Origin: Neoarius graeffei
Taxonomy: Eukaryota; Chordata; Actinopteri; Siluriformes; Ariidae
Assembly (NCBI RefSeq): GCF_027579695.1
Contig: NC_083570.1
Location: forward strand, 95,049,463 to 95,113,462
DNA: 64,000 nt
Direction: 5' to 3'
The position numbers and the translations under genes were made by a program. A model generated the notes under the pieces. It made no database searches. It was given only the letters and a program-made list of their open reading frames with translations, and had not been told where the DNA came from. Below are positions 1 to 64,000 of the stretch, one piece after another (the stretch's first letter is position 1; each line of letters opens with the position of its first letter).

Positions 1-720
1 CATGCTGTTTGTTGGTGGGGGGAGAGTGTAAGGTCCTCTAAAATAACACTGTATTTTATACTCTATATTGGATTGCCCTATTTTCTGTGTAATTAACTCC
101 ATTTACCATAATGCCTTGTGGTTTGGAATATTTTCACTGTTCTGATGTGTTGTGACGTTCTGTGCATTCGGACCAATCAGACTTATTTGCTCGTTGTAGT
201 TTTATTTGAATTTTGATGTCAGCCAATGGTAATTGGTATATGTTTAATGCCCGCGAGTTCGCGGGCTTTTTGAGATGTTTCATCACTTCGCGAGGGAGAA
301 GCTCACGGAGTTCCCGCCTGCTGCCGAGCAGAGAGAGATCGCGTTGTTTGTGAGCTCTATTTCAGCACTTATTTTGCAGACAGTTTTTTTTTATAGTTTG
401 GTCTGCTTGTGGCCATAAACTCCGGTGTCACTCCAGTGAGTGATCTTGCTGTTTTTTTTTTCTGCGGACACATCTGCCCTCCGTGCTGTGCCCACCGGAG
501 CGCTTTCGTCAGTCCCGGGAACTCACTGTGTCGGGTCTGGGACCCAGCCCGCTACCGAGGGGTTTGGGGTGAGCAGCATCTTATTCGAGCGAGCTAACCC
601 ACAGCAATAGCTAGCCCTCTGCTCAGGAGCATCTGCTGCGTGACTGTACCGACATCTGTAACCTGATCCGTCTGGTTTGACCGGTGGATTGTGAGTAACG
701 CGAACCCACACTTACACTGA

Positions 721-739
721 CACACACACACACACACAC
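721..739. repeat. (CA)n microsatellite
   Basis: About nine uninterrupted CA units, directly visible. Confidence 0.9.
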
Positions 740-1064
740 GCGTTCCTCTGGTCTCGCCTGGATAGCCAGCGTTTTAGAAGGGCATTGCAGCGGTTGCTGT
801 TCTGTCTGCAGTTCACAGAGCTGCCACCTGTGCACCAACGGGCCCCAACTGCGCGCGCGTTTTTCTTTCTTGTCCACTTCTTTTCTTTTGATACTTTACC
901 CAGTTTTATTTTCTTACTATGTACTGCTGGTATACACACTGTTGATGTGCTATCTGTAACATCTCTATTATGTAGGCTAATTGTTTCCGCTCTTCTTGTG
1001 CCGGTGTTACTATTTTCTTGGTGATTACATTGCATGCTTCTTTGGGAGCATTTATTGTCAAATA

Positions 1065-1065
1065 C

Positions 1066-1099
<34 letters not shown>
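1065..1099. repeat. (ATT)n microsatellite
   Basis: Roughly eleven uninterrupted ATT/TAT units, directly visible. Confidence 0.9.
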
Positions 1100-1530
1100 G
1101 CTTATTAATAAATATAATCATTATTATTTAATTATATCTTGGGTGTATTGGCTGCTCATTTGGTTGTTTATATTTGAACATTCTGACATGCACACTGCAG
1201 ACTAGCTATTAGTTCTTTCACTCATGCTACTGTTATTTTAAAGTCTGAGGAAATACACCATACACTAGCTTCAAAGGTAAGTGTAGTATTTTCGCAGTGG
1301 AGGCACCGCACTGTTAAATTTATCATTTATTAGATTTATGCTTATTATTCTCTCTCTCTACTCATACTTGTACCCTTATGGTATCAGGAATCTCAGCCAG
1401 CTCACCACTCCACCGCTGAGAACTTAGGACCCTGTTGCGCCATTATTTATTGGGATTTAGGGTAACTCTTTAGTAGCCTATAGCCTACTGTGCTGGGTAA
1501 TCAGCACCTGTCCAAAAAAAAAAAAAAGGG

Positions 1531-2718
1531 GGTTACATATATATATATATAAACAAAGGAAGATCGTTGTGAGATAGAGGACAAGTCTTCTTGCGGTTTA
1601 ATAACACGTTCAATACAAAGTTATGGCTGCATGGTGATCGGAAATGAAACGAGTTTTATTTATATGGTGATATAGGCTATTCAAGCTTATTATGGTGATA
1701 TATGACGTATTTGAGAGACTTCCACAGAAAATTAAGTTTGCTTCTTTCATGGGAGCCTGAGGGAATGGGAGCTCAGCTCCCATTGGCTCCCACGTAATTC
1801 GAACTATGCTTTGTGCCCTTTTTTTTTCGTTTAGCGCAACCACTCTCATAACTGCGCTTCATCTTGTTTACAGTTCCCTCTGCTTTGGTTTGAATTTCCA
1901 TCGCGCACCTGTCTACGCAGTCAGATCATGGACTAGTCCAATGTAAAACAACCAGGGTGTGTGTGTGTGTGCTGGGACAAATACTATATACACATGAATT
2001 CGATATTCTGATGCTTTTTTGATGTGTTTTTCCATTTATATCGTTGACTACTTAATATCAGAGACAAATTAAGATTACATATATATTGTTTGGTGTTTAC
2101 CGTGACGGGGCTGACTGTTAGGGGCCCCCAAATTTTGGGGGCCCTAGGCAACCGCCTTGGTTTGCCTAATGGTAAGTCCGCCCCTGCAAGTATCATATAT
2201 CGTCAGGAAGCTTACATTCTCCTCTTGTATATATAACTAGTCGTCGACCTCTTCCACAACGTGCTCAAATCAAATGTGGGTTATGTTTCAGAAAAAAACA
2301 ATGTTATGTGTCAGTTTCTATTTTTGCTGGACGTTCCAAGCCTATGATAATGTGAGTGACAATTTTGCTGACACAAAAGAAATGGCAATTGCATATCACT
2401 TTCACCAACACAGGACACATAGCTAAGTACTTACCTTCCTATTAGTACGTTAATTTTAATTCTGCATTTCCATATTTTGGAAAGGACGGGGAAAAAAATC
2501 ATGCACTTGCTGCCCTTTTTCTGACTTTGAGCCCCTGCCCCTCTATAATCCTGTGCACGTCCCTGCCCAGTACCCCCCAAAGAGACAAAAATATAAGTTT
2601 GGGGGGGGTCCGATATTTTTTCTGATATCGTGAAAGGAATATATAATTCAAACCAACTCCCATTCAGCATTCTTATTGTAGGGACATTTTAATGTAAAGC
2701 GATTTCAGATAGACACCC
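1531..2718. other. Intergenic stretch with transposon-end fragments, no gene
   Basis: Holds two short near-palindromes (around 1768-1788, GGGAGCTCAGCTCCC core; and 2119-2146, GGGGCCCCCAAA against TTTGGGGGCCC). The segment near 2119-2186, ending GGTAAGTCCGCCCCTGC, looks like a terminal portion of a dispersed DNA element, and 2525-2575 resembles another such end. Partner ends were not found. No coding signal was seen. Confidence 0.35.
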
Positions 2719-2812
2719 CTATAGAGATCTTGCAGTCATGTGACCGGAAAGTACACAACCGCCATCGTGTCGGTCAAAAACACCGCTGAATACTGCTGCA
2801 CTCGTGTACAGA

Positions 2813-3126
2813 ATGGATCAATTTCAACCGACGGACTACACGGCTCATTTTTCTAATGAACAGATAACTAGATATATGTCTAAAATAAACGATCTACAGA
2901 TTAGTGACCCTTATGGCTTACCGGACGGAGTTTTCACGACCGGATTTTGAACTGCCAGCGGAATACCCGGACGTGTATAATTACCTCATCAACTTTCCCT
3001 CGCTGTTCAGTGGTGAAGCACTGCGTGCTTATAAATCTCTGGACAGTTATCTTTACAGAAATTCAGGATTTGTCAGCGACTCAGATGTGGCATCTTGTAA
3101 ACAAGAAAATGATCCTCACTGGATGG
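2813..3126 (+). pseudogene. Broken first exon of an unknown protein, probably transposon-associated
   Basis: An ATG at 2813 opens a frame (MDQFQPTDYTAHFSNEQ...) that stops at TGA near 2950. The neighbouring frame continues with a protein-like sequence (PAEYPDVYNYLINFPSLFSG, then GEALRAYKSLDSYLY) to a good splice donor, G|GTAAGT, at 3126/3127. The second part recalls first exons of fish proteins with a YqaJ-like nuclease domain, often carried by repeats; that is recollection, not a search. One frameshift makes the exon unlikely to be functional. It sits inside the inverted-repeat element, which suggests captured or transposon-owned coding sequence. Confidence 0.4.
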
Positions 3127-3645
3127 GTAAGTCACTTAAGTATTGAGTATAGCACCGACCAGCCGATTATAGAATAGAATAAGGTAATTCCAAATTGTCC
3201 GTGTTGTTTACATGGATCTGGCGTTGGAGAGGTAGAGGCTTGGCAGTGGAGATTTGAGTAGCTGTTTTCTGAGCTTAGTCAACAGGCCGGCTCTGCCTGC
3301 AGCCTCGTTTTTGCTTCGGCTCCCGGCGCTGCCTCCTTCCCTTTGCTTCCGATAACAATCCACGGAGACCCCGCTGGTCTCGCAATCTGGTCTCGTCCGG
3401 AATGTTTTTTTTTTTTCTCGTCCGGAATGTTGTGCATGCGATGGAAATCGCTACAAACCGTCATTTTCTGCTGGAAACCAATGTCCAGTAAGTCCATACG
3501 GTTGTAGTGGATATTGAAGTCCGGTACAGACGAACAACACGCAAAAATACACACAAAAAACATAAAAACCGTGCACAGGTAGGGAGAGCTTGTAGCCGCA
3601 GCCGTTGTAGTAGAATTGTATATAGTAGGGTTTTCCAGAAGAAAA

Positions 3646-3690
3646 GGTAGAAGTAAAAGCAGAAGTAGAACCAGAAGTAGAAGTAGAAGG
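3646..3690. repeat. GAAGTA-type short tandem repeat
   Basis: About seven imperfect units of AGAAGTAGA/AGAAGCAGA, directly visible. Confidence 0.75.
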
Positions 3691-4053
3691 CGGAATATGG
3701 CGTTTGACCGACACGATGGCGTCTGTCACAATCTGGATCGGCTGTGACGTCACATGCAAGATCTCTATTGCGGACCGTACCATTTTTAGTCACCGCAGCG
3801 CTAGAACGCGCAAGAAGCAACAGCTTCTACTGCACACCGTATTCAGTGGATTCAGCAGATACAGTCCATGGGTTTGCAGCAATTTATACAGTCTATGGTT
3901 TGCAGCAGAAGACGTGCATTGGTAATGTTAGTTGCTAACCAACTTTTAGCCTGTTGAAAATGTGTTATTTTACAACTTTCATTTATTAAAGTGATTTGTT
4001 CTTCTTGCAGCTCATGTCACGTCTTTATACATTGAATTACTTACCCACTGAGG

Positions 4054-5656
4054 CAGTGGCGGCTGGTAGTCTTTCAAACGGGGAGGCTGGTCGGTTATGA
4101 TATTTCCAGATTTTAAAAGAAAAAACATCAATTTTGCCCATACTCTTGCCTCTGATCTGGCTGATTGTTGGCAGGGTCACAAACTGTGAAATAACAGGTT
4201 CTTTTGGCCCATTAGCCTACTGTCCAATATACATGATGGTGGTGTTGGGGGGGTATATTTTAACATTTTATATTTTAAAATTGTGGCATGTTGTTTAAAA
4301 ACTGATCATTATTGAAAGCAGCTCTTTGTCAGGAACCTCAGCAGTAGAGCTGGGTGCCACACATTTCATTCAATGACACTTTCCCTATATTTTACTTATT
4401 TTGACTGAGAAATGTTTTATTGACAATTTTGATAACCCTTCACTTTTAATCCAGGTCTGTAGTGTGAAATGTTCTCGGCTGTGTTTTTGTTTAAAAATGT
4501 TTTCCAAATTGTAGCTGTGTTTAATTCATATCCAGAAAAATATATATTCCAATATAATATACTCAGCATAAACATTTTAAATAGATTCTATATTTTTGGT
4601 CCATCCATGACATATTACTAAAGTAGCCTATTTACTGTTGTTGATGTGGGTCACTTGCTGTTAGCCAATTCACTTTCTCGTACCAGGAGAGCTGAAAGGA
4701 ACGAGTATTATTCCCTACCTTTTTCACCAAGTCAATTTGAGGCATTGGTCTACCCTGCTCTTTAATTTTAATTTTTTCCTCGAAAGGAAGACTGGCAAAT
4801 GGCTTCGCCAAAATTAAATCAGCAATGCTCGGCATCCGTGCGCAGCTTTCTTGCTAGCTGACTAGCCCCCTCAAGTTCAAGTTCAGTCACTCAAATAAAT
4901 GAAATTTCTGGAACTAAGATAGCAAACTTGACAACACTATATTTACACTTTATTTACAATGAAAATATATACAAACTAAAAAAGCTGGTAGAAACCGTAT
5001 GTAATGAATGAAATCGAAATGTAAGCTGATCTCTTACAATACACCACAGCACTTGCGAATCCGCATGGGACTGAACTGAAATACACCGCTGCCTGTCTAT
5101 ATTTGAAACGAGCTGTCAATCAAAGAAAATATCCGGCCGCTTTCACCAATCACCAGTCTCCTCGCGGAAACTGCCATGTCCCTCCCACTGTGAGGGTGGG
5201 AGTCCGGTGGGCGGGCATTTTCACGGTATTTGTCCAATAACCGTCTTGCATTTTGATATTGAAAGCGCATAGCTCCCAAATGCCATTGAAGTCCACTGAG
5301 GCTGGGAGTCCGTGAGACTCCGTGGGCGGGCGTTTTCGCAGTATTTGTCCAATAACCGTCTTGCATTTTGAGATTGAAAAGCGCAGAGCTCCCAAATGCC
5401 ATTGAAGTCCACTGAGGCTGGGCTGCATCGCGCTGTCACGAGGGGGAAAAACTCACGCACACATTAAAGTTATAAGGGAATGATTTCGCACTGTAGTGGG
5501 TTAAGCACATATATTTCTATGATTCTGGATCTGAAATAGCAATGTTATAAGGTCGGCTATAACATAAGCCTAGCGCAATTCATCCTACACGATGTTCGTC
5601 ATTTTTAGAGGAGGCTGAGCCTCCCTCGTTGTCTTAGAGCAATCGCCCGTGCACTG
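4054..5656. mobile_element. CACTA/EnSpm-like non-autonomous element
   Basis: The left end begins CAGTGGCGGCTGGT and the right end closes with GCACTG. Both are flanked by the trinucleotide AGG (4051-4053 and 5657-5659), a 3-bp target duplication as made by CACTA elements. CAGTGGCGGCTGGT is a terminus I associate with fish EnSpm elements. There is no transposase frame. The inside holds a two-copy tandem duplication (5185-5430). The terminal inverted similarity is short, so the class is a moderate-confidence call. Confidence 0.5.
5185..5430. repeat. Two-copy tandem duplication of about 125 bp
   Basis: The block containing GTATTTGTCCAATAACCGTC, AGCTCCCAAATGCCATTGAA and GTCCACTGAGGCTGGG occurs twice in a row with few differences. 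It lies inside the CACTA-like element. It generates several overlapping minus-strand open frames that are not genes. Confidence 0.8.
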
Positions 5657-5659
5657 AGG

Positions 5660-6490
5660 CCAGTAGGCTACAGTGGACGGACGTTAACGTTAGAAGATAA
5701 GCTAAGTCTCTATTTAAATCAAGCTTATTACAGTGTGGTATAGAAACGATTCTCATTTCAAAGGAGAAGAACTCCATATGTTTCCATTCTCATTTTATCA
5801 TGAATAAATTGTGCCCTTCTGAAATTCATTTGGCACATAGGCCCATCCTGTGTGTGTGTGTGATTAGGCACAAGAAGTTCTGATGTAGGCCTAGCTAAGC
5901 TTATGTAAAATTACAATCAGAACCTCTGGGGACTGGGGGCAACATAAAAAGAGCCAGGTAGTAGGCTAGCCTAGGCAAAATAGCCTAGTACATATGCTAG
6001 TATTTGAATTTGTTTTCTATTGTTTTTACTTGCATTCCTTTTGTATTATTTTTAAGATATTCATAGTTTCATCTGAGTACCCTGTTTGATTTTATTCACA
6101 GAGACAGTAGGCCAAACATGAGGAAAAGAAAAGGGCCAGACATCAGCCATTTTTTTGGTGCTAAAAGAGTAAGTAGTAAATATTAGCACTAAGATCTACA
6201 GACAATTACAGTACAAGTGTAGGTGCAGTTAGGTTTTATACACTGTTCATGTGAATAAAGAAAATGGGTTCCCAGCAGACAGGAGAGGCACAGCAGGACG
6301 AAAGAGAGCAAGACATTCAGCAGGACTGTTCTGCATGTGTGTATATACTGTATGTGACTCATTTGTAGTGTTGATACCCAGTTTGTTCTGACAAAGAAGG
6401 TTATCAGGTTGTACTGCTGTTTTTCTTCTGTGGTAGTACTGTATGGTTTGTCATGCTTCTTAATGACATTAAAAATTATTGTTCAGAGTT
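5660..6490. other. Mostly unassigned sequence with one possible short exon
   Basis: AT-rich, with no long reading frame. At 6102-6168 a segment bounded by TTCACAG and GTAAGT-type splice signals starts a frame at ATG 6118 (MRKRKGPDISHFFGAKR, phase 0 at the donor). The wording resembles first exons of fish hAT-derived, TTF-type zinc-finger proteins. No following exon was found, so this may be a stranded transposon exon. Confidence 0.3.
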
Positions 6491-7248
6491 ATTGTGTTGA
6501 GTTACTGACACCGACTTCCATAGACGGGACGGGACGGACCGGGGGGATTGATATGATAGTGGACCATGATGGTATCCCCTAATTATGGTGGGGTAATTTG
6601 CACTCTGGTCAAGGTCACTGTGAGGTCAAATGTCTGTCCGAAAACCTTGTGAACACAATATCTCCAAGTAATTTCACCAGGTCAAGATTACTGTGAGGTC
6701 AAATGTCCATCCCCAAATCACAACTTAATAAGGCGTGTAGTCTCCCGGGAGGAGGCATCCCCATCGACGCCATTGGCGTCGAGTTCTATCTAGTTACCAC
6801 ATGTATCAGGCTTTACACTGACAGCCTCAATCTTCAGGCTTTCACAACAAACTGAATGCTCGTGTTTTTACCTTTTAAAAGACTGATCATTGTCAAGTGT
6901 TTAATTTACACTGTTGGCGTTTTCAGTTCAAACTGACAGCCTTGTTGTTGGTTTTGTTGAGTCCTATTTGACATTTGCATTTGATTTATTCATGACAAGC
7001 CAGTGAAATCTCAATTCAGATGGAGTAAAGCCACAAACAATCGTAGTCTATTAAACATTGACGGTAGAATGGTAAAAGAGTAGGATTATTCCTATAATAA
7101 AGGTCGTGGGGGGCAATATGCTGTAGGGGCATTTATTTTTCTGGTTGGTTTGGGTTCACTTGCCCCCTTAGATGGAAGGATCACTTCGAATCAATAAAAA
7201 ATACTTATAACTGTGTTGGTGCTCTCCAGTACCATTGTCAAAACACCA
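6491..7248. repeat. Dispersed-repeat-like stretch, no gene
   Basis: 6500-6800 holds two related blocks built on CACTGTGAGGTCAAATGTC and TTACTGTGAGGTCAAATGTC and ends with ATCGACGCCATTGGCGTCGA, a small palindrome. This resembles a common fish repeat, not named here. 6800-7248 is AT-rich with nothing recognised. Confidence 0.4.
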
Positions 7249-7464
7249 CTTGAGGGCAGGCTTGTAGTACTCGAGTCCGACTCGTGCCCTAATTTTAAGG
7301 GCTCATGACTTGACTTGGACTTGAGCACTGATGACTTGGACTTGGATTCAGACTCATAAATTGGAGATGAGGACTCAGATTTTTTATTTTTTTTTTGTAA
7401 CATCATAATTTGGCATAAGATATTTATATCTACATTAATTTTTGTACTAATTTCGTGCAAGAGA

Positions 7465-7695
7465 ATGCACATTCACCTGTTCATACGTCATGGTCAGGAA
7501 CAATCTAACATTAATGGTGCTAAAATGCCTGGAGAGAAGCCCCTAGGATTGTCCGCTTTGCTGATACAGACTTCTCATGCAGTGGGGAAAAAATGCACTG
7601 CTATGTTTTCCATATGTAGAAGAACTATCGAGGAGACGACGGGGACAACCTCGAACTTCAATCGTCATTTGGTAAGACTCCACCCAAAGAAATAA
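7465..7695 (+). pseudogene. BED-type zinc-finger remnant of a hAT transposase
   Basis: A 76-codon frame ends in CRRTIEETTGTTSNFNRHLV then RLHPKK, which carries the C...H(x4)H tail typical of BED fingers found at the N-terminus of hAT transposases (family knowledge). The first CxxC half is not clear, and no catalytic RNase-H-like domain follows before the element ends. It is best read as the leftover DNA-binding exon of a deleted hAT transposase rather than a gene. Confidence 0.45.
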
Positions 7696-7704
7696 GTGAC
7701 ACAC

Positions 7705-7905
7705 TATGTTCATTGCCCTGTTGATAGCGGGGCTTGCTGACCGATGAACTAGCTAGTGTTAACCCTCTCTCATGTTATTTGCCCTGTTGATCGTGGGCGG
7801 GGATTGCTTGCTGAGCGATGAACTAGCTAGTGTTAACCCTCTCTCATGTTATTTGCCCTGTTGATAGTGGGTGGGGCTTGCTGAGCGATGAACAAGCTTG
7901 TTATC
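7705..7905. repeat. Tandem repeat, about 83 bp x 2.5
   Basis: Blocks with TGCCCTGTTGAT, GCTTGCTGA and CGATGAACTAGCTAGTGTTA recur in series, separated by CTCTCATGTTATT. It lies inside the hAT element. Confidence 0.75.
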
Positions 7906-8292
7906 TGCAGCCTATTAACTAAAATGGGGCAGTCAAGCAGTAACATTAGTCCAACACAGTAGCAGAGATGCTTTCACATAAAGGCAGCAACAGCCACCGT
8001 CAAATGGTGCAGTTGGAGTCTTGTTCTTGGACTCAACTCGAAATTTTCTTTAATGACTTGGACTTGACTTGGACTTGAACGGTAGGGACTCGAGACTGGA
8101 CTTGGACTCGAGGTTTAGTGACTCGACTACAACACTGCTTGATGGAATATCTTTTGGAAGAATGGTGTTCGTCCACCCAGGAGAGCTTGAGAGACTTTCT
8201 GGTGGCTCAGGGTGGTCCAACACCTCACTAAGACAATGTTGTTTTCACTTTCATTTGTCAACTGTACAAGCAGCAGTTGGATGCTGGCAGTA

Positions 8293-9044
8293 CACTATAT
8301 GGCCAAAAGTTTGTGGACTCCTAACCATGACACCATCTATATTTTTTGAAAATTCCATTCCAGATTGTCTCCTTTTGCGGTTATAATAACCTCCACTCTT
8401 CTGGGAAGTCTTTCCACTAGATTCTGGAGCATGACTGTGGTGCTTTTTTCCATCCCATTCAGAGCATTAGTGAGCTCAAGCACTAATTTTCACTCTGAGA
8501 AAACAAAATACATCATTGTATCTTTTGTGGTACAATGGCTTGTCACTGGGGCAGGACCCTCTAAGGTACTTATTTGTACCATTTATATACTGATTGGGAA
8601 CATATATGTAACTTTTTGACCCTAAAAAGGTACACATAGTTACTTTGAAGTCCAATAATGAGCCCTAGGGGGTACAGTAGTGTAGACTGTACTTTGGGGG
8701 ACAGAAATGGACTTTTACTGTACCCTTATTTCTGACAGTGTTGTGTGAGTGAGGAGGCCTGGGTGTCGTTGGTGTTCCAGTTCATCCCAAAGAGGTTCAG
8801 TGGGGTTGAAGTCAGGGCTCTGTGCAGGACACCAGAGGTCTTTTATTCCAACCTTGGCAAACCATGTCTTTATGGAGCTCGCTTTGTGCACAGGAGCATT
8901 GTCATACTGAAACAGGTTTAGGGCTCCCTTAGTAGGTTATTCCATACGGTTGTGTGTTTCCAGTATTGTGGCAATGGTTTTGGGAAGACGCACATTTGGG
9001 TGTGATGGTCAGGTGTTCACAAACCATTTGTTTTGGCCATATAG
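8293..9044. mobile_element. Tc1/mariner-type MITE
   Basis: The left end CACTATATGGCCAAAAG is inverted at the right end as CTTTTGG-type sequence (TTTTGGCCATATAG). Both ends abut TA (8291-8292, 9045-9046). This is the end structure of Tc1/mariner elements. Remnants of long degenerate reading frame are present but no catalytic motifs. A smaller repeat is embedded at about 8488-8742. Confidence 0.75.
8488..8742. mobile_element. Small MITE-like insert
   Basis: This segment interrupts the Tc1-type MITE. Its ends, CACTCTGAGAAAACAAAATAC on the left and ACACTGTCAGAAATAAGGG (right end, inverted), are loosely similar. The duplication is not clear, so class and borders are tentative. Confidence 0.35.
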
Positions 9045-9259
9045 TAAAGGTCAGTCTGATATGGCGAGACATTACTTAGGTTTGTTTTTGGTCCACGAGA
9101 GGATAAATACCTGGAACTCCACACTAGTCAGACAGAACTAAAGAAGCCTTTTGGATGAGAGGTGAAACGTCTTCAAGAAGTTCAAGCAAGTCCAGTTGCC
9201 TTCTTTAGCACCTACCGTTTTTCGATGACCTGGATGACCGAGAACCTTCACAGACATAC

Positions 9260-10165
9260 TTTATGAGTTATTCCCAGTGTGGTGAGTGGCATGACGGCGA
9301 AGTGGTTAGCACTGTCACCTCCCAGCAAGAAGGTTCCAGGTGAGAAACTTCACAGACATATTTTATGGGTTATTCCCAGTGTGGTGGGTGACATGATGGC
9401 GAAGTGGTTAGCACTGTCACCTCCCAGCAAGAAGGTTCCAGGTGAGAACCTTCACAGACATACTTTATGTGTTATTCCCAGTGTGGTGGGTAGCATGACG
9501 GAGAAGTGGTTAGCACTGTCACCTCCCAGCAAGAAGGTTCTGGGTTTGAGCCCAGTGGCTGACGAGGGCCTTTCTGTGTGGAGTTTGCATGTTCTCCCCG
9601 TATCTGCGTGGGTTTCCTCCAGGTGCTCCGGTTTCTCCCACAGTCCAAAGACATGCAGGTTAGGTTAATTGGTGCCTCTAAATTGACCGTAGGTGTGAAT
9701 GTGAGTGTGAATGGTTGTGTGTCTCTATGTGTCAGCCCTGTGATGACCTGGCGACTTGTCCAGGGTGTACCCTGCCTCTTGCCCATAGTCAGCTGGGATA
9801 GGCTCCAGCTTGCCTGCAACCCTGCACAGGATAAGTGGCTACAGATAATGGATAGATGGATGGATGGATGGATGGATGGATGGTTAGCACTGTCACCTCC
9901 CAAAAGAAGGTTCCAGGTGAGAACCTTCACAGACATACTTTATAGGTTATTCCCACGGTGGTGGGTGGCATGATGATGAAGTGGTCAGCACTGTCACCTC
10001 CCAACAAGAAGGTTCCAGGTTTGAACCTCATGGCCAACAGGGGTCTTTCTGTGTAGAGCTTGCATGCTTGCCCCATGTCTATGTGGGTTTCCAAAGACAT
10101 GCTGTAGGTTAACTGGCCACTCTAAATTGCCTGTAAATGTATGTGTGAATGTGCAGAAAGGGACT
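9260..10165 (+). repeat. Tandemly multiplied SINE heads followed by SINE bodies
   Basis: A unit of about 102 bp, containing AAGTGGTTAGCACTGTCACC and AGCAAGAAGGTTCCAGGTGA and TTCACAGACATACTTTATG, is repeated about three times (from about 9275). It then runs into a full SINE body (about 9487-9870), a further partial unit (9890-9970) and a partial SINE (to about 10165). The open frames of 129-154 codons here are products of the repeat, not genes. Confidence 0.75.
9851..9882. repeat. (GGAT)n microsatellite
   Basis: Seven to eight GATG units, directly visible, at the 3' tail of a SINE body. Confidence 0.85.
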
Positions 10166-10347
10166 GGCCACCCTCCTGCTGCAATTCTGGCCACGTCAAC
10201 CAAACATCGTTCGTCTCAAGCCTGGATTGGGTTTGGGAGTGATGATGACTAGTGTGGTCTGAAGTATCAGAAGTTCTGTACCACCAATTTAATCTTGCAA
10301 ACAATTCAATCCTCTAACTTTTAATACTGATAATCAGTTTTTATGCT

Positions 10348-10714
10348 GGGCGGCACGGTGGTGTAGTGGTTAGCGCTGTCGCCTCACAGCAAGAAGGTCC
10401 GGGTTCGAGCCCCGTGGCCGGCGAGGGCCTTTCTTTGCGGAGTTTGCATGTTCTCCCCGTGTCCGCGTGGGTTTCCTCCGGGTGCTCCGGTTTCCCCCAC
10501 AGTCCAAAGACATGCAGGTTAGGTTAACTGGTGACTCTAAATTGAGCGTAGGTGTGAATGTGAGTGTGAATGGTTGTCTGTGTCTATGTGTCAGCCCTGT
10601 GATGACCTGGCGACTTGTCCAGGGTGTACCCTGCCTTTCGCCCGTAGTCAGCTGGGATAGGCTCCAGCTTGCCTGCGACCCTGTAGAACAGGATAAAGCG
10701 GCTAGAGATAATGA
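10348..10714 (+). mobile_element. tRNA-headed SINE, nearly full length
   Basis: The head carries A-box-like TGGTGTAGTGG and B-box GGTTCGAGCCC, as in a polymerase III tRNA promoter. A body with GTGCTCCGGTTTCCCCCACA and CAGTCCAAAGACATGCAGG follows, then a tail ending AGAGATAATGAGATGAG. The same sequence recurs at 21284-22620 (split), 55534-55908, 59733-60080 (variant tail) and inverted at 12110-16553 and 16553-16832. I do not name the family. Confidence 0.8.
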
Positions 10715-10987
10715 GATGAGATTTATTAAATTTTCCCTTCTTTTGTTCTTTATCCCTCCTGCCAGTCACTTCCTCATCCTCCTGTTATTAATTAACCCAA
10801 AATAATAGTGATAATAATGTGATTGGGTCAAACTTTTGAAGTTTACACGGTAGTTCAGTAAACGTCAACGAAGAATTGAGTGCTTTTAGATGCATTATTT
10901 GCAAAATGTTGTCATAATTTAGCGTGTTGTTCATTTTTGACCCGAATTGTAAACACACCCTGAGGGGAAGAAGTGACTGTGCTTGAG

Positions 10988-10999
10988 TGCGCATGCGCA
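10988..10999. promoter_or_regulatory. NRF1-type binding site
   Basis: TGCGCATGCGCA is a perfect match to the palindromic NRF1 consensus, common in housekeeping promoters. It lies 178 bp upstream of the ndfip1 ATG, a plausible core-promoter position. Confidence 0.6.
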
Positions 11000-11140
11000 G
11001 TAGCCATTTCTGTTGTGGTTACTTTTAACGAGTGCGTTGTTGATCTCGTAGTCAATAAAAAAATATATATATAAAGAAAGAAGGAAAGGGTGAGGATATA
11101 TCCTCATACAGCTGGCTAATTTATTTAGCTAGCCGTTTGT

Positions 11141-11152
11141 ATGAATCAGTGA
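11141..11152 (+). promoter_or_regulatory. Short upstream ORF in ndfip1 leader
   Basis: ATG AAT CAG TGA encodes three residues and stops 24 nt before the ndfip1 start, in the same frame. The stop also shows that translation cannot begin further upstream in frame. Whether it is in the mature mRNA depends on the start site. Confidence 0.45.
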
Positions 11153-11176
11153 TTATTGCTGAAGACATACCAAAGA

Positions 11177-11206
11177 ATGGCTGAGCAAAGGAGCGGATAT
11201 CGGCAG
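11177..11206 (+). CDS. ndfip1: ndfip1 coding exon 1
   Basis: Encodes MAEQRSGYRQ and ends at donor GTAGGA in phase 0. The final GYRQ aligns with the RYQQ that precedes LQNEEE in mammals. This exon is easily missed because it is only ten codons and is separated from exon 2 by 16.8 kb. The mammalian alanine-rich stretch is absent. Confidence 0.8.
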
Positions 11207-14200
11207 GTAGGAAACTTTAGCATGCTAATGCTAGCTTAGTCAGAGACTTAGCGCGCTTTAGCTAGCATGTTTACCTTGGAAATAAATTTAATTATTGTTA
11301 AATTTTCTGACTGAGAGGGTTAAAATGTCGTTTTGGCTCGATAGAAGTGCTTGTTTTACACTAAATACGCATTGTGAGGTGGACGCCAAGACGGCTAATC
11401 GAGCTAATTAGCTAACCACTAGCATAGCAAATAGATTAGCATTCGCTACTGCTGCTATTATTAATATTTATTGTCGTCTTTTCTTCTCTTCTGTTTATCT
11501 TTCATTTTTGTGTGTTTATTATAAAAATGATAGTCGTATAAAACCATGTCGCAGCTCAAACACTCGATTAAATGGCGTATTTATTATTTATTTTTAAGTG
11601 TTTTTCACTTCCAGGCCACAAGCTGATGTGACAGTTTTATCCCTCAGCCCTAATCATTATATAATCCGATTAAACGAATAGAAAAATATCCCTGTTTCAA
11701 CTAGCACTGACCAGATTTAACCCAAACTCCTGTTTACACTCCAGTGACACTCTTGAAATAAACCTTAATCACCCAGTTTCTGATCTCAGATCACATTAAT
11801 TCTTCTCTTCATGTCTGAAAACCTGGACAAGCCACTGACTGCAGAGGTCAAATTAGAAATAATTTAAAACTAGGGTTAGATATTTATACAGCAGGACCTG
11901 TTTATAATTGAAAGAAGACAAAAAAAAAGGGTGACGCTGAAATATCATACAGAAGAGGATGTATTGCCTTTTCAGTCTGGTTTCTCCTAAGGTTTCAGAA
12001 CCAGAACGGAGTTTATTGGCATGTCCGTTCTCACATATAAGGAATTTGCCACTGTTTACGGAATATGGACGAGTCATGGAATACAGGATTATCCGTAACT
12101 GCTTATCCTGTGCAGGGTCACAGAAGAAGAAGAAGAAACCTTTGTCACATGCACACTTGAAGCACAGTGACACTACGTTCACACTGCAGGCTGAAGTGAC
12201 TCAAATCCGATTTTTTCGCCCGTATGTGACCTGTATCCGATCTTTTATTGACAATATGAACGACGCAGATCCGATTTTTTCAAATCCGACCCAGGCGGTT
12301 TGGATATGTTGTCTTAATTCCGATTCCTATCCGCTCTTTTCATATGCGACTTCAGTCTGAACCGCCAGGTCGCATTCATCCGACTTACAGGTCATCAACA
12401 AGCCACAAACGTCACTATTCTGCGCTGAAGTAGGTGGCGGGTCTCTCAAAAAAAGTTACAACAACATGGCTTTAATGTTCCTTTGAACGGAGGTTGCAGT
12501 CACTACCCTGCAGAACGCCTGAGCCAAAACCCTTGCCCTCTTCCTTCTCAACCTCCTCCTTAACATCAGGCTATTGTGCATGTTCTGGCTCCGTCGCAAC
12601 AACAACTGCATCATCGCCAGGTACTCCATGCTGGCTACTGTCATACACAGGAAACTTTAGGTTACTTCCGTAAACACTGGCCATGCTCACTGCGTGTGAC
12701 GTCGTCGTATCCTGCAATGCCCATGCGGAACACTTTTAGGTCGCTTTTCGTTCATACTGAGGATCACATACAAGTCGCATATATTTGTTAATGTGAACGA
12801 TTTCACAAAAAAAAATCGGAATTGAGCATTAAGCCTTGCAGTGTGAACGTAGTGTGAGATTCATCCTCTGCATTTAACCCATCTGAAGCAGTGAACACAC
12901 ACCCAGAGCAGTGGGCAGCCACACTATAGCGCCCGGGGAGCAGTCAGGGGTTAAAGTGCATATCGTGGGTAAATTCAGGAGCAAGATCAATGTAATTCTC
13001 CTATTTTATATTAAACTTTGGTCAAATATCTGTCACATTTTGCATTCTCTGCAATTTTTTTTTACCTTGCGCAATACCAGAAAAATTCAGTTGAAATCAA
13101 GCCATTTCAGGCGAATTGGTCCGCCTCTGAAAAAACTTGGCATTTGGATTTCCCGGGACACACTGATTTTCGTGACGTCGCGTGCGGGACGCCTCCTTCT
13201 GAATCCTACGCCAGCGCTGGTTTGTTTGAGAAAACAACCTGGTGGTTTTCTGCAAATTTCTTCAACATTATTGCGTAATTATTAAAATGGTTAACAGATG
13301 TATCGTAGGAGGGTGTAGCAACACCAATCATGATGGGATTAGTACTCATCGTTTCCCAAAAGACCGGACAATGAGAGAGAAATGGGAGCGCTTGGTCTAC
13401 ACAGGCTGTGCACTGAAACCGTGCAAAGCTCGTGCAGCCTGCTGGCGCTTCCGTAGGTGATGTCACGAATCTGGTTCCAGACTCCCTTGGGATTTTTCCA
13501 GACGCATTTTATTTTATTTTTTCCTGCTGTAGACAGATGGCCTTGGGCAAAGTTGCCCTTCTGGATGAGTGTGTAAAGGGACATTCTTTCATATAAAAAA
13601 AAAACGAAATTGGTCCAGAATATGCCCTTTAAGTACCTTGCTCAAGGGCACCTCAGCCCAAGGCTGCCCCATGTTAAAGTGCATATTCTGGACCAATTTT
13701 TTTTTTTAAATATGAAAGTATGTCCCTTTACACACTCATCCAGAAGGGTAATTTTGCACAAGGCCATCTGTCTACAGCAGAAAAAAATAAAATAACAAAA
13801 CACGTCTGGAAAAATGCCAAGGGAGTCTGGAGCCAGATTCGTGACGTCACCTGCGGAAGCGTCAGCAGGCTGAGCAAGCTTGCACGGTTTCAGTGCACAG
13901 TCTGTGTAGACCAAGTTTAGCAGCTCGCGATTTTGCATTGAAATATGGAATTGTCACCTGAGTGTAGGGCTGCTCGATATTGGAAAAAATCAATATCACG
14001 ATTTTTTCAGTAAATATCGATATCGCGATTTTTAAAACGATATTTATACACCTTTTTTTTAAAGCCCCGATCATCAACACCCGAGGCACCGGGCCACATT
14101 TTTATAGTACAGGCCTCATAGGCTACCTGTCAACCCTTCCCGTTGTACCCTGAAACGCCTTTTACTTAAACTATTTACTGTGCAAGCGCGTACTTTGCAT

Positions 14201-17200
14201 AGGTCCTGTCGCCTGTACAAGGCTCACGTTCTCCTCACTCAACATTTCCGATCACAGAGGATGGAGCCAGCGCTGCTATTACCAGTGATTACTGCGTAAC
14301 GTCCACACTGGCTCGTAGCCAGCCAAGGATAAAATCTCTCTCTCACACACACACACTACAACGTAAGCTTGTGTGTTGTTAAGACACCAACATTAAACAC
14401 GCACACACACGGACTGGCCATTGGGAGTAGCGGGAGTTTTCCCGGTGGTTCAGCGTGGGCCGGCGGAGAAAAAAAACAAAACAGTTGCGCGCTGGCCTTT
14501 AATATGATAAGCAATGTTAACAGTTTCTTTAAGAAACTGTTAACATTGCTTATCATATTAAAGGCCAGCGCGCAACTGTTTTGTTTTTTTCTCCGCCGGC
14601 CCACGCTGAACCACCGGGAAAACTCCCGCTACTCCCGATGGCCAGTCCGTGTGTGAACACGCACAATATAGAGACAAGTCCTTAAGAATTAACATACATG
14701 AAAATAGCTCAGCGGCATGTAAACATTCCCTGAAAGTGTAGGTGGCACTGCGGCTAGATGCTACGTGAAATGGCACAAGGCAAACACCATGCGTCGCTCA
14801 GTCAACAGACAAAATCCACGAACCCAGTAGTCCTCCTACTACTGTGGGTTAGTGTTCTGTGGCCAAAAACACCCTATGCACAGTCATTCCAAAACATCCC
14901 CACTAGTTGCAGGTTATGTCTCAAATACAGATATGCGTTGTGGATTAAGCGATCTATTTTCAAGCATCAGGCTTCTCTTCCTTCATCTTCCAAATGTGGA
15001 CTCCGCTATCTTTTTGGCATGTCAGCATTGAAATACCATTTGCAGAGATATTTCACTCGCCATTAGGAAAAGTAAAAGCAACACATGATTAGGGCTACAT
15101 GATTAGCAGGGGGACACCGTTTTAAGCGCACGGAATTTTAAAAACAATGTAATTACATCTGAGTCCGTCTACATCGCGCAATAAACCCGTCCTTAGCAGA
15201 ACCTACTTCAAAGCATGATGCTAGCTGCAGATGCACAAGTCAAAATCAAATGAACCCAAGTAAACATGCCGCGGCGGGCAACATTAATAACCAAATTGCC
15301 TTACCTTAAAACGCTGCCTTGACCACAGGACGACTCGCAATTATTCCACTTAAATCCACACGGTTTAACACATCTAACACAGCTAGCAAGCTGGATATGT
15401 GCTAATATTGTTGTGCTTGTTTTCTTCCGTAGATGCCATTTTTACATTACCCAGTCCCACATCCAAAAATATGACGTAAATATATGTTAATTGTATTATT
15501 ATAACTATTAGCAAGCAAATCAAACAACATATTAAGAAACCAATATATCAAATCACCCGACACGTATGAAAACAGAAGAACTGATTTTTTACTGTTGCGG
15601 AGATATCGCGGGAGTAGAATGGATGACGTATACAAGGCTACGGTGTGCCTTAGGGGACAGAAGGGTTGTTTTACCTTACAAATGACAAAAAATCGTTTCA
15701 TATCGATATTATGAATTTTGATATCGTTTGACACCAATATCGATATCGTGATAAAAATACGATATATTGCACAGCTCTACCTGAGTGCAATGTTACTTCA
15801 CCTTGGGATGAAGAATATAATGAGATGTCCGAATTATTTCTTACCCTGGCAACAGTCAACTTGTGAATTGCCGATTTTCTTGGTCTTTTTCTCGGCTTTG
15901 CTTGGTCCTCGGCTTCCGGGTGCCTCGCATGAAGCGCTCCCATTTCTCTCTCGTTGTCCGGTCTTTTGGGAAACGATGAGTACTAATCCCATCAAGATTG
16001 GTGTTGCGATACCCTCCTACGATACATCTGTTAACCATTTTTAATAATTATGCGATAACGTTGAAGAAATTTGCAGAAAACCACCAGGTCGTTTTCTCAT
16101 AAACAAACCAGCGCTGGCGTAGGATTCAGAAGGAGGCGTCCCGCACGCGACGTCACGAAAATCAATGTTTGCCGGGAAATCCAAATGCAAAGTTTTTTCA
16201 GAGGCGGACCAATTCGCCTCAAATGGCTTGATTTCAACTGATTTTTTTTCTGGTATTGCGCAAGGTAAAAAAAATTGCAGAGAATGCAGAATGTTACAGA
16301 TATTTGACCAAAGTTTAATATAAAACAGGAAAATCACATTGATCTTGCTCCTGAATTTACCCGTGATATGCACTTTAACCTAACTGCACGTCTTTGGACT
16401 GTGGGGGAAACCGGAGCACCCGGAGGAAACCCATGCAGACATGGGAAGAACATGCAAACTCCACACAGAAAGGCCCTCACCGCCTGCTGGGCTCGAACCC
16501 AGAACCTTCTTGCTGTGAGGCGACAGTGCTAACCACTACACCACTGTGCCGCCCGGCAAGCTGGAGTCTATCCCAGTTGATGATTGGTGAGAAGCGGGGT
16601 GCACCCTGGACAAGTCGCCAGATCATTGCAGAACTGACATAGAGACAACCACTCATATCTACGGTCAATTTAGAGCTACCAGTTAGTCTAACCTGCATGT
16701 CTTTGGACTGGAGGAAACCAATGCAGACACAGGAAGAACATGCAAACTCCACACGGAAAGGCGACTGGGCTCGAACCCAGAACCTTCTTGCTGTGAGGTG
16801 ACAGTGCTAACCACTACATCACCATGCCGCCAATACGGATTCATGGAAAATTTAAAAAATATAATACCAAGTACGGATCTTTTATTCATGGATATGTGAT
16901 TTATTTTCCATGAAATACCATTAGTAAATTAATAAACATATATAAATGCAGGTAAGATATCTTAATTATGAACGTTGGCCGTCCAAACATTGAATTGTTA
17001 TAGACTTCTTAATTTGTTTCATCCGCGATGCATCATCTGTATGAAATCCGTAATATACTGAAGTGATGCGTCTGTATTAAAATCCCTAACCACTCCGTAT
17101 TTTGTATCCTTTTTTTAAATTATAATTTACCTGTGACTTTCTACATCAGTCTTTGGGTGAAATACGTAAACTTCACCCCCTTTGGCAAAAATGGCATTTC

Positions 17201-20200
17201 AGAGTTGTGTTTTCTGGATATTATTATTATTATATGTTCTACATCTTTTCTCAAAAGACTTGTCTGCTGATTAGTTAGTCTTGGCTCCACTTTATCTGGC
17301 ACGTCTACCTCCATCATGTAGCTACCATCGGCAGATAACATCACCGTGGAGACAGTCTTTGTAACGCCTGTGTCAGTGTTCCATAGACTCGTATCAACAT
17401 CCATAAAATTTAATCATCCGTATGAAATCTGTAACATACTGAAACATCCGTGACCAATCCGTAAATTACTATAATCCGTGATGCATCTGTATTAAAACCC
17501 GTAACCACTCCGTATTTTGTATCCTTTTTTAAAATTATATATTTCCGTAATCCGTGACCTATCCATATTCTGTCAACCACTGGAATGTGTTTTGGTGTTT
17601 GCTGCTTGAACAGTTAAGATGAAAGAACTTAAAGAGACAAAAGTAATTATATAGATCGCAAATAAGAAGAATCTGAAATATACAAATTTTGAAAGATGGA
17701 CACAAGAAGTATGTGCATAGGTTGTTTGTTATGAAGTCCAAGCTGGACAATGTGTCCCTGAATGTGCGCAAATAGGTCACAGGATGACTGTTAAGAAGAG
17801 ACATGGCATGAATGTGTGAGAAGAGGAGAATAAATAGCCAAACTGTACGGTGTGTGCTGAGATGTGCAAGAAAAGGTGGCAGGATGAGGCTGCATGGTGA
17901 CCATGAAATGTGCAAAGTGGCAGTTCAGAGACGAAGTGCATTAACGTTACAGAATGAGTGAGTTAAGAGTTTAGTCATTGGGGGTCTCTGACCTTATTAA
18001 CGAGGCCAGTTGTAGTGAGGAGAAAGCTGGCCTTGTGGTGTGAGGCGTTTCTTGGGCTTGCTCATTGGGGATGTATCTGAATTAGGGCCTGACCGATAAA
18101 TCTGCGTACTGATCTTATCGGCTGATATGAGCTCATTGCTGGTAAATTCGTATCGGTGTTTTATATAAAGGTTAGAAAAGCAGCCTTGGCCAAAAAAAGT
18201 GTTTCCGGTTACGAAGATTTCAAAACTAGGGTAGGTAGGCAGGCATTTTTTTTTTTTTAATTTTTTTTTCAAGATGGTTGCCATAACCTATATTTAGACA
18301 GGAATAATTTCACAAAATATAATGAATTTCTTTGCAGGTCACTTCTGATGAATCTGATGCAGCATGAGACACCTTTTAACATGAATTTTTCTGTAAATAT
18401 AACAGCTCAATACACCATGAGAGAGAGAGAGCAGCCCCGCCCCTCTCTGCTCCCTGAGTACAGCTCGTCGCCTTGGTAACGGTGCAGGGAAAAGAGCGCT
18501 TTTTTTCTCAGTTCTCTCTCCTCGAACAGCGCTGATTTACACGGAAACGAAAGGAGCTATTCACAAAATTCTTTCACATTGAGTGCTACAAGGCTCCCAT
18601 GAACACATTAATGTAATTTTTTTTTTTTTGTCCCTAGTGTAAAAAATGTGGCCACTAGAGCGAGTTAAAAACAAGTGACTTTTCTGATTTTGCAGTAAAA
18701 GCGCTGCCACGTTTATAATGTGAGTCTATGGGAGAGCGCGGCTGTCCTCTCCTTACTTTCAGGCTTCTCATTCAAAAACTGTAAATCCTATCGCTCAGGT
18801 AGACACATTGTGTGAATCAAGACAAGTGTGACTACAACTTTTGAGAAAATTGTGTGTGTAGAGTGAAAATTGTGGCTGAGAAAACAGTTTAAATGAGAAA
18901 GTTAGAGCTTTTTTTTTTTTCAAGCTGCCTACACTCTAAACTCCTGAGCGCCACTGGTGTGTAACGCCATAGACACCCATTATAAAGCCTGAATTTCTCC
19001 AGATTTGCTCATGGTGTTTGATCTGTGACTGATCAAAAAGTATAGAGCCTAGCAAAAAAGTTGAATGCCAGATCCACACAGGAGAATTTTGTCTCCGTTT
19101 TAAAGTTTGAATCATGTCTCTAGGTGAAAGACAAAATAAGCGTCATCTCTGCTTCTGTTCCCTCCGATGTCTCCTCCGCCGGCCCCGACATACTACTGCC
19201 TCCGCCGAGTGCGCGTGCACACCGCATGTTGGGCCGCGCATGAGTTACTCTCCCTTGATCAACGAAGTCGGTGGGGAATTTGTGGTTATTATCGGTACAA
19301 ACAGCGCGAATCACAACTTAAATGAGTGTGGTTCAGTTTGACATTATTGTCAGTCCGTTAGATAAACATTTAATTTTATTAAAATCGAAAATTAAATATT
19401 TAGAGCCTGTGGGCTACAAAAATAATAGTCATTAAAGTAACCGGCTAGACTTAATTGTGTAGTTGGCTGTATGGCCGGCAGCCGGCGCTTGTGGAAAGCC
19501 CTGATTTTCCCAGTGAGTGACGACAACTTTCGGTTCACGCGGTTGGGTTATATGTAAAAGTCGCAACTGGGAAAAAAACGAAAAAAAAGTTTAGGGTTGG
19601 GCGGTATGGATTAGGGTTGGTTGGGTAACCGGAAACACACACACTTTTTTTTTTTTTTTTGGCCTTATTGCTCACTTGTGTGTTCACTGCTTCAGATGGG
19701 TTAAATGCAGAGGAGGAATTTCACTGTGCTTGAGTGTACAACCCCTGGCAAAAAATATGGAATCACTACTCTTGGAGGATGTTCATTCAGCTGTTTTACT
19801 TTGTAGCAAAAAAAACCAAATCAGAGACATGACACAAAATTGTTTTATTTAACAGCTGAACATTCTGGCTTTGTAAAATATACCTCAAAAAATTAGATGA
19901 AATTGTTGTAATTAATGGCACATTTTTTTAAAGATCAAGTAGAAGAAAAAATTATGGAATCACTCAATGATGAGGAAAAAATTATGGAATCAAGCTATAA
20001 CTTGCATTTCTAAAACAAATATCCGCACAAGCCTAAATGTGCAAATTAGTCTGCAGTTAAAAGAGACTGCTTGTAGACCTGAATGAGCTGTTGCACCTGG
20101 CTGATTGACAGAAAACATGGCCCCAACAAGAGAGCTGTCAGTTGAAACAATGGAAAGGATTATAAAACTCCTTAAAGAAGGTAATTCAACATGGAGTGTG

Positions 20201-23200
20201 GTAAAAGATGTTGGGTGTTTCCAGTCAGCTGTGTCTAAAATTTGGAGCAAGTACAAACAAAATGGGAAGGTTGTAAAAGGGAAACATACAGGTAGATCAA
20301 AGCGTCAGGACAGGAAACTCAAAGCAAGATGCCTTGAAAATAGACAATGCACAAGAAAAGAAATGAAAAACAAACGGGCAGAAACAGGAGTCAATGGTTG
20401 TGACCAAAATGTAAGAAATCGGCGGAAGGAAATGGGATTTACATACAGAAAAGCCAAATGTTAACCATCATTAACACCTAAACAGAAGAAAACAAGGTTG
20501 CAGAGGGGTTAAAGAGAAGGAGTCATGGACTGTGGGTGATTGGATGAAAGTTATATTCAGTGATGAATCATGAATCTGCATTGGCCAAGGAGATGATGCT
20601 GGAACTTTTGTTTGGTGCTGTTCCAATGAAACAAAGATGACTGCCTGAAGAAAGCAAGCAAATTTCCACAGTCATTGATGATATGGGGTTGGATGTCAGG
20701 TAAAGGACCTGGGCAGATGGCAGTCATTACCTCTACAGTAAATGCACAGGTGTATATTGAAATTTTGGACACTTTTCTCATTCCATCAATCAAAAGTACT
20801 TTTGGTGGTGGTGAAGTCATTTTTCAGGATGATAATGCATCTTGCTACAGAGCAAAGAGCATTAAAACTTTTCTTCAGGAAAGGCAGATCAACTCAATGG
20901 CATGGCCAGCAAACAGTCTGGATCTCAATCTAATTGAAAATATATGGTGGAAATTGGGGGGGGAAAAAAAAAAGTCCATGACAAGGCTCCATCCTGCAAA
21001 GCTGATCTGTCAACTGCTATACGAGAAAGTTGGAACTTGACTGATAAAGAATATTGTTTTTCATTAGTGAAGTCCACGCCTCAAAGAATTCAAGCTGTCA
21101 TAAAAGCCAGAAGAGGTACAGCAAAGTACTAATTGTGATTTATTATTATTTTTTTTAAATTTATGATTCCATAATTTTTCCTCATCGAGTGATTTACATA
21201 ATTTTTTCTTCTACTTGATCTTGAAAAAAATGTGCCATTAATTACAAAAAATTAATTAAACTTTTTGAGGTATATTTTACAAAGGGGCAGCACGGTGGTG
21301 TAGTGGTTAGCACTGTCGCCTCACAGCAAGAAGGTCTGGGTTCGAGCCCCGTGGCCGGCGAGGGCCTTTCTGTGTGGAGTTTGCATGTTCTCCCTGTGTC
21401 CGCGTGGGTTTCCTCCGGGTGCTCCGGTTTCCCCCACAGTCCAAAGACATGCAGGTTAGGTTAACTGGTGACTCTAAATTGACCGTAGGTGTGAATGTGA
21501 GTGTGAATGGTTGTCTGTGTCTATCACTACGTTTACATGCACATAGAGAGAATCGAATTTCTGCCGTTGCTCGACTGAAATCGAAGTTCAAAATGCCATG
21601 TATACACCTTAATTCGGCTGAAATTGAACCAAACTTGATTTCTCGGAATCGAGCTACACGACCTAGTTTATGCGATTTCTGCCGAGCTACTTTGTGCATG
21701 TATACCCTATCGAGCTAGTTGTCGAGCTACTTCCGGAAGTGACGAGTGACGAGACCACAAGCGGGAAACGCAACAGCCTCGGTCGGCATGACAACGAATC
21801 ATGACAACGGCATGAATCTTTTCTTTTTGTGGCATTGTTTGCACTGTTAAAATTTAGCTCACTTACTGTATCACCAAATACATCTGTACAGCTGTTGCAT
21901 AGCTGTGAATTGTGTACATAAACAAGTCATTGTATTTGTGTGTGTGTTTATATGTCCAACATCTGAAGAATGTCAATAAAAACAAAACAATTGAACTTTT
22001 TGTGTGTTTATTAAGACATAAGTTAAATTGTAAGCAAAAAAAAAAAATTTTTTTGTAAGCAAAAAATGGACTTTAGAAAAATATTATTGTGCAAAATAAG
22101 TTGTCTTACAAAACAGTGGTCTGCGCCGGACAGTTTGTAGCCATAGTCTAAAAAAAAAAAGCCTAACAGCTTGAGCACGGAACTGCTAGTGTTGCCAGAT
22201 TGGGGGTTTTAAGTGCATTTTAGCGGATTTGAACATGTTTTGGGCTGGAAAACGTCAGCAGTATCTGGCAACACGATAAGCTCTTCTTCATGACGACAAC
22301 CGGAAGTGTACCAACACGATGGGGCGTGTAGCGCCACGTGTGGCTCGGGTGCACAATGCACCTTGCACAATAGCCCGATTTCACTTGTGCATGTAGGATT
22401 GGATTTCTCTGGCACCCCTGCTGGGACCCTTTGCTCGATTACCAACAGCAGCTCGATTTGGACGTGCATGTAAACGTACTGTATGTGTCAGCCCTGTGAT
22501 GACCTGGCGACTTGTCCAGGGTGTACCCCGCCTTTCGCCCGTAGTCAGCTGGGATAGGCTCCAGCTCGCCTGCGACCCTGTAGGACAGGATAAAGCGGCT
22601 AGAGATAATGAGATGAGTAGGCTATAGCTTGAATATATAACAAATAAATGTGTTTCCAGCTGAATAGTTATTAATATCTGCCAAATTAAAGTGATTTCTA
22701 TTGTGTATGTAGTTCAGAATTTATTTTTTCCCCCCATGTACATTTGATCCTCCTTGATTACTTTTGTACTATATTTTAAGACATTTCTATTTGAAGTCTG
22801 GGGGGTGGGCAGGCCTGGAAATTAACTTTTTTGCCAACAAGCCAGTGGGGTTAGTAACTTTGCAAAGCCCGACTCTGAATTCACTAGCCCGACACATTTT
22901 GAGTTTAATTTTTAACAAATTGTAAAAAATCAATTTTTATAGCAAATATTTAAAATTAATTTATCTTGCTTTACATTTTGATGATTTTTTTAAAATTAAT
23001 GTTTACTTGGTGGTAGTAGTAGTTCAGATATTGTGATGGTGTAACTGTTCACACACAGTTGCAGTGTATTTAATAGTGATTAGATTTAGTAAGTGGTAAG
23101 ATTTGACGTCTACATTTGTTTTTGTTTTTTTATAGTTATTGCACATTTAGTAATTTATGATCCTTTCTTAATGCACCTTTTAGGTTTTAATTTGCCCTCT

Positions 23201-26200
23201 ATAGCATGCTAACCTGCTTTGTACATATGTTTGGTGAGTGTTTACTGACTGTACATGTACTATATAAGCGTGGGATGACCGTGATTGAGCACCAGAATCA
23301 ATCATCCATATAAATCAGTGATCAATTAACTAAATTTACTTTTTCAGATCATATTACTCTACAGTATTGCAATACCTAGTACTCAGCGATCACTGTCAAT
23401 CATCAGTCATATGAGTTAATCATAAGTGCACAAGTCAAGCTTTTTAGTTTAAGAATGACGTGAAAAATTTTATTATAAGTTAAGAAGTAATAATCTGAAG
23501 AAAAACACAAATAACTTAAACTAAGTACAAAGTGAATATCCCACAAACTTATCACAGTTTATTACGAAAATATACTAAGCACTGAGTTAATCAGCAATAA
23601 AGCTATAATATATATTAGACTAGAATTTAACAACATTTACATTGATATGTAAAACAGAAAACAAACATAAGTTGAACATATTTACAAGTGATTCACCCAC
23701 TGAACAGGAAACAAATTACTTACTTTTTTTGACCCGAGGGAAATAAAAATGCGCCAATTCCCAGTAATTACGGAAATCACACCATCTGGTGGAAAATTGC
23801 CGAATCACTCCAAATCGCGCGTCTCACTCACGTCTCGCGAGAAACAACAAAAATGGCGCCGCCCTCGCTATACATACACAGTAAGCTGATTTTCGGTGAT
23901 TTTGAGTGATTTATGACACTTGCAGTTACAAGCAATCAGGGCTTGTGCTTTGTGTTTTCTGACGCCCGAGGCAAAATTTTGACGCCATTGGCGTACGGGC
24001 GTCCGTCAGTTTCCAGACCTGGGGTGTGTGTGTTTGAGGAATGAGTATCAGCTGATCTATATTATTTACCAGCTGGGAGGTCCATATCGTGAAATACCGT
24101 GACCGAGGTCTTGAAAATACTGGCTGAGGCCTCTGGGCCGAGGTCACGGTATTTCACGATACGGACTGACCTTAAGCTGGTAAATAATATATTTATTTTT
24201 TCTTTACCAAATTCTAACAGAAAAAGAGAGCGCCCAAAAGGGGAAACCATATTTAGAACAAACCTGCTACAAGCTCGTTTTCGGCTTTCTCCTGAAATGT
24301 TTTCTTTTATTTCGTATTCATCAGGGTAGTAAAACTCGCTTTCGCTGTGAACACTGTCGTTATCGCTATCCATGCTGTAAAATTAATGCTTTTACACTGA
24401 GAAATGCGAAAATAAATGTTGACAAAAAATTGCTACTATGTTGTTTGTTGTTGTGAAAGAGTGAGTCGCCGAAGGTCTGTAACCGTATCGTAAGATTCCG
24501 GACCGCTCACGAGCCAATCAGAGCGCAGGATTTGATGGAAACCGGACTGCGAAAAAAAAAAGCGATTATTGTCAAGTGCTTTTGTCACATACATTTTACA
24601 TGTAGTGAAATGTTAAAGGGGTCATCAGCTCAGCATATAAATAAATAAGAATAAAAACAACATATGCAAATAATAATGGATGAGGTTGAATAAAATATCT
24701 TGATTTGTTTGTCGCGAGCAAGCAGTTATTTGCTGATGGCAAGGCAGACATTAGCAAATCACGATGTTTTGTTTAACCTCATCCAATAATTGCTTTATTG
24801 TTCAAATTATTATTACTTAAGTTCATGAGATGAGGTGTTTTTTTTGTTTTCTCACTGTTTTTACTTTCAATTATAGGCCCCGTCCACACGTAGCCGGGTA
24901 TCTGCTAAATTGAAGATATTTTTCTACGTTTTGGCCTGTCATCCACATGAAAACGCATCAAAAACGAATATTTAAAAAAAAAACTCCGGGCAAAGTGAAG
25001 ATTTTTGAAAACTCCGTGTATGCCTTTTCGTGTAGACAGAGATAACCGGAGTTTTGCGTTTTAGAACGTCACAATCTGCGCCAAAAAAATGACAACAAAT
25101 CTGCCCTGACGTCAAACGTGCGACCTTTGTTTACTGCAGAAGCCAGATTAAGCATGGACAAAGAGTAATGGATCGGAGTAGTGCCCTGAAAGCGTTAATT
25201 ATTGTGCAGGTGCTATTTACATGTTTAATTTTAGAAGCCCAACTACTGACAAGATTCCCAATCAACGTTTCCTTGCGTCTTTTGAAGTTTATACTCAAAT
25301 TGTGTTTAGAAGCAATTCTGTCTCCGAGTCTGTCCAGACGAACGAGCCTGGCGTCATGCTTTATGTTTAGGCGGAAGTGACACCAACAGAGGGCTATTCT
25401 GATGGGATTAGGGGGTAGGATTTGGGGAAATAACGCCATCTACAGGTTTGGAATGCTTATGAATGTGATTGAAAACGCAGATGTTCGGTTATGTGTGGAA
25501 GGGATTTTTTTCAAAGACGAGGTGGTGTGGATAAAACATTTTTATAAACGGAGGAGGGGGAAAATGTTCGGTTTTAAAAATACCCGGCTACGTGTGTACA
25601 TGGCCAAAGAAGCCAGTGAGTTTAGGGAGGTGAGCCACGTTGAGAAAAAGTGCAAAGTAACTGTGCATGAGCAGACCGTTATTTGTCGGCTGTTATTTTC
25701 AGCTCGCTCAGCCGATCAAAACGGTGCCAAAATAATTTGAATGATGACGTTGGTTATCGGAAATGTCAGACCTTTTTGATTTTCTTATCTTTCACTCGAA
25801 TTGTGTCTCCGCTTTCATTTCTCATCCGATTCCAGTTCTGGCCGATGTTTTGGGTCGATCTTCCCTTGTGGAGCAAAACTTGGTTGTTTGATTTTCTTGT
25901 TGTAAACAATTTGTTTACAACTTTTGTTTATTTTCAGTTAAATCGTATCTCCTTTCTCAGTTCTCAGTGGATTTCAGTTCTGATTGTTTTATTTGAAAGA
26001 ACTCGACCTTCTGCACAAAACTTGGTCATTTGTATTGTCGAGTTTTTTGCTAACAAATTAGTAATCAGGTCAACTTAACACATTTTCTTCTGACTAGAGT
26101 TGTATCTCCTCTCATTTATTATGCGAATTCAGTTCTGATTGGTGTTTTGGGTCGATTTTCCCTCAGGGAGCAAAATTTAGTCCTTTGTTGATTTTCCTGT

Positions 26201-26821
26201 TGTAAACAGTTTGTCGTGGAGGTTGGTCCTCTCTCACATCATCACATTTCAGTTCTTTTTGATGTTTTTGTCGTCATGGTCGTTTTGATGGCAGGCCAGA
26301 TAAGCTGCTACGTCCTTGACGTTCTGGTTTAGTTATCTGTCCAGAAAAATGACATCTAACCTTGCTCTATCTAGTTGCACTCACAAGGCAGGCTTTCCTT
26401 TTCTTTTCCGCTGGCTTTTATCTGGCAGGAGAGCGGAGTCTGACATGTTTGCCTGTGCTGACTTGTTTTAGTTAAAAGTAGGTTAACCCTTTGGTGACTG
26501 ACCCCTTGAACATGGTTCCTCCAGGAACGATGACATTTCAGTCGTCAAGACAACGGAAAAACTAAAATACAAGAGCATTTTGTTTTGTGCACAAGAGCAT
26601 TGTGACGTATCTTTCTGTTTTTGTATTTTAGTTCTTCTGTTGTCTTGACAACTGAAAAGTCATAGTTCCTGGAGGAACCATTTTCAAGGGGTCAGTCACC
26701 AAAGGGTTTAAACACCCCATGGTGGTCACGTGATATTGTTGCTCGCTTGCTTCAGCAATCTCCAGAATCGTAAAACGCGGGACACTTTTTATCTCTGCAA
26801 AACATTTACACATAGGATACA

Positions 26822-26852
<31 letters not shown>

Positions 26853-29800
26853 CGCGTGCAGCAGCAGCAAAACATCTCAAAACTCCAACAGCAATAGAAA
26901 TAGAACATTTTGCCCAGAATTCAACTTTGCACTCAGCACCTTTTTAATAATGGTGTAAAGTTTTGAATGTGTTAGTTTCTTGACTTGAAGTACGTTGCAG
27001 TGGCCCCGTACCTCCTTAGGTCCTTAAATGATAAACTGTGTGTGTATTGTAAAGGAATATTGTGTCTGAGAGCATCATCAGGTTATTCCAAAAACAACCA
27101 AGTGTGCTTTTGATGGACACTGAAGAAGAACAGGATAAAATAATTAGACTTTCGAGCAATTCCAGCGTTATAGACGTGACACTTGAACTCAAAATGGCAA
27201 CAAATGACCCAGTGCATGTTTTATTGTCTCCCAGTATTTAAACAGGTGTTGCATATTTTAAGGCTGTACCATACTGGAGAAGTGATAGAACGAGAACAAT
27301 TCCCATAGTACATCTAGGGCATGCCAGAAAATGCCAATAAAAGATGCGTTATGGATGTGACAGAAAAAGTATCACTTTTCTTGGGTGACTGTACGTTTTT
27401 ATCAAACTCTGTGAAATTGTAAACCTAATGTCGAAATGGAGATATCCATTTGATAGAGGGGTCCAAGGTGAATATTAAAAAATCTTTGTTTAAAATATTT
27501 TGTATTTCATGCAGAGTTTCGGAAGGAAAAGTCAGCGTTATGGATGTGACGAAATTCCGTTATGGATGTGACGCGTCTGAAATAGACATGGCATATGTTT
27601 AGAAAATCAGCAATTTAACCACCATAACCCTTTGAAAAACTCTCTAAATATCAGCTAAAACTATCAAAGTTCTTAAATAATATTTAGGATGACTATTGTT
27701 TTGCTGTTTTGTGGATTTTAGCATACATTTCAGTGGCTTGTGGCAATAATATAGAATTGTACATGATCAAAGTTGATTTTAGCTTGGGTTTTACATTATA
27801 AGAAAGAAAGACTGACAGTGACATATTAGGTTGGTTACAAATTGGTTCAACTTATTCACATCTGTAAAATACAGGCCTAGGTGATATCTCTGGGAGTGGT
27901 TTTGATGTATTACATGTTGCTTTATTTTTGCATGGTGAGGTTGACATTTACATGGAATTGCCCTTTACAGGATGTGATCTGTTTTCTCTTCTGTAGTTAG
28001 CCAATGAGGAGGAGACCGAGACGCCTGAGGTGCCCCAGCAAGGAACTGATGCTCCACCTCCTTACACCAGCGTTGCAGCCAACACGGGTAAGAGCTGCTC
28101 ATATCAACATGCGACACAAGTTTACACGTTTTCAAGGGATTAGTTTTTTTTTTTTCTCTTTTAGGCTAATTAGGTCTAATTGGGTTAATATTGGTGCTGT
28201 GGGTGGTGGTGTGCAGTACAGTGTATCAGGCTTGTAGTACTCGAGTCTGACTCGAGCCCTAATTTTAAGGACTCGTGACACGGACTGCATTAGGACTCGG
28301 AAAATGGAGGTCACCTTTTCAGCGATAACGTCCGAACAGATCACCCGTGTAACAGAGAGACCGCGAATGGAAGCTCGATCAGCTTCTAACTGTTGGAGTG
28401 GAAAATTCCATTCTACACATGCAAATTGTTAATGTGTGTCCTTCCCCGCACACAAATAACACGCTACGGTAAAAAATAGACCACGACTCATTTTATAGCT
28501 CAGAAATTCATACAGGACCAGCTACCATCGTAACATATTCTGTAAGAAACATATTCTATACCTAACTTTCAGCTTTCGTTTTAAACAAAATCGCAGATTT
28601 CTAACTAAATTTTTATACGGCGTAGTGATTTTAAGTTCCTACTTTTGGTGAGGTAGTGACCTTGACCCTGAGGCTTTCCGTTTAGATCAAAATACACGAT
28701 CGTATTGGTTTTGGGTTTGCGGGAAATGGAGTTACAACGGTGATGAAATATTTTGCATGATGTTTTATTACGGTTATGATTATTCTGTGAGCGCACCAAT
28801 CCTTAGGTGTATAAAGTTACAACTTAAAACACAATTAGTGATAACTGTAGACTTTTCAGTGGACTACAGCCTTTTTAAGGGAACGCGATGTAGTCAACCG
28901 TTTATCATGTCCCAGATCAAGCTGCCATTTTTCCACAAATTTGCACAATTTTTGCCAAATTCTGAATAGAGTATTCACATCAAAGATTTAGTTTTATCTG
29001 TATTATTTCTTTCGTAATTTGATTTCAAATTAAAACCAACATCACCATTCAAAACCGTATAGTTTGACTGTGAGTATATTTAGTGGGGTTCCCCCACAGT
29101 ACCCAATTTCTGAGACAGACCCATATCTATATTAATTTTGTATTAATTTCATGCAAGTGTCTTGCAGCTCCGCAGCTTGGCGCGTGCATCAGAGAGACTC
29201 TTGGGTGCGCTCCGGACAGCGTGCGCACCAAGCGGACTCTTGCGTGCGCCGATAAACGACTTGCGCGGGATTAAGGCGCAATCAGCGCACCGATATAAAA
29301 ACTGTGAAAACACACTTACTTTGTGAAGTATTGTGTTGCATTGCTGATACATTACCGTGCCTTATTTCCTTGTTTGGTTTCCTGATCCCCGATTTCCTGT
29401 TTCTCGTCTTTGATTCTGCCAAGTCTACGATAGCCTGTTTGTGCCTCGCTCGACCTATTGCCTGTTTCACTGTTTTACGATTTTGCCTGCCGTTCTGGAT
29501 TGTTTACCGTCTTCACTTGTAGTCACCTCTTCAGTGCCCTTGGACGAGTCACATACGTCATGAAATCTTTTACCGCTGTGCCTTATGACGTACGCTACTC
29601 GTCATAAACACCTCCTTTTATGTACCTTACATGGCATTACTTTTACTTCACAGTGGCACATGTGAATTAGTCAATGCCTAAAACATTCTTCCGTCATAAG
29701 GCACAGCAGTAAAAGATTTCATGACGTACGTGACTCGTCCAAGGGCATTGAAGGGGTTAATAAACACACCTTCTGCACTTCCATCCGTCTCCCAACCATC

Positions 29801-32800
29801 TCTGACAGAATACTTCACACTCCCCTGATAAAGAGAAGCACATTCACTTGCTCTTGCGTCATGTTCAGGAACAAACTAATGTTAACGGCGCTGAAACAGC
29901 CACTGTCAAATGGTGTGGTCGGAGTCTTGGACTTGACTCTGATCAATGGTGGACTCGACTCAATTTTTTTTTAATGACTTAACTTGAACCGTGGGAACTC
30001 GAGACTGGACTCGGTTTAGTGACTCGACTACAACACTGCAGTATGTGAACAATTTGCATTTTTTTCCAACAGCCTTCTTTGATTACAAAGATGAAGGGAA
30101 TTACCCCAAACCCCCTTCATACAACGTCGCCACGTCTTTACCATCATACGACGAAGCCGAGAGGACCAAGGCGGAGTCCAGCGTTCCTCTGATGCCTTCA
30201 CGGGTGAGGACACGGCCATCTCGCAGAGCTGAAGGCATATGGTGCTAGTTATCACTCAAAACATTCACGCAAATGAACTCTTTTCTAACAGGACGAGGAT
30301 TTCGTCGCCAGAGACGACTTTGATGACGTCGACCAGCTGCGAGTCGGGAACGATGGCATATTCATGCTGACGTTTTTTAGTAAGACGCACACCTCGGAGT
30401 AAAGAAATGTGTTCCAGACAGTGATGTGTTTTAGATTTCTATCCTGAACAGGCAAGATGATGATGATCTACTGTGTTCTTTCTTTTTCAGTGGCTTTCCT
30501 TTTCAACTGGATTGGCTTCTTTTTGTCATTTTGCCTGACCACTTCCGCGGCGGGACGCTACGGTGCAGTCTCTGGCTTCGGCCTCTCCCTGGTCAAGTGG
30601 GTCCTGATTGTCAGGGTAAGATTTTTCAGAACGCGTGCACACAGTGACCAGGTACTGAGAACAAAGATGAAGAATAATACATTATAGGTGCAGATTACAA
30701 AAAGCTAATCTGGCATAGAATAGCTAGAATTCCCCCCCCCCCCAGCCTTATTAGCATATTTCTCATTAATCGTATTATATACAGTCTTATCTGAAAGTAT
30801 TAGGACGGCAAGGCAAGTTCTTTTGTTTCTCATTCATCGTATTATATACAGTCTTATCCGAAAGTATTAGAATGGCAAGGCAAGTTCTTTTGTTTCTCAT
30901 TAATCGTATTGTATACAGTCTTATCTGAAAGTATTAGGACAGCAACGCAAGTTCTTGTGTTTCTCATTAATTGTATTATATGCAGTCTTATCCGAAAGTA
31001 TTAGGACGGCAAGTTCTTTTGTTTCTCATTAATCGTATTATATAGTCTTATCTGAAAGTATTAGGACGGCAAGGCAAGTTCTTTTGTTTCTCATTAATCG
31101 TATTATATACAGTCTTATCCAAAAGTATTAGGACGGCAAGTTCTTTTGTTTCTCATTAATCGTATTATATAGCAGGGATGTGATTTTTCCGCGAATTCGC
31201 GGAATTCCGCTTTTTTCACCTCAAAACTTGAAAAAAAAAATTTTTCCGATTTTTCCCTCAAATCCACATTCGTATCCTATTCGTTCCGACTTTGTTTGAA
31301 AGATGGCAGCCTCGGATTTGCATCTTTACGCCTCGATCACGGAGGCTGCCATCTTTCAACTCTTTGTTTGAAGCGAGCGCATTCATTGGTTGTTACAAAG
31401 CGATGGGCCAATCACGTAACTCGTTTCATCTCATTGACGTAATTACGTCATTTACGCAATTACGTCATTGAGATGAAACGAGGTACGTGATTGGCCCATC
31501 GCTCTGTAACAACCAATGAACGCGCTTGTTAGATAGCTGTACGTAAGCTCGCTTCAAACAGAGTTGAAAGATGGCAGCCTCCGTGATCAAGCGTAAAGTG
31601 CGCTGCGCGCGAGTGAGAGAGAGAGAGTGCGCGCGAGAGAGAGTGAGAGTGTGCGCGCGAGAGAGAGAGCGAGAGAGAGAGAGAGAGCGCGTGAGTGAGT
31701 GTGCGCGCGCGTGAGAGAGCGAGAGAGAGAGCGAGCGAGAGAGAGAGCGCGAGAGAGAGAGAGCGCGAGAGAGAGAGAGCGCGCGAGTGAGAGAGCGAGA
31801 GAGAGTGTGCGCGTGCGAGAGAGAGCGCGAGTGAGTGTGTGCGCGCGCGAGTGAGAGAGAGAGCGCGAGAGAGAGCGAGAGAGAGAGCGCGCGAGTGAGA
31901 GAGCGAGAGAGAGAGTGTGCGCGTGCGAGAGAGAGCGAGAGAGAGAGAGCGCGAGTGAGAGTGTGTGCGCGTGCGTGAGTGAGAGAGAGAGAGCGCGTGA
32001 GTGAGTGTGTGCGCGCGTGAGTGAGAGAGAGAGAGTGCGCGCGCGCAAGTGAGAGAGAGAGTGAGCGAGAGTGTGTCAGAGTTGCATGTTGACCATTAAA
32101 TTGGCTTGAATTTGTTAATCATGACAAGTTTTTTCTTGTGTGTTTGCTTGCCATTTTAGTACAATTTTTAAGTCAGAAAACCCCAGAACCCAGGAGCTTC
32201 GGGGGGCTTCCCCCCCTTGTCCCCCCACCAGGGTGCTGCCCTGGGCCAGCTGGGGGCCTGTGGCCCCCAGACCCCCGGCTAAAATTTTCAGATAATTTCA
32301 CCAGCCCCAAATCACATCCCTGTATATAGTCTTATCCCAAAGTATTAGGACGGCAAGTTCTTTTGTTTCTCATTAATCGTATTATATACAGTCTTATCTG
32401 AAAGTATTAGGACGGCAAGGCAAGTTCTTTTGTTTCTCATTAATTGTATTATACAGTCTTATCCAAAAGTATTAGGACGGCAAGTTCTTTTGTTTCCGCT
32501 ACACACTGAAGACATTTGGGTTTGAGATCAAAAGCTGAATATGAGGCAGAATGTGAGCTTTCATTTCCTGATATTTACATCTAGATGTGTTAAACAACTT
32601 GCACTCAACCGACAGGTGAGCAAATAGTCTTAAAGTAAATGACGGTTAATGTTTGCTTGCAATAACTGCAGCAAGCCGGCGACCTGCTTCCCATCACCCG
32701 AGGGATACGTGGCTGAAACAGAGGTGGTCAAGGAGACAGCTTGAAAAAGTTTCCCTGTAGTTGATCTTTAAGCCACAGAGAGCTCTGGTAGCATTATACT

Positions 32801-35800
32801 GTACTCATAAAGGTGACGAATAATTTAAAAAAGGGCAGCCTAGTTTATAAAGGGAACATGACGCACCCGATTAAACCCAGGAAGGCTTGTTACTGAGCTT
32901 ATGAGCTCAAACAGGAGTGTTGGCAGTAGAGGTGTGATGATTTCAGTTTTTTCATGATTGGATTCGAATCAAGAATTTGACCTTCCGATTTGAATCACGA
33001 TTCCCTTTTTTGTCCTCTATTTTATAGCTGATGCAAGTCATTGTCAGTATCCTGTTAAAGAGGAACTGAAGTCATTTTTAAACTTGTTTTATTTCTTAAC
33101 GTGTTATTCAATTACGTTTTCGGTTGTAGTAACCTTATATCGTGACTCGTGTTGGCAACTAATTGCAATTAAATATTATACTTATCGGCCTATTCGGTTT
33201 TTAGCCATGTTGAATTTAGTTCGTTTGGTCCACGGCAGGCGTCGCTTATCCGCGCGATCTTCGCGAGACTTGTGTGAGACTTTGAAACGTGAAGTGTCAG
33301 CCAGGTGTCCGTGCTGCCATTTTGAAAACTGTTTTCCAAACGAAGTATTGCACAAAAATGAGTTTAAATGACGATTACTGCCTACAAACTTTGCTATCAA
33401 AACAAACAAAATTTCCGGCTTGATCACATCAGCATTCAAAAGAGGGCGCGCACGTCTTTTGACGACGTTGGCAGATGTCGGTCGCTTTGATTTCCGCTGT
33501 ATGTTTTACTTCCGTCCTACGATGTCTCGCACAGGTCTCAACGAATCTCGTTTACAGCCATCGCTTTGACATACGGACTGATATATTACAGAGCATATTT
33601 CAAACACTCAGAACTTGCTATAGCAGTTACAAAATAGCGATCAAAAATGTATTCCTGTATTTAATAAAATGAGAGAGTTTTGATGATAAATTTGCCTTCA
33701 GTTCTCCTTTAACTGTCAGCCTAGAAATGTAGAGCAATAAAAAAATAAATAAACAAGTAGTGCTGCCTTCGTAGTCTTTATTCAGGCTCCAGTCACTTCA
33801 CTGACTTTGAATGTATCACAGTTCAGTCGTTTTTGGCATGTTTTAATTTTCAAACTGCAAAACACTAAGAAACAAAAAAAGCAGTGAAGACTCCGTGAGT
33901 TTTATCTCAATCTTTTTAAACACAAAAATGCAGTCACTTGTGTTAAAGTGAGTCCCATCACTTGAGACACAACGTTCATTGTCCAGAGAGGACAGAAGGC
34001 ACTAAGATTGAAAGAAATGCCACCAAACTGGGCTTTTAAAAGCCAGTGGCTTCAGCAATTCGGAGTCGTCTGCCGTGGTGTTCACAAAACAACGCGTGAT
34101 CTCGCGAGATTGGTATATCAACCACAAACATGGCTGCACCCATGTACAGTTCTGGATACCAAATCGAATTTTTAATATCAAAATTATGCTGTTTCTCAAA
34201 ATTTGTTATGCATCTGTTATCGGGATAAAATTAGGTATTGTTATTGAATTGTGATTTCATTAAATTTTAATCGGTTTTTGAATCATGGATTGAAATAGAC
34301 AAAGTACCCAACTTCATTACTTAAAGGTGGGATATGAGATGTTTTTCAGGAGTAATTTTTACCATATTGCTTGAAAAGCTCCTCACACCCATGTTGCAAG
34401 CAGTACAATAGAAGGTTTGACCCAAAAACGAAATATTTTAATCCAGTTTACAGTGTAAAATAAAGGAAAAACGCCATCCAATCATATCGAGGTACCACCT
34501 CAAAATGATTGGATACTGACACGTCAATCAGACTGAAGCCTGCGAGTAGCCCCTCCCCCACCCGCTGCGCTTCGAGACAGAGAAATGCATACAAAAAGAG
34601 CAGTCTTCCCTCAGAGCGGCTCCCTCCAAACAACGGGGATTTACACGAAAACGGAAGGAGATATTCACAAAATTCTTTCACAGTGAGCGCCACAAGGCTC
34701 TCCTGAACACACTGATGTAATTTTTTTGTCTGTAGTGTAAAAAATGAGGTCACTAGAGCGAGTTAAAAACGAGTGACTTTTCTGCCAGGTTTATAATGGG
34801 AGTCTATGGGGCTGGGCGCCTGTCCTCTCCTCACTTTCAGGCTTCTCATTCAAAAACTGCAAGTCCTATCGTGTAGGTAGACACATTGTGTGAATCAGGA
34901 CAAGTGTGGCTACTACTTTTGAGAAAATTGTGTGTGTGGAGTGAAAATTGGGGCTGAAAACACAGTTTAAATGAGAAAGTTTGAGCTATTTTTCCAATTT
35001 CTCAGGCTTTATAAGGGGGAGGAGGGGTGGAGACGGGGGGTGGGGGGTGGGAGCATGGCGAGGGCGGGTGTGTTTCTTTTCAAATTATGGCTTGCAGGAG
35101 CCGTTATTCCAAAATCTTGTACCCCACCTTTAAGTCAAAGTACAGATCCCACTGGTTAAATGTTACTCCGATACAAGTGAACGTTGTCCAGTCAAATTTT
35201 TACTTAAGTTAAAGTACTGAAGTACTCGCTTTTAAGAATACTTAAGTATTAAAAGTAAATTTTCTGTCAACGCATCGTTGTATTATTGCCACAACGCTGA
35301 CAAAACCTAACGCCTGTGAAGCAACCGACTGGATTTACTGACTAACTTGTAGAACCTGTAGAGCTGAAGCTCCATCTGACATGCTAGCAAACTCTTTTCA
35401 AAATCATATTGGGTAGCTAACGCTACGAGAAAAGAGATTTTTTTTTACATGGTTTATTTGGCAAGATTATGCTAAAACATATTTCTGAAAGGACTTCAGA
35501 TAAGTTAGCGTAACTGTTTTTACATGCTAACTAACAGTGTCAACGTTAGCCGTGGACAAGGCGATGGTAACTTGGTGGGCAAATCCATAGAAAGTCATGT
35601 GACTAACCAGACTGCATAGCTATTGCAACGTTATCGCTAGCTCTAAAAGCACAGACAACTTCATTGCAAGCTTTCTCTTGGAATAAAACGTTTATATCCC
35701 TCAATATGCTTCCGCAGGTTGGACGGCGAGATTTTGAAAGCCATGATGTGGTTCGTTTTCGGCAAACAAAGCAAACATTTAACGAAATGAATCTTTAATC

Positions 35801-38800
35801 CTTTCCGAAAACTGAAACATGGGTTCTAGGTATGGCCATGAGTGCACGCATTCTACAGAAGAACCACCTCCTTCTGTTCTGCCATCAACTGAACAATCGT
35901 GTTAAATAACGCTGCTGAGAAATCACTGAACTTGATTTTATCCAGTCTATGGACGTGACGTGACCCGAGTGATTACTGATCAGCTGTCTCAGTGTTACCT
36001 GCGAAAGAACCAATCATGTTTTAAAAAGAAAAGAAAAAACATCCACTTTCAAAGCTGCTTCATGGTCACGAGGACCTTGATAGAAATGTAGTGGAGTGAA
36101 AAGTACGATATTTGCCTTTTCGAATGTAGTGAAGTTAAAGTCAGAAGTTTCCAACAAAAATAATACTCAAGTAAAGTACAGATACTCAAAAAGTGGACTT
36201 AAGTACAGTACTCAAGTAAATGTACTTCGTTACTGTCCACCTCTGGAAATGGATCAATAGATCAGGGATCGTTTAATCGTCACACCTCTAGTTGGCAGCA
36301 GGGAAAAACACTCAAGTGTCCTGAGCTAACAGTCATAAAGTTAACAGTTAATAATCCTTGACACAAAGTGGTGTTTATCTAAATCTTTCACTGCATGGGC
36401 AAAATGTCTGCTGGAAGCTCGTATATTGTGTGTTTTTATATGTAAAACATGCTGTTTAAAAAAAAAAAAAAATTCTGACCCATTTTGTATACAGCCACAT
36501 CTTTTATCCGTGCTATAACACTTAAGTGTTTTCAATAGAATAAATCCTTTACCTTTATAGATGTTTTGTTATGCAGTATAAAGTATGTTTAGCTATTTAA
36601 CAAACACGATTAAGGACCTTTTTACATTTTTTTTTTTTTTTTCTTCAGTATGAATCATATTGAGGTTTTTCACCCGACGTCACAGGGTCACGTGACGCCC
36701 CGGTGTCCGCCATTTTGGAGGTCAAGCTACATACTAACGCTGCAGACAGAGAGGAAGAACCAGCTTGGAAAAAAACGTGTTACAGACACCTAGAATAGAT
36801 TAATTTGTCAGTAAGCACTCTATAAATAACCATGGTGTTTGCTTGTTGTGCTGTGGGCTGCCACAACAGACAGGAACAGCGTGCAGGACGCTCCTTTTAC
36901 CCGTTTCCTACTGACCCAGACAAGAGGGCCAAATGGATTTTTTATGACGAATGAGCCCCCTAAAATAAATCATTTAATTTTTCCTGTTTTCTCTGTTTAC
37001 CCTGTTCGAACTATGCCGATATTTTCGGGGGGTCCCTTTTTTTCCCTTGGGGGGGGGTGCTTGCGCTTGTCTCAGAGCGCTGATCTCCAAACACATGAGA
37101 AGCCTATCTTACGCACATATCACGCGGACTCCACACACGCACCGCGTCTGAAGTCATAACTCATCAGGGGAAATCGTGTCCGCATTAGCATGTTCAAAAA
37201 ACAACCTCGCGTCAACAATGATACCACACGCAAGAAAAAAAAAAAAAAACAGTCAGGCTACTCAACAACCAACCTGGCAGCAGCAGTCATTGTCATGTAA
37301 ACACAACACTTCGGATATGCAAATGCTTCCCGTTACACACGATTGCTATGTCAATAAACATCATTTTGCCAATATTTTAGAGACCCCCCAACATTTCCCA
37401 AATCATGTTTTCAAAGGATCTCGGATCCCCCGAGTAACAAGACAGTGTTGTGAACATAGCCTACCTTGTACCGTTTCAAACTGCTGGGGTCATCCTTCAT
37501 CAAACTGTTGACTTCTGTTGACAACCTTGGCTCCATACCAAGGCTGGGTACAGTGTTTGTGATAAAAGACAGATCCAATTTAACACGAATCACAGCTTAC
37601 TTTCTTGTTAAAATGTGCAAAGGTCTCCACCATCTCATACCGCCTTGCACTGAAGGACTTAAAGGGATAGTTTGGGATTTTTGACATGAATCTGTATGGC
37701 ATCCCCATCAACAGTGTCGTGCAAACACACTGACTTACCCCTGACAGCATCCTGCGAGTCCAGTTCTTGTCCAGTTTTGGTCCAGACGAAAGTAGTCCGG
37801 CAAGTTTGTTGGGGTCACGAAAGTAAAACGTTTTTCGTCTCAAAACAGTATGTGTTCAAAAGAGTGATGTATTTGCATCACAAAACCGCTGCCAAATAAA
37901 AAGTCAGACCTCGAAATCGCTTGGCACTATTTTCTCTCCCTTCTTATCACTGCGCGCTGCCGCCAGGTGACCGCGAAACGCAGACCCACTAAGCTGGTGG
38001 GAGACCAAGGCTGCACTCTATCCACGGCTTACACACGTGACGGCACGGAGGATGTGTATAGTGGCAGCATCTGTCCCCCCAGAGAGGATCTTTTCAAAAG
38101 CAGGACAGATTATAACTGAGAGGAGAAATAGAATCAGAATTAACTAGTTAATTGCAGCAATTAAAGGAATAGGTAGGAAAAGGAAGGCGCAAAGACACCG
38201 CGCAGCGCCTGAAAACGGGTTTTCAGGCGCTGCGCACCCGTTTTCAGGCGCTGCACGGTGTCTTTGCGCCTGCAGCGGTGCTTTGCCTGTGCTGTGGCTG
38301 AAAATAGTTCCAGATATAAATTGGTCTAGTAAATCCCTTCGTGTTAATTTGCATTGATATGTGTACTCGATGTGACTGTACAAGTCATGAGAAATAATTA
38401 TAAAAAATCTTGAGTTATTTAATTCACTTTTGCAACGACAATGCTAGCTGGACACGCCGGATTACAGCGACTACGCTAAGCTAACCTGGGCGTTTATAGA
38501 TCAGGACAATGGCTGGGTCGGCTACAAAACGCTTTGGCTCACTCATCCAACTCTAGGGACTGCAGGGACTGACTCAATTTCATATTCCTTTAAATCAAAA
38601 ATAAAATCTTGGGAGCCGAAAGAGCCGGCTCCTTATAGTAAGAAGAGCCAAAAGAGCCGAAATTCCCATCACTAGTAAACAATGAATGAAACAGCCGTGG
38701 CTGTCACCTGGCGGCAGCGCGCAGTGATACCGAGGGAGAGAAAATGGTGCCAAGCAATTTCGAGGTCTGACTTTTTATTTGGCAACGGTTTTGTGATGCA

Positions 38801-41800
38801 AATATATCACTCTTTTGAACACATACTGTTTTGAGACGAAAAACGTTTTACTTTCGTGACCCCAACAAACTTGCCGGACTACTTTCGTCTGGACCAAAAC
38901 TGGACAAGAACTGGACTCGCAGGATGCTGTCAGGGGTAAGTCAGTGTGTTTGCATGACACTGTTGACGGGGATGCCATACAGATTCATGTCAAAAATCCC
39001 GAACTATCCTTTTAAGCGTGCCGTCCAAAATGGCTGCATCACATGACTTGGTCACGTGGGTGAAATACCTCAATACCTGCTAGTTCTGCACCACTTTAAT
39101 TACTATAATATTGCGTAATTTTCTTTAGTATAAATGCGCAGGCGATTATAGAAAATCGCGTGTGCTGATTGGTCGAGAAATTCGGACGTTTGCAGTTATT
39201 TGTCGAAGGCGAAGTGAGTATCAGTGAATAATAAGAGACAAAGTTGGTTATTCTTCACTGATATTCACTGAGCCTGAGGTGGACAATTGTTTTAATATAA
39301 ATACACAGGTGGTGATTTAAAAAAAAAAAGTATTCAAACTTTTCAGTCTTCACAAGTGGCATGCAGATATAATAATCAGAGGTGGACAGTAATGAAGCAC
39401 GTTTACTTGTACTTTACTTAAGTCCACTTTTTGAGTATCTGTACTTTACTTGAGTATTATTTTTTTTCTTTTGGAAGCTTCTGACTTTAACTTCACTACA
39501 TTTGAAAGACAAATATCGTACTTTTCACTCCGCTACATTTCTATCAATGTCCTCGTTACTCATTACCATGAAGCAGCTTTCAAAGTGGATGTTTATTTTC
39601 TTTTCTAAAACGTGATGGTTTTTCATCAGATGACACTGAGACAGCTGATCAGTAATCACTCGGGTCACGTCACATCCATAGACTGTATAAAATCAAGTTC
39701 AGCGATTTCTCAGCAGCGTTATTTAACACGATTGTTCAGTTGATGGCAGAACAGAAGGAGGCGGTTCTTCTGTAGAATGCGCGCACTCATGGCCATACCT
39801 AGAACCCATGTTTCAGTTTTTGGAAAGGATTAAAGATTCATTTCGTTTTAGATGTTTGTTTTGTTTGCCAAAAACGAACCATATCACAGCCTACAAAAAC
39901 TCACCGTCCGACCTGCGGAAGCATATCGAAGGATATAAACGTTTTATTCCAAGAGAAAGCTTGCAGTGAAGTTGTCTGTGCTTTTTGAGCTAGCGATAAC
40001 GTTGCAATAGCTATGCAGTCTGGTTAGTCACATGACTTTCTATGGATTTGCCCACCAAGTTGCCATCGCCTTGTCCACGGCTAACGTTAACACATAGCTA
40101 GTTAACTTGGACACTGTTAGTCAGCATGTAAAAACGGAGTTACGCTAACATGAATAACGTTCACTTCAGGGCTCGAAATTAACTTTTTTTCTTTGTGTCC
40201 CCCAGTGGTCCCGAATTCTGTGTTGTATTGTCCCGAATGGAAGCAATAGTGTCCCCATTTTTTTCCTCTCTGAAATAACCAGTGGTTAATATTATCATAT
40301 GAAGTTACTATTATATTTGTAACTATGCGATTTTGAACTCTTTATATCATTTTTACAATAAGTCACAAGACACAAGTGACACATGTCCTATACATCATCT
40401 ACTTCAAAATTACAGTTATTGCATTTTCAGTTTATTAAACTTTGGCGATCTCACTGTATGAATAGATACCCGTTTATTTAAAGGGGCCAACTAGCTCATT
40501 CAGAAAATGTTTCAACTCCCTACATCTGCAGTACACTTTAGTTGAAAATAAGACCCCTTTTATGTTCATTTCATCTACTTATACCTTGAATATCTGTTGG
40601 CACTTATAAGGCCAACTTATAATTTTCACCATTACCGTTATCCATTTTTTTGAACTTTCCGTTATCCATTACCGTTATCCATTTTTATGAACTTTCTGTT
40701 ATCCATTTTTATGAACTTTCCGTTATCCATTTTTATGAACTTTCCGTTATCCATTTTTATGAACTTTCGCTGCCGGGTGCTTAGCACCATCAGCATAGTG
40801 CCAGGTCCGAGCCTAGTTGTGCTGCTGACTGACTAAACTTTCTGAACTAGAAAGACACCAAGAAAACTCACTTATTCTGTTGAACGATATCTTCCGTCAA
40901 TATCATCCACATCATTCCTGTTGTATTTTATAACGTGTCTAACAGTGTTCATTAAGTTCATTCAGTTGCTAGCGTTGCCTGCAGACCAGGCGATGACACT
41001 TTGGATCCTGAAGGTCCCGGAGACGTTATGTCTGGGCTTTCAGTTTCTTCCCCGCGGTCGGTCCGCTTCAACCACTTCAGCATTTTTGTTCTGGCAAGAG
41101 TCGGCGCAGCGCGTGCGGTAGCAATTCCATTCCAAGTCCATATAATGCGGACTCCGGCCGAAGATTCTAGAACAGAATGCGCTGCTCTGTAGCCTACGGA
41201 TGCAGGTGCATCGAAAGTGTAGCTACTATGTATTTTTCGCTGTTAACGTTTTAAAATTAACAAATTAGGTGAATGTCTACGTATGTGTTACGGCTTTGTA
41301 AATAATATTAATGTAGAACTTTTTTCTAGATCTATTTTTTTCCATTGTCCCGGGATTGTCCCAGATATGATAATTTTGTGTCCCGATGACATTTTTTATG
41401 GTCCCCGGGACATCGGGACACCGTTAGTTTCGAGCGCTGGTTCACTTATCTGAAGTCCTTTCAGGAATATGTTTTATCATAATCCTGCCAAATAAACAGA
41501 ATGTAGAAATCTTTTTCTCGTAACCCAATATGATTTCGAGTTTGAAAAGAGTTTGCTAGCATGTTAGGTGGAGTTTCACTGACTAGCTAGCTTAACGTTA
41601 AACCACCATGATGCACAGCATGCGTTCATTTTGTGAATTCACATTTTTGTCTTTGGTAACGGCGCTAGGGTTTTTTTTAAGCGTTGTGGCAATAATACAA
41701 CGATGCGTTGACAGAAAATGTACTTTTAACACTTAAGTATTTTTAAAAGCAAGTACTTTGGTACTTTAAAACTTTGACTGGAGAACTTTCACTTGTATCG

Positions 41801-43157
41801 GACTAACATTTGACCAGTGAGATCCGTACTTTGACTTCAGTAATGAAGTTGGGTACTTTGTCCACCTCTGATAATAATAAAGACACGGCGCAGACTTGTC
41901 ACTTGTCTACACCGAGACACATAAAATACTTAGTTTTGAAATGGATAAAATAAATTACAGTTCCAGTTCACGTTTGATTAGTTTTAGACCAAACTTTGTA
42001 GCATCTTTAGTGCTTTCAGGAACAGCATCATTTCATAATCTGTAATTCTTCCTCGCTTATGGTGACGAAGCGATCGGCCGCCAGTTTGCCGAGGCGATTT
42101 ATCCAGAAATGGTCCGAGTTTCTCAACCAGTCGGCACACGTGATTTTTCTAAAATCACCTCCGTATTTATACTAATTCTCTCGATAATCACATCGAGCAA
42201 CTCGGCGAAATGGCGGCCAATCGCTTCGTCACCGTCAGCGAGGAAGAATTACAAATTATGAAAAAATATATATTGCGAGTCTCAGGTTGCACAGTCTTTA
42301 TAGGATTTTAGTTTTCGTATATGGGTGCGTTTTTGTTTCCTTTCTATAAGAGGGGAGGCATATGGTTTCTTTCTTTACTTCCTCTTATGGATGAGTTCAC
42401 AACATCAGACAAAGTGGAAAACGTCACTCCTTAAATTTTTAAAAAATGATGATAAATCACCATCTGTCGACGTGCTTGTTGTTAGGACGAGGTGTAAGGG
42501 CGGTTTCGGTCATGACGGATGTCCGTTCTCATGACCTCCGCTACGGGGGTGGTGTTCAGAGTGAGCGTTTTTTTTTTTTTTACTAGCTTGTTCATAAAAG
42601 ACCTGGAAATGTGAGGTTTTTATATTTTGTATACCATTATTACAAGTGCTCTCTTTATTTACAGTTGAAGTGGCTTTAAAAAAGAAAGAAAGAAAGGTTT
42701 TGCTGACACACGCACCCTGTTGTGACTGTTTTTTGATGGTGTGATGATCCTTGATGAATCGGCACAATGTATTCAGAGGAATATTGGAGCTGAGGATTGC
42801 ACTTTTTGCTGATGCAGTAAGTTTTAAGCTCTCTAACCTTGTGACCGTAAATCAGGAACCGTTTTCCTTGTTTTTGTGAAACCAGTTCTCGACGTATTTC
42901 CCGGGCTACTTTGATGGACAGTACTGGCTGTGGTGGGTCTTTCTGGTTGTAGGTAAATATGCCTTTCTAAATGTGCACCAATATCTTTTCAGTCAAAGTC
43001 TGATCAGTATGATGCATTATTAAGCGTTTTGTCTTTTTTTTTTTAAACAGGATTCCTGCTGTTTATCAGAGGTTTCGTTAATTACTCTCGAGTGCGCAAC
43101 ATGGCTGATCATTCCTTCCCAACTGTTTCTCGCACCAGAGTCCTTTTTATCTACTGA
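11177..43157 (+). CDS. ndfip1: ndfip1: Nedd4 family interacting protein 1 (seven coding exons)
   Basis: Joining 11177-11206, 27997-28087, 30073-30203, 30292-30379, 30491-30615, 42886-42952 and 43051-43157 gives 639 nt, 212 residues plus stop, with GT-AG introns in matching phases. The product is an endosome/Golgi membrane adaptor that recruits and activates NEDD4-type HECT ubiquitin ligases (family knowledge). Visible features are PPPY (30-33), PPSY (54-57) and LPSY (63-66) for WW-domain binding; an acidic stretch (85-99); and three membrane segments at about 108-129, 137-156 and 169-186. The C-terminus is RTRVLFIY. Human NDFIP1 has 221 residues; the difference is mostly the very short first exon (ten residues). 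The ATG has A at -3 and G at +4, with an in-frame stop 27 nt upstream. Intron 5 is 12.3 kb and packed with transposons. NDFIP2 is less likely because it has a long N-terminal extension. Confidence 0.95.
11207..12109 (+). other. Start of ndfip1 intron 1, no feature recognised
   Basis: AT-rich sequence with repeated GCTAGC/TTAGCTA motifs near 11220-11450. I see no exon, and no mobile element I can delimit, up to the poly-A/GAAGAA tail of the SINE at about 12121. Confidence 0.4.
12171..12854. mobile_element. Harbinger-like MITE
   Basis: The ends CACTACGTTCACACTGCAGG and, inverted, CACTACGTTCACACTGCAAGG match. Flanks are the trinucleotide TGA (12168-12170, 12855-12857). The SINE target reads continuously if the element and one TGA are removed. 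A 3-bp duplication and CACTACGTT ends also occur in the element at 21525. No transposase frame is present. Confidence 0.75.
12955..13628 (+). mobile_element. TTAA-site (Kolobok-like) element with THAP exon, copy 1
   Basis: Flanked by TTAA on both sides (12951-12954, 13629-13632). Ends are AGTGCATATCGTGG and, inverted, AGGGCATATTCTGG. TTAA duplication plus a THAP-type exon is the hallmark combination of Kolobok transposons (family knowledge). piggyBac also uses TTAA but its transposase lacks a THAP domain. The element is too short for a complete transposase, so it is an internally deleted derivative. Confidence 0.65.
13287..13460 (+). pseudogene. THAP-domain first exon of a deleted transposase
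   Basis: The frame begins MVNRCIVGGCSNTN and continues through THRFPKD and KWERLV. It shows the N-terminal half of a C2CH THAP finger (CxxxxC, invariant FP and W). The C-x2-H half would be on a following exon; a donor TAG|GTGATG sits at the expected place near 13455-13465. Copies at 15856-16038 and 59398-59595 (minus strand) encode the same peptide with few changes. It probably derives from a Kolobok transposase rather than a host THAP gene. Confidence 0.6.
13965..15779. mobile_element. hAT element nested in the THAP element
   Basis: Exact 8-bp duplication CCTGAGTG at 13957-13964 and 15780-15787. The ends TAGGGCTGCTCGATATTGG and, inverted, TAGAGCTGTGCAATATATCG are similar, and both subterminal regions are rich in ATATCGATATCG motifs. 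No transposase is recognised. It contains the 251-bp palindrome. Confidence 0.8.
14405..14655. mobile_element. 251-bp near-perfect palindromic (foldback) MITE
   Basis: Two arms of about 125 bp meet at position 14530 with no spacer beyond one base (GTTTCTT/T/AAGAAAC). I see only one or two mismatches (for example CCATTGGG against CCCGATGG). The 9-bp direct repeat AACACGCAC flanks it at 14396-14404 and 14656-14664, which suggests MULE-type insertion. The mirrored open frames at 14356-14656 are by-products of the palindrome. Confidence 0.8.
16553..16832 (-). mobile_element. Second minus-strand SINE, partial
   Basis: Runs from CAAGCTGGAGTCTATCCCAG to a head with CTGGGCTCGAACCCAGAA and GTGCTAACCACTAC. 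It is the same family as the split SINE, directly abutting it head to tail. Confidence 0.75.
16833..17570. repeat. Unnamed repeat with ACGGAT/CCGTAT motifs
   Basis: Two related blocks (about 17020-17110 and 17415-17530), both with CATCTGTATTAAAA-type sequence and CACTCCGTATTTTGTATCC, flank a unique middle; inverted ACGGAT motifs lie near 16835-16880. Probably an old DNA element. Superfamily not determined. Confidence 0.45.
17571..18480. other. Intron sequence with a fragment of a GACCGATA-ended element
   Basis: No exon. Around 18083-18175 AGGGCCTGACCGATAAATC and TCGGTGTTTTATATAAAG resemble part of a hAT end of the type seen at 50400. The rest is not recognised. Confidence 0.35.
18481..18930. 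repeat. Diverged relative of the TTAA element at 34325
   Basis: Shares long near-identical blocks with 34600-35000, for example GCTATTCACAAAATTCTTTC, CACTAGAGCGAGTTAAAAAC and CAGGCTTCTCATTCAAAAAC. Clean ends were not found here. Confidence 0.65.
18931..19664. other. Intron sequence, no gene recognised
   Basis: Contains a mixed-composition stretch (19114-19340) that is open on both strands but has no domain, and TTAGGGTTGG repeats near 19590-19620. I see nothing to annotate as a gene. Confidence 0.35.
19739..21283 (+). mobile_element. Tc1-like element, family A copy 1, right end lost
   Basis: Begins CAACCCCTGGCAAAAAATA directly after TA (19737-19738), the same terminus as the copy at 52940. 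Subterminal inverted repeats include ATTATGGAATCA repeated. The right inverted repeat is cut at about 21283, where a SINE begins, so the outer 120 bp or so is missing. Confidence 0.85.
20117..21132 (+). pseudogene. Tc1-family A transposase, inactivated
   Basis: Starts MAPTRELSVETMERIIKLL, a paired-like helix-turn-helix, and runs 116 codons to a TAA after RKAKC. The remainder, in shifted frames, shows IWGWMSGKGPGQM, FQDDNASCYRA (second catalytic D) and LDLNLIENIWW (catalytic E). The region of the first catalytic D (SDES) is interrupted by stops near 20565. At least one nonsense change and two frameshifts make it dead. The end corresponds to ARRGTAKY followed by TAA at 21130-21132. Confidence 0.85.
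21284..22620 (+). mobile_element. SINE split by a Harbinger-like element
   Basis: Head and body at 21284-21524 (TGGTGTAGTGG, GGTTCGAGCCC, CAGTCCAAAGACATGCAGG) and tail at 22482-22620 ending AGAGATAATGAGATGAG. The body joins seamlessly (GTCTATGTGTCAG) when 21525-22481 and one TAT are removed. Confidence 0.85.
21525..22481. mobile_element. Harbinger-like MITE inside the SINE
   Basis: Ends are CACTACGTTTACATGCAC and, inverted, CAGTACGTTTACATGCAC; 3-bp duplication TAT at 21522-21524 and 22482-22484. The interior has mirrored TCGAGCTA/TCGATT motifs near both ends. No transposase. Confidence 0.75.
22621..22809. other. Short unassigned spacer
   Basis: AT-rich, nothing recognised. Confidence 0.4.
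22810..24021. mobile_element. hAT-like non-autonomous element
   Basis: Ends CAGGCCTGGAAATTAAC and, inverted, CAGGTCTGGAAACTGAC. Flanking 8-mers GGGGTGGG and GGGTGTGT are similar but not identical. The interior is AT-rich with no transposase. A sequence at 23966-24005 repeats the CGCCATTGGCGT motif also seen at 6770. Confidence 0.55.
24055..24192. repeat. Inverted repeat with about 55-bp arms
   Basis: ATTATTTACCAGCTGG and CGTGAAATACCGTGACCGAG on the left are mirrored by CGGTATTTCACGATACGG and CTGGTAAATAATAT on the right, with a short loop near 24115-24130. Probably one end of a longer element continuing to about 24560. Confidence 0.65.
24193..24886. other. Intron sequence, no gene recognised
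   Basis: Contains a poly-A-like run near 24550 and AT-rich DNA. A minus-strand open frame (24062-24373) begins MDSDNDSVHSESEFYYPDE, an acidic serine-rich start that looks protein-like, but it runs into the inverted repeat and has no recognisable domain. It could be a transposon first exon. Confidence 0.3.
24887..25604. mobile_element. TIR element with GTAGCCGGGTA ends
   Basis: GGCCCCGTCCACACGTAGCC on the left is matched by the inverted right end GGCCATGTACACACGTAGCC. ATTTTT/AAAACG-rich subterminal stretches follow on each side. Target duplication not clear. No transposase. Confidence 0.6.
25605..26486. other. Intron sequence, no gene recognised
   Basis: Three loosely repeated segments carry TTTTCTTGTTGTAAACAATT, GTTTTGGGTCGAT and CAGTTCTGATTG-type motifs (about 25770, 25930, 26120), suggesting an old degenerate repeat. 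Long open frames here show no domains. Confidence 0.35.
26487..26707. mobile_element. piggyBac-type MITE with long inverted repeats
   Basis: TTAA at 26483-26486 and 26708-26711. Ends CCCTTTGGTGACTGACCCC and, inverted, the same sequence. Most of the 220 bp folds back (GGTTCCTCCAGGAAC on one side, GTTCCTGGAGGAACC on the other). CCC after TTAA is the usual piggyBac terminus. Confidence 0.75.
26821..26848. repeat. (GT)n microsatellite
   Basis: About fourteen TG units, directly visible. Confidence 0.9.
27140..27575. repeat. Four spaced copies of GCGTTATGGATGTGAC-like motif
   Basis: GCGTTATAGACGTGAC (27147), GCGTTATGGATGTGAC (27345) and two close copies of GTTATGGATGTGAC (27538 and 27560). Spacing is irregular. 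Function unknown; may be part of a repeat. Confidence 0.55.
27997..28087 (+). CDS. ndfip1: ndfip1 coding exon 2
   Basis: Acceptor CTGTAG, donor G|GTAAGA, ends in phase 1. Encodes residues 11-40 plus one base: an acidic Glu/Thr-rich run and the first PY motif, DAPPPYTS. Confidence 0.93.
29322..29819. mobile_element. Possible solo LTR
   Basis: Begins TGTGAAGTATT and ends AATACTTCACA, an 11-bp perfect terminal inversion with TG...CA ends. A TTAATAAAC poly(A)-like signal sits 60 bp before the end, and C/T-rich text resembling fish LTRs lies in the middle. A direct target duplication was not seen, so the call is tentative. Confidence 0.4.
29527..29755. mobile_element. Foldback MITE
   Basis: GTGCCCTTGGACGAGTCA and CGTCATGAAATCTTTTAC on the left are mirrored on the right (TGACTCGTCCAAGGGCATTG), with AAGGGG before TTAA on the right side (29757-29760 region). 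Likely TTAA/piggyBac type; the left TTAA is not preserved. Confidence 0.6.
30073..30203 (+). CDS. ndfip1: ndfip1 coding exon 3
   Basis: Acceptor CCAACAG, donor CGG|GTGAGG, phase 0 at the end. Encodes residues 41-84 with PPSY and LPSY, the second and third WW-binding motifs. PKPPSYNVAT matches the mammalian protein exactly. Confidence 0.96.
30292..30379 (+). CDS. ndfip1: ndfip1 coding exon 4
   Basis: Acceptor CTAACAG, donor A|GTAAGA. Encodes the acidic DEDFVARDDFDDVDQ stretch and GNDGIFMLTFF, the start of the first membrane segment. Confidence 0.96.
30491..30615 (+). CDS. ndfip1: ndfip1 coding exon 5
   Basis: Acceptor TTTTTCAG, donor AGG|GTAAGA. Encodes AFLFNWIGFFLSFCLTTSAA and the second membrane segment up to WVLIVR, nearly identical to mammals. 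Confidence 0.97.
31303..31606. repeat. Long inverted repeat with TGACGTAATTACGTCA centre
   Basis: GAAAGATGGCAGCCTC, CATTGGTTGTTACA and TGGGCCAATCACGTA on the left are mirrored on the right. The centre carries the 16-bp palindrome TGACGTAATTACGTCA (31435-31450), which resembles a CRE/ATF site. Inside the hAT-like element. Confidence 0.75.
31612..32070. repeat. GA/GC-rich simple sequence, about 460 bp
   Basis: Almost only GA, GC and GT dinucleotides on this strand (GAGAGAGA, GCGCGCGAG, GTGTGCGCG), with dense CpG. It gives a spurious minus-strand frame of Ser, Leu, Arg, Ala, His and Thr. Confidence 0.9.
33059..33708. mobile_element. TTAA-site MITE, family 2
   Basis: TTAA on both sides (33055-33058, 33709-33712). 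Ends AGAGGAACTGAAGTC and, inverted, AGGAGAACTGAAGGC. No THAP or other domain was seen. Kolobok-like by TTAA and AG-start. Confidence 0.65.
34298..36245. mobile_element. hAT-B copy 1
   Basis: The right end closes with ACTGTCCACCTCTG and is the reverse complement of the start of copy 2 (39377). The left end reads GACAAAGTACCCAACTTCAT but the first eight bases or so are lost. Interior blocks such as AGTCTATGGACGTGACGT and GTTGATGGCAGAACAG (inverted here) are shared with copy 2. Confidence 0.75.
34325..35129. mobile_element. TTAA-site MITE, family 3
   Basis: TTAA flanks (34321-34324, 35130-35133). Ends AGGTGGGATATGAGAT and, inverted, AGGTGGGGTACAAGAT. Sits near the left end of hAT-B copy 1. A diverged relative is at 18481-18930. 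Confidence 0.7.
36832..36954 (+). pseudogene. THAP-domain N-terminal exon remnant
   Basis: ATG at 36832 opens MVFACCAVGCHNRQEQ..., continuing through SFYPFPTDPDKRAKW and ending at a TGA after 40 codons. The CxxxC pair, FP and W of a THAP finger are present; the C-x2-H half is not in this frame. It differs clearly from the THAP copies at 13287, 15856 and 59398, so it is another family. No further exons recognised. Confidence 0.6.
37663..39011. mobile_element. TTAA-site element with 310-bp inverted repeats, family 4
   Basis: TTAA flanks at 37659-37662 and 39012-39015. Ends AGGGATAGTTTGGG and, inverted, AAGGATAGTTCGGG. The arms, about 37663-37975 and 38704-39011, match closely over some 310 bp. 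The mirrored frames MASPSTVSCKHTDLP occur in both arms and are not genes. The centre holds a hairpin and a gene-free unique segment. Confidence 0.75.
38184..38269. repeat. Strong hairpin, 36-bp arms
   Basis: AGGCGCAAAGACACCG and CAGCGCCTGAAAACGGGT are mirrored by ACCCGTTTTCAGGCGCTG and CGGTGTCTTTGCGCCT with a 14-base loop that itself repeats TTTCAGGCGCTGCGC. Inside the family-4 element. Confidence 0.8.
39079..39368. repeat. Fragment of a hairpin-type MITE
   Basis: TAGTATAAATGCGCAGG and CAGTGAATAAT/ATTCTTCACTG inverted segments resemble parts of the inverted repeat at 42030. No clean ends. Confidence 0.4.
40167..41439. mobile_element. hAT-C element nested in hAT-B copy 2
   Basis: Exact 8-bp duplication GTTCACTT at 40159-40166 and 41440-41447. 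Ends CAGGGCTCGAAATTAAC and, inverted, CAGCGCTCGAAACTAAC. Contains GTCCCGGGACA-type motifs and a 25-bp tandem repeat. No intact transposase. Confidence 0.85.
40627..40770. repeat. 25-bp tandem repeat, about five units
   Basis: Unit CCGTTATCCATTTTTATGAA followed by CTTTC, repeated head to tail with small changes. Confidence 0.85.
41879..42885 (+). other. End of ndfip1 intron 5, with one foldback repeat
   Basis: Apart from the inverted repeat at 42030-42263, I see AT-rich intron sequence ending in the acceptor GTGAAACCAG. No extra exon recognised. Confidence 0.5.
42030..42263. repeat. Inverted repeat, about 62-bp arms (MITE-like)
   Basis: TGTAATTCTTCCTCGC and GTGACGAAGCGATCGGCC on the left are mirrored by GGCCAATCGCTTCGTCAC and GCGAGGAAGAATTACA on the right. 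Confidence 0.8.
42886..42952 (+). CDS. ndfip1: ndfip1 coding exon 6
   Basis: Acceptor AAACCAG, donor G|GTAAAT. Encodes FSTYFPGYFDGQYWLWWVFL plus VV, matching mammals almost residue for residue; begins the third membrane segment. Confidence 0.97.
43051..43157 (+). CDS. ndfip1: ndfip1 coding exon 7 with stop
   Basis: Acceptor TTTAAACAG. Encodes the end of the third membrane segment and the C-terminal tail to RTRVLFIY, stop TGA at 43155-43157. The exon runs two bases past the stop to a donor, AG|GTAAAG, so the 3'UTR is spliced. Confidence 0.97.
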
Positions 43158-43251
43158 AGGTAAAGCTGTCTTGTTATGGTGTGTGTGAGTGAGACAAGAT
43201 AGCGTCTCGTCACGTTTTTATTAAATTAACGTTCTGTTTGTTTGTGTTCAG

Positions 43252-44662
43252 ATTTTGTGTCTCAGGACAATTACGAAATTCAGCTTCGAATCTTCAGAAA
43301 ACGGTGACGAGCCGAAGCCGCTGCAACAAAACTGCAAATAAATGGGGAAAAAAAGAAGAAAAAAAAAAAGAAATAAATATTTAGGTACAGTTATGTATAT
43401 TTACCAGGCTGTTGATAGTCCTCTAATCCTGTATTTATCTGTAACTAATTTCCAGTGCAATCAGTCATGGCGACATAAACGCATCGTCTGTCTTTTACTG
43501 AATTCCTGAATAATCAGCACACTGACGGTGATCAGCCGTATAAACCGCCACAGCTTTAGACAATTCTTTGCCTTGCTAAATAAATAAATAAACAAACAGT
43601 GCACCCAGTTAACATCTTGAATGATGCCTGTTAAGTCCATTTTACACCAGATGGCAAGCTACAGTGTTTTCAATTCATACAAACGGAGGGGGGGGAGCAG
43701 AGCGTTCATGTCTTTGGCGATTTAAGCGTAGCATGCAGAAATCCGAATTCAGTATCAGGTTAGTATAAGCAACTTGTATAGCGTCTAAATTTTGACAATT
43801 TCACGCTTGTGTTTGATAAAGTTTCTGATTATTCTGTGTCATTTAAAAAAAAAAACCGTGTTATGATTTACGAGCCTGGACTGAACAAGACCGTATGAAT
43901 GTTGTATTTCGTAGTTGTATTTTCTATCTAGACACAGCCGCCCTTCACAAATGGGTTGCAGGTGCACAAACCAGTTGCGCGTGCTTGACAGCGCTCGTCG
44001 GTTAACATACAGTAGTTCAAGCCGCACATATGTGGCATCTGGTGTAAAACAGGCTTCAGTCTTGTCATTTATAGAGTGCTGGGGACATTTTTAGTTTACT
44101 TTGTAAGTATTGTAACCCAATTATTTGTGAGTTATAAAGTCTAGATGTATTCGGGACAGTGTAATGTAATATATATCAGATCTTCTTTTACACCTGCACT
44201 TTGAAGACGTAAGGAAGGTAAAGCAACACTCAGTTTCAAAGTTAGGAGCGTTATTAAGTCAGCCATACTCAAATCATCGAGTCTTGATGATTGATTTATC
44301 TATTAGGCATGACGACATTTATTTAAAAAAAAAAAAAAGGACTCGGTATTGTGATTAGGACCAAGGTTGTTTTTTGATCAAAAGAAGCTTTTCAATCAAG
44401 ATGCACACTGATCTGTAATGCAATGCCACCTCAAATTGTGCCTGTTTTCCTTCTGTGATCTGTATCATGACAGAACAACGGTCATTTATATCGCCAAAAG
44501 CATCAGTAGATAACCCACTGTCTTGTTGATTTTTTTTTTCTTGTTCAGTTTCCGTGACATGCATGTTGATGAACTAGTTCTGCACAGTGTGGTGTAATGT
44601 GGTTTATATGTTTACACTTGTGCAAAATAACTTTTAATAAACATTGCTTCTATAGCGACATC
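43252..44662 (+). other. ndfip1: ndfip1 3'UTR exon
   Basis: Acceptor TGTTCAG at 43251 follows the donor at 43160. The exon contains no long frame and several AU-rich tracts. A canonical AATAAA at 44636-44641 would end it near 44660; an earlier AATAAA-like cluster near 43366 and 43580 could give shorter forms. The intron just after the stop is short (about 90 bp), and the stop lies only two bases before the junction, so nonsense-mediated decay would not be triggered. Confidence 0.7.
44636..44641 (+). terminator. ndfip1 poly(A) signal
   Basis: AATAAA followed by GT/T-rich sequence (CACCTGTGTCTTAATGGCTG region), consistent with cleavage about 20 nt downstream. Confidence 0.6.
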
Positions 44663-45334
44663 ACCTGTGTCTTAATGGCTGTCTGGTCCATCACGCAGTT
44701 ACGTGTTTGTGTTTAATCACTGTAGAGCTCAGCTGGACTTCAGCACTGTCTTTAAGTCCCCCCTCCACCCCCACCCGGTTCTCTTACAAATACTGACCAA
44801 TTAATACAGAGTAAATTAAGAAATTTTTTTTTTTAAATTATTAATTAATTATTTTTTTTTATATCTTTCGCCCAAAAGAAGTTTGGTGCGGGATATAGAA
44901 ACGGGTTCCGGTCCATCTGGTCATGTTTCCGGGCCATGTCTTTTAAAATTACTGAAGATATCGTCATGAAACTTTGTATACATATCAAGCAACGTGAATT
45001 GGTGCCTTTTTGCTATTTTGGATTTTTGAAGAAGAGAAAAAAAAGGATTTTTCAAATTTTTACATAAAAATAGATTTTGACTTTGTTTCTAAGAGCAATG
45101 TTCATTTCCGAAATGCATATCCAAAGCTATTCACGATACGGATTTGAAACTTGGTATACATGTTAACAGGGTGATGCAGATGTGCCTTTTCATACTAAGA
45201 AATTTTAATTTTTCATATTTCCATGGAAACAATTTCAGACTTAAAATCTCAGGTTATTCTTAGGGGTAAGTTTTGTTTCTGGAACAGAATTTGAATACTG
45301 AGTGGCATGGTCTTGAAAGTTGGTACTGTATATA
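44663..45334. other. Intergenic, no feature recognised
   Basis: AT-rich. Several phrases recur loosely (GAAACTTGG.ATACAT near 44975 and 45150; also 47130), hinting at a degraded repeat that continues beyond the Tc1 insertion to about 47150. Confidence 0.4.
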
Positions 45335-46944
45335 CAGTGGTGCTTGAAAGTTTGTGAACCCTTTAGAATTTTCTATATTTCTGTATAAATATAACCTAAA
45401 ACATCAGATTTTCACACAAGTCCTAAAAGTAGATAAAGAGAACCCAGTTAAACAAATGAGACAAAAATATTATACTCGTCATTTATTTATTGAGGAAAAT
45501 GATCCAATATTGCATATCTGTGAGTGGCAAAAGTATGTGAACCTTTGCTTTCAGTATCTGGTGTGACCCCCTTGTGCAGCAATAACTGCAACTAAACGTT
45601 TCTGGTAACTGTTGATCAGTCCTGCACACCGGCTTGGAGGAATTTTAGCCCATTCCTCCGTACAGAACAGCTTCAACTCTGGGATGTTGGTGGGTTTCCT
45701 CACATGAACTGCTCGCTTCAGGTCCTTCCACAACATTTCCATTGGATTAAGGTCAGGACTTTGACTTGGCCATTCCAAAACATTCACTTTATTCTTCTTT
45801 AACCATTCTTTGGTAGAACGACTTGTGTGCTTAGGGTTGTTGTCTTGCTGCATGATCCACCTTCTCTTGAGATTCAGTTCATGGACAGATATCCTGACAT
45901 TTTCCTTTAGAATTCGCTGGTATAATTCAGAATTCATTGTTCCATCAATGATGGCAAGCCGTCCTGGCCCAGATGCAGCAAAACAGGCCCAAACCATGAT
46001 ACTACCACCACCATGTTTCACAGATGGGATAAGGTTCTTATGCTGGAATGCAGTGTTTTTTCCTTTCTCCAAACATAACGCTTCTCATTTAAACCAAAAA
46101 GTTCTATTTTGGTCTCATCTGTCCACAAAACATTTTTCCAATATCCTTCTGGCTTGTCCACGTGATCTTTAGCAAACTGCAGACGAGCAGAAATGTTCTT
46201 TTTGGAGAGCAGTGGCTTTCTCCTTGAAACCCTGCCATGCACACCATTTGTTGTTCAGTGTTCTCCTGATGGTGGACTCATGAACATTTAACATTAGCCA
46301 ATGTGAGAGAAGCCTTCAGTTGCTTAGAAGTTACCCTGGGGTCCTTTGTGGCCTCGCCTACTATTACACGCCTTGCTCTTGGAGTGATCTTTGTTGGTCT
46401 GCCACTCCTGGGGAGGGTAACAATGGTCTCGAATTTCCTCCATTTGTACACAATCTGTCTGACTGTGGATTGGTGGAGTCCAAACTCTTTAGAGATGGTT
46501 TTGTAACCTTTTCCAGCCTGATGAGCATCAACAACGCTTTTTCTGAGGTCCTCAGAAATCTCCTTTGTTCATGCCATGATACACTTCCACAAACATGTGT
46601 TGTGAAGATCAGACTTTGATAGATCCCTGTTCTTTAAATAAAACAGGGTGCCCACTCACACCTGATTGTCGTCCCATTGATTGAAAACACCCGACTCTAA
46701 TTTCACCTTCAAATTAACTGCTAATCCTAGAGGTTCATATACTTTTGCCACTCACAGATATGTAATATTGGATCATTTTCCTCAATAAATAAATGACCAA
46801 GTATAATATTTTTGTCTCATGTGTTTAACTGGGTTCTCTTTATCTACTTTTAGGACTTGTGTGAAAATCTGATGATGTTTTAGGTCATATTTATGCAGAA
46901 ATATAGAAAATTCTAAAGGGTGCACAAACTTTCAAGCACCACTG
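45335..46944 (-). mobile_element. Tc1-like element, family C
   Basis: TA flanks (45333-45334, 46945-46946). The ends CAGTGGTGCTTGAAAG are mirrored exactly. Inverted repeats extend about 200 bp (for example GGTTCTCTTTATCTACTTTT, right side). Length 1610 bp, the normal full size for fish Tc1 elements. Confidence 0.9.
45551..46577 (-). pseudogene. Tc1-family C transposase, inactivated
   Basis: The start ATG at 46577 is followed by TGA at codon 3 (MA*TKEIS). The frame then gives a normal paired-like DNA-binding region (FGLHQSTVRQIVYKW, LPRSGRPTKITP) before a one-base shift near 46287. The catalytic region survives in pieces: [20 protein letters not shown] and LNPMEMLWKDLK, so all three DDE acids are still readable. 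The C-terminus ends AAQGGHTRY at 45551. Confidence 0.88.
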
Positions 46945-48644
46945 TATGTTGATTAAGTAATGTATGTGTGTGTTTTGATACTAGGAAATGTGAGAAATTT
47001 TAATCTTTAGCTCAGCTGGGTCCAGTGGGTTTATGCCATGGGCTGCTGAGGTCAGTGTAAAGAGGTAGGGTTGGTTTCCTGCAGCACAGCTTGAAAAATA
47101 TGACAAATAATATCTTGAAACTTGGTATATAGAGTGGGAGATATTGATGACTGTCTTGTTGATTGATTTTTTTTTTTTTTACAATCTTTATTTAGTTTTC
47201 ATAGTTATCAATACAAGACAATCTCCTCAATAGTATTGGGGAAAAAAACAACCCAAAAGACAATAACAAAAGATACAAACAAAAACAGAGCCTGTGTGAG
47301 ATTGTATTAGTAAATGTTACTGACATCTGATTAATCATGTCTTCCCTTATGTCAACCATTTCCCACATCTTTTTATATAAACAACATCTTTCATTTTAAC
47401 TTATGTGAGATGCTCCATCACCAGTATATCATCTATGATTGTCATCCACTGTTTGTAACTTGGAGTGTCAGGCTTAAGCCAATTCTTAGTAATAGTCTTC
47501 TTCCCAGCCATCAAAAGAATCCTGACCAAATATTGGTCACTTTCATGCACCGTGCCCTCCAAATGACCCAGGTACAAAACAAGACAGGATTTAGGTATCA
47601 TATATCCCAAAACATCACAGAGAACTGAGTGAAGGGTTCCCCCAGAAGGGTTGTATTTTTGTGTGATTCCAAAAAATGTGTGTATGATCTGGATCCATGT
47701 GGTTGCATAATCTCCAACATGGCTGTTGAACATTTATCTGTTTACTTCTAATTTTAGGTGTAATAAAGTACTGAATTAGATTCTTCCAACTGAATTCCCT
47801 CCATTTCAAAGATTGTGTTGTAATTTGATGTGTTTTCCACATATCATACCATATCCCCTCTGGAATCTCCTCACCCAGCTCCGTTTCCCATTTGACTTTA
47901 ACATATAATGTTGAGTCTGTTCTAGAAGCCATCAAACATTCATACAGAACCGCCACAGCCTTTGGAATAGCTTGGCTATAAGCTTGTACAAGTAGCTTTA
48001 TGATGGGATGTATTTTATCCTCAGTTGTTTTAATACTTTTGATATAATAATCCCTCATTTGTAGATATCTAAAGTCCTGATTCGTTAGATCATGTGTATT
48101 CTTTAGTTCTTGAAAGCTTTTCATTTCACCTCTTTTAATAGTTGTACATATAGCTGTAATTCCTTTTTCTGCCCAATATTTAAATCTAACATCATATTTT
48201 CCTGATGCAAATTTGTCATCATATGCAATCCATTTTAATAGTCCAATTTCCTTCCCTATTTTTAATTGTTTCACTGTGGAATACCACATATCTAAAGTAA
48301 AGGATATCACTGGGTTAAAATTATGCTCATCTTTGATATAAGTGGGGATTTCTGTTTCACCAATACTTATTTGAATCGGGTATTTAAACACAGACATTTC
48401 AATATCTTTCCATCTAGCTACATATCCCTCATCACACCAGTAAATTAGTTGACTCAGTTGTGCAGAAAGAAAATATTCTTTTAGATTTGGGAATGCCATT
48501 CCCCCTCTGTCTTTAGATAATTGTAGTGTGGTGTAGCGTACTCTGGGCCGTTTACTTCCCCATACAAATCTTGATATGCACTTATCCCATTTAATAAATT
48601 GGTCTTTAGATATATCTTCAGGCAAAGATAGGAACAAATATAGC

Positions 48645-49436
48645 TGCAAGCAGCCACATGCTAAGAGATTGATGTTATGTTGGAGAGATGGTCATAACTT
48701 GTGCTGACCTTGAAATTTTTAAATGACCTTCAATGGGGCATCCAACAGTGTGATCAGGCATTGGAATTTTGTTTCTAACCAAAACACGAGATATGAGCCA
48801 AAACACATTTTTACAAATTATAGCGCTCCCTATTGGTCAATTTGCACCAAATTTGGTGTGGACCCTTCTGGAGGGGTGTGGCTTTATGTCGTTAAGTTTG
48901 GTTGAGATATGTCAAAGGGCTGCCGAGATATGAGCTTACTTCCTGTTTGGCGTCTTCGCCACTAAATTTGATTGGCTGCTGTGCAGTGACAGTTTTATCA
49001 ATCGCTCCAAAAAATAGACTCTATATGCACCATAGTCTGAAGATGGTCCATGTCAATTTTCATGAAAAACGGTCAAAAAATGTAGAAGTAGAATTTTATT
49101 CAAGTTTAACAAAATCCAAAATGGCGGAAAATCTACCCAGGTAGAAAATGACGTCATAGGGTGCATTGGAATCGGCTTGGCCCGAGGATTCCAGGGATAC
49201 CAAGTTTTTGAGAATCGGATGTACGGTTCAAAAGTTATGAGCAAAAATGTATGTCAAACTTTGACCAGTTGGTGGCGCTAGCGAGTTTGAGATGGCAACA
49301 TGAAATTTACTGAGAAGAATCATGAAACTGTCCAGAATCAGTGTGCTAAATTTCATAACTTTTTACCATACGGTATAATAATAATAAGAAACCATAGAAA
49401 CACTAGAGGTGCCTGCAGCTCCGCTGCTTGGCCCCT
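48645..49436. mobile_element. Unnamed 0.8-kb element inside L1 ORF2
   Basis: Direct repeat AAATATAGC at 48636-48644 and 49437-49445. Starts TGCAAGCAGCCACATG; ends GCTCCGCTGCTTGGCCCCT. Interior phrases such as TTTGCACCAAATTTGGTGTG are, as I recall, common in fish genomes. No coding capacity; superfamily not known to me. Confidence 0.6.
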
Positions 49437-50399
49437 AAATATAGCAGACGTGGTAGGATGTTCATTTTTACCACATTTATCCCGTCATTTAATCCCAGTG
49501 GGTAAGTGAACCGTCTGTCAGTATCTGCCCTGATGTTTTTGTTAATGTGTTCATAGTTACTACTATATAATTTGGAAAGATCTTTAGTTATGTTTATGCC
49601 CAAGTATTTAATTGATTTTGCTTCCCAGTTTATCTGCCATTCCCTAAGTTCTTGGTTTGGTGAACAGTTAAACATGAGGATTTGAGTTTTCAATATATTT
49701 ACTTTATACCCTGAATAAAATCCAAATTTGTCAAGAGTTTGTGTAAGCTGCTTAAATGAATTCCCTGGGTTTTTTAAATAAATCATAATGTCATCCGCGA
49801 ACAAGCTTATTACGTGCTCTTGTTTATTAATTTCTGTACCTTTTATTGAACTGTCTTGTCTGATCATCTGGGCCAATGGCTCAATGTATAGGGCAAACAG
49901 TGTGGGGCTAAGACAGCATCCCTGTCTGGTACCTCTCTCCAAAACGAATCTTTCTGACAGAGAGCCATTGACCTTTACTCTAGCTGTAGGCTTGTTATAG
50001 ATAGACTTGATGCATTGAATTGACTTCATGTTGAATCCAAATTTTCCCAAAGTTAAATATAAAAATTCCCAATTGACTCTATCAAAAGCTTTTTCTGCAT
50101 CTAAGCTGATCAAAGCTGCTTGTATGTTGTCTTTATGTATTTTATGTATAATATGCAATGTTCTAATATTATCTCGTGTTTTGTCTATTCCTAACAAACC
50201 CACTTTGATCCTCATCTATTAAGTCTGGTACAAATGATTGGAGTCTAGTTGATATAATTGAGGTGTACATTTTGTAGTCGACGTTTAGTACTGAAATCGG
50301 CCTATAATTTTGGCAATATTCTTTGTCTTTAAAGGGTTTGGGGAGCACAGTAATAATTGCTTCTGAACAGGAGGGGGGTATTATGTCATTAGTCATAAT

Positions 50400-51860
50400 T
50401 AGGGATCGACCGATATGTTTTTTTCAGGACCGATACCGATTATTATGGAATTGGGATGCCGATAACCGATATGTGCAACCGATAAATGTAAACATTATAA
50501 TTCACATGAAATTAAACATAGCACACACTGACACAGACCTTCATATCCATGAAATGAAATGTATGTTTAATTGTAAAATTGAACATGAAATTTTGTGCAG
50601 GGCCAGGATAGAGAAAGTGAGAATGGAGTGTTAAAAGCTCTGGTTAAAAGGAGCGGCTGCTCCTTTAAGAGTCTGTTCAGAGAACGGAAGTCGGAGTGAG
50701 GGGGCGGCCGCGGCTCTGCTCCTTTAAGAGTATATCGCTTTCCGAATCAGAAGCGCTAGCGAGGAGAATCACTTGCACAAGAATTATAAATACTAGTGGA
50801 GTACATTACAGCGCAATGTGAAGTAGCATAAGAACATTTAAGTCGAGTTTAATTGATGTATTTTGTTCATTAGCGTTTATCCAAGCAAGTGTGCATCCAC
50901 GACACAATTACTGAGCCCACAACAAGCGTCCTGACAAACATAGCCTGCTAGCACCATATCACACCTGGCTTGTTTAAATGTTCAAACAGCGCTTTATAAA
51001 GTTACCTAACATATACAAGTGCAATGCGCTTTTTGAGCACGAGTCACGTCATGAAGTTTACTCATCACCATAACAAACAGCCAGTAGGCTTGCGCTAGCC
51101 TACAGAACACAAACACTACGTTTTATTTCGTCTTCCCTTGACCACCTCTCTGTATGGCTGTCATTCTACTGTTCGAGTAGAACTACTGACACATTCACGA
51201 CGTTTCCAGACGGGGATTTAAAAATGACTGCAGCCTACGTTATGCTGGGGACTGCTTACTATGGACAACATTACATGTAGTTTCAGCGAGACTAGTTGGT
51301 TGTAGGCTAATTCAAGTGCTTTCTTCCGTAAGCTAAGTTTGCCTGGCTACACAGATGCAAATGGACAATTTTAACGAGTAGTAGATGAAGAATGTAAACA
51401 TATAATGTTGTGCTTTTGCAACTTGTGTGTTTGTGACTTATTGCGGCAAAAGCAGCGTGTCCTTACCTTGAAGTGGGATCTGCTTCTGCCCGAGTGCCCA
51501 TACGGCCGCCTTGAAACAGTTCACAGCGTTTAGCTACGCGTGTTGATTGGCTGTATCCCTTGTGCCGCTTCTGCCCGAGTGCCCGTACGGCCGCCTTGAA
51601 ACAGTTCACAGCGTTTAGCTACACGTGTCGATTGGCTATATCTCTTGTGCCAAACACATCAGATGTTGTGGTGGGCGGGACCGTGTTCTTGAACTCAGAG
51701 AGGCGAGTACAGGAAAGGACGTGCAGTGACAGTTGCGTTAGGAACGAAATGACTGCAAAAAGGCATGTTATCGGTGGAAATTATGGCCGATACCGATAAC
51801 CCTAAAAATGCAGAATATCGGCCCGATATATCGGCCAGGCCGATTATCGGTCGACCCCTA
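50400..51860. mobile_element. hAT element inside L1 ORF2
   Basis: Exact 8-bp duplication GTCATAAT at 50392-50399 and 51861-51868. Ends TAGGGATCGACCGATA and, inverted, TAGGGGTCGACCGATA. Subterminal GATACCGATTAT motifs mirror each other. The interior includes a two-copy tandem repeat (51482-51650). No transposase. Confidence 0.9.
51482..51650. repeat. Tandem duplication, about 84 bp x 2
   Basis: GCTTCTGCCCGAGTGCCC, GGCCGCCTTGAAACAGTTCA and GCGTTTAGCTAC occur twice in succession with few changes. Confidence 0.85.
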
Positions 51861-52939
51861 GTCATAATCCAATTAAAAGTAGTGTGGAGCAGTGGTAATG
51901 GTTCCTCACTGAATTTTTTATACCACTCAGAGGGAAATCCATCACTACCAGGTGCCTTATTTGATTTTAATTTTTGTATTGTTTTCCGGATTTCATCTAT
52001 TGTTATCTTTGCTGTAATGTGTTCATTTTGTTTAGTGCCTATTGAAGGTAGGTCCAGAGAGTCGATGAAAGTCTGTATCATTCTGATCTAAAGCCGATGA
52101 CTCGGTGTAAAGTTCTTTGTAATAATCTCTAAAAATATTTTCAATTTCTACTGGTTCAAATTTGGGCTGGTTTGTTTTTGGGTCGCATATTTTATTGACT
52201 GTAGTTTCTGGCTGTTGTTTCCGTAAACGTCTTGCTAACAATTTCATTGCTTTGGGACCTGATTCATAATAGTTTTGCTTTAAATATCTTGCTTTTGTTT
52301 CTGTTTCACACTGGAGTAGGTTATTAATTTCCTTTCTCACCTCGCTCATTCGTTGTTTGATTTTTGGTTCAACTTTGCCTCTCCCCTTGTGTTTCTGTTC
52401 CAAATGTCTCAATTCTGCTATATAGATTTTATATTGCTTTATTCTTTCTCTTTTGAGATTGCTTGTAATTGCGATCAGTTTTCCCCGTATCACTGCTTTT
52501 AGAGCGTCCCACAATATAGCTGGATCTGTTGTTTTCCTCCAGGTAAGTCTGTATATCTGCCTTAATTTGCTCCACTACTGATTTATTATTTAATATCCCC
52601 ACGTTCAATCTCCATATTGTATCTTTCCGTCTACATTTTAAGTGTATCTTCAGATAGATGGCACTATGATCAGATACATGTGCCACTCCAATCCAGCAGT
52701 CTTTTATGTTCTCTCTATTTTCCTTTTGCATAAAGTAGTCAATTCTAGAGTACACCGAGTGTGTTGTTGAGTAATGACTAAAATCTCTCTGCAATGGATG
52801 TAGATCTCTCCACACATCAAAAAAGCCCATCTCCTCCCAAGTATTCCTGACCAGTTTTGTGATAGATTTCTTATTTCTCTTAAAACTAGATGTATCCATG
52901 TCATAATCCATTAAAACATTAAGGTCTCCCCCACATATA

Positions 52940-54676
52940 CAACCCCTGGCAAAAAGTATGGAATCACCAGTCTTGGATGAGCACTCATTCACACGTTTTA
53001 TTCTGTAGAACAAACTGAGATCACAAACATGATACAATAATAAAGTCATTCCAAAGTGCAACTTCTTGGCCTTCAGAAACACTAAAATAAACGAAGAAAA
53101 TACATTGTGATAGTCAGCAAATGTTACTTTTATAGACCAAGCACAGGGAAAAAAATATGGAAATCACTCAATTCTGAGGAAAAAAATATGGAATCACTCA
53201 ATTTTCAGGTAGAAAATAAGGACTCACCCAGTCAATTTCCTTTCCCTAAATTGACACCTGCCTCAGATTAGATCTGCTCGTTAGTCTGCAGTTAGAAACT
53301 GCGCAGTTATCACACCTTGGAGGGCTGCTGGACCAAGTGGATTGGCAAGAATCATGGCTCCAACAAGAGAGATGTCTCTTGAAACAAAAGAGAGGATTGT
53401 CAAACTTCTTAAAGAAGGTAACTCTTCACGCATGGTTGCCAAAGATGTGGGCTGTTCAGTCAGCTGTATCTAAGATATGGACCAAGTACAAACAGCATGG
53501 GAAGGTTTTTAAAGCCAAGCATACTGGTAGACCAAGGAAGACATCAAAGCGTCAAGACAAAAAACTTAAGGCCGTATGTCTTGAAAACCGAAAAAGTACA
53601 ACAAAACAAATGAAGCATAAATGGGAGGAAGCTGGAGTCAATGTACAAGTATGTGACCGAACCGTGAGAAACCGCCTAAAGGAAATGGGATTTTCATATA
53701 GGAAAGCTAAAAGAAAACCATCGTTGACACCTAAACAGAAAGAACAAGACTACAATGGGCTAAGGAGAAGCAATCATGGACTGTGGATGACTGGATGAAA
53801 GTTATCTTCAGTGATGAATCACGAATCTGCATTGGACAAGGCGATGATGCTGGAACTTTTGTTTGGTGCCGTTCCAGTGAGATTTATGAAGAGGACTGCC
53901 TGAAGAAAACATCCAAATTTCCACAATCCTTGGTGATATGGGGCTGCATGTCAGGCAAAGGCACTGGGGAGATGGCTGTGGTTACTTCAATAAATGCACA
54001 GGTTTACATTGACATTTTGGACAGTTTTCATATCCCTTCAATTGAAAAGATGTTTGGGGATGATGAAATAATTTTCCAAGATGACAATGCATCGTGCCAT
54101 AGAGCAAAAACTGTGAAAGCATTCCTTGGTGAAAGACACATCCAGTCAATGTCATGGCCTGCAAATAGTCCAGATCTCAACCCAATAGAAAACTTGTGGT
54201 GGAAATTGAAAAAAAAAAAAGGTCCACGACAAGGCTCCGGCCTGCAAAGCTGATCTGGCAACTGCAATCAAAGAGAGTTGGCACCAGATTGATGAAGAAT
54301 ACTGTTCGTCACTCATCAAGTCCGTGCCTAAGAGACTGCAAGCCGTTATAAAAGCCAGAGGTGGTGCAACTAAGTACTAGTGATGTGTTTTGAATGTTCT
54401 TTTGTTTGTCTGTTTTTCGTGATTCCATATTTTTTTCCTCAGAATTGAGTGATTCCATATTTTTTTTCCCTGTGCTTGGTCTATAAAAGTAACATTTACT
54501 GACTTCCGCAATGCTTTTTCTTCATTTCTTTTAGCGTTTCTGAAGGCCAAGAAGGTGCACTTTGGAATGACTTTATTATTGTATCATGTTTGTGATCTGA
54601 GTTTGTTCTACAGAATAAAACGTGTGAATGAGTGCTCATCCAAGACTGGTGATTCCATACTTTTTGCCAGGGGTTG
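52940..54676 (+). mobile_element. Tc1-like element, family A copy 2, inside L1 ORF2
   Basis: TA flanks (52938-52939, 54677-54678). The ends CAACCCCTGGCAAAAAGTAT are mirrored exactly, and inverted repeats extend about 210 bp or more. Removing the element and one TA restores the L1 endonuclease frame across the junction. Same family as 19739. Confidence 0.92.
53354..54380 (+). pseudogene. Tc1-family A transposase, inactivated by frameshifts
   Basis: Starts MAPTREMSLETKERIVKLL. The first break is near 53458, where two bases appear lost compared with copy 1. The second frame carries QSAVSKIWTKYKQ, a GRPRKTSKR hook/nuclear-import-like stretch and KEMGFSYRKAKRKPS. The frame shifts again near 53750 and once more in the A-run near 54210. 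Catalytic residues are all visible: [31 protein letters not shown]. Final codons ARGGATKY, stop TAG at 54378-54380. Confidence 0.88.
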
Positions 54677-55198
54677 TACATATGCCCTCTGCTTCCAATG
54701 CAATGGTGTCAAATAGTGACTTGAAAAATTCCTTATTACTCTCAGGTGGGGCATATATGTTCACCAACGTTATCACTGTTTGGCCCATCATCCCTTTTAC
54801 AATAATATAAGTTCCCTCTTTGTCTTTTATTTCATTTTGGCATTCAAATTTGGTTGCATTATGCATCAGTATTGCTGCTACTCTTTTCCGACCACTGGAG
54901 TGTGAACTATAAAAGGTGTTTTTGAAACCAAATCTCTTTAATTTCTCATGTTCTGCTTTTGACAAATGAGTTTCTTGTAGGAAATTTATGTGTCTTTTCT
55001 TTATTAAATTTGGTCATTATTTTAGCTCTTTTGACTGGGTTTCCTAAGCCGTTGACATTCAAAGAAAGCACATTAATTTCTTCTTGATTGGTATTCATAA
55101 GCCATCTTAGTTGTGTTAACTTTGTAGAGATTCATCCACAAGCTTACAGTTAAACATTTAGGAGCAACACTCTCCAAAACTGTTTAGTGCTTATTTGA

Positions 55199-55199
55199 A

Positions 55200-55255
<56 letters not shown>
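55199..55255. repeat. (TA)n microsatellite
   Basis: About 28 uninterrupted TA units in the L1 inter-ORF region. Confidence 0.95.
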
Positions 55256-55262
<7 letters not shown>

Positions 55263-55533
55263 AGGACCTTCATAAAGAGATGGGAACACCCCTCCACTTC
55301 TGCTGACACTCTTTTTGTTTTGAGGGGGAAAGCCTCTCACAGAGAAAGGGCCCCCATCCAGTAATGAGATTCAACCCATATAGGATTAATATACTCATAC
55401 CAGTCCCTGCAGCTGCGTTTCAGTCCTACTTAAGCCAACAGTCCGTTTATCTATAACCCATCAAAGAAAACTACATTTAACTTCACCTACCCTTAGCAAA
55501 TTATATAATTTTCTTGTTCATTTTAACTCCGAT

Positions 55534-55908
55534 GGCGGCACGGTGGTGTAGTGGTTAGCGCTGTCGCCTCACAGCAAGAAGGTCCGGGTTCGAGCCCCGG
55601 GGCCGGCGAGGGCCTTTCTGTGCGGAGTTTGCATGTTCTCCCCGTGTCCGCGTGGGTTTCCTCCGGGTGCTCCGGTTTCCCCCACAGTCCAAAGACATGC
55701 AGGTTAGGTTAACTGGTGACTCTAAATTGACCGTAGGTGTGAATGTGAGTGTGAATGGTTGTCTGTGTCTATGTGTCAGCCCTGTGATGACCTGGCGACT
55801 TGTCCAGGGTGTACCCCGCCTCTCGCCCGTAGTCAGCTGGGATAGGCTCCAACTTGCCTGCGACCCTGTAGAAGGATAAAGCGGCTAGAGATAATGAGAT
55901 GAGATGAG
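55534..55908 (+). mobile_element. SINE inside L1 inter-ORF spacer
   Basis: Exact 14-bp duplication ATTTTAACTCCGAT at 55520-55533 and 55909-55922. Full head, body and tail (TGGTGTAGTGG, GGTTCGAGCCC, AGAGATAATGAGATGAG). Very close to the copy at 10348. The long perfect duplication indicates L1-type target-primed insertion and a recent date. Confidence 0.92.
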
Positions 55909-55936
55909 ATTTTAACTCCGATTTAGTGAGGGCTAT

Positions 55937-56833
55937 TTATCCGGCGTTGTTTCCCCTCAGACGAAAATCACGCAGTCTTTCACGTGCGCGTCTGCTGGCC
56001 TCCCCGGTGCGTCCACTCCCGGTGTGTTTCCATGTCGTGGTTCTGGTTGATTGGAGTCTCTCAACGATTCTGGTTTCTCCAGTGTTGGTCCCCGCGTTAT
56101 CAACATCGTATCCTCTCTCCCGCAGGTCTCTAGTTGCCTCCTCTGCACTGCCGTAGGTTTTCACGTCGCTGGACCAGTGGATGCGCATCTTGTTGAGAGG
56201 TGTCTGAAAGCGGATGCCTTCTCTCTTTAAAATCTTCTTGATGTTGGAGTACGCTTTACGTTGTTTCAGTGTCCTCTCTGAGTAATTGTGATCGAAGTAA
56301 GCCCTGTTTCTTCTGAGGGTGATTGTTTTCTTCTCCCAAGCTCTTTTCAGTATCATCTCCTTTACAGTAAACTGATGGAAGTTGATGACAATCGATCTGG
56401 GAGGCTGGTCCGTTTTTGGCTTTGGAGCCAAGGCTTGGTGAGTGCGCTGAATCTGAAGGTCCGAGTTTATGGAAAATTCCTCACAGAGCCACTTATCCAT
56501 GAACTGTGCCACCGAGTCACTCTCAGACTCTGCCTCCTCTTGTAAGCCATACACCCGTAAATTATTCCAACGGGACCTCGATTCCAAGTTGTCTAGTTTG
56601 ACCATTATCATTTTCTGCTCTTGCATTATGTCCTGCAGTGCACCGTTTGCTTCATAACTCCACGACTCGAGTTCTTCTGTGCGTGTCAGAGCAGCGCTTA
56701 TCTTCTCATCATGTTCACCAATATCCGTGGTCATTTTTGCAAACTTTTGATCAATGTCTCCCTTAAGTTCTGTCAGTTCGTTTCTCATTTGCGCTGTAAT
56801 TTCGTCTTTGAATGCTTTTAGGTCCGTCTTCAT
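55937..56833 (-). pseudogene. L1 ORF1 (RNA-binding chaperone), N-terminus disrupted
   Basis: An open frame of 298 codons. It starts MKTDLKAFKDEITAQMRNEL with a heptad-rich stretch (about 1-90) expected to be coiled coil. The RRM-like core follows (RSRWNNLRVYGLQEEAES; SIVINFHQFTVKEMIL) and then the C-terminal domain (REGIRFQTPLNKMRIHW; GYDVDN). Upstream, a related frame including ISKQIQALQN runs into a TAA directly before this ATG, so the original ORF1 was longer and is broken by a stop. The SINE lies just 3' of it. ORF1p forms trimers that coat L1 RNA (family knowledge). Confidence 0.85.
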
Positions 56834-57129
56834 TTAGTTTTGCAGGGCTTGAATTTGCTTGCTAATGCTGTCCAGGCTGCTTTGAAACGAGGCCATGCTA
56901 GCTTCCGGTGTTGGCTTGCTCTCGTTAATCAATCTATTTATTTCTTTACCTTGGATGTCTGGGTTCTTTTTGGTACTCCACTCATTCTCAGTTTCAAAGT
57001 TTGTCGTCGTTTATCTCAGGTTTTAGCAGAGTTTAATATGTTGGCCTGAGGGAGCTCCTGTCTTACACATCCATGCTGCTCTACCGACCCACCCGGAAGT
57101 CCTGTCTTGTTGATTTTAAATATGAAATA

Positions 57130-58736
57130 CAGTGGGGCAAAAAAGTATTCAGTCAGCCACCAATTGTGCAAGTTCTCCCACTTAAAAAGATGAGAGAGGC
57201 CTGTAATTTTCATCATAGGTACACTTCAACTATGAGAGACAGAATGGGGGGAAAGAATCCAGGAAATCACATTGTAGGATTTTTAATGAATTAATTGGTA
57301 AATTCCTCGGTAAAATAAGTATTTGGTCACCTACAAACAAGCAAGATTTCTGGCTCTCACAGACCTGTAACAACTTCTTTAAGAGGCTCCTCTGTCCTCC
57401 ACTCGTTACCTGTATTAATGGCACCTGTTTGAACTCGTTATCAGTATAAAAGACACCTGTCCACAACCTCAAACAGTCACACTCCAAACTCCACTATGGC
57501 CAAGACCAAAGAGCTGTCAAAGGACACCAGAAACAAAATTGTAGACCTGCACCAGGCTGGGAAGACTGAATCTGCAATAGGTAAGCAGCTTGGTGTGAAG
57601 AAATCAACTGTGGGAGCAATTATTAGAAAATGGAAGACATACAAGACCACTGATAATCTCCCTCGATCTGGGGCTCCACGCAAGATCTCACCCCGTGGGG
57701 TCAAAATGATCACAAGAACGGTGAGCAAAAATCTCAGAACCACACGGGGGGACCTAGTGAATGACCTGCAGAGAGCTGGGACCAAAGTAACAAAGGCTAC
57801 CATCAGTAACACACTACGCCGCCAGGGACTCAAATACTGCAGTGCCAGACGTGTCCCCCTGCTTAAGCCAGTACATGTCCAGGCCCGTCTGACGTTTGCT
57901 AGAGAGCATTTGGATGATCCAGAAGAGGATTGGGAGAATGTCATATGGTCAGATGAAACCAAAATAGAACTTTTTGGTAAAAACTCAACTTGTCGTGTTT
58001 GGAGGAGAAAGAATGCTGAGTTGCATCCAAAGAACACCATACCTACTGTGAAGCATGGGGGTGGAAACATCATGCTTTGGGGCTGTTTTTCTGCAAAGGG
58101 ACCAGGACGACTGATCCGTGTAAAGGAAAGAATGAATGGGGCCATGTATCGTGAGATTTTGAGTGAAAACCTCCTCCCATCAGCAAGGGCATTGAAGATG
58201 AAACGTGGCTGGGTCTTTCAGCATGACAATGATCCCAAACACACCGCCCGGGCAACGAAGGAGTGGCTTCATAAGAAGCATTTCAAGGTCCTGGAGTGGC
58301 CTAGCCAGTCTCCAGATCTCAACCCCATAGAAAATCTTTGGAGGGAGTTGAAAGTCCGTGTTGCCCAGCGACAGCCCCAAAACATCACTGCTCTAGAGGA
58401 GATCTGCATGGAGGAATGGGCCAAAATACCAGCAACAGTGTGTGAAAACCTTGTGAAGACTTACAGAAAACGTTTGACCTCTGTCATTGCCAACAAAGGG
58501 TATATAACAAAGTATTGGGATGAACTTTTGTTATTGACCAAATACTTATTTTCCACCATAATTTGCAAATAAATTCTTTAAAAATCAGACAATGTTATTT
58601 TCTGGATTTTTTTTCCCCTCATTCTGTCTCTCATAGTTGAGGTATACCTATGATGAAAATTACAGGCCTCTCTCATCTTTTTAAGTGGGAGAACTTGCAC
58701 AATTGGTGACTGACTAAATACTTTTTTGCCCCACTG
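57130..58736 (+). mobile_element. Tc1-like element, family B, structurally complete
   Basis: TA flanks (57128-57129, 58737-58738). The ends CAGTGGGGCAAAAAAGTATT are mirrored. Inverted repeats of about 200 bp contain repeated AAGTATTCAGTCA/AAGTATTTGGTCA direct-repeat-like motifs, an IR/DR arrangement as in Sleeping Beauty-type elements. Length 1607 bp. Inserted 14 bp outside the L1. Confidence 0.93.
57496..58572 (+). CDS. Tc1/mariner transposase, open reading frame intact
   Basis: A 358-codon uninterrupted frame starting [15 protein letters not shown]. It cuts and pastes its own element by binding the terminal inverted repeats. Domains in order: paired-like helix-turn-helix (about 8-50), a GRPR-like hook reduced to SGAPRK (58-63), a second helix-turn-helix (about 70-115) and the RNase-H-like DDE domain. 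Catalytic acids fall at D153 (WSDETK), D244 (FQHDNDPKH) and E279 (LNPIENLW), the DD34E spacing and the same numbering as Sleeping Beauty. The glycine-rich [14 protein letters not shown] segment is present. The usual length is about 340; the last 18 or so residues run into the right inverted repeat. No frameshift or stop, unlike the other three Tc1 transposase copies in the window. Activity is an inference only. Confidence 0.92.
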
Positions 58737-58738
58737 TA

Positions 58739-59229
58739 TATAGTTGAGAAAGAGAGGGAGATTCGAGAGGTGATGGAGTGATAACATCAGCAATGTGGAG
58801 GTCATTGGAGCAGTGAAAGAAGACACGTTAGACCGCGGGCATTGGAGAAGACTGACTGCTGCAGAGAAGCCGGAGCAGCAAGAAGAATAGTTGTGAAATG
58901 TAGTTTTTTTTTTTAAGATGTTAATGAATAATGTAAATGGAATTGAATGCAGAAAAGACTGCTACTTGATATAAAACGGGGCTAATTAAGACCTTTTGCT
59001 AAGTCACTAAGTTGCATCCTGATGCCCTACGGCTGGTTAGAGTCTCATCACATCTCTCCTGTGGAGGACGGCCTCGTATGGACAGTCGAAAGACGCACTT
59101 GGAAGATGGCTCTGGACACTTAGTTTTGCTATGATGGCTGATATCAGTTGCCCTGATAACTTTAGGACTCCAGTTGTCATGAACAGTTTTGCACTCAAGT
59201 CTCCATCAATGAATAGTTAATGACTTTAA
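58739..59229. other. Short intergenic stretch, no feature recognised
   Basis: Purine-rich start, then unremarkable sequence. No exon. Confidence 0.4.
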
Positions 59230-60220
59230 AGGGCATATTCTGGACCAATTGCAGTTTTTTTTTTAATATGAAAGTATGTCCCTTTACACTCATCCAGAAG
59301 GGTAATTTTGCACAAGGCCATCTGTCTACAGCAGAAAAAAATACAATAAAACGCGTCTGGAAAAATCCCAAGAGAGTCTGGAGCCAGATTCGTGACGTCA
59401 CCTGTGGAAGCGCCAGCACGGTTTCAGTGCACAGCCTGTGTAGACCAAGCGCTCCCATTTCTCTCTCGTCCGGTCTTTTGGGAAACGATGAGTACTAATC
59501 CCATCAAGACTGGTGTTGCTACACCCTCCTACGATACATGTGTTAACCATTTTAATAATTACGTGGTAACGTTGAAGAAATTTGCAGAAAACCACCAGGT
59601 CGTTTTCTCAAACAAACCAGCGCTGATGTAGGATTCAGAGGGAGGCGTCCCGCACGCGACGTCACGAAAATCAATGTTTCCCGGGAAATCCAAATGCAAA
59701 GTTTTTTCAGAGGCGGACCAATTCACCTCAAATGGGGTGGCACGGTGGTGTAGTGGTTAGCACAGTCGCCTCACAGCAAGAGGCGAGGGCCTTTCTGTGT
59801 GGAGTTTGCATGTTCTCCCCGTGTCTGCATGGGTTTCCTCCGGGTGCTCCGGTTTCCCCCACAGTCCAAAGACATGCAGGTTAGGTTGATGTGGGGCAGC
59901 CTTGGGCTGAGGTGCACTTGAGCAAGGTACCTGACCCCTGACTGCTCCCCGGGCGCTTTGGGCTGCTCACTGCTCTGAGTGTGTGCGTGTGTTCACTGCT
60001 TCAGATGGGTTAAATGCAGAGGATTAATTTCACTGTGCTTGAAGTGTGCATGTGACAAATAAAGGCTTCTTCTTCTTAAATGGCTTGATTCCAACTGAAT
60101 TTTTCTGGTATTGTGCAAGGTAAAAAAAATTGCACAAAATGTGAGATATTTGACCAAAGTTTAATATAAAATAGGAGAATTACATTGATCTTACTCCTGA
60201 ATTTACCCGTGATATGCCCT
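59230..60220 (-). mobile_element. TTAA-site (Kolobok-like) THAP element, copy 3
   Basis: TTAA at 59226-59229 and TCAA (one change) at 60221-60224. Ends AGGGCATATTCTGG and, inverted, AGGGCATATCACGGG. Carries the THAP exon at 59398-59595 (minus strand; MVNTCIVGGCSNTS, THRFPKDRTREKWERL). A SINE variant (59733-60080) is inserted near its right part. Confidence 0.65.
59733..60080 (+). mobile_element. SINE variant with different tail
   Basis: Same tRNA-like head (GTGGTTAGCACAGTCGCC) and CAGTCCAAAGACATGCAGG, but missing part of the head after the B-box region, with the tail GGGGCAGCCTTGGGCTGAGG and AATAAAGGCTTCTTCTTCTT. AAATGG repeats on both sides. This copy allows the split SINE at 12110-16553 to be pieced together. 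Confidence 0.75.
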
Positions 60221-60224
60221 TCAA

Positions 60225-61001
60225 AAGGAAAAAAAAAATCCCTTCATGTTAAACTAATGAATTTCCTGGTTGCACAGTTGTGCTGTATAAATAACTCGCT
60301 TCTATAACCGTGTCCTATATAATCAATCACTCGCGCACTCGATCTGTTATCACCCAGATGAGGTGAGGGTCTAAACAAAAATGTACAAGTTGACGTCAGC
60401 TTTCCTTCTGATGACTCTTCCATGCAGATCGTGTGTGTTTGTCCAATTAACAAGCACTGTTGAATAGAAAAACCATCACCTGTAGTTCCCTTGACTCTCG
60501 GGGCCACTCGGTGACGTTGCGTGTATCTTTCCTTGAGGCACATCATCGTGCACCTCGCTTTGATTTCAGCTGATCTCAGAAAACATGGCGAACAAAGGGA
60601 CGCTGGATATAATCTGGTCTTTTTATTCATGTATTAAACATGTGATAAGCTTTAACAGAGGAAAATGAAAATATTCCATGTTGGTTTTTTTTTTCTTTTC
60701 TCTTCACTCCATTTCCTGCTCAGCAGAACTCTTGACAACTGTTAAGACGAGCACAGTTTTGTGTGTCTAAAAATCAGAAAGTAATAGACATTTTGGCACA
60801 GAAAGAGTAGAATACAAGTAGTACAGGTCTGTAGAAATTCCCCGAGAAGTGAGTATGAGGCTGTCATTATGCTTTTTATCTGAGAAGTAGACCGAGAAAG
60901 GTTATTCACACAAGGGTTAGTTAGACTGACTGCTTAAACACTGCCATGAAGATAACATACACAAGTGTAATGAACAGTGGAATTAAACTGAGATAGGTGC
61001 T

Positions 61002-61032
<31 letters not shown>

Positions 61033-62143
61033 CCCAAGCAAGCTGTAGAACAATTGTGTGATCTGTCTGTATTTGTAGGATGTTTAATGGACTGGTTATT
61101 ATTCATGAGTGAGATTCTGTCATGTTTATATGATTTTTAACCTTTTCCTTCCATCAATTCTTGGTAACAAAGAGGAAAAAAAAATCTTGAAAGCACTATT
61201 CACACTGCATTGATTGATTTCATTCCTGCAACCATTAAAAAAAAAAAAAATTCAACATGGAGATCTGAGACAAATACTTATAAAAATGCAAACTCCATCG
61301 CTCACATGTAAACCTGCAATCTTTCACGTCGCCATTTTTTTTCCTTAAAAGCGTTTCGTAGAAGTGGAAGTGCTTTGAATTCTACTTTAGGTGACAGGAA
61401 GCTGTGGATTGTGGATTTGACTCCTAAATTTCGATAGCCGTAATGATTCCTTTAGTTCACACTACGGCATCATGGAGCTGCCAGGAACTAAAACGTGGCC
61501 ATGTCAGTTAAAAGGAAAATAAATTGCCAGTGCAAGTGGGTATAAAAATACAATCAAATATACGGTAATATCCTACATGATGGCTGCAGGATGCTCAGTA
61601 CGCACTATTCCAGAATGGAAAAGAACGGCTAAAATGGGATAAAGCTTTAAAAAAAAGGCACGTATTTTCCCTTTTTGCTATAATTATATTATAATTATTA
61701 GATTCAGTAAAGCGGTTAGCAAATCTTGAGCATCAAAATAGAAAAAGATATGTTTTCTCTAAGTACTTAATTTCTCTAACTTCAAGCAACGTCAAAGCCG
61801 TATCACTGTACACATTACTGAACTGATTCATTCAAACAAGATGCATATCGGATGATGTAATACATTTTTTTTTTGACAGAAATTAAACATCTGGAAATCT
61901 AAAATCGCATCTATATGGATTAAGCATACTGATGAAGTGCTATGGTGCTGCTTTTACTCCAAAAAAAAAAAAAAGGGTAGAAATAACTACTACTTATTGT
62001 AATGTTGAAAATCAAACACCTGAGACGACAATTACGGTAAATATATATATTTTTCATCCACCATGATATTATCTTGACTGTATTTGCTGTTGAGTTTCCT
62101 GCCGTTTGCCCGTCTTTAAACTCCATCATTGTTCTGTGCTGGA
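60225..62143 (-). other. nr3c1: Likely distal nr3c1 3'UTR
   Basis: No long frame with a domain and no recognisable transposon. AT-rich with several ATTTA/TAAAT motifs. TTTATT at 60622-60627 reads AATAAA on the minus strand and is a candidate end for an nr3c1 transcript, giving a 3'UTR of about 3.2 kb. Long AU-rich 3'UTRs are usual for glucocorticoid receptor genes. The assignment is by position only. Confidence 0.4.
61001..61025. repeat. (TG)n microsatellite
   Basis: Twelve TG units, directly visible. Confidence 0.9.
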
Positions 62144-63638
62144 TAGAGCGGCAACGATTCACCGAAAATCGAGTTCATACCTGCCGTACTGATTATCGAT
62201 CCATGTAGCTGTATTTTTGGTTCTTTTTTTTTTTGTAAATTTCTACTGATTTTATAAACGCACTTTTACCATGTAACCATTACATTGTTAAACCGATGCG
62301 AGAAAGCGATCGGCTGGACTAGAGCACAGCTTTGCTTCTAAATAATTTGATTGGACAAGAGCGAGGGCCTAAACCAATCAGAGTAGCCGATACTTTTTAC
62401 TGGGCACCAAAATGGCGGAAGCTAAGCTTAAAGATTGTTTGTTTGTCTCATCTTAAATCGAAAGTCTGGCTACATTTTGGGTTTCGAGAAGACACGGAGG
62501 ACATTGGAACGTGCCGCGCATGTTATATTGATGTGAAGTATAAAGGCCTCTGCATGTTCTTGCGACAAGGCTTTCGCAGACAGCTTTTCGCAGACAGTTG
62601 TAATTTATCGTTGAGCGGGGAGTAATAGGCGTGCGCGATGTTATTCACCGCCACAACGCAAGGGGGCGTGAAGTCGCTAGGAGTAGTTGGTGGGTGTGGT
62701 TAGTGGAGTGTTTATCCTCCGGTTACTTATAATGAGTAGAACTGGAGTCGTATAGATGTCCGTACTTCCTCACTTCCTCGATCAACCGCTCTTCGTGCTG
62801 CTCCGTCTTCGCTCGTGTTTTTAAAAATGGCGGTCGTGAAAACAAACCAAACCGGGAAAGTAGGGAAGCGGAAGTGCGTGTAGAGTGGACCAATCAGAGC
62901 CTTCTTGTCTGCGAGGCTTCTGCGGTGGTCACAATTTTTGGGAGGTGCGCGCAGAGCGTCTGCGAAGGTGGGGGGGCTACGCAGACACTGTCTGCGACGC
63001 TATCTGCGAGGACTGGGTTGTCAGCATAAATTGGCCTTAAGGGAGGGTCAACTATAAGCCTCGCAAATTGTTTAAAGCGAAAACACGACGTGGATGTCAA
63101 CGAAGTAAGTGCCGCCGAATTGAAAACTGAAAGTAGTAAAACCAGGTACGCGGGGACGGTTACAACTGACTCGTGCTGTCAACAGACCAAAACCGAATGA
63201 ACGTGCATAAATATTCCGAATGATTTACTTCATCAGCTTGAGTTTAGAGCTAAAGTTACAAAACAGTTTTCCCTGTTGCGGAGTTCCTACTGTTACCTGT
63301 ACTCGTGTACTGACGGTACGGTTCTGAATTTGCATAAATAACTCTCTTTGAAGGTGTTTGTGAACGAGACTCGTGCTCAGGAGTTCATCAGTTCAGGTTG
63401 CCAAAATATCCTTATTTTATTTTTGTTTCAAGCATTTTACACTTCCATATCCTGTTCCCTAGTCAGCATTCGAAAAGTTTTCATCTTTCCAGACAAATTT
63501 CAATGGGATTTTGTGAGTTAACGTTTAAAATCCGAGGTTTGTTTGGCCTTTATATTTAGTTGCAGAATCGAATTGAATCGAAGGGTCTGAATCGTGAATC
63601 GAATCGATCGGTGTCTTTAGTGAATCGTTGCAGCCCTA
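62144..63638. mobile_element. hAT element in the nr3c1 3' region
   Basis: Ends TAGAGCGGCAACGATTCACC and, inverted, TAGGGCTGCAACGATTCACT. Flanks GTGCTGGA and GCACCGGA differ only by transitions, consistent with an old 8-bp duplication. GAATCGAATCGAT motifs lie near the right end. The interior (about 62530-63040) holds a further insert-like part with CGCAGACAG/CTGTCTGCG repeats, ending near GGCCTTAAGG. No transposase. Confidence 0.7.
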
Positions 63639-63781
63639 GCACCGGATCGGTTGCATCCATCTGTCTGTGTCCTCCCTTCACAAGCCCTTTATCCACCTTC
63701 CTCTGTGTGGTTCATGAGGACCGCTTGGTGATGTGGTGTTTCTTTAAGGCCCGCTGCTTGGGGGGGGAAAGAAAAAGTTTT

Positions 63782-63934
63782 TCATTTCTGGTGAAAGCGC
63801 AGTGGCTTGACACTCCCGGCTTTGATTTTTGGTAGCTGGTTGCTTATGACCTCCGCAAGCATCTCGGGGAACTCCACGCTCAGCGATTTATTCACAAAGG
63901 TGTAGAAGCAGAAGTTCATCAGTCCACCCACCAT
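63782..63934 (-). CDS. nr3c1: nr3c1: glucocorticoid receptor, last coding exon
   Basis: On the minus strand an acceptor (CTCTCTCTCAG) at 63935 opens a phase-0 exon of 50 codons ending QK followed by TGA (63782-63784). The peptide begins [17 protein letters not shown], contains the helix-12/AF-2 core [12 protein letters not shown], then SNQLPK and ends KPLRFHQK. This fits the C-terminus of NR3C-group steroid receptors. EFPEMLAE and the FHQK end match the glucocorticoid receptor; the mineralocorticoid receptor has EFPAMLVE and ends FHRK. The exon boundary before the VVENLL-equivalent also matches the mammalian last exon. Ligand-bound receptor acts as a nuclear transcription factor; AF-2 binds LxxLL coactivators (family knowledge). 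The other exons lie beyond 64000. Fish often have two copies; which one this is cannot be told. Confidence 0.92.
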
Positions 63935-64000
63935 CTGAGAGAGAGAGAGAGTGAATGAAAACGTGTGTGTTTATGGACTCATCAACTTCTAAACATAGAG

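Follow-up and report, generated by a model that had tools for sequence, protein, structure and literature searches.

Among the Tc1 transposons described so far, the closest to the locus analyzed here are Sleeping Beauty (SB), ZB of zebrafish, the ZB-like elements and the Group 1 elements. An IR/DR layout has been described for SB (PMC4820933). ZB encodes a transposase of 341 amino acids and is 51.3% identical to SB (PMC7913693). Its ends are reported to be 100% alike and its 20 full-length copies more than 99% alike, and the element has been shown to be active (PMC7913693). In the relevant passages of PMC9777934, transposase coding sequences within one family are over 80% identical, AT repeats are given as the preferred target of ZB and SB elements, a transposase frame extending into the 3’ end is ascribed to SB and not to ZB, ZB-like or SB-like elements, and intact ZB-like copies are counted in 183 of 316 genomes. 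Group 1 Tc1 elements, common to lampreys and several fishes, have a consensus of 1610 nt, to which their copies are 92.5-100% identical (Kuraku et al., 2012; PMC3516227), and the frame of DTSsa1 is given as 340 amino acids (PMC2198921).

The window (the whole 64-kb stretch of DNA that was analyzed) contains an element of 1607 bp, starting with CAGT and ending with ACTG (57130-58736). It is flanked on each side by TA (57128-57129 and 58737-58738), as expected for the target duplication of Tc1/mariner transposons, and together with both TA copies occupies 57128-58738 (+). The element is a near-complete Tc1 transposon, that is, a representative of a well-known kind. Our full reading, to which we assign a probability of about 75%, is that a Tc1/DD34E transposon of the Sleeping Beauty/ZB type, and within it most likely ZB-like, entered AT-rich DNA at a TA in a single insertion and has probably lost the stop codon after Tyr340. 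The joined flanks read GAAA-TA-TATAG (GAAATATATAGTTG), which fits the AT-repeat preference of ZB and SB elements (PMC9777934).

The outer arms of 131 nt are 95% complementary, and the inner pair of 92 nt is 78% complementary. In total, the left inverted end covers about 210 bp (57128-57337, +) and the right one about 212 bp (58527-58738, -), with 187 of the 210 ungapped columns identical. Each end of about 200 bp carries two direct repeats, an outer and an inner one, located at 57136-57177 (+) and 57309-57352 (+) on the left and at 58686-58733 (-) and 58516-58558 (-) on the right; by homology to SB, all four are putative transposase binding sites. The match between outer and inner repeats was equalled by 4 of 1000 base shuffles for the left end and by none of 1000 for the right end. 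A core pattern, derived from these direct repeats and then located in the element, occurs four times: counted from the left end, its copies lie at 16 and 190, and counted from the right end, on the other strand, at 16 and 192, so that the arrangement is symmetric. The first-pass annotation had described the locus as a structurally complete Tc1-like element with mirrored ends, TA flanks and IR/DR-like repeats, and this description is confirmed by the exact ends, the TA on both sides, the inverted ends, the shuffle tests with the four symmetric core copies, and the DDE frame considered below.

An open frame of 379 codons from stop to stop runs through the element, the longest frame among 300 base shuffles of the same sequence being 197 codons. 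From an ATG at 57496 it encodes, as it stands, a transposase of 358 amino acids (57496-58572, +) with D153, D244 and E279, a DD34E triad with 34 residues separating the last two. The residue numbers are identical to those of Sleeping Beauty, as had been noticed previously. The Pfam families HTH_SB, HTH_Tnp_Tc3_2 and DDE_3 were all detected above their cut-offs, in agreement with a paired-like DNA-binding region followed by a DDE domain. The best relative with a solved structure is SB100X (E 2.4e-82), with 131 of 225 residues identical in the catalytic domain (58%); 27 of 53 residues of the PAI domain are identical to SB. Twenty positions were compared with SB100X, and 16 of them agree, including K186, H187, G188-190, N245, S270, Q271, N280, K339 and Y340; among these, the importance of H187, N245, Q271, N280 and K339 is pointed out in the paper on the SB structure (PMC4820933). 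The four differing positions are 119, 120, 212 and 252. In SB, K252S is without effect and I212S is hyperactive (PMC4820933); the element has arginine at both positions, a residue absent from the variants in the passages of that paper dealing with them. Word matches to a possible core promoter (TATAAAA, 57445-57451, +, 51 bases before the ATG) and to a possible polyadenylation signal (AATAAA, 58568-58573, +) are the candidate expression signals. The window gave no matches in Rfam and tRNA scans.

A tblastn search with the transposase revealed four other Tc1-like regions in the window. The region at 45512-46577 (-) is divided among three frames and already contains two stops in its first part, that at 53747-54377 (+) changes frame, and the region at 20117-20956 (+) has seven stops in frame; the fourth is a short fragment (8727-8915, -). 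The earlier statement that three of the four Tc1 regions of the window are dead is thus correct for the three larger ones, which are interrupted by stops or frame shifts, and the count has to be extended by the fragment. The first of these regions belongs to a Tc1-like copy at 45332-46947 with CAGTGG ends, a broken transposase and arms that are 96.7% identical (ungapped), i.e., with better ends than the element studied. The second lies in a dead Tc1-like element at 52932-54684, whose 266-bp ends are 95.1% identical (ungapped). As this element is flanked by two pieces of a minus-strand L1-like endonuclease frame, it jumped into that L1 copy.

The L1-like stretch also contains a piece of reverse transcriptase (49403-50212; RVT_1, 1.2e-29), the endonuclease piece being below the Pfam cut-off. 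A 298-codon frame (55937-56833, -), with no Pfam match, was named ORF1-like by its look; its CpG content is high (0.84 observed/expected), and the remainder of the L1-like element is fragmented. The 1607-bp element is located on the 5’ side of this ORF1-like frame. Several other repeats were found. Self-comparison revealed a family of short repeats, about 96-98% alike (10349-10722, 21285-21524, 22482-22617 and 55534-55905), which are more alike than the Tc1 copies are among themselves and in places open on both strands. Tandem arrays of an approximately 67-bp unit containing TACAGTCTTATC occupy 30759-31171 and 32323-32484; by eye, the arrays resemble a tandem multiplication of part of a transposon end. 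Repeats at 12949-13915, 15932-16380 and 59226-60224 are 86-94% alike, some of them mutually inverted, and a palindrome-like pair lies within 13391-13915.

The end of the transposase frame is unusual. Codon 341 (58516-58518) is TGG, and the frame continues for 18 residues past Tyr340 to a TAA at 58570 (tail with stop codon, 58516-58572, +). The SB100X chain terminates at TKY, the transposases of ZB and DTSsa1 have 341 and 340 residues, respectively (PMC7913693; PMC2198921), and a stop immediately follows TRY in the dead copy at 45 kb and TKY in that at 53 kb. As all these proteins end at or about residue 340, the simplest reading of the extension is a probable loss of the stop codon. The full, uninterrupted frame previously reported is therefore open over the 340 standard codons, and it also includes 18 residues beyond the usual transposase end. 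The right inner repeat lies within the DNA that encodes the tail (58516-58569), and the frame, ending at 58572, overlaps the right inverted end, which starts at 58527; a frame ending at residue 340 would leave the 3’ end free of overlap, as described for ZB-like elements. On the other hand, the lengths given for ZB-like transposases in ray-finned fishes range from 304 to 404 amino acids (PMC9777934), so a protein of 358 residues need not be abnormal, which is a point against stop loss. C-terminal tagging is stated in PMC7077980, with reference to three other papers, to completely abolish SB transposase activity; by analogy, a transposase with the 18-residue tail may be impaired. The probable stop loss makes the self-sufficiency of the element doubtful, and the activity that had been considered possible is less likely for this copy, as its stop codon seems to be lost. 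A literature search on read-through of Tc1 stop codons in fish returned nothing to the point.

It is improbable that the element is young, currently active and self-sufficient, with a C-terminal tail that is normal for its family or harmless. Such a state would account for the open frame, the complete ends, the intact triad and the agreement with SB100X at 16 of 20 positions, and many published genomes contain intact ZB-like copies (PMC9777934). However, near-identical ends, which would be expected of a young active element, were not observed. The outer arms are identical at 124 of 130 sites (95.4%), and the full arms differ at 23 of 210 ungapped sites (89.0% identity), no better than the arms of the dead copies at 45 kb (206/213 ungapped, 96.7%) and 53 kb (252/265 ungapped, 95.1%) and in contrast to active ZB with its identical ends and closely similar copies (PMC7913693). 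Moreover, the frame departs from the usual 340-341 residues, and no second copy of the family was found within the 64-kb window by tblastn or self-comparison. Arm identity was rejected as dating evidence, as the two dead copies match or exceed it. The same applies to CpG depletion, since the observed/expected ratio of the element (0.31) lies between the lowest and highest ratios of the dead copies (0.27 at 45 kb, 0.36 at 53 kb and 0.16 at 20 kb).

An old insertion, whose family is dead in the host and whose frame has stayed open by luck, is likewise unlikely. It would agree with the six differing sites of the 130 in the outer arms, all of which are transitions, and with a CpG depletion similar to that of the dead copies, but it is at odds with the simulated decay of 340-codon frames, in which survival was defined as escape from stops and frameshifts. 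When transitions were set to 60% and indels to 0.12 per substitution, with 80% of the indels shifting the frame (all assumed values), about 50%, 25%, 4% and 1% of the frames survived 0.5%, 1%, 2.3% and 3% decay, respectively; the value of 2.3% presumes two identical arms at the time of insertion, which is possibly wrong, as the similarity of the inner halves is far lower than that of the outer ones. The youth of the element, proposed in the first-pass annotation, is thus unproven and weakly supported, the evidence being mixed: 340 standard codons are open, with a survival of about 4% at 2.3% decay under the assumed rates, but the arms and the CpG ratio are no better than those of the dead copies.

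There is a small chance that the whole family uses a 358-residue transposase, with the C-terminus encoded across the right inner repeat, which would then be coding sequence and binding site in one, and with an enzyme working despite the tail. In this case the enzyme would tolerate the kind of C-terminal extension that reportedly abolishes the activity of SB. Least probable of all is that a mistake in assembly or base calling produced the TGG codon or the open frame as a whole: a one-base difference would explain the unusual frame end, but the parts of the element (frame, ends, repeats and TA copies) fit one another, and random errors break frames more often than they keep them.

For a ZB-like transposon with a lost stop codon, the features observed in the sequence (ends, repeats, TA copies, frame and catalytic residues) suggest by homology the usual cut-and-paste cycle. 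The transposase, in its working form, would bind the two direct repeats in each end of about 210 bp, the bound ends would be brought together, the site formed by D153, D244 and E279 would cut the element out, and the excised element would be inserted at a TA. In this copy, translation would run 18 residues past Tyr340 into the right inner repeat. The ends of the element could probably still be mobilized by a matching transposase.

No relatives of the element were found by protein in viral contigs, genome contigs and phages, or by DNA in viral contigs (two words), genome contigs (one word), phages and plasmids; a three-row profile of the window proteins detected three viral-contig loci at 30% identity. 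Literature searches with DNA and peptide words taken from the element returned no papers. Its designation as a fish element is plausible, given the kind of elements present in the window. The locus represents a copy of a known kind of cut-and-paste element, with ends and catalytic residues in place and autonomous jumping unproven. The find is an ordinary one and its value modest, as more than half of the genomes carrying ZB-like elements have intact copies (PMC9777934); the value is also limited by the probable loss of the normal end of the protein in this copy.

Comparison with the described systems gave the following picture. The element shares with Sleeping Beauty the IR/DR layout and the DD34E triad at identical residue numbers, but the 58% identity of the catalytic domains is too low for one family, and membership in the SB family was rejected. 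Group 1/DTSsa1 of salmonids and lampreys is similar in size (consensus of 1610 nt, PMC3516227, vs. 1607 bp). Six Group 1 primers match the element at 101 of 126 bases; five of them exceeded the best of 200 shuffles each, and the remaining one (13/20) was no better than the shuffles. Given an identity of 92.5%, the lowest reported for Group 1 copies, so few matches would be expected with P of about 7e-6, although the primers sample little of the element, and Group 1 membership was rejected; judging by these matches, Group 1/DTSsa1 is related to the element, but apparently is not the same group. ZB of zebrafish has a comparable size (1597 bp), 201-bp ends and an SB-like layout, and differs from the element in its 341-residue transposase, its perfectly matching ends, its nearly identical full-length copies and its demonstrated activity (PMC7913693). 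With the ZB-like elements, as described in PMC9777934, the element shares the TA target and the PLL motif in the linker, and its size of 1607 bp, ends of about 210 bp and protein of 358 residues are inside the published ranges (1391-2063 bp for intact ray-finned copies, 53-231 bp and 304-404 amino acids, respectively), ranges that are shared in part by ZB, SB and SB-like elements; the overlap of the frame with the right end is the difference from the published ZB-like description. Based on these size ranges and the primer matches, and not on a tree, the branch to which the element belongs is most likely the ZB-like one.
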